Assembly: GCA_015039365.1 (NCBI GenBank)
Contig: WION01000043.1
Coordinates: 124,001 to 188,000, forward strand
Origin: Amanita rubescens
Lineage: Eukaryota; Basidiomycota; Agaricomycetes; Agaricales; Amanitaceae
Reading direction: 5' to 3'
DNA: 64,000 nucleotides
Below are positions 1-64,000 of the stretch, one piece after another. Under the pieces are notes generated by a model. It saw only the letters and a program-made list of their open reading frames with translations. It had not been told where the DNA came from and did not search any database. The position numbers and the translations under genes were made by a program. The first letter of the stretch is position 1. Each line of letters begins with the position of its first letter.

Positions 1-1745
1 CCATAGACCATCTGCAACGGAGAGCAGTTGTCATAGGTGAGATGAATCACCATGTAAGCTGCACTTCTACGTAATCACAAGTAACGACCAAGATCAACCC
101 AACAATAATCCATAAACCCCTGCACCCCACTGGCCACTGCGGGCGGAAACTTAAATGCCATCAACTTATCCCCAAACGTGCGAACGATCCTCCCGATAGA
201 CTCAACCCATCACTCAACTCGGTCAGGATCGCATTAGCTTTCGCACGTTCCTCCTCTGCTTGTTGATCTTCTCTTGATTTGGAATTTGCGTTTGCGTTTG
301 CGTTTGCAGGTCTGGATGGTGAGTCCGTAGTGGTAGCGGTGGTAGTCAAGTTGGATGGAGAAACATTTGCAGTGGCGGCGGTACCAGAGTCAGGAGACGA
401 CGAAGCCGCCGAGATTTCCGCACGCCACTTGTCCACTTCCCGAAGGAACCTAACCATGGCTTCAAGAATTTTGGGTATATCTCTCTGCACGACGCCGTAT
501 TGATCTTCCGTCAACGACGCACAAACGTAATGGCTCAACACTACGAAAGCATCAGCTACCAGATCAACAACGCGTTGGTGGGGGAAAAAAACGTACTATC
601 AAACACGACCAAATCCAAATCTTTATTCGGCACACCGTTTTCGACGAGTTTATGAACCCTTTCGCGAGTCCACCATTCATAACTCGTTTTTGTTCCACTT
701 TTGAACCACACCGGACACCACGCATCACAATCGATTATCCACCCTTTCACACGATCCGTTGTTGCTTTTTTAAAATCTTCCACCCACTTGTTGAACGCGC
801 CTCCGTCACCATTCTGTTTCGCCGCCGCCGTCGCGGGCAAAGGAGCTCCTTCCCGTTTTGCAGGCGTACTACTCCTCAACACGCTCCTAAACAACTCTGG
901 AACTTTCGCAACGACTTCTTCCACCTCGTCTGTACCTTCTTCGACGGCTCTCGCTAATTGTCCGTCTGAAGCTAGACACTCCGCTACGGCGCGAGCCAAC
1001 TTAGTCTTTGTTGTTGTCCCACCGGTCCAGTGCTGCCGAGTGGTTTGAATGCTGAGGAAGAGGTTGATACGAATTTGATGGGTGTGCTTGGGAAAGGTGT
1101 GGTTGGTCCTGCTTTTTTGGCTGCGTCAGAGGACTGGGGAGCGGAAGATGCTGATGAGGGGGGAGGGGGTTGGCCACGGTGTAAGAGGGTTTGGAAGTCG
1201 TGTCCGAGTAAGAGGAGAGATTGGCGGACGAGGTGGGACCATAAACTCGGCACATACTTTTGGTCTGAATTTTGGTCTGAAAAGAGGGAGGAGCGGAGGG
1301 CCGTTGATGGGGGGGTATTGTGAGGAAGCGGCGTTTCGGAGTTCCAGGTAGGCAAAGACGTAGAATGGGAATGGAGAGGTGGAGGCAGATATGCCGGATA
1401 TGAAGGCGACGTTTGAGTCTGTAGTTAGGTGCGAGACCGTTATTGGCTGTGAGGTAGACAATTCAAAGAGGAGTGATGCTAATTCCCACGTCAAGAGGGT
1501 GGTGTATGCTATAAACCATCCTCTGAGGAGGAGTGGGACGTGGTGTAAGGGAAGAAAGAAGGTCCATGATCCTCTTATGAAGTGCGCAATGAAGGGTTTG
1601 AGGATGTAAGGAAGTAGAGGCGCCCGGTACAACAAGGGAAGGGCAAGGCGGGAGAGGCCGAACGCGATACAAGTGGCGTGCTACGCGTTGCGAGGATAGT
1701 ACAGATGACAAGAGCATGGAGGATGGTCAAAGTGCTGATGAGGAG

Positions 1746-1753
1746 ACGACAGA
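1746..1753. repeat. Left target-site duplication of hAT-like element
   Basis: ACGACAGA, identical to 4146-4153. It occurs once at the equivalent uninterrupted place in NDC1 copy A (with small differences), so it was generated by the insertion. Confidence 0.8.
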
Positions 1754-4145
1754 CAGTACTTTACACTCCCCCCCCAGTATGATAAGAGTCCTATAGGAAT
1801 CCCTGATTCCTATAGGATTCTGATAATAATCTGATAAGATTTTGAAAAATGCTAAAAATGTTCCCAAAGTAGATATTTGCATTTGTTTATGTTTGTTTGC
1901 ACAAAATAAACAATATGGGCATCATTTGACAGCATTTTTTGAAGGTATGAGTTTGGAGGGGCTGTGGGTGGTTGTTTGGTATTGCTTGGTGTTATTTATG
2001 CTTGCAATAAAATCTCAAAAATACTTTAAAAATGCAGAAAAATCATGTGATCTAGGGCATGTAGGGATTTGGGGACCAAATAAAGCCAAACTTGAGATAT
2101 TTGCAAAATACATTTTTTCAGACAAGTCTGAGAGAATTGACAAGTAAAAATAATTAAAAATGCCAAAACTCATTTCATCAACAACATGCAAGAATTATGT
2201 CACCATCACCATTCCATGTGCCATGACCACTTGCAAAGCCACAATGCAACACAATTCAGTCAAGGATTTCTGGTGATGTGATAGTCAGTGTAGTTTGGTC
2301 TGTTGTAGGAAGTTCAGGTTGCTGATGGTTCAATGGTAGCAGAAGTCAATCACTTGCAGTGACTTGTTCAACAGTGAGTAATTGCTTCAGAGGTCAACAG
2401 TAGTGGATGTAGTCACCTATGGGTCAAGGCCAACATGATCAACTCTACCTGCATGCCAAAAGTGGGCTCCATGTGCAGTTGCAGTGTAGAGATTGCCACT
2501 TAGTATGAATCAGATCCAGTGGTTGTGTCATGATCAATTTCCACAATGTGGCCACTGTTGTTGCTGGCAACAGTGGCCATCAATCACCTATGACATTGCA
2601 GAGAGAGTTGTCAGAGGTCATGAACAAATGTGAGAAGGTTGTGGTTATGAGGATTTGTGGCTACTATGTATGTATTGAAGTCAAGTTTCAACTAGGGGAG
2701 GACTCAGAACTGGGAGCAGAGATGAGTTGTTGGTTATGTTGGTTATCTGGTGATCACATGGTGGTGAGTAGTTGTTAGCAGCATAATGACAACCAGCCTA
2801 CTAAACATCCACACTAAAAACATATGTATTGAACTCCATAATCAAGAGAACAATGACACACTGAATTAGTCAACCATACATATAGTAAAATGAGTAAGTA
2901 GAAAAATAAGTGGGCCTGTCCAACCAATCAGGTGTGCATAATTTGGGAGTCCATACCATAAACAGATCAGTGACTCTTTAATGGTGGCTGACATGGTAAT
3001 TGTCAACTTCCACCTCTCAACAATTGTCTACAATTTAGTAAACATGCCCAGTTAAATGAGAGAAACAACTAATTTGGAGACTATGGGCCACCAAGTGGCA
3101 AATCCAACTCAAGGACAACCAGGATTATGTGACTAGGATCAGAGCCATCACATGTTTCCTTTGCTTCTCACAGCATGGTCCACCTTGACATGTGGTGCTT
3201 GCCACTGCAGTGGTGTTAAAGTTGTGTTAAAACATCTTGCAGGGCTTGGGTCACATAAGACTCAGCCTCATTACATTTAACCTTGGAATAACTATGTATC
3301 TCAAAGTGCACCTGAGGCTCATGTTCACAAGTATAGGCTATATACATACCAGCAGTGTTACCAGAGGTACTAGTTTTCTCACAATTTAGGTGTCAAGTGG
3401 AAATGTGACAATGGCAATGTGGCCACTGCTAATGCTGGCTTCCACATAGCATTGTGATATATGTATGACTCAGCCTAATCACATTGATTTTTCCATATAT
3501 TTTAAGACTTTTGAAATTTAGTCTTGTTTGGCATGTTCATTCCTGCACATTTGAGATGCCACAATTTTTTAGGCATTTTTTTGCAGATTGTTTGAGGCAT
3601 GTCACAAACATGTCACACACCCCTGTCACACATGTCCATTCTCAAACATCCTAACAAATCTGGTGAAAGAAGCTGAATATTCTCCATTTTCCACCAAACA
3701 TATAAACAAATATAAACAAACACAAATATTAGCACTACATAATTTTTGGGTATTTTTCAACATTTTTTTAGATTTTTTAAGAGGGTTTTGGTGCTTTCAG
3801 CACTGTTTCTAGAGGTATTTAAACATCAGAAGTGGAGCCCACAGCACCTACCACTTTCAAATATATGTAAATATATACAAACAAGCTCAAAATAGCAATA
3901 CTACATGTCTTTCTACTGTATTTATGCATAGTCTGATTAAACTCTTATTAAACTCCCATAGGATGAGTCCTATTCACTCCTATTAAAGTCCAATAACTCC
4001 AATAGGACTCTCATTGGAATGAAGTAGGATTTCTCAGCCAAAATGGCTGACAACCATATGTATTGGAATCCTATAGGAATCCTATAGGAATCCGACAATT
4101 CCTATAGGATTCCTATGGGTAAGGGGGGGGGAGTGTAATGACCTC
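1754..4145. mobile_element. Non-autonomous hAT-like DNA transposon
   Basis: This 2392-bp insertion lies inside NDC1 copy B. Its ends are imperfect inverted repeats: left CAGTACTTTACACTCCCCCC, right end read inward GAGGTCATTACACTCCCCCC. It is flanked by a perfect 8-bp duplication, ACGACAGA. Removing the element and one duplicate restores the alignment to the uninterrupted copy A. An 8-bp duplication with ends starting CAG is typical of hAT elements. The subterminal regions are full of the motif CCTATAGGAAT in both orientations (about 1789-1822 and 4063-4118). The interior is AT-rich, almost free of CpG, and holds only short open frames without recognisable transposase, so it would depend on a transposase from elsewhere. 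The family assignment is inference; the insertion itself is directly visible. Confidence 0.8.
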
Positions 4146-4153
4146 ACGACAGA
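4146..4153. repeat. Right target-site duplication of hAT-like element
   Basis: ACGACAGA, second copy of the 8-bp target duplication. NDC1 similarity resumes immediately after it. Confidence 0.8.
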
Positions 4154-4842
4154 GGGGAGAAACGGAAAATAAAACGGTCGGGAAGGATGTTTCGGAATGT
4201 GTAGATGAGAGCGATAGCAGCTTGTGAGAAGATGAGGTAGATTAGGCGTGGGTTGAGGACACGGGCGTTTTCTATGACTTGAATGAGCATACACATAGAA
4301 CGAGAAAAAGTAGACGGACTTTGATTTGACGAACCTAAGTTTTGCGTCACCATCAAAGATGACGTGGAGAAGGAGTATGAGGATGGATGACGGCAGATGT
4401 GTCGCAGTCGCGCGCGACGTGCTTATTTTGACAAGACAGACTTGAGTAGAGCTGAGGGAGACGCGGCGGACGTTGGTGTTGTTGTCAATGTCAAGTGAGC
4501 CTTACAGATGGCGATGGGAGCAGCCACAAGCCACGTGGCACCAGCCAAAAGGAAAGTCAAGGAGTAAAACGGTGCAACAACTGCTCCACTCCACCAAGGA
4601 GCCACACGGTCAAATGTAACCTTGAATCCAGCATACGAGTGCTGAGTAGAAGAATACGTGGCGGACGAGACGCTTGAGGGTGTGTTTTGCGAGTGGAATG
4701 TATGATTGCTGTGGTGATGAGCGGATGGCGTCACGTCGCACGACACATACATCACTGAAGCTAAGCCAATATTGCCAACTGCCCGAGTCGTTCTCTTTCA
4801 AAAAATTCTGCGCGTCTCTCGATGACGACGTCAGTCCTGCGA

Positions 4843-5110
4843 TCATATCGGCCTCCCCATACAATTGCGTTCGAATACACGGCCCTCCTCCCTACTACCC
4901 GTCCTAGCTTTTACCCCCCTAGCCGACATCGCTATTACCCTTGCTATCGCTATCGTATTCGCGTCCTTGTCCGCAATATCCCCTGTCCGCGTTATCAAGC
5001 CTTCGCTTTCGCGTCTTGCATCTTCTAGTATTTGCTTAATCACTTTCTTAAAGCCCTTAATACGGTCAACATCTAATTCTGCCCGACGAGACGCATATAT
5101 GATGGCTTGA
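4843..5110 (-). pseudogene. Isolated exon-like remnant, unidentified
   Basis: A reverse-strand open stretch begins after a plausible acceptor (ccgtatag) and runs about 88 codons with charged, helical composition (for example the run VIKQILEDARRESEG) to a stop at 4843. It overlaps the broken N-terminal end of NDC1 copy B on the same strand in another frame. No flanking exon could be joined to it. It may be the debris of another gene brought next to the decayed NDC1 copy. I do not recognise the family. Confidence 0.25.
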
Positions 5111-6648
5111 GACTATACGGATACCATCATCGTTGTCAGTTGCTTGCCAACAGAAAAAAGGGAGGCAGTTTTTGAACCATGTTAGACGCTGGTCTCATTC
5201 ATGCCTTCCTCTTGTCGAAGAAGCAAACGCTTCACCGCGAGCAACAGGCGTCGCTTGATTGGGCCCGGTCGAAAACGATAAAGAAGCTCCTGATACTGCA
5301 CGTCGCGCGCGCATGGGGGTTTCTACACCCCGGAATGCTTTGCAAACTTTCGCATTGAGTCTTTTCCACTCATCGGTACCTTCCTCCCGCTCGACGTTCG
5401 GCGACAGGATGGAGTTCGCCTAAGCACTTACCCGTGCTGGGATTGACGCGGCCGAATGGCTTAAACGAAAGGTCGGGGATCGATGCTGTTGAGAAGGGTG
5501 GGGTTATATCCTCATTTGGGGGGTGCTTGTTTGGCCCATCCACAAGAGGAGTAAAGGATGCGGGCGCAGGTTACGGTGTAAGGAGGCGATAATACATGCG
5601 CCCGAGGAGCGGAGGCGGTTGCTTTCTAAGGTGCTGCAAAGATACGATGACCTGGGTTGCAAGGAAGTGGAAATATTCGTATCAATACCACTATGGTACA
5701 CATAGGGAATGAAGAGGTGGTGGCGTAAACGAAGTGGATGCCGAGGAGGTTCTGTTAGCGAACTGGTCGCGCATCCGTGCTGAGAGTCTTAGCATTTTTC
5801 CCCGAAAATAATGACCCATAGACTTGCGTTCCGTCGAAGAAGACTTATATATTTCCTGGTAGAACGATGCTACACAGACGCTAACCATCAATAATCCATA
5901 TTAACAGGGGCAGAAACGGCACTCACAGCCGCAACGAACTAGATCCGGCTCTCTATTCGGCGCGCTGTTCGCCGCGATTGCGCGGATCCACGATCCGCCC
6001 ATAATATCATGGCTTGAACGCTGGACACCCGTCGCACTCTACTGAGTCAGGCTTTGAAACGGTCTGCTAATGTTGTACCGGTTGGAAAGAAACATGAGAA
6101 GTGGGCATTCGGTCCCAACTGTCGATACCATTGAGGATGCGGTGAATGACGGGCTCGGGTACCTATAAGAGAGTTTTGACGGCGGCGGACATAGAACCAT
6201 GAAGGCCCGCCCGTAAGTGGAAGTGGGGCTGTGAGCGGTTGATTGAAGGTACAGCGGGGATGCCATGTCTCGGAGTTTCTGGTGGCAAGGGAATGAGAGG
6301 CCGAGACGGATACAGGAGATGAAAGGGCCGGGTTGGCAATCGGGCATGAGTGGAGGCGTTTCAAAAAGAAACAAGGTCGATTCGCATGGAAAAGCTTGGA
6401 GGCGTTCGATATAAAGATGCAAAGAGTCGTCGACAAGGACACGAGGGGTGCCGAGGCAAGACAATAGGAGGAAGAGAAAGAGGAAAACGGGAGCGTGAAT
6501 TGGGCAGACGTGGGAATTCATTCCCAACTTGAGGAATGCCGCGGCTGTGCGCTGGCCGCTATCTACCTTCTCGGCGTTCACGTTCAGCATCCAACAATCT
6601 TTTTTTGGTCAAGCGTACATCGATTTTGCATAGCCATCGTCCCACACC
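5111..6648. other. Region without a supportable gene
   Basis: Scattered short open frames on both strands. The longest is a 183-codon reverse-strand frame at 6039-6590 without recognisable domain, start context or introns. The segment probably includes the promoter of the ankyrin gene starting at 6649. Confidence 0.4.
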
Positions 6649-9600
6649 ATGTCCAATAGAAGTGACGAGCCGCAGTCAACCTCTGGCTCAAGAGAGCGAA
6701 AAACACTGCGCAGTTGGTGGAAAGGGGCCAAGGATTTCGTTGTCAGCAACTGTGGCATGTACGATATGGGCGACAATGCCAGGAATTTCAACTTCAGGGC
6801 TGAAACTGTCAATGTGATCATCGGCGACCATCCAGCGCCGGGCGGCGCGCCATGCGTTGATGCGCAAGGTCCGGCAATCCTATTCTACCAAACGTTGCTT
6901 GTGCTTATCATGATCTTTGGATGACATCCTGATATCAGAACCTCAGCAGATCAGTGACTGCTCCCAAGTACCCGTGGCTAGGGATGATCGTAGTTTGGGA
7001 GGCGAAGAGTCTGTTAACGCTAGGGAGCAGGCAGCCGCAGGTGAGTTACAGCTTCTCCTTTGTTTCTTCTGTCTGATGACGGCTCAGCGCCACAACAAAT
7101 AAATAGTACTGAAGTGTGTTTCATCCTTTCGTTCTTTTACTTCTGGGGTTTCATGTTTTCATGTTTTCATGTTTTCAAGCGTTCCGAGCCAGAGGCAACT
7201 GCCACGTATGCGGAACCAGACCCACCGTCAAACAACTCCGTGAGTGAGCATTTGTAACTCGTTCTGTATGGTGGTTCATGCATTATGCGGACACAGTTTG
7301 CGACTGCAGATTGCTTGGTTGATCTGAGCAGTACATACTCTGCCAGAACCAGGGCACAAATCTACACCCTTGATATGTTGATGCAGGGTTTGGGCTACCC
7401 CCTCTACATGCCTGCACCATCCAGCCATCTTCCAATAGCATATAGAACACATGGTATCAAAGTTGGGGATGTTGGTGCAGTGACAGCAAAGGGTGCTTTT
7501 GATTTTATGTTCAACATTTGTGAACATGATGATCAGCTGGATCATGCAATGGCTAATCCAGTTAAACTTCCTGATGGTTTTGAGCATCTAAAACCAGTTG
7601 TTCGAGTTGATGAAACACATGGGCCTTGTACAACTTTACCTGGTAGTAATGTCAATGAAAGTTGTCATGGTTTGTAAGTATGAAAGCTATATTCTGTAGA
7701 CAACCTACTAATGCCTCATGGTCATAGTTCTCAAACATTTCATTGTCAGGCAGCTGAAGGAGCTGTTCTGGCATTGCCAAAAGGTGCCATTGTTGATGAA
7801 GCATTGAATAGGTTTCACTTCCAGCAGCATGCTGCTTGTCATGCCATCAATTGGTATAAGCATATGTTTGATCAAGGGAGAGACTTCCCCAATGGATCTC
7901 TTTACCTTGTCACTGAATGTGTGAAGACTGCCAATTGGGGTACTGCAGTCTTCTATGCAAGCCCAACAATAAGTGATTACCTTTGGCTAAATTTTGATCA
8001 AGAGCAATGTCAATGGGAATCCCTTGGCAAGGTAGATGCCAGAAAAGGACCAAAACAAAAAGACATTGTTGCCTCAGACAATGAACCAAACCAGTGTGTA
8101 TTCATATGTGGCTACAAAATCATGCTTCGACAGGATATATGGGATAAGCTAAAGAGTTCATTCATTGTTGGTCCATCTCGGGATGGAGACTCTCCTTCAT
8201 CATCAATGAGGGTATCAGATTATTCCCCTAGCTATGGTGGTCAAACCAGAACCTCTGGTGCAAGCAAAGGTGACAACTGTAATGTCCAAGACTCTGCCCA
8301 TGGCACAAGACATCAGGCCAGCAAACAGGCCAGCAAACTTACAAACAGGTGTTGTGAACTCAATTTGGCATAAAACCAAGGAAGCTGATGCATATAGTGA
8401 ACTTGGGACCTCAAATGATAAGCAATGGCATGACTTTTGGCATGGGGAGGTCATTCTGGAAGATCATGCTAGTGCAATGGCTCCTGTGGGTGTTTTTTCA
8501 GGTGTTTCAAGTCCTATCTATGGTTAAACTAAAGATATCAGTTGCATCCTTCTGACTTGATCAATGTTATGCTTTTGCACATGGTAAGAATATGTATATA
8601 CACAATTTAGTCAGGTGGGATTTAGTAGGATTTTATTCAACTAGAAACCAGAGGCCACTGCAGCAATTGTGCATGATAGTATGTGGGTAACACATCTGCC
8701 ACATGTATGCACCCATTTCTTCAGATGACAAGAGGAAGCTGAGTCACTTTGCAGGACTTTGTTGCTGATTCCTTGAATCCTAATGTTTCTTGCCTACTTA
8801 ATACCATAAATCAATCATATGAGCCAGTTGTGGATCAATATGGTAAATATTTTATTTTTGTTGCCTTCTTTTGATACATATTGAATAGGAAATGTCCTTC
8901 TCATGAAGTGAGTTTTTTCCTAATATTACTTTCTAGAATGTCTGTTGTTAATGCATTATCTACTTGAACAGTGTGGAAAAGAATCTTGACCTGCAGGTAG
9001 GATGCTGTTTTCCATTTGAGATGTTGTTGTCAAGGCTCACAATTCAGTCTTACAATGAAATGATGCCACCAGTGAACTATGGGCATTGGATTTGTGAGTA
9101 TCTCACAAATGATATCCAGTCATGTAGCATGATAAAGTTTTTAAGCTCATAATGGCTCACTGACTCTCAATGACAATATTCAGATAGTTGAGGACATTGA
9201 TATAGGGCAGTATGAAAAAACTCTCCTCACTGCATCACTCAAGGGCCATCAGGGAATTGTTGAGCTGTCACTTGTAAAAGGAGTGGATGTGAATGTGCAG
9301 GGTAGTCTTGCCTTGCAATTTGCATCAGTTGGGGGTCACAAAGGCATTGTTGAGCTCCTAGTTGAAATGGGAGCAGATGTCAATGCATATGGAGGAAAAT
9401 ATGGTTGTGCCCTACATGGTGCAATATGTGGGGGTCACAAGGAAATTGTTGAACTCCTGATTGAAAGAGGAGCTGATATGGATGCTCAGGGAGGTCTAGC
9501 ATTGCAGATTGCATCATTTGAAGGTCACAAAGAAATTGTTGTACTGCTGCTTGAAAGAGGGGCAGACTTGAATGCACAGGGTGGATACTATGGAAATGCA

Positions 9601-12600
9601 CTTCAAGCTGCATCATTTAGGGGTGACAAAGACATTGTGAAGCTCCTCCTTGATAAAGGAGCTGACCTGAATGATCAGGGAGGACATTATGGAAATGCAT
9701 TGCAAGCTGCATCATTTTCAGGTCACAGGGAAATTGTAGAGCTGCTGCTGGAAGGAGCAGATTTTAATGCAGAAGGAGGTCATTACAGAAGTGCTCTCCA
9801 GACTGCATCATCTTCAGGTCATCAGATGGTTGTAAAGCATCTGATTGAAAGAGGGGCACATGTGAATGACAAGGGAGGACACTATGGAAATGCTCTCCAG
9901 GCTGCATCATTTTCAGGTCACCAGATAATTGTAGAGCTTCTGATTAAAAGAAAAGCACATGTGAATGACAAAGGAGGATACTATGGAAATGCTCTCCAGG
10001 CTGCATCATTTCAGGGTCATAATGAAATTGTGAAGCTCCTCCTTGAAAAAGGAGCTGACCTGAATGGGCATAGAGGACATTATGGAAATGCATTGCAAGC
10101 TGCATCATTTTCAGGTCACAAGGAAATTGTAGAGTTGCTGATTGAAAGACAAGCAAATGTGAATGATTATGGAGGACATTATGGAAATGCATTGCAAGCT
10201 GCATCATTTTCAGGTCACAAGGAAATTGTGGAGTTGCTGATTGAAAGACAAGCAAATATAAATGTTTGTACAGGACACTATGGATATGCATTGCAAGCTG
10301 CATCATTTTCAGGTCACAAGGAAATTGTGGAGTTGCTGATTGAAAAACAAGCAAATGTGAATGGTGGTGGAGGACACTATGGATATGCATTGCAAGCTGC
10401 ATCATTTTCAGGTCACAAGGAAATTGTGGAGTTGCTGATTGAAAAACAAGCAAATGTGAATGGTTATGGAGGACACTATGGATATGCATTGCAAGCTGCA
10501 TCATTTTCAGGTCACAATGAAATTGTAGAGTTTCTGATTAAAAGACAACCAAAGGTGAAGAGTTACTATGGAGGAGGCGATGGAAATGCTCTCCAGGCTG
10601 CATCATTTTCAGGTCAACAGAGTACTGTAGAGCTTCAAATTAAAATTAATGTGAATGACAATGGAGGACACTATGGAAATGCTCTCCAGGCTGCATCATT
10701 TTCAGGTCACCAAAAAGTTGTGGAGCTGCTGCTGCAAGAAGGAGCAGATTCAAATGCAAAAGGAGGACACTATGGAAATGCTCTCCAGGCTGCATCATTT
10801 TCAGGTCACCAAAAAGTTGTGAAGCTGCTGCTGCAAGAAGGAGCAGATTCAAATGCAAAAGGAGGACACTATGGAAATGCTCTCCAGGCTGCATCATTTT
10901 CAGGTCACCAAAAAGTTGTGGAGCTGCTGCTGCAGGAAGGAGCAGATTCGAATGCAGAAGGAGGACACTATGGAAATGCTCTCCAGGCTGCCTCATTTTC
11001 AGGTCACCAAAAAGTTGTGGAGCTGCTGCTGGAAGAAGGAGCAAATTCGGATGCTAAGGGAGGGTACTATGGAAATGCACTTCAAGCTGCATCATGTCAA
11101 GGTCATAATGAGATTGTGAAGCTCCTCCTTGAAAAAGCAGCTGACCTGAATGAGGAGGGAGGACATTATGGAAATGCATTGCAAGCTACATCATTTTCAG
11201 GTCTCCAGAAAGTTATAGAGCAGCTCCTTGAAAGAGGAGCAAATGTAAATGCCCATGGAGGATGCTATGGAAATGCTTTGCAAGCAGCATCATTTTCAGG
11301 TCATCAGAAAGTTGTAGAGCTACTCCTTGAAAGAGGAGCAGAAGTAAATACCCAGGGAGGATGCCATGGAAATGCTTTATATGCTGCATCACTTGCAGGT
11401 CATCTAAAAATTGTCAAGGTACTGCTTGAAGAAGGAGCAAAGTTGGATGCTGAAGGGGGGGATTATGGGAATGTACTCCTAGCTGCATCAATTATGGGCA
11501 ATGAAAAGATTGTTGACTTGCTGCTTGAAAAGGGGGCTGATGTGAATTCTCAGGGAGGAAAGAATGGAACTGCTCTCCAAGCAGCATCACGTCATGGTAA
11601 AAACAAAATTGTTAAACTGCTTCTGGAAAATGGAGCAAATGTGAATGCTAATAGTGGTGTCTATGGACATGCACTCCATGCCGCATCATATTCTGGTAAC
11701 CAGGAGATTGTTAAGCTGCTCCTTGAAGGAGGAGCAGATGTGAATGCTCAGGGAGGATGCTATAGAAATGCTTTGCAAGCAGCATCTGTTATGGGTCACC
11801 AGAACATTGTTCAGGTGTTGCTTGAAAGAGGAGCAGATGTGAATGCCCAGGTTGAAGGACCCTATGGAAATGCTCTTCAAGCTGCAGCATATCTAGGTTG
11901 TAAGGAAATTGTTATGCTGCTGCTTGAAAGAGGAGCAGATGTGAATGCCCAGGTCGGAGGAACCTGGCATGGAAATGCTCTTCAAGCTGCAGCATATCTA
12001 GGTTGTAAGGAAATTGTTATGCTGCTGCTTGAAAGAGGAGCAGATGTGAATGCCCAGGGAGGAACCTATGGAGATGCTCTCCAAGCTGCATCATATAAAG
12101 GTTGGGAGGAAATTGTTATATTACTGCTTGAAAGAGGAGCAGATGTGAATACTAAGGGAGGGAATGCTCTCCATGAAGCATCTGCTAATGGTCACAAGAA
12201 CATTGTTCAAGTGTTGCTTGAAAGAGGAGCTGATGTGAATGCCCAGGGAGGAACCTATGGAAATGCTCTCCAAGCAGCATCTGCTATGGGTCACAAGAAC
12301 ATTGTTCAGGTGTTGCTTGAAAGAGGAGCTGATGTGAATGCTCAGGGAGGAGTCTATGGAAATGCTCTCCAGGCTGCAGTATCTGAGAATGGTAAGCTGA
12401 ATCCAATTTTGCATTGTAGAAGAGGAGCTGATGTTAACATACAAGGAAGAGGAAGATTGTATGAAAATCCTTTGCAAGCTGCCTTGGCATACCAGGATGC
12501 CAGTGAAATTATTGAACAACTGCTTGAAAGAGGAGCAGATGTGAATGCCCAGGTCGGAGGAACCTATGGAAATGCTCTTCAAGCTGCAGCATATCTAGGT

Positions 12601-13179
12601 TGTAAGGAAATTGTTATGCTGCTGCTTGAAAGAGGAGCAGATGTGAATGCCCAGGGAGGAACCTATGGAAATGCTCTCCAGGCTGCATCAGAACAAGGTT
12701 GGCAGGAAATTGTTACATTACTGTTTGAAAGAGGAGCACATGATGTGAATGCCCAGGTCGGAGGAACCTATGAAGATGCTCTCCAGGATGTATTATGGGC
12801 AGGCAATAGGCCTATGGAAAATTTACTTATTGAAAGAGGGGCTGCCAGTGTTAATTCAAGTTATGCCTATGACTCGGACTCGGACCATTCGGAAGTCTAC
12901 TATGGCAATCATCACCAACTTCTTGCTACATCACAGGGATATGCAGGTCAGAAGGAAATTGTTAAGTCAAAATCATCCAAAACAGGAGCACCTAAGGCAG
13001 CCTCAGAGAGAGATTTCAAGGCAACTGAGGTCTACTATGGCAATCATCGCCAACTTCTTGCTACACCACCAGCATATGCAGGTCAGAAGGAAATTGTTAA
13101 GTCAAAATCATCCAAAACAGGAGCACCTAGGGCAGCCTCAGAGAGAGATTTCAAGGCAACTGAGGACATATTGCTTTAA
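6649..13179 (+). CDS. Giant ankyrin-repeat protein with fungal N-terminal module (13 exons)
   Basis: A consistent model joins exons 6649-6868, 6939-7040, 7088-7113, 7180-7239, 7297-7673, 7728-8269, 8349-8485, 8542-8583, 8645-8686, 8755-8842, 8972-8996, 9035-9093 and 9206-13179, giving 5694 nt and 1897 aa. The first 136 residues are polar; an NFNFRAETVNVIIGDH stretch recalls the beta-strand motif at the start of many basidiomycete NLR-like proteins. Residues about 137-570 resemble a family I recall from agaricomycetes, with LYMPAPSSHLP, GDVGAVTAKGAFDF and NGSLYLVTE; it has no known function. The remainder is about 36 ankyrin repeats of 33 aa, many nearly identical, then a short serine/lysine tail with an internal duplication. 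Exons 1-4 are CpG-rich and the rest CpG-poor. Ankyrin arrays bind proteins; the target is unknown. The smallest introns (38 and 47 nt) and the last junction are the least certain parts. Confidence 0.7.
7149..7179 (+). repeat. Octamer microsatellite in an intron
   Basis: Four head-to-tail copies of TTTTCATG (first and last imperfect) form the pyrimidine-rich tract and 3' splice site of the 7114-7179 intron. Confidence 0.7.
9206..12870 (+). repeat. 99-bp tandem array encoding ankyrin repeats
   Basis: About 36 tandem units of about 99 bp encode the core ALQAASFSGHKEIVELL with GADVNAQGG at the unit junction. Units between about 10070 and 11050 are closest to each other. Some units are shortened or stretched (for example near 9745, 10560-10660 and 12380-12500), which breaks the helix spacing there. 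Confidence 0.9.
12895..13164 (+). repeat. 135-bp in-frame tandem duplication at the ankyrin gene 3' end
   Basis: Copies 12895-13029 and 13030-13164 differ at only a few positions. Each encodes 45 residues beginning VYYGNH and ending DFKATE, so the duplication keeps the reading frame. Confidence 0.9.
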
Positions 13180-13414
13180 ACATGGATCCAAATATATGTG
13201 ATGATGTGTATAATAGGATATGTAGTTCTCTTGTCAGGTTATGTAAACATTAAATCAGTGTGAATACTTTTTGCCATGGTAAGAAAGTGATACATGTCAC
13301 GGTTTTTATATTGTCAGGATAGACCAGGTAACACCATCGAGAAGTACAGCATGAAGGCATTCCGTATCATAGGTGGGACAGTGTTTCTTCTATGTAATCG
13401 CAAACAACGACAAA
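13180..13414. other. Intergenic, between convergent ankyrin and NDC1 genes
   Basis: 3' flanks of two convergent genes. The part after about 13360 is similar to the first 160 bases of the window, marking the edge of the NDC1 segmental duplication. Confidence 0.5.
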
Positions 13415-15749
13415 TCAACAATAATCCATAAACCCCTGGACCCCACTCGCCACCACGGGCGGAAACTTAAACGCCATCAATTTATTCCCAAACGTGCGCA
13501 CGATCCTCCCGATAGACTCTCTCAACCCATCACTCAACTCGGTCAGGATCGCATTAGCTTTCGCACGTTCCTCCTCTGCTTGTTGATCTTCTTTTGATTT
13601 GGAATTTGCGTTTGCGTTTGCGTTTGTAGATCTGGATGGTGAGTCCGTAGTGGTAGCGGTGGTAGTCGAGTTGGATGGAGAAACATTTGCTGCTGCCGCG
13701 GTACCAGAGGCAGGAGACGACGAAGCCGCCGAGATTTCCGCGCGCCACTTGTCCACTTCCCGAAGGAACCTAACCATGGCTTCAAGAATCTTGGGTATAT
13801 CCCTCTGCACGACGCCGTACTGATCTTCCGTCAACGACGCACAAACGTAATGGCTCAACACTGTCACGAAACCATCAGCTACCAGATCAACAACGCGTTG
13901 GTGGGGGAAAAAAAAACGTACTATCAAAGACGACCAAATCCAAATCTTTATTCGGCACACCGTTTTCGACGAGTTTATGAACCCTTTCGCGAGTCCACCA
14001 TTCATAACTCATTTTCGTTCCACTTTTGAACCACACCGGACACCACGCATCACAATCGATTATCCACCCTTTCACGCGGTCCCTTGTTGCTTTTTTAAAA
14101 TCTTCAACCCACTTGTTGAACACGCCTCCGTCGCCATTCTGTTTCGCCGCCGCCGCAGCGGGCAAAGGAGCTCCTTCCCGTTTCGCAGGCGTACCATTCC
14201 TCAACACGCTCCTAAACAACTCTGGAACTTTCGCAACGACTTCTTCCACCTCGTCTGTACCTTCTTCAACGGCTCTTGCTAATGGACCGTCTGAAGCTAG
14301 ACATTCAGCAACGGCGCGAGCGGGGGTGGCCCAACTTGGTCTTTGTTGTTGTCCCGCCGGTCCGGTGCTGCCGAGTGGTTTGAATGCTGAGGAAGAGGTT
14401 GATACGAATTTGATGGGTGTGCTTGGGAAAGGTGTGCTTGGTCCTGCTTTTTTGGCTGCGTCAGAGGGCTGGGGAGCGGTGGATGCTGGTGAGGGGGGAG
14501 GGGGTTGGCCGCGGTGTAAGAGGGTTTGGAAGTCGTGTCCGAGTAAGAGGAGAGATTGGCGGACGAGGTGGGACCATAAACTCGGCGCGTACTTTTGGTC
14601 TGAGAAGAGGGAGGAACGGAGGGCGGTTGATGGGGGGTGTTGTGAGGAAGCGGCGTTTCGGAGTTCTAGGTAGGCGAAGACGTGGAATGGGAATGGAGAG
14701 GTGGAGGTGGATATACCGGATATGAGGGCGACGTTTGAGTCTGCAGTTAGGTGCGAGACTGTGATTGGCTGTGAGGTAGACGATTCAAAGAGGAGTGATG
14801 CAGATTCCCACGTCAAGAGGGTGGTGTATGCTATAGACCATCCTCTGACGAGGAGTGGGAAGTGGTGCAGGGGAAGAAAGAGCGTCCATGAGCCTCTTAT
14901 GAAGTGCGCGGTGAATGGTTTGAGGATGTAAGGAAGTAGCGGCGCTCGGTACAACAAGGGCAGGGCAAGGCGGGAGAGGCCGAACGCGATACAAGTAAGT
15001 GGCGTGCTAAGCGTTGCGAGGATAGTACAGATGACAAGAGCATGGAGGATGGTAAAAGTGCTGATGAGGGGCCGCGGAGACGACGAAGGGGAGAAATGGA
15101 AAACAAAACGGTCGAGGAGGATGTTCCGGAATGTATAGATGAGAGCGATAGCAGCTTGCGAGAAGATGAGGTAGATTAGGCGTGGGTTGAGGTATAACGG
15201 GTGTTTTCTATGACCTGAATGAGCATACACAAGGGACGAGAAAAAGTAGACGAACTTTGATTTGACGAACAGCCTAAGCTTTGCGTCACCATCAAAGATG
15301 ACGTGGAGAAGGAGTATGAGGATGGATGATAGCAGATATGTCGCTGTCGAGCGCGACGTGCTTGGTTTTGACAAGGCAGACTTGAGTAGAGATGAAGGTG
15401 ACGCGGCGGGTGTTGGTGTTGTTGTCAAGTACGTCTTCCGGATGACAATGGCTGGTAGAGCAGCCACAAGCCACGTTGCACCAGCCAAAAGAAGAGTCAA
15501 GGGGTAAAAGGGAGCAACAAACGTGCTACTCCCCAACTGCTCCACTCCGCCAAGGATCCACACTGTCCAGATGTAACCTTGAATCCAACATACGAGTGCT
15601 GAGTAGAAGAATACGTGGCGAACGAGACGTTGCTTGAGGATGTGTTTTCCGAGTGGAATGTATGATTGCTGTGGTGATGGAGCGGATGGCTGAGGACGGA
15701 CTGCGAGAGAAGAGCGGATGGCGCGCACAGGCGACGTCGAGTTGGACAT
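13415..15749 (-). CDS. NDC1: NDC1-like nuclear pore / spindle pole membrane protein, copy A (one frame break)
   Basis: Start at 15749 (MSNSTSPVRA). The N-terminal 300 residues contain about six hydrophobic segments (RLVRHVFFYSALVCW, LTLLLAGATWLVAALPAI, YLLSSILILLLHVIF, IYLIFSQAAIALIYTF, LVICTILATLSTPL and others). A long soluble half follows, with Pro/Ser-rich linkers and the LWSHLVRQSLLLLGHDFQTLL region. This is the layout of the NDC1/Cut11 nucleoporin family (Pfam Ndc1_Nup), which anchors pores and spindle pole bodies in the nuclear envelope. No introns are needed. The frame breaks at a run of nine T (13908-13916 on the plus strand): eight would link FDSTFF directly to PHQRVVDLVADGF and give one 777-aa frame ending at 13415. 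Since NDC1 is essential in yeasts and this is the better copy, the extra base may be a sequencing error; otherwise the product is cut to 620 aa. The identification is from pattern, not from a search. Confidence 0.7.
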
Positions 15750-16218
15750 AAACGCGATGTCACGCGTTACGGTTTTGTCACGCTCTTCAGGCTTGCCACG
15801 ACCTTTGTGGCCTCAAGTCTGACTCTTGTCTTCAGATACCGGTTTGAACGCCTTATGAAACAGGTGCAGTCAGGTGCAGTCGTGACGTCTTGCTACGCTC
15901 GCTTTGAAAGACAGCCGCGTCAGGTATAGCTACGTCATGTTCTCCCGAGGATAGATAGCCGCTCAAGTGACTAAGAGCTCACTTATATATCTATATAAGT
16001 AAAAAGATGAAACGTGAGGGTGGATGTAATTAATCAAGCCACTGGGCACGCATAGATGGTGTTGCAGAGAATGCGGCGGTACACGAGGACCGAGGTGTAC
16101 GGAAAAGGGATAAAGTGTATAGCCATGTTAGTATTCTGTCATAGAAGCCGGGTATTACAAAAAGTATAAAAAGGGACGAAGGAGGAGAACATCCCGTTTT
16201 GGTAATCTCTGGGCTACA
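15750..16218. promoter_or_regulatory. Divergent intergenic region between NDC1 copy A and dma1
   Basis: Both flanking genes start outward from here, so it holds both promoters. A TATA-like TATAAAAA lies at 16165-16172, about 46 bases before the dma1 start codon. No other gene is visible. Confidence 0.5.
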
Positions 16219-18584
16219 ATGGACCCCCACGCTGGAAGTGACTCTCCGCCCCTGCGCTCAACCATCCTTGGCTCTTTCCTTCGTGGTCGTCCAAGAAATT
16301 CTTCTCAATCTGAACAACGAGATATATCGCCATCACCAAACCCACCTTCTCCATCAACTGGCTCTTTCGCTGCTGTAGCCGCATTAACCGGCAACACCGG
16401 TTCCCTGATTACAAACTCACAGGTTGTTACAAACAGCGGCCGACGTCTACAACGCCAATCCAACTCAAATCCTGTCTCTCCAAACCCAAATTCAACAGCG
16501 ATATACATTTCCATCCCTCCTTCTACCACATCCAACAACATCGCCCCAGGTCCTTCCTCACCTTCAGCGCCATCCACTTTTGCTAGCATGTTAAGGCGAA
16601 AACCAAATCCTAACCCGAACAACGCCACCAACCAAGCGAACAGCACAAGCCCCATCGTACCATCCGCTAGCGCTCCCCATAGTCCTCAACTTGCCACTCA
16701 ATTCCCATCAAACATAATCACCAGCGTTCTTCCCAACTCAGCACCTCCCATCCCTTCCATGCCAGGCGGCCTTCCAGTACCCGGTAGCTCTCTCACTCCA
16801 GCCAACCCTTCCGCGGGCGCCGGCGCCACTCCCACCAACGCCACGTTCCGCATCCGACTCGTCCCGCACCTAGACTCCCGTCGTTCCCTCCGGTTCGACG
16901 CCATCACCCGCGACTTACGCGAGATTGACCCAGCCCTCCGTATCGGCCGGTTCACGGACCGTTCCGGAATGGGTCTCGCCGCAGTCAACGCCCTAGGCAC
17001 CAACAAACTCGCTTTCAAATCCAAAGTCGTCTCTCGTGCCCACGCCGAGATTTGGGTCGAAAAAGGAGGAAAATTTCTTATAAAGGATACCAAATCCTCC
17101 AGTGGCACGTTTTTGAATCATATTAGATTGAGTCCGGCGAATCAGGAGAGTCGGCCGTTTCCACTCAAGGATGGGGATATTTTGCAGCTAGGCGTTGATT
17201 ATCAAGGGGGCGCAGAAGATATTTATAAGAGCGTCAAGATTAGAGTGGAGATTGGACGGGAGTGGCAGGCCAGTGCGAACGCTTTCAAGTGCGAGGTTTT
17301 TTTACTTTTTTTTCTCCCTTTCTGACGATATGCGTTAGCACGACCGCTTTGAAAAACTTGAAGAACCTCGCGGCTGTTGTTGGCCCAGCGGCGCCTCTAG
17401 CTATACCCGGTGCCAGTGTCAAAGGCAACACAGTTAAACCCGCGAAATTACAAATTCCAGATTGTTGCATATGTACGTGCCTTACTTTCTTACTTTATCA
17501 ATCAACCTGACCAGTCATGCGACAGGCTTATTCGCCGTATCCATCCGTCAAGCGCTCTTCATCGCCCCGTGTTCCCACACCTTCCATTACAAATGCATCA
17601 AACCACTTCTCGAAGCCCATCACCCCGCTTTTTCTTGTCCCCTCTGTCGAACATACGCAGATCTCGAGGAAGACGTCGAAGTAGAACCAACCGATCTCGA
17701 CGAGGACGCCGACGCCGACGTCGAGATCGACGACGTTCCGGCTAACAACAAAGAATCAGACGCAGCCAACCAATCAGACAACGCAGGCGTCGCTACCGCC
17801 GCCCCAACCCCTTCTCGCGCCACTGAGTATGCTCAACACCGTGAAGATGCTGAAATGAGCGACGGCTCGTTTAACGCGGCACCACCACCTTTATCTCGTC
17901 CTGCTCTAAACCCACTACCACCTATACCCGTAACTTCCGGTCGCCTCCTTCCGATAACAGAACGAGAACGGTTCCATCTGTCCGTTGAAAGGGACCGCGA
18001 AGCGGGTGGAGAGACGGAAGTCGAGCCCGATTCCGTCGGACAGTTGTCTTTGTCTTCTCGACGGGTTCGAGGAACAGGAACCGGTGGAGGAGGTGCCTCG
18101 AATGCGAGAGAACGTGCAAGGTATCTTTCGACTTTGTTGTCCGGTGGTGGCGGTGGCGGTGGGGCGTGTACGGATGACGAAGGGACGGGTAATGGTAACG
18201 GGGTGGATGAAGTTGACGAAGTCGAGATGGGTGATGCGATAGAGTGAGTTTCATCCATTTCATTGCCCTTTCTTTCGAAACTACCCTGTCACACCCCTTT
18301 TTCCTTTAATTCTCGTTGACGTTTCACTTCTTGTCACTTTTTTCAAAGTCAACCTCGTCGCTCGCTTACGCACACTTTCCTCAAGCTATGTGATATGCTG
18401 ACCCACGTATACTCTCCGTAACAGATATGATGGCCCGGAAGAAGATTCAGCAATGGATGAAGAACATGACCACGTTGGTATTGCTGTAGGTATCGTCACT
18501 GCCGACGGCATAGCTGAACTTGGCGTAGGACCCGGTGGGAGTACTGGCCCCGGAGGGTCAATAGGTGGAAAGAGGAAGCGGTAA
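16219..18584 (+). CDS. dma1: Dma1/CHFR-type FHA-RING E3 ubiquitin ligase
   Basis: Exons 16219-17288, 17339-17472, 17526-18243 and 18425-18584 give 2082 nt and 693 aa. Residues 1-200 are low-complexity, rich in Ser, Pro and Asn. An FHA phosphothreonine-binding domain spans about 208-356, with the expected SRAHAEIW, DTKSSSGTFLN and LKDGDILQLG motifs. A RING-H2 finger spans about 398-441, with DCCICL, APCSHTFHYKCI and FSCPLC. An acidic stretch and a Gly-rich basic end (GGKRKR) follow. This order is that of fungal Dma1/Dma2, related to animal CHFR and RNF8. They act as ubiquitin ligases in the spindle-position checkpoint and septation. All zinc ligands and splice sites are intact, which contrasts with four broken copies downstream. 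It is convergent with the remnant of an NLR gene. Confidence 0.92.
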
Positions 18585-18789
18585 CAATAAATTACGGATA
18601 ATGAATTCGCGTGGGTATATATACATTTCTAGCATCCTACCTTTTTCCCTGTTTAATTGACAGCCTTTTGTTGGTTGTTGCAATTCAATAATTGTATTCA
18701 TTTTTTTGTATCTTTGATTCAGACCTACTAGGAAGTATGGGAACATAGATTTTGTTATACATACATGAACAAAAAGGGAAACATAAATT

Positions 18790-19005
18790 TCAATCATCTG
18801 AGGCAGTACTATTCTGGGTTATTGAGTCACTATCACTGTCCATTGAATCACTCATTCTCCTCATTGCCACCACTAGCCGTGCATCATTGATTGGTCCAAG
18901 GTACTTGGCTCCATGTGCTAGCAGCAATTGGGCAATCTCTGTGACACCTCTGTGACATGACCATGCTGCAACATAAAGTGCACTGCCATGCTTTTCTCCT
19001 TGTAT
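18790..19005 (-). pseudogene. Severed C-terminal end of NLR copy 1
   Basis: Encodes the end of a NACHT-ankyrin protein, with AQLLLAHGAKYLGPINDA followed by a Ser/Asp tail (SDSMDSDSDS), matching the ends of NLR copies 2 and 3. It lies just beyond the dma1 stop, where copies 2 and 3 have their NLR 3' ends. Its missing upstream part is the NLR gene that begins again at 30811: one piece ends in GADVNI and the other resumes at IQGEK, so together they account for one ancestral ankyrin repeat. It lacks a start and is not a gene of its own. Confidence 0.85.
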
Positions 19006-19018
19006 AAACTTATCGATG

Positions 19019-19034
19019 GCGGCACTCGTGCCGC
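19019..19034 (-). repeat. Hairpin near Helitron 3' end
   Basis: GCGGCAC-TC-GTGCCGC, a perfect 7-bp stem with a 2-nt loop. It sits about 15 nt from the junction with NLR sequence, as Helitron 3' terminator hairpins do. Confidence 0.65.
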
Positions 19035-19078
19035 AGGTCCCGCTACGTGGAAGAAGAAAATATTCGTACAATAAACGT

Positions 19079-20610
19079 TTAAATATAATCTATACCCATT
19101 TCTACATCTTCGGTTTCGCCGTCTGTATTATCACTTTCAACTTCGATCTTTTTCACTTTTCCTTTTCCTCCTTTCGGCTTGACGTCCGGCTCTGTTTTCA
19201 GGCCAGCCTTCGGTTTTCCCTTCCTTCCTCTTGTTTTTGAGGAGGTGGGACTGGGAGGCTCGACGATTTCCGCCTGGAAATGGTCAGTGTAAAAAAGACA
19301 AAAGGAATGGTGCGCGCACTTTAGTGTCTGTCTTAGACATCGTGTTCTCGAAAGGAGGAGTGGATGTGGAAGCAGCAATTTGATTCTCATTTGTAACCTT
19401 CCGTTTTTTGGTAGCGAATAGGTCGTCCAAAGCGTCGTCTGTTTCGTCACGCTGTCCTATAACGGATGTTACACGGCTAGTGCCGGACTTTGAAGACTTG
19501 TTCGGGCTTTCCATTTCTTCGGTCGAAATAGCCACGACGCGGATTCTGTCGATGAGAAATTGATAAATCTGCAAAGAGGTCAGAACATTGATGTTGTCAA
19601 GTGAACGAAGTGTCGTACCTTGCGGAAGCCGTCTTTTTGACGGTCAGGGACTTCAAAAGTGAGGAGCTGGACTTTCATCAAGACGAGAGTCCCTGGGCGT
19701 AACTTATCATGCATTTGCCATGGGGCAATTAAGTCATCATTGCAATCAACGATGTCTCGTTGCACAAGTCTTGCGTTGACTAGACGAAACACAGGGCCAC
19801 CATAGTCCGGAAGAAGATGAGGATCATAGAATGATCCAACGGAGATTTCTACAGGTGGTGGTCAGCTTGGAATCAAGTGCGAGGTGTAAAAGAACAGACC
19901 AGAAGGGAGGGGGGTAGCTTGTTCATTTGAAGACTTTCTCGTAACAGAGGGGTGGTCATCTCTGGAGCGGAATACACGTTTAGGTGCGGTCCGAGAATTA
20001 TTGGCGTTGGAGTGAGTAGAGGAAGCGAGGGCCTTAGGAACGACGTATTTGGGACCCAGATGAGTCGCGATTAAATCAGCGTCGGCGCCATTTGAGGGTG
20101 CGCGTGGAATTTCGGTAACACCCAGGATACAAACGCCGCCGTCATATTCCATATCTGAGTCGTGGACGCGTAGTTTGTTTAAGTTGTCCAGTTGATAATC
20201 GTACAAAACAGAGAGATCGTCGGGAGCATTTGTCGGGTGTCTCAGTATAAAAATATCCTTAATCGTGGATTTGTCGGTGATCGAGTTAGGCTAGATAGCA
20301 TTAGATCAATAAAAAAAAGGGTAAAAAAAGTAATTAAACGAACCGCGTTTTTATTTGAACCAACGTAATGATTGCCCATGGCAGAATGGCGAGTACCCAT
20401 GGACGCTGACGCAATTTCACCAAAGATTACGGTTGTAAAAGGTCGACCGTCTGAGAAAATCAATTCGCGAGAATCATTAGGGTCGCGTTTCCAATCTTTT
20501 CTCCATTCAATGTTTGCCAACGCGTGGTTGCCGAGATTCAACAGGTTTTGAATGAAGGTGTCGTATAAGCCAGATGTGGTTCTAGTTTCGTAGCATTCGT
20601 CCGAAGACAT
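19079..20610 (-). CDS. Conserved fungal protein of unknown function, Helitron cargo
   Basis: Exons 20610-20344, 20290-19900, 19848-19619, 19568-19320 and 19273-19079 give 1332 nt and 443 aa, all with clean GT-AG introns of about 50 nt. The first half is globular (SDGRPFTTVIFGEIAS, then LPDYGGPVFRLVNARLVQRD and LRPGTLVLMKVQLLTFEV). The C-terminal third is disordered and strongly basic (KTRGRKGKPKAG, KPKGGKGKVKK), suggesting a nuclear or nucleic-acid-binding protein. I recall similar hypothetical proteins in agaricomycete genomes, often near Helitron helicases, but know no function. The central beta-rich part might be OB-fold-like, which would fit the RPA-type proteins carried by some plant Helitrons; this is speculation. 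It ends about 75 bp inside the element's 3' end, and its start lies about 150 bp past the stop of the helicase gene, on the same strand. Confidence 0.75.
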
Positions 20611-20757
20611 GATGAATTGAGTTAGAAACAAGGAAAGCCGGATCTTCAGGGTTTATAAGCACGGGGAGAAAAGGAGGATCGGAAAAAATTGAAAAAGGGG
20701 TGTTGGGGATCGAAATGGTAAAGGGGAAAAGTCGAAGATAATAGGAGAAGATCAAAA

Positions 20758-23700
20758 TCACATGGACGCGGAGGTTTTCTTTTTTTTAGAAGATGACGGA
20801 TGCATGTCCGTGTCATCGTCACCAATGTCTTGGCGAGATCTTTTGTGAGATGACGGATCGCCAAGCGCTCGAAGCTTTTGCAGCTCTTGTCTCGCCGCAG
20901 CAGAGTCGTCAGTAGACCCGTGTTTAATCATAGTATGCAAGTGGAGAATGCGCAGACGCCGTTCTTCAGCACGAGCATCCTGGGACAGACAGCAACGGAT
21001 CTTCCTTTTGTCGAATGGCCGATAGATTAGTAAACCAGACAGTGATTTGACGCGGGAAATCATCACGTAGGGAGCCTCGGATCCGGAGCAGGAATCGAGG
21101 TCAACAATGGCTCTCTTCATAGTTTGACCTTGCGATTTGTGTGCCGTCATCGCGAAGGCGGGGACAATTGGACACTGCCTCCGTCGGACGGACCAGCAGT
21201 AGCGTCTTTGATGGGTGTACGAGAAGTAGATTGTTTGAGGCAAGATGGGGTATAGATTAGGTGAAAGCCCAGGCATAGACGCAGAGCTAGATTTGGGAAA
21301 AGAGACTATACAACAAGTTAAAACGCGCCTTCCATCAGACGATGTTTTATATAAAATTGAGTGAACAAAACCGATTGATCCATTAGCTATTCCAGATCCC
21401 ACGCACACGTTGTTGGTCAACATAACCGGCATTCCGACAACGAGTGGAATTTTGTACAGCATTCCGTGAGAGATACCGCTATGAAGTGCATCGAGAACAA
21501 GGGCATGTGGTGAATTGGCTGATATCAGTTCGTTATTAACGTAGTCCTCGGACCAATAGTGATGTAATTCTTGATTGGTGCTTTGGCCGAATTGTCGCGC
21601 AAATTTTTCATTTAAAGCGTCTTTAGTTGCATTGTCGCAAACGATGACGGGGGCGGACGAGAACTCTCCTAGCGATTGACGGGATGTGCAATGGTTTACA
21701 ACACGAGAGGACAACAGCGCATAGTCATCGTCAGTACAATTGCCAACACGAAGTCTTGTAAGTAATTGCCGAAAAGCTTCATCATCTGTTCCGCTTTGCC
21801 TGTTGTTACCTGTCAACATGACGACGGTGTCGACAGTAAGCCAAAGAGCTCGACCTTTTTTTTTGTTTTGCGTTGCAGGAGATAATGCATGAGAAAAATT
21901 TTTCAGTTGTGAAGACAAGCGTGTTTCGGAGACGGGAGGAAGTTGTGCCATGTCCCCGGCGAAAATAACATTGATACCACCGAATGCAGAAGACACCCCA
22001 GTAGCTTGAACGAGGGCATCATTGATTTTTGACAGGAATTCGCAGCCAATCATTGACACTTCATCAATGAAAAGGTAGTCGACGTCTGCCCACAACGAAC
22101 GAAGTTCATGGAGTGCTTTTGAAGACAGTTTTTTTGAGTTGAGATTTAAAGCTGTATGTAAAGTCACACCACCAATGTTATCTGCAGCGATGCCTGTGTA
22201 AGCAGTGAGTTTTAAGCGATGCGATTCTTGTCGAATGGCGAATAGGTGACAGAGCGCATGTATGACACGTGATTTCCCCGATCCGGCAGCGCCTGCTATA
22301 AACATTTTTAGAGGTTCAGCTTCGTTATCGCTCGCATGGTGAGCAATTCTTTTGAATGCGCGACATTGGTCCGAGTCGAGCGTCCAATGAGCAGCGGTAC
22401 GGTCAATCAACTCTGTTGAAGATAATTCATTATGTGGTAACGCAGTGATTGATTGAATGTGGGTGTTGGACCCAGATGCATGCTGTTCAAACAGGGACGT
22501 CATTGTCATAGTACTGTGAGTTTCTGTTTCATTGGGTGTAGAAATTTCGGATTGACTTGCTAGCACGGAGGAACCACTGGATTTCCAGCGAGCTTTTCTA
22601 GTTTCGTATTCAGCCTTCCACGATGCAGCAATTGCCACGTCATCACTAACAGCGGGGCGGACCGCAGATGAATGAAAGCGGTCATCGTTCGGATAGTGAT
22701 ACTTCATGGAAAATAGACCAGCGTGTGCACCTCTTCGCATTACAGGCTCGATAACAGACCTGCGTTCAATTTGTATTTTCTTTGCAATTGAAGAGATTTC
22801 GTTTTCATGACAATCAGGAAGATACATGGATACATCATCGGGATTTCTATTTGTTTCTGCCGAAACGACCACGGATAATCTGGAAGAGGAGTTGGCCAGG
22901 TTTGTTGCCGCTGTCCTGCGAAGCCGATAATCTGCATCCCGACTATCTTTGCATTCGTGTAGCAATTGAATGTTGTTAATAATATTCAAGTGCTGTTTGG
23001 CAACCGAGCTGCTGCTGATAAAGTCCTCATACGCATTGGCCCACGTGGAGCAATTGCCACGTAAATCGTCACAGGTTCTCCACGGGCGGAAGAACATTAA
23101 CATCAACCTGCAAAAACGTTCATATGAATTTGGATTATCACGGCGAGGGACGGAAGGTCCCACAAGCACAGGCACAGACCGGTTTCGGTAATCGAACACT
23201 CGTACGGCATGAGATCTGTATTCTAAATGATCTGGCCCAAAAAGAAGGTTTTGGCGTTGATTGCATGCAGAAACGATGGCGTCATATGGTAGTTGAAAGC
23301 GCTGAGTTGAATTTTGAGTAGAGTCTCTCTCCGACAATTGATTTTTTCTAGATGTCGAAAGCAAAACTTTTTCGCAATGCGCGACGAAATCCCATAAGCA
23401 CAAACTGTTCAAGTCCGGTGGACGGAAAAGATAATCTGAAAGCTGAGATCCTCTCCTCATTAAACCATTCGCTTGGTTTAAACGTACTCTTGCAATCTCG
23501 TCCGATTCATCAGGATGTAAATTTGTATTTGAAACCGTTTCGTTTACATTGACAGAGGATTCGGGAGACGTCAATGGCATCATTCGATTGAGATATTCTT
23601 CCATATGTCTCCAGAAGAGCCGACGAAAAGAGTGACTCGTGTAACAATCAGAACCGCACAAAGAAAACAAGGCAACTTGTTGGGCAGACAACTCTTGTAA

Positions 23701-26700
23701 GGCCACAATTGAGTTAGCTGCTTTCCGTATCATGGCACAAGCAAACTCTTGCTCTGCATCCTCACTAGCGGGTTCGACGAATAATTGCGGAGCTGATTGA
23801 AGCTTATTAATGGCAATCTCTAGTGCACTGTAAACAACATGCATTTTTAACTGCGCTTTTGATACATAATCGGTAATGTAATAGAGTATTGCTTTCGCAG
23901 ACGTCCCAGATCCTATAAATTTAATGTCCATGTTGCAACGCAAAGATTCAATTATCGTCTGGTTGTAGTTATTAATCAACCCATTTTGACATTGATACGC
24001 AATCTCCCCTGTTTCATAGTCGACAGTCGTATGAGGCCGATGATTTTTTGCATCGATTCGGAAACGACATGTCAAATCTTGCGAGTTTTTACAGTACTTA
24101 AAACAAGTCGCAGAGTGCGTGTGCAACTGACATTTTTGGACTAAGTTATGCATGTCTTTAGCTTTTCGACAAGCATAATCGTTTTCAGTTTCGTTACCAA
24201 AAGGAACCACGCACCGTACAGAGCAAGGGTGATTGGAACTTGATAGCACATTGGAAATATCTCCGGGATCTAATGGAAGGTTCGTTGCAATGTTAGTTTC
24301 TAAATAATCAATCAACTTTTTTTCAAAATGTTTATCAGTCGGAATAAGAAGCCTTTCCCGTATTTCGTTTGGATTCAGAGCACCTTCCAACCATACGAGC
24401 ATATGACAATGAAGAGTCCCACGACCTTGCGCTTCAACGCAGCCATAAAAAGCTTTGGTGTATCCAAATAATCCTTTTTTTCTTTGCCTTTCTGGAGTGT
24501 ATCCGAGTACCGACGAAAAAAAATTATTCATGTAAATGTCAAAGAACCGAGCCGCTACAACAGGATTTTCCGCAATCAGTTTAGATTGTGTGAAATAGTC
24601 GGATTTGTACGACATTGGCAAATTTTCAATATCGATGTCGTTCCCGGCCAAGAAAGAAACAAGGGGATTGTATACATCTGCCAGGTTAATTGTGATGAAA
24701 AAGCTCGGAACACCGTGCTGAGCAACCATTGATCTAATCTCTTCTCGCATGGCCATGCGGGCGGCATTAGACCCCATCACTGTTGAATTAATGGACTGTA
24801 CATCCTGCATAAGAGTATGAACTGCTCATTCTTCTGTTCCAGGATCCGCGGAATAATCGCCATTTGCTACTTTTTGTGACACACAATGGATAGTTTCTGG
24901 AGACAAACGAGCATACAGCCTCGCTTTATGCTCAAAATCTGCTCGTTTTATCTGCATAGACGTCCGTCGCAACACTTCGCGGCGCTGCAAGATATTGAAC
25001 GCTGTAAACATAAAACTCGGGTGAGTCTGGAATCGGCGGTCTGACAACGATAATAGATGTTTTAATTGAGCTGCAAATCCCACGGAAATGGATCGAGAAG
25101 GGTCTTCGAATCCTCCGTAACCATATGGGTACAAAGTTGGGTACATACTCGGAAACAACGTATGATTATGATAATCTGTTTCGGGTGTTCGTCCGTGTCC
25201 AATTTGTAAATACGGCTTTCCATGTTGCAGATGCCGAATGGCCGCAGCACGCATTTCTGCCGTGGTCGGTGCCACATTCAAATCAGCAATAACCAATCTT
25301 TCTAACGGGATAGAGAAATCATTCTCCGATGATGGTGCACAATTAGTTTCACGGGAAAAATATCCAGACAAGGCCTCATCGTTAACCACTGATTGGTCTA
25401 CATGCTCAACAACAAATGGTATACCGTCATTTTGTTCTATCTCTGCAAGAGCTTGATCGTTGATGATTATATCACGGTATAAAATGTTATTTGCTTTAAG
25501 CCAAACTAAAGCTTGACGTACTTTATCTGGACGTACAGCCAGTGGACGGGCATGCTTAACCAAAAATTCTCGACTAGGTTTTGCCAATCCTACAAATAAA
25601 ATACAAATGTATTTCAACAACTCGTCAACAGGAGGAGGTAGAATTGTCGCAATAAATTGTGTATCCTGGGGAAAGTAAATTGTATGACCCGTAAACCCAC
25701 GTTGCGCGTTGACATTAGAGCGTTTGGCATTATCCTCTCTCAATTGCAGAATAACCCCTTTTTGACGCGTGAGTGAAATCATTGCTTCCTCGACAACGGA
25801 CAAACTTTGTAACTCCAATGGGATAGATCCTACATATAGATGGTTTGATAACGCCAACTTTGGCAGGCGACCGCTTTTCAAGGACGTTAAACAAGTATTG
25901 CATAATGTAAGAACCCGACCATTAGCTGTATTCTTGACACCACTTGAAGACAACATGACATCACCATTGTTAATAAAACCTTCCACGTCATACCAGCTGC
26001 TTGGTGGCAATAATGGACTCAGATCAAGATCATTTTCATTTACATCGTTGGTGACAGATTGGAGTACACGTTCGTCACAACAAGCGCAAACACGCTCTTC
26101 CAATACATTCAGGCTAATCTGCTCGTCAAACGATCTCTGGATTGCTGCTTTATCTATCTCAGAACAACATTCAGGCCATGCCGATCTGGCTTGTAAAATC
26201 AAAAAAGGGTCTTCATATATTGCGAACAGTTCTAACCACGACTGCAATATGGTTATTCCATGAGAGTGCGCGATGATATAGTTTTTTAATTGTTCGTACA
26301 TTGCTTCAATGCTTCTCTCAGAGCCGCGTCTTATGCCCAGTTTCGATAGTATTGATTTTAGGATTGGCAGACTTGCAAAGCGACCGACATATACCATACT
26401 CAAAATAACTATGTCACGGTTACTATTGGCGCTTTGCAGCACATCTGGCCACTGAGACGCAGCTAAATGGCAAAGAGGACCAGTCAACGATGTATGACTT
26501 ATACACGCTCCTGAGATTACATGGTCTAACAAAGAATCTAGAACTTTTGGGTTTGAATCAACCAAATTTAGCCCATGCAAAGATGCCAATTGCAAAAGTT
26601 CTTCTCGCGGAATTTTAGGATTTAATTTTTGAATCAGTAAACCCAAATTTATAGGCATTTGAGACCGTGAGGCTCGCACCCTCAGATTGTCAGCCATCTC

Positions 26701-27162
26701 ACTAGTTGTGGATTTCGGGTCTACTCTTAAACCAATTGCTACGCATATTTCGCGCAATTCTGGTTTACCAATGCGCAATTCCCGTACTCGTATGAATATA
26801 ATGTCTGCTATCTCTTTTTGAATATCCTGCATTTCAAACCCATGCGTACTTTCACACATCGAGCCACTTCCACAGGCGCACATCCCATTGATAATGTGAA
26901 ATAACAACAAATGCCTTGCTTTTAAATCAGATTCCCCATCGCTGTACAATCCATGCTCGATCAGCCTTTGTTTTAACACCCGTTTTGGTTGAACAAAAAT
27001 GGAATATGATGCCTCAATGTAAAGCTTTACCATAAGGCAAAGATGTGTGCGTAAACGATTTAAATTTTTATTATCGACATCAATTTCATGTTCAGAATTA
27101 TCTGACATAGAAAAATCGGCGAACGGTGCTCGATTTTCAAAAGAGCTGAAATAACGATTCAT
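20758..27162 (-). pseudogene. Helitron Rep/PIF1-type helicase with one in-frame TGA
   Basis: One intronless 2134-codon frame starts at 27162 and stops at 20758. It is broken only by a TGA at 24828-24826, in the same frame on both sides. The N-terminal 780 residues contain a CxxC-type zinc-binding pair (CACCDE, then CNTC about 60 residues on) and a domain usual in fungal Helitron proteins (LFPSMYPTLYPYGYGG). The Rep nuclease follows, with the HUH motif GRGTLHCHMLVW near residue 918 and the tyrosine region YYITDYVSKAQ near 1090. The PIF1-like helicase has Walker A GAAGSGKS (about 1620), Walker B IDEVSM, GDMAQLPPV and TAHKSQGQT (about 2005). Rep nicks and joins single strands and the helicase drives rolling-circle transposition. 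A CGA codon would fit family sequence at the stop (EER...LMQDV), so a single CpG transition may have killed it. Read-through or a sequencing error are alternatives. Confidence 0.92.
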
Positions 27163-27603
27163 CGTTAATAGGAATATAATCCAATTAGTTCAAATATTCG
27201 CACCTTTTACTATTATTTGGAGAATGATCCCAAGAAGACGAACCGGAATGTCCGTCGTTGTGCGTCGGAATTTCGTCGGAACTAATAATTCCAATTGAAC
27301 GTCAATAGAAATCAATGAACCAATCATTTCCAACATTCGTACCCGTTGCTATTCTCGTGAGAGGAATTTGAAGATGAGAAGGGACCAAAACCGGAATGTC
27401 CGTCTTTGTGCGTCAGAATTTCGTCGGAACTAATAATTACAATTGATCGTCAATAGAAATCAACGAAACAATCATTTCCAACATTCGTACCCGTTACTAT
27501 TCTCGTGAGGAGAGTTCAAAGATGATAAGGAACCAAAAGGGCTTTTTTCGCGAGTAGGAATTTCGTCTATTGTCTTCTGTAAGCGAAAAGAACATTTTTT
27601 AAA
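27163..27603. repeat. About 148-bp tandem repeats upstream of the Rep gene
   Basis: About two and a half units, the two best-aligned starting at 27241 and 27389, share AACCGGAATGTCCGTC, GGAACTAATAATT and CAATCATTTCCAACATTCG. They sit directly upstream of the Rep/helicase start on the reverse strand, so they lie in its promoter. No gene is visible here. Confidence 0.75.
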
Positions 27604-28068
27604 TTATAAACACACACCTAGTATTGACGATAACACGTCATCATCCTGTTCACATGACATTGGACGCGGCACTGTATTTCGATGAGTATTGATCTGGTTT
27701 TTTGGTTTGTCTATCTTACCACGAGGTACGTTCGGCAAGAGAATATTTTCTTGGATAAGGTACTCTCGAAAATAGGAGACCCAATCCTTCCCTAAGACAC
27801 AGCAACCATCTATGTCATCGACAACGAACTTGGTGTAACAGCCGAACAATCCTACAAGTGTAGGAACGGTGACCATGCGCTGACCGCTGCTATTGATTGG
27901 GCGGTGTGCATGGAAACTCCGCGGAACAAAGGACGACGCGGCACTAGGATCTACACGAGCCATCAGGCGGTCATTATCCACATCGATTTCAATTGTTCCC
28001 AATGGCAAATAACGGTCCATGGCTTGACCTTTCGCTGGAGAGGAAGAATGACAAAAGTTGAGACTCAC
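27604..28068 (-). CDS. Retropepsin-like small protein, Helitron cargo
   Basis: A 154-aa frame starts at 28068. The part LMARVDPSAASSFV has the shape of the active-site loop of retroviral-type aspartic proteases, where D-S/T-G-A-S is expected. The later KFVVDDIDGCCVLGKDWV matches the usual second-half signature hhLGxDWh. The catalytic triplet reads D-P-S rather than D-S/T-G, so activity is doubtful. No reverse transcriptase or integrase lies nearby, and the gene is collinear with the Helitron genes, so it seems to be captured or domesticated cargo. An upstream exon may be missing. The fold assignment rests on two motifs only. Confidence 0.5.
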   Translation of the reverse strand: MSLNFCHSSSPAKGQAMDRYLPLGTIEIDVDNDRLMARVDPSAASSFVPRSFHAHRPINSSGQRMVTVPTLVGLFGCYTKFVVDDIDGCCVLGKDWVSYFREYLIQENILLPNVPRGKIDKPKNQINTHRNTVPRPMSCEQDDDVLSSILGVCL

Positions 28069-28313
28069 ATCTTCTCATATATGTACCCCAACCCCTTTAG
28101 CCCCTTATTGCGATCGTCTCCTATTTTTTCTATTCAACGCTGCTGAAGTAATGGTGCCCGTCCGTAAATGTGTTTAGTCTGCGGGAAAGAAGTTGCAAAA
28201 AAAGAAACGAACCTTATCGTCGAATTTACCATTCGCCTAACTGGAAAACTTTCAAAGGATCTTTTTGCCAAATGGAAAGAATAACGCTCGTCAACCGAAT
28301 CGATAAAACAAGA

Positions 28314-28694
28314 TTACAAATATCGTACAATATTACGTAATACATCGTTGATCTCCTCGTCTTCAACGTCAACAATCTTCCCCTCCACGATTTTAACGTA
28401 TAACACATCACCGACATCTTCGATTTTCATTTCGTTGATAAGCGGGATGTGCCCAGGCCTGCCTTCAGGGGTTACGGGTATGGATGCGTAATAGACAACG
28501 GCACATGTTTTATATTCTTTGCAGACACGAACCCAGGTGCGGGACATGATGTCAGCAGGTTTGGTGATCCAATAATCAACATCGTGCTTGGAAATGCCGC
28601 TGGAACCGCATGGAGCATCCGCGCGAACGAGAATTGGTACTGAGTAAGCTGATTTCCAACCGTTGTACACATAGACCCCGAATTGACAAAGAAC
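28314..28694 (-). CDS. Small Helitron cargo protein, trio member 3 (5' end unresolved)
   Basis: The last exon begins after an acceptor at 28695 (VLCQFGVYVYNGWKS) and ends at 28314. It shares with its neighbours a hydrophobic start followed by SVPILV, then DYWITKP, CAVVYYA and a C-terminal VGDVLYVK plus IVDVEDEEINDVLRNIV. A short first exon should lie near 28740-28775 (a GTGAGT donor is present), but no start joined in frame. The family is unknown to me. The protein seems to be a compact alpha/beta unit of about 125 residues without signal peptide or membrane segment. Confidence 0.55.
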   Translation of the reverse strand, partial: VLCQFGVYVYNGWKSAYSVPILVRADAPCGSSGISKHDVDYWITKPADIMSRTWVRVCKEYKTCAVVYYASIPVTPEGRPGHIPLINEMKIEDVGDVLYVKIVEGKIVDVEDEEINDVLRNIVRYL

Positions 28695-28925
28695 CTGCGA
28701 GTCAAGGTGGAATCAGCGATGTAACCTGACACGATTGGTACTCACGTCGCCATATATTTCTCATGAAAACGTATTGTAAAACGCACTGCATTTCGCAGCG
28801 ATTGGGTCGAACGGAATATAACGAGTCGAAATCATTGAAACGTGAGATGTGACAAAAATGGCCGTGGTTTATATCTCTGTGTGTTAAATAGGAGCAGCAC
28901 CTTTAAAGACAACTCCTATTGTTTT

Positions 28926-29413
28926 TTACAAAGTATAGAGAACATCCATCAAATCTTTTTTATTTATCTCTAATGCATACGGCCAGCTGTGATTCGCCCA
29001 CACCACTAATACATTGCCATACCAGCTTCGGAACTTGTCACTGAGCATTTTGTTCCAAGCGTTTTGCTCAGACGCTGTTGACTGCCGGACGTAGTAGACA
29101 ACGCAATGCAATTTCCGGTCAGCCGTTGAGACCACGATATCTTTCGTGTGAATGTTTACTGCGTTTCCTGGCTCTGTAAGCCAAACTGAAAAATCCCATA
29201 AAAAGTCGTTATCGCTTGCTGCCAATGGAATAGGTACAACAGCCGTGTTCGAACATCCGACGCCGTAGAATAATGCCAGAAAGTAATGCTGTCAAAATAG
29301 GTTTTTATCACCAGCTTTGCCCGAAAACTGGATTTGTTACATACCTGGTCTTTTTGAATCATATCTCCTAGTACACGGCATGTAAAATCGTCCGCATATA
29401 TGAGAGATGCCAT
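28926..29413 (-). CDS. Small Helitron cargo protein, trio member 2
   Basis: Exons 29413-29345 and 29288-28926 give 432 nt and 143 aa, with a 56-nt GT-AG intron. It aligns with the flanking genes over TAVVPIPLA, VWLTEP, HCVVYYV and the end LEINKKDLMDVLYTL, but it is the most divergent of the three. The intron position corresponds to the splice site just before the hydrophobic segment in member 3, supporting common descent by tandem duplication. No function is recognised. Confidence 0.6.
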
Positions 29414-29600
29414 GAGAGTAGGTAGTTCTACATACCTTTTATGAGACTTTTATACAGTCTGAAAACCAATGCACCCTATTTTCAAGGTACTCCTTTTTGT
29501 AATTTGGTAATCATCACACCGACGCAAGTTGCTTAAACACCGCAATCGGATACATGGAAAATACAATCTTTTACAGTTACATCGTTCCGTTTACTCATTA

Positions 29601-30242
29601 CTAAATAATAACTTCAAGATTACTGAGCACTTCGAAAACGTCCTCATCTTCTACGTCGACAAGAGTATCGTTGACCCTTTTTGCAAACAAAACATCTCCA
29701 ACCATTTGCACGTATTCCTTGCTGAACCCGCAATCTTTGTGCTTCAGAATTTTGGTTGCGTAATAAAAGAGAGTGTATGCGTGAGCTTCCTTGACGATAA
29801 GGTGCCATTCTTTTATGTCCATAGATCCCTCGAAAACTACAGGCCTCTTGATCCACGTCTCATAAGCCAGTTTGAACGCACTCCCTTCTTCGTGACCGTT
29901 TACAGGAGTATGAGGTCCTTTAGTCAGCGCTGTTAACGGCACAGGCACAATATGCGCCGCTCGCCAAGAGTTGGATATGTAAATGCAGCGTCGAAACAAT
30001 GACTGCTGAAAAGGATAAGTATTACGCAATTCAAACGTCGGTATCCTTACTGGTTCGTTATCATTCGAATGTGCGAGTTCTGCTTTTTTCATCTTCTCGT
30101 ACAACGCATTTGCTTGGGAAGAGATGGGGTTGTATGCCATGATACGTGTGTTGGTTGACATCTCGCTGATACTGCTGTAAGTGGTCAATTTTCTTTTTAA
30201 AACTAGTTTGGAAAAAGGAGACCAATCGCATCTCGATGACAT
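29601..30242 (-). CDS. Small Helitron cargo protein, trio member 1
   Basis: A frame of 213 codons; the true start may be a later Met (MSTNTRIMAYN, about residue 28). An N-terminal helical polar region (ANALYEKMKKAELAHS) precedes the shared core: IVPVPLTAL, YETWIKRPVVF, YTLFYYATK, and the conserved end VGDVLFAKR with LVDVEDEDVFEVLSNL. The match of the VDVEDE...VL.N signature with the gene at 28314 is striking, given that the genes are separated by a diverged third copy. It is the first gene from the element's 5' end. Function unknown. Confidence 0.6.
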   Translation of the reverse strand: MSSRCDWSPFSKLVLKRKLTTYSSISEMSTNTRIMAYNPISSQANALYEKMKKAELAHSNDNEPVRIPTFELRNTYPFQQSLFRRCIYISNSWRAAHIVPVPLTALTKGPHTPVNGHEEGSAFKLAYETWIKRPVVFEGSMDIKEWHLIVKEAHAYTLFYYATKILKHKDCGFSKEYVQMVGDVLFAKRVNDTLVDVEDEDVFEVLSNLEVII

Positions 30243-30296
30243 AAAAGAATCACGATCGCGGGACGTTTTCGTTAACCGACATCACTGAGGCGCAAC

Positions 30297-30444
30297 GATC
30301 ACAACCGCACAGGTTATCTTCGCTGTGATCACAACCGCGCGGGATACTTTTTGTGGAACAATGAATGGAGCGGTCCGATTACAACCGCGTGAGATGCGAC
30401 CGGATCGAAAGTAGAATAAAGCGGTGCGCTGCGATCACAACCGC
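30297..30444. repeat. Four 12-bp iteron-like repeats near Helitron 5' end
   Basis: GATYACAACCGC occurs in the same orientation at 30297-30308, 30327-30338, 30377-30388 and 30433-30444, in otherwise unrelated sequence, upstream of the first cargo gene. Spacing is 30, 50 and 56 nt. Confidence 0.75.
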
Positions 30445-30624
30445 ACGAACTCCTTTCATCACAGAAGCATTTGATGAAAACTGCTGTGATTACGACCTCA
30501 CACTGATTTCATGGAAGGTCATACATACATTTTCAGAGCGACGAGGCTGTGGAACGGAACGTATTTTACTTTTAGTCTTGTCGATTCAACGGGTGTTTCA
30601 GGAGATAGCAGCCGGTTGTAGAGT

Positions 30625-30675
30625 GGATCTTTCATTCGATCACGTCGTCGGATCCTTCATTCGATCACGTCGTCG
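30625..30675. repeat. 25-bp tandem duplication
   Basis: GGATCTTTCATTCGATCACG, continuing TCGTC, is followed directly by a second copy that differs at one base. It lies between the iteron-like repeats and the 5' end of the Helitron. Confidence 0.8.
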
Positions 30676-30790
30676 AAAGCGCTGAGGATGTTTCCTTCCG
30701 ATCGTACCGAGTAGTGGGGATTTTGTCACGCATTCGTGACCGTCACAAATGTCAGGTGACTGCTGGGCCTCGCTGGTTCGTCGGACTGAA

Positions 30791-30810
30791 CCCACTACTT
30801 ATGTAGCGGG
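30791..30810 (-). repeat. Hairpin at Helitron 5' end
   Basis: CCCACTAC-TTAT-GTAGCGGG, an 8-bp stem with one mismatch (G-T in one strand), exactly at the junction with NLR sequence. Confidence 0.6.
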
Positions 30811-33800
30811 AATATTAACATCAGCTCCACTTTGAAGGAGCATCTCAACAATATCCTTCATCTGATGTAATGTAGCCAAGATGAGAGCAGTGCCATACTT
30901 TTTGTGATGGGAGTTAACATCAGCACCATTTAAAAGCAGTATCTCAGCAGTTGCTCTGTGACCAGAATGTAATGCAGCAATGAGAGCAGAACCATAGTAC
31001 TCCCCACCAAAGTTAACATCAGCCCCCCATTCAAGGAGTAGCCAACAATTGACTTGTGACCCCTAGCTGATGCTGCAATGAGAGCAGAGCCATAATAGTA
31101 GCCTGCCTGGATATTCACATTGGCCCCCCATTCAAGGAGCAGTTGAACATTATTTATATTACCCACCCAAGATGGAGCTTGCAGTGCAGTGCCCCAGTGT
31201 CCTCCAACTATATTCACATCAGCTCCCCATTCAAGGAGCAACCTAACAATGTCATCTGAAGCATCCCCTGCTGCAACATGCAACGGTGGAATATGGTTCA
31301 AATCTTGCATTCCATAATCATTTATATGTGCTCCCTTCTCTAATAGAAGCTTGACAATGGCCTTGTGTCCTCTCTTTAATGCAGAAATAAGTGCATTGCC
31401 ATCTCTTGTTGTTGTATTAACATCTACTCCTTCATCCAAAAGTAGCTCAACAATATTTCTGTACCCACCTTTACATGCAGCTACAAGAGCCTCACCATGA
31501 TATCCACCATAGACACTTGGACTTGCTCCATTTTTAAGCAACAGCTCAACAACTTTATTGTGGCCCTGTGACATTGCAGCCCAAATGGCATAACCATATT
31601 CTCCTCCCTGTGCATTTACATCTGCTCCATTGTCAACAAGTAACTGGGCAATGTTTTTATAACCCTTGAGTGAAGCAGCATACAGGGGATTTCCCCCATC
31701 TTCTCCCTGACCATTTACATCTGCTCCATTTTCAACAAGTAACTGGGCAATGTTTTGATAACCCTTGAGTGAAGCAACATACAGGGGATTTTCCCCATCT
31801 TCTCCCTGACCATTTACATGTGCTCCATTGTCAAAAAGTAGCTGGACAATGTCCTTATAACCACTGACTGAAGCAACATGCAGGGGAGTTTGTCCATCTT
31901 CTCCCTGACCATTTGGATCTGCTCCTTGTTGAAGTAGAAACTTAACCAGTTCCTTATGGCCTGTACCTGCTGCAGCACATAAAGCATGGCTAATTTGTCT
32001 TCTATACATATTCACTTCTATGCCTCTGTCAAGCAGGAGCTTCACAATATGTAAATGCCGTCCCCTGGATGCAGAGACAATTGCATTAGCTTTTGCCTCC
32101 ATGTCAGTTCCACTCTCCAGAAGATGTTCAACAATGTACTTGCGACCACCCTTAGCTGCATTACTCAAAGCTCTTGCAAGTAGTTCCTTCCTATGTATTG
32201 TGTATGCCAATTCTTTTTCATTTGCCAGACCTCTCAGTGATGCACTGGACTCAGAAAGCCACAATTCTGATCTCAATAAAAGGTCAACAATAGCCTTACG
32301 ACCATAATATGCTGCTGCCTCTACAACCTCAAGTATTATTTCCTTCCTTTTCTTTTCATCTGACTCTTGTTCAAGCACCAGTTGAACTAATTCAATATTG
32401 CCATCCCTTGCTGCATCTCTCACATAATTGATATCCATTTTCAAATTCAGACCACTGCAATCAATAAGCAGTTTAATGGCTGCTGTTCCTCGAGGCCTGA
32501 CCATTTTAAAGATAGACACATTTACAATTTTCTGAAACACATGACTGTCTTTCCCATGTTCGCACAATATCCTAACAACCTGCTTTTGACCTCTTTCTGA
32601 TGCATCTTGAAGAGCCTCACAATACCAATTACTCATGACTTTAATGTTTCCTTTCTCAAGTAGCAGTGTCACCATATTGATATGTCCATTGTAGGCTGCT
32701 GCATATAGAGCTTCCATGCACTCCACATCATTTACTGGTTGTAGTATCAGCCATTTAGCTGTTTCAATCAAGCCATGTAGGGCAGCAATTTGAAGATAAT
32801 TTGGATATCTCATTGCCACATTGCGATATCTCCCACCATTATGGTTGTAAGCACCACCCCAATATGCCAAGCTCTGAGATTCAAACAGGTTAATGATTTG
32901 GTTCATAACAGCTGACTCTTGCTTGCATGCCAAGATATGCTTTGGCCAAAAATGTGCAGCATATCGGAGCAAAGACTTTTCAAATCCTGTTGAAGCAGGC
33001 CCTGGACCCTGTTCAGGAATTGCCTGCTTCCTTTGCAATATGTATGCCAGACCACATTGTCCAATAAAATAGTGGCCAAAGCAAGGGTCTACTTTCACAG
33101 ATGGGCCTATCTTTCTTTTGTCACTCTCAAAATATTCCTTGATAGATGCATGTGCAAACTGAACAGTTTCATCCTCCATCTTGGTCACAAAACTGGAACA
33201 AATCTTGAGCACATCATCAGGATAATCCAACTTGGCATCCACATCAAATTGTTGCCTTTCCACATCATATTCTAGAATGATGGCCAAGTCCTCCACATGT
33301 ATTGGCCTTTCAGAAAATGTAAGCCACAAGAGTAGCTTCATGGCATTCATTGCATCTGCTTCTTCAATTCTTGTCAGAATCTGGTCATATGTGGAATTCA
33401 ATGTAGCAGGGAGATGGTTAAGCTTTTGTTTCAGCATGTTTTGGCTTTTGCTACAATGTTTTAGTTCTTCCAATTGGCAGGCAACCCATCTAAACCTATG
33501 TATAATAATAATTCATGATCCAACATCTGACAGATGACAGAGCTATACTCACATTCCTTTTCCCTTTTCCATAAGAGTCACTTTGATAAGTTCCTTGGCA
33601 TTTGGTTTCCATGTTTTAAGCTCAGTTGCAGTAAACAGCATATGATCAATATACTTTGCAATGTCTTGATTTACTGGCATGGAAGTGAGGTCCACTTCAA
33701 TGGGCATTGTTTGTCTCAGAGAGTTGACAATTGGTAATTCCTTCCTGCTTGTGACAAGAAGGTGGCAACTTCTGATGTTCCACCCATTAATAAGTTTCAC

Positions 33801-34926
33801 AAGCTCAAGTACTTCCTCCACATTCAAGGTGCATTCATCAAGTGCATCAATGAATAAGTAGACATCCTGAAATCCAGACAAGTAGGATTTCAACACTTCA
33901 TATAAATCATGATCTGTTGGTTTTTGAAGCCCATCTTTGCATTTTTTAAATAGCTCCTTGAGTACTGATTGGTTCTGGGGAGTAAAAAGGGTCAAAACTA
34001 TTGAGCAAAGGAGACCTCTTGCTGTTCTTTTGTTGATGTCAGAAACATCACAAAAGAAGTAAGCTAAACCAGTTGATTTGCTGTCAGTGTGTTCTTGAAT
34101 GGCTTGAATCAAAGTTGAACTTTCCAGGTGTGAATGATAGCAGATGGAAATTCAATAAGCTCACCAGAGAACTGTTTTTCCTGAGCCAGCTACAGAAATG
34201 GTTATTTAAAATACTGAAACCTGATGTTGTACTTACAGATACCATGAATCCACAAGAATGAGTTATCTCTCTTTTTCCATTCTAAATAGATGGGGCTATT
34301 GAGAAGCCATGATCCAGTATTGTGCAAGTGGCTCTTAAGTGCATTGTTGAAATTGGTAGATGGATCAGGTGGTGTCAGCCACTGCTTATACTTATCTGCA
34401 GTACTGTTAGCCTGATTCATTGCATATGTATGCAACTTATAGTGAAATTCACCCATGCTCATTCCAGTCTCATGGTTGGCTAACAGCTGAGTTAGAGACA
34501 CTGTCCTGTCAGATATTTATTTGTACATACTATTGAATACCACATCTTGATTTGCTGCAATTATAGTACAATTGTCCAAAATAACAGGGCCCTGGGCATG
34601 ATCCAAAATTCGGACACCACTAGCAATAAATCAAAGTTAGCAGGCAGAGGATTTTAAACTGGATAACACTGTTGTGCATACCCATTATTTACAGTGGATG
34701 ATGATTCCCTATTAAGATGTTTATATTTGGACATGAACTAAAGGGATTCATCACCGTACCTGTGTTCCCAAGCTGCATAATTGGAGTCCACTTCCATATC
34801 CCACTCCTGAGTGACAGCCTCTTGAGGCTGCATTTGCATTTCATTCCCTTTTGCCTTCTTCATCTCAGTTCGAGTCTCAGCATCAGCATGTGAGTTGGCG
34901 GATAGTGCACGTTTGCGACCATTCAT
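30799..34926 (-). pseudogene. NACHT-ankyrin NLR-like gene, copy 1 (truncated by Helitron)
   Basis: Exons 34926-34760, 34619-34531, 34479-34237, 34189-34165, 34119-33553 and from 33495 join in frame. The N-terminus has a nuclear-localisation-like basic patch (MKKAKG), then RILDHAQG...CTIIAANQD, a motif common at the start of basidiomycete NLRs. The NACHT NTPase has Walker A GISGSGKT split over exons 3 and 4, Walker B VYLFIDALDEC and LLVTSRKE. A winged-helix region and about 20 ankyrin repeats follow. A one-base deletion near 31042 (GTTGGCTAC against GTTGGGCTAC in copy 3) shifts the frame to a stop at 30930, giving about 1218 aa. The original frame would run to 30799, where the Helitron supplies a stop. 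Such proteins are thought to act as intracellular sensors in non-self recognition. The 3' end lies at 18790-19005. Confidence 0.85.
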
Positions 34927-36310
34927 CGTGGGAGGACAAGATTGCGAGATTGACAGACGACCGCGGCTGTGTTGCTGCTGACGTGAGTTTCTCTCACGCA
35001 TCTGGCACGCGGTGATACGTCAGATTCACTCTCCGATTTGCTCACGTCCCACTACTAATCGACGGCATTTGAGAATCAACAAAAATCTCTCTTAGAGATC
35101 CCAGATGAGTTTCTCTCATGACATGGACACTGCCCTGCTGTGGCGGTTAATCGACCTCCCTCTCCGCTCTGTTGCTACAAAACCTCAGGTCGATTCGCAA
35201 TCATGCCTAGTCTAGGCCTACTAACGAGCGTCTCCTCTCTTCAATGTCCCTAGGCTCGCGCTACTGGCTCCAGTGATCACGACGACCGACTCTGAGGCCC
35301 CGCCCACTCACAAGCACTGGCATCACACGCTGAACCAGCCCTCCCGTCCGCATTAGGTTTCTTCCTCCACCTCTTCTACTATGCTTTTCTTATATCCACA
35401 ACAGTCGTAGCGTGCCATTCATTCAATGCCGATAGGTTCCAGGCGAAAATCTTCATAAGTTCAGGATACCCAAATTGCGCAGTATTGTTGTTTATAAATT
35501 ATCAGGCAGTTTGTATGATGGTGGCATGGAGAGGGTAACCAACGTCCGGGTGCGTTCGAGGTACTTGTTGGACTTTTTTACTTCATCTATCCGCGTGGTA
35601 TTGATGACGTGGCTCTAGCATAGCTCCGATGATTCACCGCCGTTATTAACCCAAGTGCTCCTCCAGCTCTCCTTGGTCCCGTCCGCTAAATGGATCAACT
35701 AGTAATACCCGTACGCATCTCAAGCCACTAGATCTGTCACATCGTAACAAGCTTCTTTTTTTCGTATCCAACCGTCTAGCTCCCCTTCCTCTTTCACATC
35801 TTCGACCACCAAGCTTGTCAGACCTCTTATACTCAAGATATTTCTTTAGAAACCTTACCGATGTGGAGATTGAAACGGTTATGGCGAACTTGGGATCAAA
35901 AGCAAACCCGGCTACAACATGGCCACGACATGTGCCAAAACCTGACATCTGTCATCCTCTACTCAACGACATGGGGATGGATGCGTTTCGATCACAAGCA
36001 CCCGCTTGATGCTTTTTCGACTGCAACTAACTGAATACGAACCTGGTGCTGTTGATCAGGCTTTTCGACGTGGACGACACGCAATAGAAAGATACATTTC
36101 TACTTATGGAGTATCTACGGAGTCAGACGGACGAGAGTGCGGTACAGTTGACGAGATGACGTGAACGAGGGCGGGATCATAGCAAATTCGGTATCGTGAG
36201 TTCATCCTTTCGATAAGCGACGCACCTGGTGTTCTAATTACCTCGTGACACGATCAGTTTCGATGCGCTCTATTCATCGATATCCTTCAAGTTCTGGAGC
36301 GCATATATGT
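34927..36310. repeat. Non-coding spacer of duplication unit 1
   Basis: Holds the NLR copy 1 promoter, CpG-rich near the start codon, and sequence shared with 43455-45010 and 56272-57650. Landmarks are TCTCTTAGAGAT (35091), GATGACGTGGCTCTAGCAT (about 35603) and GATATCCTTCAAG near the right edge. Open frames are short and not conserved between copies, so I see no gene. Confidence 0.65.
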
Positions 36311-36789
36311 ATCAACAGCAATGTTCAACAAAATAGCTTCTCGTAGAATTCTTCCTCAGCATGTACCGCCCTACCAATGTGCCCCTGCAAACATTCGTCG
36401 TTCCGCTTATGACCTGGTTAGCATGGGGACAGTTTTCTGTCGGGGACGCCACCTTTTTTCTAACTTTACGAAAACTCGGAAAACATGAGCGTCGCCGGAT
36501 GAGATTTGGAGATAACATGCGAAGTGCTTCAAGGATCTTTTTTTCAACAATGTTGGAAGATCGAGAACAGCCTCGCCGGTACCGAACCATAGCTATCGAA
36601 GTGTACAATGACGATAGAAAGCATTGATTGCCTGAGCCACGCGAAGCGTAGATCTCGTAAACGATAGGCTTGTGAAGTTGTGTACGGAAGAAAACGTGTC
36701 CCGTTCGGCCCGGAATCCCGATCCTGTACCCGATACGTGTATGCACGTCTTGGTCCATAGTCATGCATACAGTGCGACTACTGGATACC

Positions 36790-39069
36790 GTGAGGCTCCT
36801 CCCGTCCTGGTCTGAGCACCCACACCGGAAGCGACTCTCCGCCCCCGCGCTCAACCACCCTCGGTTCTTTCCTTCGTGCCAGTCGTCCAAGAAATTCTTC
36901 TCGATCTGAACCACGAGATATATCACCCTCGCCAAACCCACCTTCTCCATCAAATGGCTCATTCGCTGCTGTAGACGCGCTGATCGGCAACACCGGTTCC
37001 CTGATTGCAAACTTACAGGCTATTACTAACAGCGGCCGTCGTCTACATGCCAATCCAACTCAAATCCTGTCTCTCCAAATACAACCGCGATATCCTTTCT
37101 ATCCCTCCTTCTACGATATCCAACAACACTACCTCTCTGTGTCATCCATTTCTGCCAGCATGCTAAGATGAAATCCGAATCCGAACGACGCCGCCCACGC
37201 AGTCCAGCAAGCGAATAACACAAACTCTGCTAGCGCTCCCCAGTGCTCAACCCCAACCCAACTCCCATCAAACATCATCACCAACGTTCTTACGGAGACA
37301 GCACCTCCCATCCTATCTGCATCCTCCATGCCAGGAGCCGCCCAGTACCCAGCAGCTCCCTCACCCCAGCTATCCCTCCTCCCAGCTCGAGCGCAGGAGC
37401 CACTGCGGCCAACGCCACGTTCCGCATCCAACTCGTCCTGCACCTCAACTCCCGTCATTCCTTCTGATTCAACGCCGTCACCCGTGACCTAGTACGCGAG
37501 ATCGATCCAGCCCCTCGCATCGGCCAGTTCATAGGTCTTGCTCCAGGCACCAACAAACTCGCGTTCGAATCCAAAGTCGGCTCTCGCGTCGATGCTGAGA
37601 TTTGGGTCAAGAAGGAAAAAAATTATAAGGAGTCGTCCACTGGGACGTTTTTGAACCACGCTTGAGTCCGGCGAATCAGGAAAGTCGGCCGTTCCCACTC
37701 AAGGATGGGGATATTTTGCAGCTAGGCGTTGATTATCAAGGGAGCGCAGAAGATATTTATAAGAGCGTTAAGATTAGAGTGGAGATTGGACGGGAGTGGC
37801 AGGCCAGTGCGAACGCTTTCAAGTGCGAGATTTTTTTACTTTTTTTCTCCCTTTCTGACGATATGCGTTAGCACGACCGCTTTGAAAAACTTGAAGAACC
37901 TTGCGGCCGTTGTTGGCCCAGCGGCACCTCTAGCTATACCCGGTGACAGTGTCAAAGGCAACACAGTCAAACCCGCGAAATTACAAATCCCAGATTGTTG
38001 CATATGTACGTGCCTTACTTTTTTACTTTATCAATCAACCTGACCCGTCACGCGACAGGCTTATTCGCCGTATCCATCCGTCAAGCGCTCTTCATCGCCC
38101 CGTGTTCCCACACCTTCCATTACAAATGCATCAAACCACTTCTCGAAGCCCATCACCCGCTTTTTCTTGTCCCCTCTGTCGAACATACGCAGATCTCGAG
38201 GAAGACGTCGAAGTAGAACCAACCGATCTCGACGAGGACGCTGATGCAGACCTCGAGATCGATGATGTTCCGGCTAACAGCAAAGAATCAGGCGGAGCCA
38301 ACCAATCAGACAACGCAGGCGTCGCTACCGCCGCCCCAACCCCTTCTCGCGCCACTGAGTCTGCTCAACACCGTGAAGACGCAGAGATGAGCGACGGCTC
38401 GTTTAACGCGGCACCACCACCTTTGTCTCGTCCTGCTCTAAACCCACTACCACCTATACCCCTAACCTCTGGCCGCCTCCTTCCGATAACGGAACGAGAA
38501 CGGTTTCATTTATCCACTGAAAGGGACCGCGAAGCGGGTGGAGAGACGGAAGTCGAGCCCGATTCCGTCGGACAGTTGTCCTTGTCTTCTCGACGGGTTC
38601 GAGGAACAGGAACCGGTGGAGGAGGTGCCTCGAATGCGAGAGAACGTGCGAGGTATCTTTCGACTTTGTTGTCCGGTGGTGTTGGTGGTGGTGGGGTGTG
38701 TACGGACGACGAAGGGATGGGTAATGGTAACGGGGTGGATGAAGTTGACGAAGTCAAGATGGGTGATGCGATAAAGTGAGTTCATCCGTTTCACGGCCTT
38801 TCTTGTCACTTTATTTCAAAGTCAACCTCGTCACTCGCTTACGCACACTTTCCTCAAGCTATGTGATATGCTGACCCACGTATACTCTCCGTAACAGATA
38901 CGACGGCTCAGAAGAAGATTTGGCAATGGATGAAGAACATGACCACGTTGGTATTGCTGTAGGTATTGTCACTGCCGACGGCATAGCTGAACTTGGTGTA
39001 GGACTCAGTGGGAGTATGGCCCGGAGTATTGGCCCAGGAGGGTCAATAGGTGGAAAGCGGAAGTGGTAA
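36790..39069 (+). pseudogene. dma1-like pseudogene, copy 2
   Basis: Collinear with the intact dma1 over its whole length. The 5' half (to about 37660) is clearly diverged, with many substitutions, indels and lost frame: the start codon is gone and the FHA region is broken near 37600. From about 37660 the sequence becomes almost identical to 17130-18590, including both introns. A one-base deletion in the RING (CATCACCCGC against CATCACCCCGC, near 38156) still shifts the frame before the last cysteine pair. The end reads GGKRKW. No functional ligase can be made. The sharp change in divergence is best explained by partial gene conversion from the intact gene, or by a recombination joint. Confidence 0.88.
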
Positions 39070-39324
39070 TAATCAATTACGGATAATGAATTGGCATGGG
39101 TATATATAAGCCTACCTTTTTTTCCTGTTTAATTGACAGCCCTTTGTTGGTTGTTGCACTTCAATAATTGTATTCATTTTTTTTGTCTCTTTGAGTCAGA
39201 CATAGAGTATGGGTAGATGGATTTTTGTTATACATGAACAAAAAGAGAAACATAAATTTCAATTCTCTTAATCAGTATTCTGGGTTATTGAGTCACTATC
39301 ACTTCCATTGAATCACTCATCCTC

Positions 39325-42300
39325 CTAATTGCCGCCAGCCATCAGGAAAAATGCATCATTTATTGGTCCAAGGTACTTAGCACCATTTGCTAGCAGCAAT
39401 TGAGCTGTCTCTGTATGACCTCTATGTGCCGCAGCATAAAGTGCACTACCATCTTCTTCTCCCTGAATATTTACATCAGCTCCACTTTGAAGGAGCATCT
39501 CAACAATGTCCTTCATGCCAAGTGATGCAGCCTGGATGAGAGCAGTGCAATGCTTTTGGTTACAGAAGTTAATATCAGCACCTTTTAAAAGCAGTATCTC
39601 AGCAATTGCTTTGTGACCACAATGTATTGCAGCAATGAGAGCAGAACCATACTCCCCACCATGTAAGTTAACATCAGCACCTTTTAAAAGCAGTATCTCA
39701 GCAATTGCTTTGTGACCACAAGATATTGCAGCAATGAGAGCACAACCATACTCCCCACCATATAAGTTAACATCAGCCCCCCATTCAAAGAGCAGCTAAA
39801 CAATTGACTTGTGACCCACAGCCGATGCTGCAATGAGAGCAGAGCCATATTTACCTGCCTGGATATTCACATTGGCTCCCCATTCAAGGAGCAGTTGGAC
39901 ACAATCCCTTTTTCCCTTACAGGATGCAGCTTGTAGTGCAGTGCCCCACTTTCCAACTATATTCACATCAGCTCCCCATTCAAGAAGCAGCCTAACAATG
40001 TCTTTTGAAGCATACTCTGATGCAAATATCACCGGAGCTGTATGGCCTGTCCAACATACATGTACATTTGCTCCCCTCTCTAGCAGAAGCTCAACAATGT
40101 TCTTATGTCCTCCCCTTGATGCAGAAATAAGTGCATTGCTGCCATCTCTTGTTTTAACATCTACTCCTTCATCCAAAAGTAACTCAACAATATCTCTGTA
40201 TCCACCTTTACATGCAGCTTTAAGTGCCTCAGCATCATATTCACTATGGACACTTGGACTTGCTCCATGTTGAAGCAATAGCTCAACAATTTCATTGTAA
40301 CCCTTTGACATTGCAGCCCAAATGGCATAACCATATGGTCCTCCCTGAGCATTTACATCTGCTCCATTGTCAATAAGTAACTGAGCAATGTTTTTATAAC
40401 CCTTGAGTGAAGCAAGATACAGGGGATTTTTTTTATCTTCTCCCTGACCATTTGGATCTGCTCCTCGTACAAGTAGAAGCCTAACCAGTCTTTTATTACC
40501 TGAACATGCTGCAGCACACAAGGCATGGCTAATTTGTCTTCTATACACACCAATGTCTATGCCTCTGTCAAGCAGCAGCTCAACAATATGGACTCTTCTT
40601 CCTTTTGATGCAGGGACAACTGCATTAGCTTTGGCCTCCATGTCTGCTCCATTCTCTAGAAGATGTTCAATGATGTCCTCATGACCACCTTCAGCTGCAT
40701 TCATCAAAGCCACTGCAAGTAATCCATTCCTGTTCAATGTGTATGATTCATTTTCATTTGCCAGACCTCTCATTGATGCATTGGGTTCAGAAAGCCACAC
40801 TTCTGATCTCAATAAAAGGTCAACAATAGCCTTATGACCAGCATGTGCTGCTGCCTCTACAACCTCAAACATTATTTCCTTCCTTGTCTTCTCATCTGAC
40901 TCTTTTTCAAGCACCAATTGAACTAATTCAATATCACCATTCTCTGCTGCAACTCTCAACTCGTCATGATCTATTTCCAAATTCAGACCACTGCAATCAA
41001 GGAGCATTTCAATGGCTTCTATTTCTTCAGACATGAATGCATCAGAAATAGCCACATTTACAATTTCCTGAAACACATCACTGTCTTTTCCATGTTCACA
41101 CAATAGCCTAACAACTTGCTTTTGACCACTTGCTGATGCTTTTTGAAGAGCCCGACAATACCCATCACTTGCAACTTTAATGTTTCCTTTGTTGAGTAGC
41201 AGTGTCACCATATCAATATGTCCATTGCAGGCTGCTGCACATAGAGCTTCTGTGCACTCCACATTGTTTACTGGTTGTAGCATTAGCCATTTAGCTGTTT
41301 CAATCAAGCCATGTAGGGCAGCAATTTGAAGATAATTTGGATATCTCATGAACATATTGTGATAGTCCCACTGATACTTATAGCTGTGAGCATTGAGCCA
41401 ATATTCCAAGCTCTGAGATTCAAACAGATTAATGATTTGGTTCATAACAGCTGACTCTTGCTTGCATGCTAAGATGTGCTTTGGCCAGAAATATGCAGCA
41501 TATAGGAGCAAAGACTTCTCAAATCTTCTTGAACCAGGTGCATAACGTTCAGGAATTGCCTGCTTCCTTTGCAATATGTATGCCAGACTGCATTGTCCAA
41601 TAAAATAGTGGCCAAAGCAAGGGTCCACTTTCACAGATGACCCTATCTTTCTTCTGTCACTCTGAAAATATTCCTTGATAGATGCATGTGCAAACTGAAC
41701 AGTTTCATCCTCCATCTTGGTCACAAGACTGGAACAAATCTTGAGCACATCATCAGGATAATCCAACTTGGCATCCACATCAAATTGTTGCCTTTCCACA
41801 TCATATTCTAGAATTAAGGCCAAGTCCTCAATATGTATTGGCCTTTCAGAAAATGTAAGCCACAAAAGTAGCTTCATGGCATTCATTGCATCTGCTTCTT
41901 CAATTCTTGTCAGAATCTGGTCATATGTGGAATTCAATGTGGTAGGGAGACTGTTAAGCTTTTGTCTCAGCATGTTTTGGCTTTTGCTACAATGTTTTAG
42001 TTCTTCCAATTGGCAGGCAACCCATCTAAACCTATGATTGATAATTATTTCATGATCCAGCATCTGACAGGTGACCATCAGAGCCATACTCACATTCCTT
42101 TTCCCTTCTCCATAAGTGTCACTTTAATAAGTTCCTTGGCATTTGGTTTCCATGTTTTAAGCTCAGTTGCAGAAAACAGCATATGATCAATATATGTTTC
42201 AATGTCTTGATTTACTGGCATGGAAGTGAGATCCACTTCAATGGGCATTGCTTGTCTCAAAGAGTTGACAATTGACAATTCCTTCCTGCTTGTGACAAGA

Positions 42301-43454
42301 AGATGACAACCTCTGATGCTCCACCCATTAATAAGTTTCACAAGCTCAAGGACTTCCTCCACATTCAAGATGCATTCATCAAGTGCATCAATGAATAAGT
42401 AGACATCCTGAAATCCAGACAAGTAGGATTTCAGCACTTCATATAAGTCATGATCTGTTGGTTTTTGAAGCCCATTTTTGCATTTTTCAAATAGCACCTT
42501 GAGTACCAATTGGTTCTGGGGAGTAAAAAGGGTCAAAATTAGTGAGCAAAGGAGACCTCTGGCATTTCTTTTGTTGATATCAGAAACATCACAAAAGAAG
42601 TAAGCTAGGGCAGCAGATTTGCTGTCAATCTGTTCTTGAATGGCCTGAATCAAGGTTGAACTTTGAAGGTGTTAAATGGTAGCAAATGGAAATTCAATAA
42701 ACTCACCAGAGAATAGTTTTTCCTGAGCCAGCTGTGGCAGAATTGCTTATTTAAAATATTGAAACCTAATGTTGTACTTACAGATGCCATGAATCCACAA
42801 GAATGAGTTATCTCTCTGTTTCCAGTCTACAAATATGGGACTATTGAGAAGCCATGATCCAGTATTGTCCAAATGGCTCTTAAGTGCATTGTTGAAATTG
42901 GTGGATGAATCAGGTGGTGTCAGCCACTGCTTGCACTTATCTGCAGCACTGTTAGCCTGATTCATTGCATATGTATGTAACTCATAGTGAAATTCACCAA
43001 TGCTTATTCCAGTTTCATGGTTGGCTAATAGCTGAGTCAGAGCTACTGTCTTGTCAGATATTTATTTGTACATACTATTGAATACCACATCTTGATTTGC
43101 TGCAATTATAGTACACTTGTCCAAAACAACACCCTGGGCATTTTCTAAAATTCGGACACTAGCAATATATTATCAGCAGGCAGAGGTTTTTTAACTGGAT
43201 AACATTGTTGTGCATACCCATCACTGGCATTTACACTGGATGATGATTGGCTAGTACTAATAGTCTAAGATCTTTATATTTGAAAGTGGAGACCCATCGC
43301 ACCTGTGCTGACCTGCATAATTGGAGTCCACTTCCATATCCCACTGTGTATGCATATCATCATTCCCTTTCACCTTCTTCTTCAGCTTAGTTTGAGTATC
43401 AGCATCAGCCTTTTGGGAGCTGGCTGATAGTGCACGTTTAATGCGACCATTCAT
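39325..43454 (-). pseudogene. NACHT-ankyrin NLR-like gene, copy 2 (one nonsense codon)
   Basis: Exons 43454-43303, 43158-43076, 43024-42782, 42731-42707, 42660-42094 and from 42031. All junctions hold frame until TAG at 39798-39796, which replaces a codon that is GGG in copy 3 (HKSIV followed by stop). The product up to there is 1101 aa. Beyond the stop the same frame stays open through further ankyrin repeats to 39325, ending YLGPINDAFFLMAGGN, so the gene was intact recently. Domains are as in copy 1: basic N-terminus (KKKVKGN), NACHT with Walker A GISGSGKT and Walker B VYLFIDALDEC, then ankyrin repeats such as GADVNAQGGPYGYAIWAAMS. The shortened protein keeps NACHT and most repeats and might still work. 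Confidence 0.85.
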
Positions 43455-45010
43455 TGTGGGAGGACGCGTTAACACACGATTGCGAGAGGAAGAGGAGCGC
43501 AAGGCTACTTAGGCTGTGTTGCTGCTGACATGAGTTTCTCTCACGCATTTCAACGCAGTTCCGGATCAACTCTCCGATCTGTGTACCGCGTTCGCCGTTG
43601 AGCCTCCGGTCGACAACATCCGAAAATCGGCATGGAGGGTTAAAAAGTCTCTTAGAGATTCGGACGAGCGTCTCTCGTGACATGGACACATTCTGCCGAC
43701 TCACCCTTCCTCTCCGCTCTATTGCTACAACACCTTAAGCTGATTCGATTCGTAATAACCGTAACAACGGGTACGGCCATCTCCTCTCTTCAGCCTCCCT
43801 AGGTTCGCCTTACTAGCTCCGACGATCTTGACAACGTCTGGCCACTCATCACATGCAGAACCCGCCGTGCGGTATGCTGCTCTCCGCCGTCGTCCCGTCT
43901 GCATTAGGTCCCTTCCTCCCAGATTATGGCCTCCTCTACTCCGCATTTCCCATAACCACAGCACTCGTGGCACGCCGTTCGTTCGGTGTCAAGAGAACAA
44001 AATTCTTCATCCAGGACCTCCAAATGGCCGAGTGTTTCGCTTCCCTGAGAGAGGCGTTTTATTGAGCAGCTCGTACTCGACCATGATGGTGACGTGGAGA
44101 GGGTAAAGACATTCAGGCCCGCGCCAATGGGTTCCAGGCACGTTGAACCTTTTCCCTTCGTCTATTCGCCTAGTGTTGATGACGTGGCTCTAGCATAACT
44201 CCATTGAAGAACAATCTCCCCATAATCATTAACTCAAGGGCTTCCTAGCTCTCCTTGGTCCCATCCGCCAAACGAATCAAGTAGTAAAGCCCGTACGCAT
44301 CTCGAGCTACCGGATCTATCATCTGGCACATCGGAACAAACCCCTTTTCCGTATCCATCCGTCTAGCCCCCCTCCTCTCTCTATGCCCTCACATCTTCCG
44401 ACTACCAACCTCGTCAGGCCTGTTAAATACTCAAGATATCTCTGTAGAAACCTTACGGATGTGGAGACTTCAAAGCAAACCCGGTTACAACACGGCCGTG
44501 ACATGTGCCCACCCCTGTAATCTACCAGACTCTGCCCAACGGCATGGGGATGTCGGGATAGCAGCGATCCGCTTAACACTGACTGCGAATGTCACCGGTG
44601 TAGGGCCTGATGTGCCCTGTGCCATTCTACTTGCTCAATTGGCCGAGTATCTACGGAGCCAAACAAATGAGCGGGCAGTACGGTTGGTAAGATGACGTGG
44701 AGCGAATTCGATATCGTGAGTTTACCCTTTCGATATAGCGATGCATCTAGTCTTCTAATTACTCCATGGCACGATCAGTGTTGGGTACTCTATTTACCGA
44801 TATCCAAACTCAGGAGCGCATATATGCAATTCCATCCATAGCAATGTTCAGTATAGGTTCCTCAGGATTTCCTCCTTGCGACGTTATACAACCTCAACGT
44901 GTACCGCCCTACCAACGTGCCCCTGCAAACATTCCCCGTTCCTCTTACCAATGCGTGACCTGAGTTAGCATCGAGATGCTCTATTTACCGATATCCTTCA
45001 AGCTCTGGAG
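43455..45010. repeat. Non-coding spacer of duplication unit 2
   Basis: Shares blocks with 34927-36310 and 56272-57650 (TCTCTTAGAGAT, GATGACGTGGCTCTAGCAT, CGATATCCTTCAAGCTCTGG). It contains the NLR copy 2 promoter. No conserved reading frame. Confidence 0.65.
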
Positions 45011-45870
45011 CGAGCTTATTCGCCGTGTTGATCCGTCAAGCGCTCTTCATCGCCCCGTGCTCCCACGCCTTCCACTACAAGCTCTTCAGACCTCTTATCG
45101 AAGCTCGTCACCCTGCGTTTTCTTGTCCCCTCTGTCGAATCTACGCAGATCTCGAAGAAAACGCTAAAGCAGAATAACCGATCTTGATGCCAACGCACTG
45201 AGTGCAGACATCCAGATCGATGAAGGCCCATCCAGCGCGGCTAACAAAGAACCCGACGCCAACCAATTGGACAACGCGGGCGCCACTAGTGCTGTCCCAA
45301 CACCATCTCGCCCTTTGGATATGAAGAGTTGAGCAATGGCTCATCTAACACACCACCTTCTCATCCTGCTCCAGTGAAACTAGCTACCCGTAACTCCCCA
45401 GCGGCACCTTCCAATCACGGAACGCGAGCTCCAACCGTCCGTTGATAAGGACCGTGACGCGGTGGACAGATCGAACCCGATTCCGCAGTGGGACAGCTGT
45501 CCTTGTCTTCTCGACGTGCTCAAGGAGCAGGGGCCGGGTACAAGAAGCGCCGAGTGCGAGAGAACGAATGTATCTCTTGCCTTTGTTGTCTACTGCTCCT
45601 GCTTGTGGGCGTGCAGAGAGGACGAAGGGACGTTAGGGATGGGTAATGGTATGGGGATGCGATAGAGTGAGTTCATCCCTTTCTTGTTTTGATCTCTTCC
45701 ACGCCATTTCTTTCGAAACTATCTTATCACACCTCGTCGATGCTTCACTCCTTGCCGTTTTGTTTGGAAGTCAAACTCGTCTGCCTTACACCTTCCTCAA
45801 GTTATACCATATGCTGACGCACGCAAACGCTCCGTTACAGATATGACGGCCCCGAGGAAGAGCAAGTGTC
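45010..45870 (+). pseudogene. dma1-like pseudogene, copy 3 (3' fragment)
   Basis: Starts abruptly at the RING region (CTTATTCGCCGTGTTGATCC, then CATCGCCCCGTGCTCCCACGC) and continues to the last intron and exon start near 45866. It lacks the whole FHA half and has many indels and stops. It is followed by unrelated sequence instead of an NLR gene, so this is a partial unit. Confidence 0.8.
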
Positions 45871-47135
45871 ACCCATTGCAGCTAGTCGGAATCAATTATT
45901 CTGGAGCAGAAGTGTTAGAATCGCGTGGTTAGCGAGCATGAAAGCATTCAAGTATGTTCTTCCATTCCTTTTCGATGGTGCAATGGACACTGACGATACG
46001 CGCTCAGCATCATTTCATACTCTCATGCGTCCAATTACGCGATCATTAGACCGCCTGTTTGGAGCTTATACGACAATGATAATTGTGGGATTATCTGCTT
46101 ATAATGTACATTCGCATAGTGGCATCCTCGGTCTGGCGAGTATGATTGGTAGTACCATGCCACCTGCCGGTACACTACACTTCAGCGATCTTCTTTTCTT
46201 CTTCCGTTTCGAGTCCTTTTGCAATTTTGAGAGCCACATCAACTGCTTTACGATTTACCATATGAGAACAGCTCGTTTTGGATATCATTTCATCGCTGTG
46301 CCCGTTTCAGTTAGACTCGGAGTGGTTCTCAAGCGGAGGAGGCGAAGGCAGGGGAGGCTGGAGAACATGCGGGAGGCCGGGGGTATAAGCCCTGCAACAT
46401 TCATTCCTCTCCTTGCCTCATTGCATGCAGCATGTACACGCGCAAGGGTCCTAAAAAGGTGACGCGCGCTCGCCCAACATATTTCTCAAATTGGTTCCTC
46501 GAGAAGCTGATCAAATTTCTGCACGATGCCGTGCAAGGCTCATACACGTTTCGCTTGTGGCGCATTGAGTAAGGAGTGTCCGCTTATCTCGTATCTGACC
46601 GCGCCCGAGCCAAAAGAGAAGTTGATATGCAAAACATGTATCACGGATCGTGCGCTCATCGCAAATACGACCAAAAACATTTGTTGGCAATGACGTTACT
46701 TATGATTGACCGTATAAATCGTGTAATTTTGGTGTCAGATGCATCTTTCCGGTTTCATGGATGAGCGCTGATACGAATTGTCAGTTTAACTTTTATAGCT
46801 AGGCTCACCAGGCGGTGTTATGGCGGGACCGTCAAATTTGCTCGTCATTTCGAGTTATTTAGGTACATACGTGTATCTACTAATAGATAGACGGAAGGCA
46901 ATGCAAGCATATTCGAGTGGGAAGGCCAAACAACAGAAAGAGCAACATAGAATATAAATAAAGGCGCGAAAAAAAAGCGGAAATCAGAAAATGTCTGCCG
47001 CATTACATTCGTGATAATTCTTAGGCGAACCGAGAGCGGGATATCAGGAGTTAAACGGAAGCAGTGAGAAACAAGAGCTTAAGAATGGAAGATATGTTGT
47101 GCACCAGATGGGACCTTTCAGAGCCCTGTTCATCA
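45871..47135. other. Unassigned region
   Basis: A 198-codon plus-strand frame (45866-46462) begins inside dma1 debris and has no recognisable domain. On the reverse strand near 46190-46262 is a short well-formed stretch, VALKIAKGLETEEEKKIAEV, that could be a last exon, but nothing joins it. The stretch after 46480 up to the 7TM gene shows nothing I can support. Confidence 0.35.
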
Positions 47136-48212
47136 TCAGGGAGCGTCGACCCTTGTTTCCCTATCGTGCGCTGAGATCGGCATGGCACGTTCAATTGCAG
47201 AAGATTCACCGATGAACGAAGGTGGTTCGTGTTCCGGTTTAGCCCTATTTTGCGCCACCCGTATCATTATAAGATTGTAAGCGACTCCTGCTGTGAGATA
47301 ATTCTAGGTGCATGGATGAGATATGGTCCCCAGTGGCATTTATGACATACAATAATGGTCGCTAACATTAACCAGTGAGGACTGAGATACACTGCGCCAC
47401 AAGTTGCAATACTTGTGAGGGTGTACAATAAACCCGATTCGGCGATAACACGGACTGCAAAACGGGCAAGGCGTCGAGAAAAACTATTTCTCCAGATTTG
47501 CAATATAATAGCAGCTTAATTTGCCATACAATTAGCATCACGGAACGAACCACAATTTATTCACTCACAGGTTGCATATATGTTTATAATGGTGGTACCG
47601 GCGTAGTACGATGCTGTTATACCCTCGATTTGAGTAGCACCAGCCCGCCAAGATGGTGTCGTCACGAGACGGCTACCCCAGTTCCAATTTGTCAATATGA
47701 AGAGACTTGATATGTTGTATAGCAACAAGAGGAAGGGAAGGACGGCGACCCGCCATGATCTATTGTAAACTATCCAACAACGGAAGACCTGGTACCCTGT
47801 CATGAGTATCATAAAGCTGTTGACTTTGTTTATTCACAAACCAGGACTCCGTCGGTTATAATTGGTAAGAGCAATGCTACAAATTCCTGCAAGTGAAGAG
47901 TTCAGTGACGATGACAATGAAATTATCGTATCAACATACACCGATAAAAGTCGCACGTAAACTGGCCCAGCTGCGACCTTTAGAAATGACGAACAGTTCC
48001 AAATGCAGAAAAATGGCGAATTGGCCGAGAGAGAGCGCAAAGAGGACGATAGTAACGATTAAAAGGGGCCATTTGATGCCTTTGCGTATTGTCTCGCCGT
48101 CGTCTGAAAAGACGAACCATCGCATGCACAATAGGAATGAGGCGAAGTATGCACCCGTTATGAACGCGTGCACAGTCAACGAAATGAGAAATTCTTCGAC
48201 GAGTTGCGGCAT
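47136..48212 (-). CDS. Seven-helix membrane protein of an agaricomycete family
   Basis: Exons 48212-47940, 47886-47842, 47788-47569 and from 47514 join in frame. Hydrophobic segments include FLISLTVHAFITGAYFASFL, WPLLIVTIVLFALSL, FVALLLPIITDGVLVFRCW, AVLPFLLLLYNISSLFIL, YAGTTIINIYATS and LLYTLTSIATCGAVYLS. The VFRCWIVYNRSWRV loop and the end AYNLIMIRVAQNR are typical of a large family of basidiomycete plasma-membrane-like proteins of unknown function, possibly receptors. Near 47305 the frame appears to slip by one base: TCACAGCAGGAGTC reads SQQESL, while the family pattern SxAGVAYNLI needs one more base. Unless an intron solves this, the C-terminal tail to the stop at 47136 is out of frame. 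This gene is not part of the dma1-NLR repeat and sits between two units. Confidence 0.7.
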
Positions 48213-48590
48213 TTTGAGTTCAGCATAAACATCCTGACTTGATGTTGGTATTTGTACTGCGAACTGTTAGACCCAATCCTGGAAAAGTATAACAAGAACT
48301 TCTACCGTTTGATATGTTCCAAGGTAGCCGTTCGTAATCATTTTCACTTACACAGGATTCATACATAGCATGCTATAATGACAGATGGTCAATGTGATCC
48401 ATTGAGAGCGATAATACTCCGAGGCGGAATGACGCCTGGCTATGCTAGGACCTAGGGCGCCGAACGAAGAGCAGCGCCTTGCCGATATCAAGCGCAGGCG
48501 TGGGTGGGTAGGTTGCGAAAGGAATGGTGGGCGGCCATTAGTACTAATTTAATAGCCGATAGTAAAATACGAGAATAAGCAGGTTTGTGC

Positions 48591-49582
48591 TCAGCTCATC
48601 TGTACTCTCGACGTTACGTCCTCTTTATAGATGTTTTCTGACCCTGTCCATGACCGATATCTAAGATCGGAACACATACGAGAAGACGACGAACAGTCTC
48701 GCCCGGGACGGGGGGCATAAACGTTTTGATGCCCAGGGGATATGCAAACTCCATCACGCCGCGGTACGAGTTTCAGCATTGATTTGCAGACTTCTTCAGG
48801 TGAAGCGAATTTCGATGCCTTGCGCGACGACGCTGCTATGACATCTCCGAATGGCGGATCGTATCTAGAATCTCCGTGGGCACCGGAGACACTGCACGGG
48901 TAAGTATCTGGGACGTTGATGAGTGATATACAAAGTACAACAGACAGACGCACATTTCTGATCCGGGAGTATCGGAAACCCCGGAGAAACTCCCAGGTTG
49001 AGGTTGCGATTCAGATGAGCCATAGCCACTGTCAAACGTCTTGATAGTCGAGCGGAGGCGTGGAAAATGTGAATGAGGGAGTTGCAATGCATCTGGGGTG
49101 AACAGCCAAAGCCAAAGGTCGTGGTCACCTTGTGATAGAAAGGACAAGTTCAGGCAGGTGGAGAGTGTGGGTCCATAGCAGGCCAGCGAATGTGGTGGGT
49201 TCAGTTCAGGCACGAGGGATAGTGGGCAAATGACAAGATTTGTCCAGAACGCGCTAACAAAGTTTTAAATGGATAGCATGAATCCTGTTGATGGCATACC
49301 ACCACCGCTCTGCTGCCTCGCACGTCCAGCCTGTCCATTATTGCTGAGGGCCGCCACGCAGATGATGACTGAATAAGTAATCAGTCCCGGCGACGTAATG
49401 CTAGGCCCGTGGTAGCGCAGACTCGCCTTGCATCGCGTGGCTCTTGGAGCCTTCCCAAGAGATACGCGTCCATGGCGCATTAGAGAAACCGGATATTGAC
49501 CAAACGAATCACTTCTGGCAGCTATTGAAGACAGAAAGCGGCTGGATGGAAAATCATGAGTCATCAGTGAATCGAATGACAT
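48591..49582 (-). CDS. Doubtful hypothetical gene
   Basis: Three reverse-strand open stretches (49582-49265, 49213-48836, 48953-48591) could be exons of one gene. The middle one has DSGYGSSESQPQPGSFSG and a good GTGCGT donor after PGSEM. The last one starts after a cag acceptor with VSGAHGDSRYDPPFGDV and ends in VTSRVQMS. Composition is Ser/Pro-rich and disordered. I could not establish a consistent start or the first intron, and recognise no family. Confidence 0.25.
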
Positions 49583-50039
49583 GACATACCTTTGACGACC
49601 GGTCCCAAGAAAATTTACCGCGTTGACGCAGTCAAGGCACTATGTTTCTCGGCTGCGGAGGTGTAACGGGGTTGCTGGATCAGAGAATACTTAAACAGCA
49701 TGAGATATTGGGATGTGTGCCAAGTGGGTGCGACACTGCAAGGTCCTTTTTTCAACAATGTTGGGTTGGAAGATCGAGGTCCGAACCATAGTTGTCAAGT
49801 GTACGATGACACAGAGAGCATGGGTTGCCTCGTCCAAGAGACTCGTGTCGATGGCGGGGACGGCGAACCGTGGATTCCTTAAACGATAGGTTCGTCATGT
49901 TATATATGCGGAAGGAAATGCGTGTCCCGTTCGGCCCGGGATCCCGATCCGCTGTTCCACCCAATCACAACAAGGTCGCGACGTGTATGCACCTCTTGGG
50001 CCATACAACGCGCATATACTCAGTCAGTCTGAGCACAGA

Positions 50040-52050
50040 TGAATCCCCTTGCACTCCAGCTCGAATCCTGCCTACCGCGATATACATTTCCATCCCTCCA
50101 TCCCGCCCTCTGCGCCATCTGCTTTGCCAGCATGCTAAGGTGAAAACCAAATCCTAACATCGCCACCAACGCAACGTAGCAATCAAATAACACGAACGCC
50201 GTCGTGCCTTTTGCTAGCGCTCCCCGCAGTCCTCAACTTTCCACTCAAACATCATCAGAAGCCTCCTTCCCAACATTGCATCTTCCATCCCATCACGCCA
50301 GGCGGCCTCCAAGTACCCGGCAGCTTTCCCACCCGAGCCATCCCTTCCGTCAACCTCGGGCACCGGCGCCACTCCTGCCAACGCCACGTACCGCGTCCGA
50401 CTCGTCCCGCATCTAGACTCCCGTCGTTCTCTCCGGCTCAACTTACGCGAGATGGACCCAGCCCTCCATAGCGGCCGGTTCACCGACCATTCCGGAATGG
50501 GTCTATCCGCCGACAACGCTCTGGGCACCAACAAACTCGGTTCAAATCCAAAGTCGTCCTGGAAGCTATGCGAAGGCTTGGGTTGAGAAGGGAGGAAAGT
50601 TGTTTATACAGGATACCAAGTCGTCCAGTGGGACGTTTTTTGAACCACGTTAGGCTGAGTCCGACGAATCAGGAGAGTCGGTCGTTTCAACTCAAGGATG
50701 GGGATACCTTGTAATGATTATCAGGGTGGAACAGAGGACGTTTGTAAGAGTGTGAGGATTAGAGTGGAGATTGGGAGGAAATGGCAGGCCAGTGCGAACG
50801 CTTTCAAGTGCGACATTTTTTTACTTTTTTTCTTCTCGCATTCTGACGATACGCTTTAGCCCGAACGCTTTGAGAAACTTGAAGAACCTCGCGGTTGTTG
50901 TTAGTCCAGCGGTGCCTGTAGATATACCCGGTGCCATGTCAAAGGCAACACGGTCAAACTCGCGAAATTGCAAATCCCAATTGTTGCACATGTACGAACC
51001 ACACTTCCCTATACTACATCAATCGACCTGACCCCAAGCTTATTCGCTGTATCCATCCGTCAAGCACTCTTCATCGCCCCGTGTTCCCACACCTTCCACT
51101 ACAAATGCATCAAACCGCTCCTCGAAGCCCATCACCCCGCCTTTTCTTGTCCTCTAGGAAGACGTCGGAGTAGAACCAACTGATCTTGACGCTGACGTCG
51201 ACGCCAATGCGGATGCAAACGTCGAAATCGACGACGTTCCATCCAGCGCGGCTAACACCAAAGAATCGGACGCGGCCAACCAATCTGACAACGCCGGCGT
51301 CGCTACTGCCCCAACTCCCTCTCGCGCCGCTGACTCCGCTCAAGATGCAGAGATGAGTGACGGCTCATTTAACGCACCACCACCACCTTTGTCTCGTCCT
51401 GCTCTAAACCACCACTGCCTATACCCATAACCTCCAGCCACCTCCTTCCGATAACGGAACGAGAGTGATTCCATTTGTCCGTTGAAAGGGACCGCGAAGC
51501 GGGTGGGGAGACGGAAGTCGAACTCGATTCCGTCGGGCAGTTGTCTTTGTCTTCTCGATTGAGGAGCCTGTACTGGTGGAGGAGGAGCGCCGAATGTGAG
51601 AGAACGTGCGAAGTATCTTTCTGCTTTGTGGTGTGTACGGACGACGAAGGAATATCGGGTACGGGTAATGGTAATGGGGTAGATGGAGTTGACAAAGTCG
51701 AGATGCGATAGAGTGAGTTCATCATTTTCAGGCTCTTTCTTTTGAAATTACCCTTTCACATCCTTTTTCCCTTAACTTCTTGTCGACGTTTCACCTCTTA
51801 CCAATTTCTTTCAAAGTCAACCTCCTCGTCACTTACTTACATACACCTTCCTCAAGTTATACCATAAACTGACTCATGTATACTATCCATGACAGATATG
51901 ATGGCCCGGAAGAAGATTCAGCAAAGAACATGACCGCATTGGTATTGCTGTAGGTATTGTCACTGCCGATGGCATAGCTGAACTCGGTCCAGGACCCGGT
52001 GGTAGTATTGGCTCGGGAGGGTCAATAGGTGGAAAGAGGAATAAATTAAC
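50040..52050 (+). pseudogene. dma1-like pseudogene, copy 4
   Basis: Collinear with dma1 from the Ser/Pro-rich N-terminal part to the Gly-rich end (about 52040). Frame is lost many times. The FHA part is shortened (for example near 50560-50720). The RING is cut: after CCTTTTCTTGTCC the last zinc ligands and following codons are missing (near 51150). The acidic linker is deleted in several places. Introns are still recognisable at about 50810 and 51715-51896. Divergence is even along its length, unlike copy 2. Confidence 0.88.
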
Positions 52051-52234
52051 AGATAATGAATGGCATTGGATATATATGCATTTCTAGCACCCTACCTTTT
52101 TCCTGTTTAATTGGCAGCTCTTTGTTGGTTGCTTACACTGGTCTTAATATTTGTATTCTTTACTAGAAATAAAAGGGGTACATAAACTTTGTTATACATG
52201 AACAAAAAGGGAATCAGAGCCAGTTTCTGAGTGA

Positions 52235-55200
52235 TTAGTCACTATCACTTTCCATTGAATCACTATCGTTCTCCTCATTGTAACTAGCCATCAGGTAAGG
52301 TGCATCATTTATTCGTCCAAGGTACTTAGCACCATGTGCTAGCAGCAACTGGGCAATCTTGGTATGATCTCGATTTGCAGCAACATAAAGTGCACTGCCA
52401 TTTTCTCCCTGAATATTAACATCAGCTCCACATTGAAGGAGCATCTCAACAATGTCCTTCTTGCCAAATGACTCTGCAGCCTGAATGAGAGCAGTGCCAT
52501 ACTTTTCATTACAGAAGTTAACATCAGCACCTTTTAAAAGCAGCATCTCAGCAATTGCTTTGTGACGATAATATATTGCAGCAATGAGTGCAGAACCATA
52601 CACCCCACCATGTAAGTTAACATCAGCACCCCATTCAAGGAGTAGCCCAACCATTGGCTTGTGACCCCTAGCTGCTGCTGCAATGAGAGCAGAACCATAT
52701 TTGCCTGCCTGAATATTTACATTGGCTCCCCATTCAAGGAGCAGTTGGACAGTATCTTTCTTGCCTTTATGAGATGCAGCTTGCAGTGCAGTGCCCCATT
52801 CTCCTCCAACTATATTCACATCAGCACCCCATGCAAGGAGCAATTGAACAGTATCCTTGTCACTTCTATCACATGCAATTTGTAGTGCTGTGTTCATTTG
52901 TGCTTCAACCACATTCACATCAGCTCCCCTCTCTAGCAGAAGCTTGACAATAGACTTGTGTCCTCCCTTCACTGCAGAAATAAGTGCATTGCCATCTCTT
53001 GTTGTTGCATTAACATCTACTCCTTCATCCAAAAGAAGCTCAACAATATTTCTGTATCCACCTTTACATGCAGCTTCCAGTGCCTCAGTATCATATCCAC
53101 CATGGACACTTGGACTTGCTCCATGTTGAAGCAACAACTCAACAATTTCATTGTAACCCTCTGACATTGCAGCCCAAATCGCATAACCATATTGTCCTCC
53201 CTGAGCATTTACATCTGCTTCATTATCAATAAGTAACTGAGCAATGTGTTTATAACCCCTGAGTGAAGCAACATGCAGTGGATTTTCTCCATCTTCTCTC
53301 AGAACATTTGGATCTGCTCCTTGTTCAATTAAAAACCTAACCAGTTCCTCATGACCTGCACCTGCTGCAGCACACAAAGCATGGGTAATGTGTCCTCTAT
53401 GCACATTCACTTCTATGCCTCTGTCAAGCAAAAGCTCAACAATATGTAGATACCCTCTCCTTGATGCATGGACAACTGCATTAGCTTTTGCCCCCATGCC
53501 AGCTCCACTCTCCAGAAGAATCTCAACAATGTCCTTGTGACCACCCTTAGCTGCATTAATCAAAGATCTTGCAAGTAATTCATTCCTGTAGATTGTGTGT
53601 GATTCTTTTTCACTTGCTGGACCTCTCAGTGATGCACTGTGCTCAGAAAGCCCCACTTCTGATCTCAATAAAAGTTCAACAATAGCCTTATGACCAGCAT
53701 ATGCTGCTACCTCTACAACCTCAAATATTATTTTCTTCCTTTCCTTCTGATTTGACACCTTTTCAAGCACCAGTTGAACAAGTTCAATATTGCCAGCCTC
53801 TGCTGCATCTCTTGCATTGTAGCTACCGATGATCAGATTAACACCACTGGAATCAAGGAGCAGTTTAAGAGCTTCTATGTGTTGATCCTCAAGTACAAGA
53901 GAAATAGCCACATTTACAATTGTCCGAAACATGTCACTGTCTTTTCCATGTTTACATAATAACCTAACAACTTGCTTGTGACCTCTTAATGAAGCTTTTT
54001 CAAGAGCCCAACAATAGAAATCAGTTTCAACTTTAATGTTTCCTTTCTCAAGTAGCAGTTTCACCATATTGATATGTCCATTGCAGGCTGCTGCATATAG
54101 AGCTTCCATGCACTCCACATTGCTTACTGGTTGTAGCATCAGCCATTTAGCTGTTTCAATCAAGCCATGTATGGCAGCAATTTGAAGATAATTTGGATAT
54201 TGCATGTTCTCATTCACATGCTTCCACCATTCATAGTTGTAAGCCTTGACCCAATATGTCAAGCTCTGAGATTCAAACAAATTGATAATTTGGTTCATAA
54301 CAGCTGACTCTTGCTTGCATGCTAAGATGTGCTTTGGCCAAAAATATGCAGCATATCGAATCAGAGACTTGTCAAATCTTGTTGATGCATGAATCACCTC
54401 CTTCCTTTGCAATATGTATGCCAGACTACATTGTCCAATAAAATAGTGGCCAAAGTGAGGGTTCACTATCACAGATGAGCCTATCTTTCTTTTATCACTC
54501 TGAAAATACTCTTTGATAGATGCATGTGCAAACTGAACAGTTTCATCCTCCATCATGGCGACAAGGCTGGAGCAAATCTTGAGCACATCATCAGGATAAT
54601 CCAACTTGGCATCCACATCATATTGTTGGCTTTCCACATCATATTCTAGAATTAAGGCCAAGTCCTCCATATGTATTGGCCTTTCAGAAAATGTAAGCCA
54701 CAAAAGTAGCTTCATGGCATTCATTGCATCTGCTTCTGCAATTCTTGTCAGAATCTGGTCATATGTGGAATTCAATGTGGTAGGGAGACTGTTAAGCTTT
54801 TGTCTCAGCATCTTTTGGCTTTTACTGCAAGGTTTTAGTTCTTCCAATTGGCAGGCAACCCATCTAAACCTATGTATGATAATTATTTCATAATCCAGCA
54901 TCCAACAGATGACAGAGCTATACTCACATTCCTTTTCCCTTCTCCATAAGTGTCACTTTGATAAGTTCCTTGGCATTTGGTTTCCATGTTTTAAGCTCAG
55001 TTGCAGTAAACAGCATATGATCAATATACTTCTCAATGTCTTGATTTACTGGCATGGAAGTGAGATCCAGTTCCATGGGCATTGCTTGCCTCAAAGAGTT
55101 GACAATTGGCAATTCCTTCCTGCTTGTGACAAGAAGGTGGCAACTTCTGATGCTCCACCTATTAATAAGTTTCACAAGCTCAAGTACTTCCTCCACATTG

Positions 55201-56271
55201 GCACATTCATCAAGTGCATCAATGAATAAGTATACATCCTGAAATCCAGACAAGTAGGATCTCAACACTTCATATAAATCATGATCTGTTGGTTTTTGAA
55301 GCCCATTTTTGCATTTTTCAAATAGCACCTTGAGTACCGATTGGTTCTGGGGAGTAAGAAGGGTCAAAATTAGTGAGCAAAGGAGACCTCTTGCAGTTCT
55401 TTTGTTGATATCAGAAACATCACAAAAGAAGTAGGCTAAAGCAGAAGATTTGCTGTCAGTCTGTTTTTGAATGGCCTGAATCAAGGTTGAACTTTGAAGA
55501 TGTTAATGGTAACAAATGGAAATTTAATAAGCTCACCAAAGAATAGTTTTTCCTGAGCCAGCTACAGAATTACTTATTTAGAATACTGAAACCTTATGTT
55601 ATACTTACAGATACCATGAATCCACAAGAATGAGTTATCTCTCTGTTTCCATTTGAAATAGGCAGGGCTGTTGAGAAGCCATGAACCAGTGTTAAACAAG
55701 TGGCTCTTAAGTGCATTGTTGAGATTGGTAGAAGGATCAGGTGGTGATAGCCACTGCTTAAAACTATCTGTACTACTGTTAGCCCAATTCAAAGTAGTGA
55801 ACTCCAAATTTACCAATGCTTATTGTCATGTTGTTAGCTAATAGCTGAATCAGAACTGTCCAGTCAAAAACATATTGATTTATACATACTAATGAATATC
55901 ATATCTCGACTTGCTGCATTTATGGTACACTTGTCCAAAAGAACACCCTGGGCATGTTCTAAAATTCGGACACTAGCAATACAACATCATTCAGCAGGCA
56001 GAGTTTTTTAAACTGGATAACATTGGTGTGCATACCCATCATTTGCAGTGGATGATTGTCTACTAAAATGTTTATATTTGAAAGTGGAGCAAGGGGACCC
56101 ATCGCACCTGTGTTCCTGAGCTGCATAATTGGAGTCCACTTCCATATCCCACTCATGAGTGACAGCCTGAGGCTGCAAATGCATGTCATTCCCCTTCACC
56201 TTCTTCACCTTAGTTTGAGTATCAGCGTTAGTCTGTGAGTCGGTTGATAGTGCACGTTTGCAACTGTTCAT
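52235..56271 (-). pseudogene. NACHT-ankyrin NLR-like gene, copy 3 (N-terminal frame break)
   Basis: Exons 56271-56108, 55972-55890, 55837-55609, 55561-55537, 55491-54928 and 54869-52235. The large last exon is fully open, with winged-helix region, over 20 ankyrin repeats and the complete end (YLGRINDAP, then a Ser/Asp tail SDSMESDSD), so this copy shows the original 3' structure. NACHT motifs GISGSGKT, LFIDALDEC and LLVTSRKE are intact. Exon 3 is 229 nt against 243 in copies 1 and 2; net loss near 55790-55815 shifts the frame, so the summed exons (3700 nt) are not divisible by three. A start at the internal MVNLEFTTLNWAN or different splicing could bypass it and still give NACHT plus ankyrins. 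It is convergent with dma1 copy 4. Confidence 0.85.
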
Positions 56272-58711
56272 TGTGGGACTGGGAGGACACGGTTGCGAGA
56301 GGCAGACAAACGTGGGCTGTGTTGCCACTGATGTGAGTTTCTCTCACGCATCCGGCACTGCGCGTTCCGTGGCAACCATATGTGTACCGCGTCGTGTCAT
56401 CACTAGATGACAATATCCGAAAATCAACAGGAATAGGAGAAAAACTCTCTTAGAGATTGTGGATGAGCGCCCCTGACGTGACACATTCTGCTGTGGTGGT
56501 CAATCACCCTTCGATTGCTACACCGATTCACTTCACAATCACAACAACGACACTCCTCACTTCAGCCTCTCTAGGCCCGCTCTACTGGCTTTGGTGATCG
56601 TGACGACGACGTCCTCTCACTCGCAACCAGCATCACACGCGGAACCTGCCATGGGTATGCTGCTCCCCGCCGTCATCTCATCCACATTCCCTTCCTCCCA
56701 AACCATAGGCTCCTCCAGTACTCCACATTTTCCATATCCACAGCAGTCGTACCCCGCCGTTCATTTAGTGCTGAGAGTTGGGACATCCAGGGCAGTGTTT
56801 GGCTTCCAAGCGCGTCCTTGACCACAATGGTGGCATGGAGAGGGTAAAAGATGTTCAGGCCCACGCCAATTCGTTAGAGGTATGTTAGACTTTTTTCCTT
56901 CATCTTTTCACGTGGTATTGATGACGTGGCTCTAGCATAACTTCACCGACGAACAACCGGCATGATCTTTCCAAGCCATCGTTATTAGCTCAAGTTAGCT
57001 TTCCTTGTCCCGTCCGCCAACGATCAAGTAGTAAAACTCGTACGCATCTCGGGCTACCAGATCTGGCGCATCATAACAAGCCTCTTTTCCGTATCCATCT
57101 GTCTAGCCCCCTCCTCTCTCTATGCCCTCACGTCTTCGACTACCAAGCTCGTCACTCAAGTAGAAACCTTACGGATTGGAGATTAAGACGGCTATGGCGA
57201 ACGTTGGATCAACTGCAAACCCAGCTACAACATAGCCGTGGTATGTCCCGATCTGTCAGGCTCTGCTCGACGGTATGGGGATATCGGGATGGCGGTGGTC
57301 CATTCTCGATAACACCAGTTTAATGCTTCTTCGACTGCGAAGCAGGTGAGCTAACTGAAAGTTATCCTGGTGCTGTTGATCATTTGTCCCCGGCTTCTCG
57401 AAGTGGACCAGAATGGACAGTAGAAAGCACAAGATACATTTCTACTTCGGACATTGGCGGAGCATCTATGGAGCCAGGCGTGGTAAGGTGACGTGGACGA
57501 GGACGGGATTGCGAATTCGATATCGTGAGTTCATACCTTTAATATAGCGATGCACCTGGTGTTCTAACCATCGCATGGCACGATCAGTTTCGATATGCTT
57601 TATTTACCGATATCCTTCAGCTCTGGAACGCATATATGCAATTCCGTCAATAGCGACGTTCAACAGTATGGCTTGTTCAGAATCCCATTGTCATGGCATT
57701 GTTCCTCCTTTCCAATGTATACCGACACTGGTTCCTATACTTTCCTCACTGTCTGTCCCGTATATATACCTATCCCCAAGACGGCCCAATACGAAGAAAG
57801 GGTCAAAAGCGTCTAGCAGCCCGTGATGGACAGCGTTGCTCGGGCCCCTGCGTATCTGCAATCAACCATCGACTTCCCAGATTCCTGCAGTCTAGCGCCC
57901 CCATTCCATCCACACCATCTGACCCATTCATACCAGGCGGCCTGCCAGTACCCGGGCTCCTCGCCCCAGATCTCGATCAACCGCAAGTCATATTTCTACC
58001 TGGTCCGTGCACCTGCACCAGGATATCGCCGCTTTTCCCAATGCCAAGCAGGCACTTGATCCTCCTTATCTTTGTTTGTCCCTGGCTTTTCGATGCGTAA
58101 GAGAAGCAGGACGAATGATAGAACGTGGAAGGTACGCCGGTTCTACTCGCGGAATATGTGTGGAAACGGACAAAGAAATGTTCAGTTGAACTGATACGAG
58201 AAGCAGAACTTGGAAGACGGCGGGTGACGGGGAGTGTGTGCTAAATCTTGTACAAATTCATTGGGTTGAGAAGCATAGTAACTGAACATGTTTTCATAAC
58301 GCAGGGATAGAAAATGTTAATCGATCCGATGGATTTTTAGAATACATCTTAAATATCTTCTTTACGTCACCATAGCTGTATCCGGCGCCGTCAGACGCCC
58401 AATTACTGAACGTGAACCCTAGCTAGTCATGCGACCTTGTCTTCCTCTTGTCGAAGCTGCGCTCTCGGTGAGTATTCTCATCCCAAGAGCCACTCGGACT
58501 CCCACTCTTTCCCACGTACCCCTGACCACGCCTTAGCCTCCTCTAACACAATACGATCCGCCAGGTCATGGATCATGGGATCTTGCGACCGATTACAATG
58601 CACAACACATTCTTTGAATCTCGTCGGGTGAGTTACTAGCACTAGTGTTAATGAGCTTGGTAGGCAAGCAACGATTGACAAAATTCTCTCCTAAGGTAAA
58701 AAAGACATGCT
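56272..58711. other. Spacer of unit 3 and unassigned sequence
   Basis: To about 57650 this matches the other two spacers (TCTCTTAGAGAT, GATGACGTGGCTCTAGCAT, GATATCCTTCAGCTCTGG). After that come weak dma1-like scraps (ATCCATCCACACC, CCAGGCGGCCTGCCAGTACC near 57930-57955) with no intact frame, then sequence up to the F-box gene where I see nothing. Confidence 0.5.
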
Positions 58712-60141
58712 TCACACCACCGTGTAACCAGTGAATTTTCCACTCACAATCATTTCCTCATTGTTGAGATGATCACCGTACAGAAGCACCTTGAGCTGGG
58801 TGAGGTTCGTGCATCGCAAGAACAAAGCTTCATTCTGCATGGAGGTGAAGAGAGAGGCGACGACGCTGAAATGGGTCAAGCTTTCAAAATGTCGAGCCAT
58901 AATTTCTAATAACGGCTTGTTGAAGTTCGTCTCGAAATCTTTGTACACAGAAAGACCGACGATTCGGGGGTGATTCCGGAGGTAGTCAATCATGCGATCG
59001 TCAAGATTCGCCGTTTCTATGAACGGTGGGAATATCCGCTCAGAATTCAATGTTAGAAGAATTCGATCGTGCCCGCCGTAGAAATTGATGGAAGTCAAGG
59101 AGCGCAGATGAGGAGTAATATTCTCGATGGTATCGGGTATAGTGAGGTGTTCTAGATTCAGAACGCTACCGACTGGGACTTGACCAAAGACTTGAGAGCG
59201 GCTTATACCATCATAGCAGCCGGGTGCGAATAGCTCGAGGTGAGTAAGGTTAAGATTTTCTGCTACAATCTTTCCCAACTCTTTCATGGGATAAAAATAA
59301 TCCCACGCCGACAATTTGAGAAATCCAACCCTGAGCTTGCGTAAATTGCGCAATGTGGACAGGGGTTCAAAGTGTATGTAGCATATCCGCTCCCAGTCGA
59401 CCACGAGTACGAGTTCCGAGAGCTGGGGGAACTGCAGAAGTAGTTTGGCTGTGCCGGACAATACCCAACTCGGATCCTCAGCTGCTTCTACGTTCCAACT
59501 GTGAGATCGTCAGTTTTATCTATTGAAGTTATTTAAAGCCAACTTACATGACGCGACGAACGTTAGGCAAATTGTGCGCTGAAGCGTGAGATAGGCGATG
59601 TTTTGTGCGCGAACGGGCAATAATATCGTGTATACCTAGAACAACTGAATGCGGCTTGAAAAGCATAGTATAGAGGCTCTGCAATGAAAGGAGCGCAGCA
59701 AGGTAAATGAGTCCTCCAATGCCTATGTCGCAGATGTAATAGAGAAGCATGGGCAGCCGCCATTCGCCGGCGGCGTGTCTCCATTTCCAACCACCCACAA
59801 GAAGCGTGGTTGTGGCGTCCAGACGACCGTTTAGGTCGGAAGAGATTATAGCTTTGAGTTGAAGCATATTGGACATTGGGTTATCGACATTTCCGAATAG
59901 GCGCACGCAGCGCAAGACTCTGTGTCGTACATCTTTGTCGAACTTCTTGCAAACTAGACGAAGTGATTTCAGATCACTAAAAGATGTATCGGGGTCCCTC
60001 GCAAACTATAGCTCAATTCAAAAAATGATGATGAGATTAGGTTACGATACATACCTGCAGGAGAATCCGGGCTACCAACTCTGGCGGAAGTTTGGCGAAG
60101 GGTGACGGTCGTAGGCCACGGCGACGGATCCAGAGTCTCAT
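58712..60141 (-). CDS. F-box protein with LRR-like C-terminal half
   Basis: Exons 60141-60055, 60005-59548 and 59498-58712 give 1332 nt and 443 aa, with two 49-nt GT-AG introns. The N-terminus carries a short F-box: FAKLPPELVARILLQ, then LKSLRLVCKKFDKDVRHRVLR. The rest has spaced leucine-rich strands (LSELVLVVDW, LRNLRKLRVGFLKL, LTHLELFAPG, LEHLTIPDTI, LTQLKVLLYG), as in the large agaricomycete families of F-box substrate adaptors of SCF ubiquitin ligases. No target can be predicted. The frame is complete, and it is the only intact gene between dma1 copies 4 and 5 besides NLR copy 3. An N-terminal extension upstream of 60141 is possible. Confidence 0.8.
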
Positions 60142-61049
60142 GACTGTCAGTTGGAGGTCTCAGATTTGGTGTCTCTGATAAAGAACTCGGATATTTCAAT
60201 CATGTTCACAGCCACAGCATCACTGGTCCAGTACATCCAGCGAGCTGGAACAAGGCACCTTCTACCAGGCCAAGAACCGTGTGCCGCGAATTGAAAGGAT
60301 CTGAGAAGACCGATCGAGAGTTGTCCGCTGGAGTCCCCTTTTCCGGCTCCAGAAGACATAAGCGCGCAGGCTCTTCTTCCACTTCCTCAAGGCCAGTCCC
60401 CGCTTGGATCGCTTCCATACTTTGTATATGATGCTCTATAACAACGTGCGAGCACGCATTTTCAAAAGCATTGACATGCAGATGTGCGACAAAAATGTTT
60501 TGATACTCCCGGCACGACGCGATTCCGGTGAAGGCATCAGCTTGTCGGCGTCCCATATAGCTGCCAGTTCTCCGAGGTAGATGGTTGGTAGTCAAACTTG
60601 CTTACTAGGTGCGTAGCTGAACGGACGGGGTCGATGGCTTCCTAGTGCTCCTCTTCATGCACGTTCTCGGGAAGTCGCGTCCCAGAATATACCAGTCACT
60701 GCGAGAAGTAAGGAATGTGAAAAAAAAAACGATGCGGGGACTTAAAATCGGGTTCAAGGACAGACCCCATGATTCTCATCATATAGCTAATCAATGATCC
60801 GTCGGTGACTACTAAAACGAACTTGGTTGATGACAACAGGCGAAGGTGTAACTGCCTCTCTGAATAAACACGATTAGTTATGCGGAGATCGGGCGATTAG
60901 GGTACCACTGCGTGTGCTCTTTCTATCCTGTATGCGCTTACTGATGCCCAACGACCACGGCGACGGCGAAAAGCAAAGTTGAAGATGAAGGGGTAAACGA
61001 GCAGTAGTATCGTTGGTCCATACAATTGCTTCGGAACACGTGCTCCTTC
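60142..61049. other. Intergenic with one doubtful frame
   Basis: A 129-codon reverse-strand frame (60206-60595) without recognisable domain lies upstream of the F-box gene. The rest up to dma1 copy 5 has no supportable gene. Confidence 0.35.
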
Positions 61050-62955
61050 AATCCCAAATACAGCCGGCGATAAACGCTTCCATCCCTCCTTCTACGACAT
61101 CCAAGGTCCTTCCTGCCCTCTGCGCCATCCACTTTACTAGCATGCTAAGGTGAAAACCGAATCTTAATCCCAAGTCCCAACGTGCCTTCTGCTAGCGCTC
61201 TCAACTTCCCACCCAATTCCCATTATCACAAGCGCTCTTCCCAACATTGCATCTCCCATCCCATCCGCACCTTCCATGCCAGGCGGCCTCCCAGCACCTG
61301 GCAGCTCTCTCTCTCACTCCTTTCCGCCAACCTGGGCGCCGGTGCCACTCCCACAATGCCACGTTTCCAATCCGACTCGTCCCGCATCTAGACCGTCGTT
61401 CCCTCTGGTTCGACGCCATCACTCGCGACATCGACCCGGCCCTCCGTATCGGCCAGTTCATGGACCGTTCCGGAATGGGTCTCACCGCAGTCAGGGCCTA
61501 GGTACCAACAAACCCGCGTTCAAATCTAATCTCTCGCACCCATGGGGTTGAGAAGGGACGGAAAACTTCTTTAAAGGATACGAAGTCGTCCAGTGGAACG
61601 TTTTGATCCACGTTAGATTGATTCCCATGAATCAGGACAGTCCGTCGTTTCAACCCGAGGATGGGGAATCTTGCAGCTGGCGTTGATTATCAGGGTGGCT
61701 GGGGCGGAGGATAGTTTTGTAAGAGTGGAGTTGTAATCGGGAGGGAGTGGGAGGCCAGCGCGACCGTGTTCAAGTGAGGTTCTTTTTTTTACTTTTTCTC
61801 GCATCCTGATCACACGCGTCAGCACGACTGCTCTGAAAAGTTGAAGAACCTCGCGGCCGTTGTTGGCCTAGCAGCGCCTCTCGCCATACCAACATCAAAG
61901 GCAGCATAGTCAAACCCGCAAAGTTACAAATTCCGGATTGTTGCATATGTACGAATACTACTTCACCAATCGACCTGACCCAGGCTTATTCGCCGTATCA
62001 ATCCGCCAAGCGCTCTTCATCGCCCCGTGTTCCCACATCTTCCACTACAAGTGCATCAAACCGCTTCTCGAAGCCCATCACCCCGGCTTTTCTTGTTCCC
62101 TCCGTCGGACGTACGCAGACCTCGAGGCAGACATCGGAGTAGAACCAACCGTTTGACGTGGGTGTCGACGCGGATGCGGATACAGACGTCGAAATCGACG
62201 ACGTTCCCTTCAGCGCGGCTAACAACAATGAATCAGACGCGGCCAACCAATCAGACAACGCAGGGCTCGCTACCAACTCCCTCGCGCCACTGACTCCGCT
62301 CAACACCGGGAAGACGCAGAGATGAGCGACGGCTCATTTAACGCGGCACCACCACCTTTATCTCGGCCCGCTCTAACCCCACTACCACCTATACCCGTTA
62401 CCTCCGGCCGCCTCCTTCCGATAAAGGAACGAGAGCGGTTCCATCTGTCCGTTGATAGGGACCGCGAAGCGGGTGGAGAGATGGAAATCGAGCCTGACTC
62501 TGTCGGACAGTTGTCTTTGTCTTCTCGACGGGCCCGAGGAGCAGGAGCAGGAGAGGATGAGCCTCAAATGCGAGAGAACGTGCGAGGTATCTTTCGGCTT
62601 TGTTGTCCGGCGGCGGCGGTGGTGGTGGGGCATGTACGGATGACGAAGGGATATCGGGTATGGGTAATGGTAATCGGGTGGATGAAGTTGACGAAGTTGA
62701 GATGGGGGATGCGATAGAGTGAGTTTCGTCCGTTTCACGGCCTTTCTTTCGAAACTACCCTATCACTCCCTTTTTCTTGTCGACATTTCACTTCTTTCAA
62801 AGTCAACCTCCTCGTCACTTGCTTACATGCACCTTCCTCAAGTTATACCATATACTGCCAAGGTATACTCTCCGTGACAGATATGACTGGCCCGGAAGAA
62901 GATTCAGCAATGGATGAAGAACAATGACCGCGTTGGTATTACTGTAGGTATCGCA
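61050..62955 (+). pseudogene. dma1-like pseudogene, copy 5
   Basis: Collinear with dma1 from the middle of the Ser/Pro-rich region to the last exon, where similarity stops abruptly (GGTATTACTGTAGGTATCG, about 62955). The N-terminal codons are missing and the FHA part is shredded by indels (near 61520-61740). The RING core keeps APCSHIFHYKCI, but frame is lost after RTYADLEAD at 62156. There is no NLR gene after it; the duplicated block was cut here. Confidence 0.87.
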
Positions 62956-63283
62956 TGGTACCAGCTTGACCATTGACGTCGTTATTTAAAGTAAGCAATG
63001 GTCCGAAATAAGCGAGGCCTATCGGGCCAGGATCTCATTATGAAACCGTTGTCCGCTAATATTATAGCTGATTACTCCCATGATAGAACAGGTATCTAAC
63101 GACACGCTCGGATATACTGATGTCTCCGGTTCCAACACACCAACTATTCATCACTAAACTAAGTTCCAGACCTGATTCAGGGCTCCGTTGCAAGCACTCG
63201 TTTTTACCTGTATATTGCTAGTGCCGGGATTAGGAACCTCGAGGCATAGGTCTAATATTGAATAATTATAATTTCAGTAATAG
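62956..63283. other. Intergenic, nothing seen
   Basis: Sequence between the break of dma1 copy 5 and the 3' end of the lectin gene. No open frame or repeat worth reporting. Confidence 0.4.
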
Positions 63284-63803
63284 TCAACAAATGCAGGAGC
63301 GAAACAAACTGGTATTGTTGGCAAGTGTAAGCAATCCATCGTCAGTGAAGATCCACTGTTGCCAATAGTTCTGATTACACTCCCAGAGAACAACTGGGCT
63401 AGCTTCGTCGACTGGCATGAGGAACACGATTAGCCCATAGCTCAACTCTTTTCAGCGTTAACGTGACTCACCGGTTTTTGCATCAACGCAAAAAGTGATT
63501 GCTAGACCCGGGTCCGCCAGTTTGACTTCGGTGAGGCCGGAGAAGATTTCCCATTGCTGACTTGTACTATTGTCACAGTCGTTACTGTGGATTTAAGTAA
63601 GAGGTAAGGAAAAACATAAGATTGCGTGACAAAACATACGTTACAATGTGAGTACCGTCGACGAACTTAGAGCCGCGGACTGCGAGACATTTTGATGACT
63701 GTGCGGAACTGATTGAGGCGACAGGTGCTTGTGCAAAGACACCATTGCAAACAAGAGCGGCAGTGAGGAGCCCGACTCGGAGGAAGGAGAAGGATTTGAA
63801 CAT
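63284..63803 (-). CDS. Secreted ricin-B-type beta-trefoil lectin, short
   Basis: Exons 63803-63640, 63584-63472 and 63411-63284 give 405 nt and 134 aa. The first 24 residues form a signal peptide (hydrophobic core VGLLTAALVCNGVFA). The mature part shows the repeated pattern of carbohydrate-binding beta-trefoils: SSKCLAVRGSKFVDGTHIVT, then CDNSTSQQWEIF, a second unit FCVDAKT...VVLWECN, and WQQWIFTDDG. The two QxW motifs (QQW) and paired cysteines fit. At about 110 mature residues it is close to the usual single trefoil of about 125. Both introns are about 55-60 nt with GT-AG borders. It probably binds sugars outside the cell; the ligand cannot be told. The end LFRSCIC is unusual, with two late cysteines. 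Confidence 0.82.
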
Positions 63804-64000
63804 TGTTTGAGAACAGTTGAGCTGTGCTTTGGAGTTTGATTCATGAGAGACCTTTATACGCTAGCGACGCCTGTTTATGGCGAACAAACAAGTCGAGTGA
63901 TTAATTGCTTCACGTAAAGCTCGGCAACCTGTCGTACGTTTTCGCGCTAGCAGGGCTTGATGATGATCGCTGACTGACAACTCAAACGTCCGACGTCGAA

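Follow-up and report, generated by a model that had tools for sequence, protein, structure and literature searches.

A multi-gene Helitron2-like element inserted in an NLR-type gene of Amanita rubescens, with a predicted single-strand DNA-binding protein

An ankyrin/NACHT gene interrupted by an 11,806-bp element

In the window, the 64,000-nucleotide stretch of Amanita rubescens DNA that was analysed, an ankyrin/NACHT gene on the minus strand can be read down to position 30812 and resumes at 19005, and the DNA in between is an element whose genes also lie on the minus strand (Table 1). The separated 3′ end of the NLR gene has no Pfam match of its own and is adjoined by genes with FHA and RING domains (Pfam), where an earlier note on this DNA had placed a gene that it named dma1. 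The other two NLR units of the window are uninterrupted at 39.3-39.6 kb and 52.3-52.6 kb. The earlier note had described the break, the continuation at 19005 and the undisturbed sister units, all of which were borne out, and its edges (19003-30811) lie at most 3 bp from ours (19006-30811). Its statement that an NLR gene was split holds for the DNA; this copy also has a second lesion, a frameshift from the loss of 1 nt roughly 230 nt upstream of the insertion, so the gene that was split may not have been a working one.

Table 1. Features of the interrupted NLR-type gene and of the element
Feature	Position	Strand	Basis or remark
NLR-type gene, separated 3′ end: last ankyrin-like repeat and tail	18790..19005	-	alignment to unit 3
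Helitron2-like element, 11,806 bp	19006..30811	-	AT flanks 19004-19005 and 30812-30813; empty-site comparison and shared ends
3′ terminus: inverted 5′-end copy GTAGCGGGA (19038-19046), then hairpin GCGGCACGAGTGCCGC, then CATCGATAAGTTT	19006..19046	-	pattern search and comparison
G5, 443 aa, 4 introns, NCBI F5887DRAFT_1284308; predicted virus-type SSB	19079..20610	-	gene model identical to P0001
Rep/helicase: DUF6570, Helitron_like_N (HUH and two-tyrosine motifs), PIF1 helicase	20758..27162	-	Pfam, motifs; one in-frame TGA
Tandem duplication of ~150 bp, 90.7%, between G4 and Rep/helicase	27241..27538		
G4, small protein, weak retropepsin-like pattern	27604..28074	-	motif and profile search
G3, third paralog, main exon	28314..28712	-	protein comparison with C786 and C273
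G2, paralogous accessory gene; one 56-nt intron (29289-29344)	28926..29413	-	gene model
G1, accessory gene of the G1/G2/G3 family, open frame; putative start	29601..30281	-	no Pfam family
5′ terminus: TCCCGCTAC-ATAA-GTAGTGGG hairpin (element orientation)	30791..30811	-	same 5′ end type at 20 distinct flanks, each with a final AT
NLR-type gene, 5′ part: NACHT/NPHP3_N, winged helix, ankyrin repeats	30812..34112	-	Pfam; 1-nt deletion near 31,040

A search with the flanks rejoined through a single AT gave 32 match rows, 16 of which cross the junction by at least 30 bases on each side. Two of these 16 are the other NLR units of the window, which upholds the earlier claim of paralogous empty sites. 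The best paralog is 83% identical across the rejoined junction, and the same search found no allele with a continuous NLR gene above this value, the check that had been proposed. For a related element of 10,555 bp, C786, the empty site is 100% identical over 309 bp. The net gain is the element plus one AT with no target bases lost, formally also a 2-bp duplication. AT was present at all 20 distinct 5′ flanks, a count from loci found with a 5′ query itself ending in AT; two of these flanks, with a single base between them, probably represent one duplicated site. The cut may lie within the AT, the insertion site of canonical Helitron1 elements, or beside it. These results show that one Helitron is inserted precisely at AT in an NLR-type gene. 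An assembly join or chimeric contig might mimic such an insertion in a genome of 786 contigs, several of which begin inside a related short copy, but each edge falls on a terminus that also occurs at other sites, AT lies on either side, and C786 has this arrangement too, together with an exact empty site, which makes an artefact of this kind extremely improbable.

Termini, classification and short copies

The hairpins at the two termini, which the earlier note had recognised, have stems of 8 and 6 pairs and serve as evidence because they are conserved and not because of their energies, which are ordinary compared with shuffles (z of -1.7 and -1.4, weak). The asymmetric inverted repeat, likewise noted before as in Helitron2, is also present, TCCCGCTAC recurring in inverted form 32 nt from the 3′ end of the element. 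The 3′-end pattern gave 74 matches compared to none for the reversed control, 16 of the 74 sitting in one duplicated block that represents one insertion. As had been suggested as a check, ends flanking other sequence were looked for, and further copies share both ends (the end searches, with 37 and 18 rows, count the window itself).

A Rep with HUH and two-Tyr motifs and a PIF1/SF1 helicase in one protein place the element in the Helitron superfamily. It begins with TC and ends with GTTT(AT), without CTRR and hence without the canonical Helitron1 end pair, and it has the asymmetric terminal inverted repeats (ATIR) and palindromes at both ends of Helitron2. Classed by its termini, it is of the Helitron2-like, asymmetric-inverted-repeat type. 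Insertion between TTTT and a following T or C, given for Helitron2 in PMC5148889, was not seen at the 20 distinct 5′ flanks with their AT. T was found at position -4 in only 8 of the 20, so the TNAT target of FoHeli1/FoHeli2 does not fit the others.

FoHeli1 and FoHeli2, Helitron2 variants of Fusarium oxysporum, likewise have hairpins at both termini, a 5′ TC, AT-adjacent insertion, an asymmetric terminal inverted repeat whose 3′ copy lies tens of bp short of the end, and an exact end that is formally ambiguous, whereas their own ends are TCAG...ATTTT, they measure about 5-6 kb and their TNAT target fits only the 8 flanks mentioned (PMC5148889). HELPO1 of Pleurotus ostreatus is also an Agaricales Helitron with AT insertion, up to 13.7 kb long, with unknown genes downstream of RepHel and 1.5-kb non-autonomous copies; it differs in its T[C/G]...CTRR ends and in the downstream placement of its extra genes, which were labelled captured (PMC4289320). 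Helentrons share subterminal inverted repeats, a 3′ stem-loop and extra ORFs including the ssDNA-binding RPA, but they have an AP endonuclease fused to the Rep/helicase and insert at TT (PMC4067079). Here no AP endonuclease domain was found among the Pfam matches of nine frames up to E 1, AT takes the place of TT at 20 of 20 flanks, and the SSB-like gene has viral/phage-type fold matches. The Helentron label offered earlier was therefore dropped.

Identical short copies are present at three sites, which indicates recent activity: relatives with internal deletions but both ends retained have multiplied recently. Several contigs end 883 bp away from the 3′ end of a short 2.05-kb copy. Subtelomeric amplification of this copy was considered and rejected; since no TTAGGG array was found at the five loci checked, and the contig-end loci compared start inside the short-copy repeat, we read these loci as a duplicated block broken by assembly, the one to which the 16 matches mentioned above belong.

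Rep/helicase and accessory genes

The earlier note had placed a Rep/helicase and five further genes on one strand. This layout was confirmed, but the Rep/helicase is not intact, being interrupted by an in-frame TGA at 24826-24828, its sole stop. The 11,806-bp copy thus probably makes no full Rep/helicase and, because of this stop, would move only with the help of a relative. The frame is open in C786 and in a third element, C273. No antisense open frame of at least 200 aa was found in the 11,806-bp element or in C786.

C786 has the same genes except G3, and their order is unchanged (small paralogous 5′ genes, G4, DUF6570-Rep-PIF1 helicase, G5), with protein identities of 35-71%, between the same kind of ends. 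C273, whose RepHel is ~40% identical, contains most of the genes, one of them inverted; in the stretch read, no matching ends were found around it. G2 is 53% identical to its counterpart in C786 and 46% in C273, where it lies on the opposite strand. G3 shares 59% identity with a C273 gene, whereas its best C786 match, at the place of G1, reaches 33%, and given these values one gene may have moved between elements. Relatives of G1 and G5 accompany the helicases of the lineage, as judged by co-occurrence over all matched rows (74 for the 3′ end, 100 for G5, merging to 62 places, 41 for G1 and 58 for RepHel); these counts are lower bounds, as 95 of 191 G5 and 57 of 103 RepHel candidates were scored. 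Among database proteins, 39 candidates yielded only two G1 relatives. Substitution patterns suggest that the further genes stayed coding.

Because C786 has the further genes between like ends, we assign them to the Helitron lineage, and they have the appearance of a kit that this transposon family carries as standard. The earlier note saw them as gene cargo, i.e., five host genes captured by a Helitron. Helitrons are indeed known for gene capture, Castanera et al. termed like genes beside the Pleurotus RepHel "captured" (PMC4289320), and the G3 values may reflect a gene that moved. The recurrence of the set, in order and without G3 in C786 and for the most part in C273, together with the association of G1 and G5 relatives with the lineage's helicases, argues against host-gene capture, which we rejected as improbable. 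Occurrence of the genes elsewhere without these ends, named earlier as evidence against a single Helitron, is partly seen in C273, but C786 has like ends.

In G4, the weak retropepsin-like pattern VDxS...VLGxDW lacks the glycine expected after Asp. A PDB profile search returned four rows, all weak ("Ubiquitin family protein", E 0.094; two DDI1, E ~0.5; a ribosomal protein, E 0.99), leaving the retropepsin assignment a weak lead.

A candidate single-strand DNA-binding protein and a proposed mechanism

G5 is the 3′ gene of the element, and conservation in its middle exons exceeds that of the Rep/helicase. Sequence searches with G5 gave no Pfam family and no PDB match. Two low-confidence structure models, of the Amanita and Mycena proteins, have a fold like that of viral (ASFV/T7-type) SSBs. 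SSBs of the T7 and ASFV CP312R types have an OB fold with a long helix after strand 2, and an acidic C-terminal tail is a T7-type trait; D+E exceeds K+R over the final 30 residues in 6 of the 10 G5 members examined. The first 23 Foldseek rows for the Amanita model are ssDNA-binding or phage-related proteins, ssDNA-binding or annealing proteins fill the first 13 VIA rows for the Mycena model, and giant-virus and phage proteins lead the viral fold search. RPA is absent from the best 50 rows of each of four fold searches, which is uninformative either way. The kit thus probably includes a virus-like, non-RPA ssDNA-binding protein of its own, as predicted from these models.

Alternatively, G5 might have an OB fold without being an SSB, for example as a nucleic-acid-binding regulator. 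The low model confidence and the lower-ranked matches to tRNA synthetase and to MCM/CMG OB domains, some of them high for the Mycena model, favour this reading; in view of the leading rows for both models and of best alignments that span both halves of the protein, we consider it rather unlikely. A Rep combined with a predicted virus-like SSB fold, and the leading viral matches, would also suit an integrated DNA virus or plasmid-like replicon. This origin is very improbable given the DUF6570-Helitron_like_N-PIF1 architecture, the Helitron2-like termini, the short derivatives with the same ends and Pfam matches that, over nine frames, include neither a capsid nor a polymerase domain.

Element-encoded ssDNA protection is described as RPA for plant and some animal Helitrons (PMC4683698, PMC4067079, PMC6431247). 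Plant Helitrons such as DHH_Mothra resemble the present case in encoding an ssDNA-binding protein, also in an element without RepHel, but theirs is an RPA homolog, unlike G5 with its lack of Pfam and PDB sequence matches (PMC4683698). In the available text of two fungal Helitron studies no element-encoded SSB is reported (PMC5148889, PMC4289320), and the authors of the former report no RPA-like gene in FoHeli1/FoHeli2. Our search of published work, with preprints outside its scope, found no fungal Helitron SSB, though one may exist in print elsewhere, and no literature pairing a Helitron with DUF6570. Fungal Helitrons with a TET/JBP gene, including a Helitron2 of Agaricus bisporus, also carry a gene other than RepHel for which a role in aiding the transposon has been proposed (PMC12730594); it encodes a dioxygenase, a domain not found in the Pfam matches of our nine frames.

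We favour, with considerable confidence, a single insertion of a multi-gene Helitron2-like Helitron into the ankyrin/NACHT gene, with termini shared among copies, a gene order, less G3, common to a second element and transposition probably aided by an SSB. Rep would nick the element at its 5′ end, the helicase would displace a strand, and the resulting single-stranded DNA would be coated by G5, an SSB supplied by the element itself that would do the work of RPA in plant Helitrons; the process would terminate at the 3′ hairpin, and the copy would insert at AT. More tentatively, and with slightly less than an even chance in our estimate, this Agaricales Helitron lineage could be a self-equipped rolling-circle replicon with RepHel, standing genes including a T7/ASFV-like non-RPA SSB and a fast-evolving 5′ gene group, and the "captured" genes beside the Pleurotus RepHel may be the same SSB gene unrecognised.

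A non-RPA helper SSB in a fungal Helitron is a prediction; if true, a conserved SSB-like gene would open the ssDNA step of transposition to tests in mushrooms. Genes of unknown kind within Helitrons are not necessarily host captures, and the exact termini allow such elements to be annotated. One genome offers identical short copies at several sites together with relatives whose Rep/helicase frame is open.

Insertion into an NLR-type gene and ends of the element

The window contains three NLR-type units, each of which was found in a domain search to combine NACHT or NPHP3_N with a winged helix and ankyrin repeats; in their best matches to each other they share 84-87% DNA identity. At the break point of unit 1 the sequence is uninterrupted in units 2 and 3, and these unbroken paralogs have one AT where unit 1 has one on each side of the element. 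A genome search with the rejoined flanks gave 32 rows, 16 of which cross the junction by at least 30 bases per side (best identity 83%), two of them being the other NLR units of the window. The unbroken paralogs and the 16 rows agree with the insertion into an NLR gene proposed in the earlier note. For a second element with similar ends (C786), the flanks rejoined with a single AT were found with 100% identity over 309 bp at three places. Because of these empty-site comparisons, the net change is a gain of the element and one AT, with nothing lost. The cut position is compatible with before, within or after the AT; much the same ambiguity is described for FoHeli1/2 in the parts of PMC5148889 considered here. 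The insertion detached only the last repeat and tail of unit 1; the alignment with units 2 and 3 shows, in addition, a 1-nt deletion in unit 1.

Features of the window and of related elements
Feature	Position	Remarks
Inserted element	19006-30811	11,806 bp; AT at both sides; from comparison with unbroken paralogs
Gene order on element strand		G1, G2, G3 (paralogs), G4, Rep/helicase, G5
In-frame TGA in Rep/helicase	24826-24828	the only one
Spliced G5 model	20610-19079	identical to Amanita rubescens protein F5887DRAFT_1284308
1-nt deletion in NLR unit 1	31,040 region	~230 nt upstream of insertion
Second element	C786:53383-63937	10,555 bp
2.05-kb copy with same ends	C503:7463-9511	inside nearly identical block on many contigs
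Ankyrin-repeat open frame	9283-13179	1298 aa
Duplication	100-1743 and 13416-15069	92.7% identical
Ndc1/Nup nucleoporin gene	13887-15749	overlapped by the duplication

The 5′ terminus is formed by the hairpin TCCCGCTACRTAAGTAGTGGG, with small variations among copies. At the 3′ terminus, the inverted copy CGTAGCGGGA, separated from the terminus by 32 nt in the window element, is followed by a GCGGCAC..GTGCCGC hairpin and a short tail with TTT just before the AT. End searches of the genome returned 37 rows with the 5′ side and 18 with the 3′ side, the window itself counted in. The earlier note had proposed to look for the ends next to other sequence, and they were indeed found there: all 20 distinct 5′ flanks among the loci examined terminate in AT (the query itself ended in AT, and two flanks are probably one duplicated site), and the 3′-end pattern (≤2 mismatches) occurs at 74 places, 16 of them one duplicated block, compared to 0 with a reversed control. 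Computed hairpin stability was not unusual given the base composition, and the case for the terminal hairpins is their conservation rather than stability.

Recurrence of the gene set

The Rep/helicase contains the Pfam domains DUF6570, Helitron_like_N and PIF1 and the HUH, two-tyrosine and Walker A motifs. The C786 element keeps the window order with a G1-type gene, G2, G4 (a small protein), an open Rep/helicase frame of 2,183 aa and G5, which encodes a predicted virus-type single-strand DNA-binding protein. Its gene matches are 35-71% identical, except for G3: C786 lacks a separate G3 gene, and G3 cross-matches only the G1 place, at 33%. In a more distant relative (C273), the Rep/helicase frame is open (2,263 aa), with the helicase 35-41% identical; G3 matches at 59% and G5 at 38-55%, a frame with a weak match (E 0.17; 25% in the alignment) is a G4 candidate, and the G2 relative lies on the opposite strand. 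The closer similarity of G3 than of the helicases suggests gene exchange between Helitrons. The possibility that the genes recur without these ends applies in part to C273, which has most of them and no similar ends in the stretch examined, and not to C786, whose ends are alike.

Between the window and C786, nonsynonymous change was lower than synonymous change in every gene compared, with pN/pS values of 0.16-0.43 (three G5 exons), 0.32-0.40 (Rep/helicase) and 0.38-0.52 (G1, G2, G4), synonymous sites being close to saturation. Identity was 71-76% for G5 exons 2 and 3, above the 51-61% of the Rep/helicase, and 49% for G5 exon 4. As the set recurs in C786 (less G3) and for the most part in C273, the earlier designation as gene cargo was abandoned; from these comparisons we read G1-G5 as belonging to the element, as opposed to recent host cargo.

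Across the genome, a G1 relative lies 1.1-1.6 kb upstream of seven of the nine best Rep/helicase matches (C1 and C330 lack one); the seven represent about five independent cases, as C13/C358 and C273/C620 look duplicated. G5 lies ≤7 kb downstream of the N-terminal match in four of the nine and at 25 kb in one; in the other four, some near contig ends, it was not found in range. For the other 49 Rep/helicase matches listed, neither G1 nor G5 relatives turned up within the distances searched. The 3′-end pattern was present ≤2.5 kb downstream of 31 of the 62 G5 places listed and absent from 31. Eleven places without it (C192, C201, C293, C295, C411, C466, C482, C523, C56, C673, C70) carry 42-44% G5 relatives with near-equal scores and probably represent another Helitron subfamily.

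Comparison with known Helitrons

Compared with the systems in the parts considered of PMC4289320, PMC5148889, PMC4067079, PMC4683698, PMC6431247, PMC12730594 and PMC5686142, the window element is Helitron2-like and differs in its set of helper genes. Among these systems, FoHeli1/2 have ends built most like those of the window element; their authors report no RPA-like gene (PMC5148889, in part). In HELPO1, genes of unknown kind adjoin RepHel and are termed captured by the authors, who describe no RPA domain in RepHel (PMC4289320, in part). RPA is carried by plant Helitrons and Helentrons (PMC4683698, PMC4067079, PMC6431247). In some fungal Helitrons there is a TET/JBP gene (PMC12730594), and fungal Helitron helper genes as such are therefore already known.

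Short derivatives and other features of the window

Elements of ~1.6 kb with the ends of the window element have multiplied; those on C55, C17 and C242 match each other exactly across 1,533 bp and have different flanks. Four annotated proteins (P0004, P0006, P0014, P0016), read by eye, fuse a G1- or G3-like start to a G5 end at differing junctions, and P0004, P0006 and P0016 probably correspond to contigs with these ends (C439, C343, C257). These chimeras are gene models resting on predicted introns, and the genomic frames of the C55 copy are discontinuous. At E 0.001, nothing related to the genes of the element was found in the copies on C503 (2.05 kb) and C783 (4.6 kb). Some contigs sharing the block around the 2.05-kb copy start within that copy. 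Elsewhere in the window, ankyrin repeats make up most of the 1298-aa frame, which is strongly self-similar internally.
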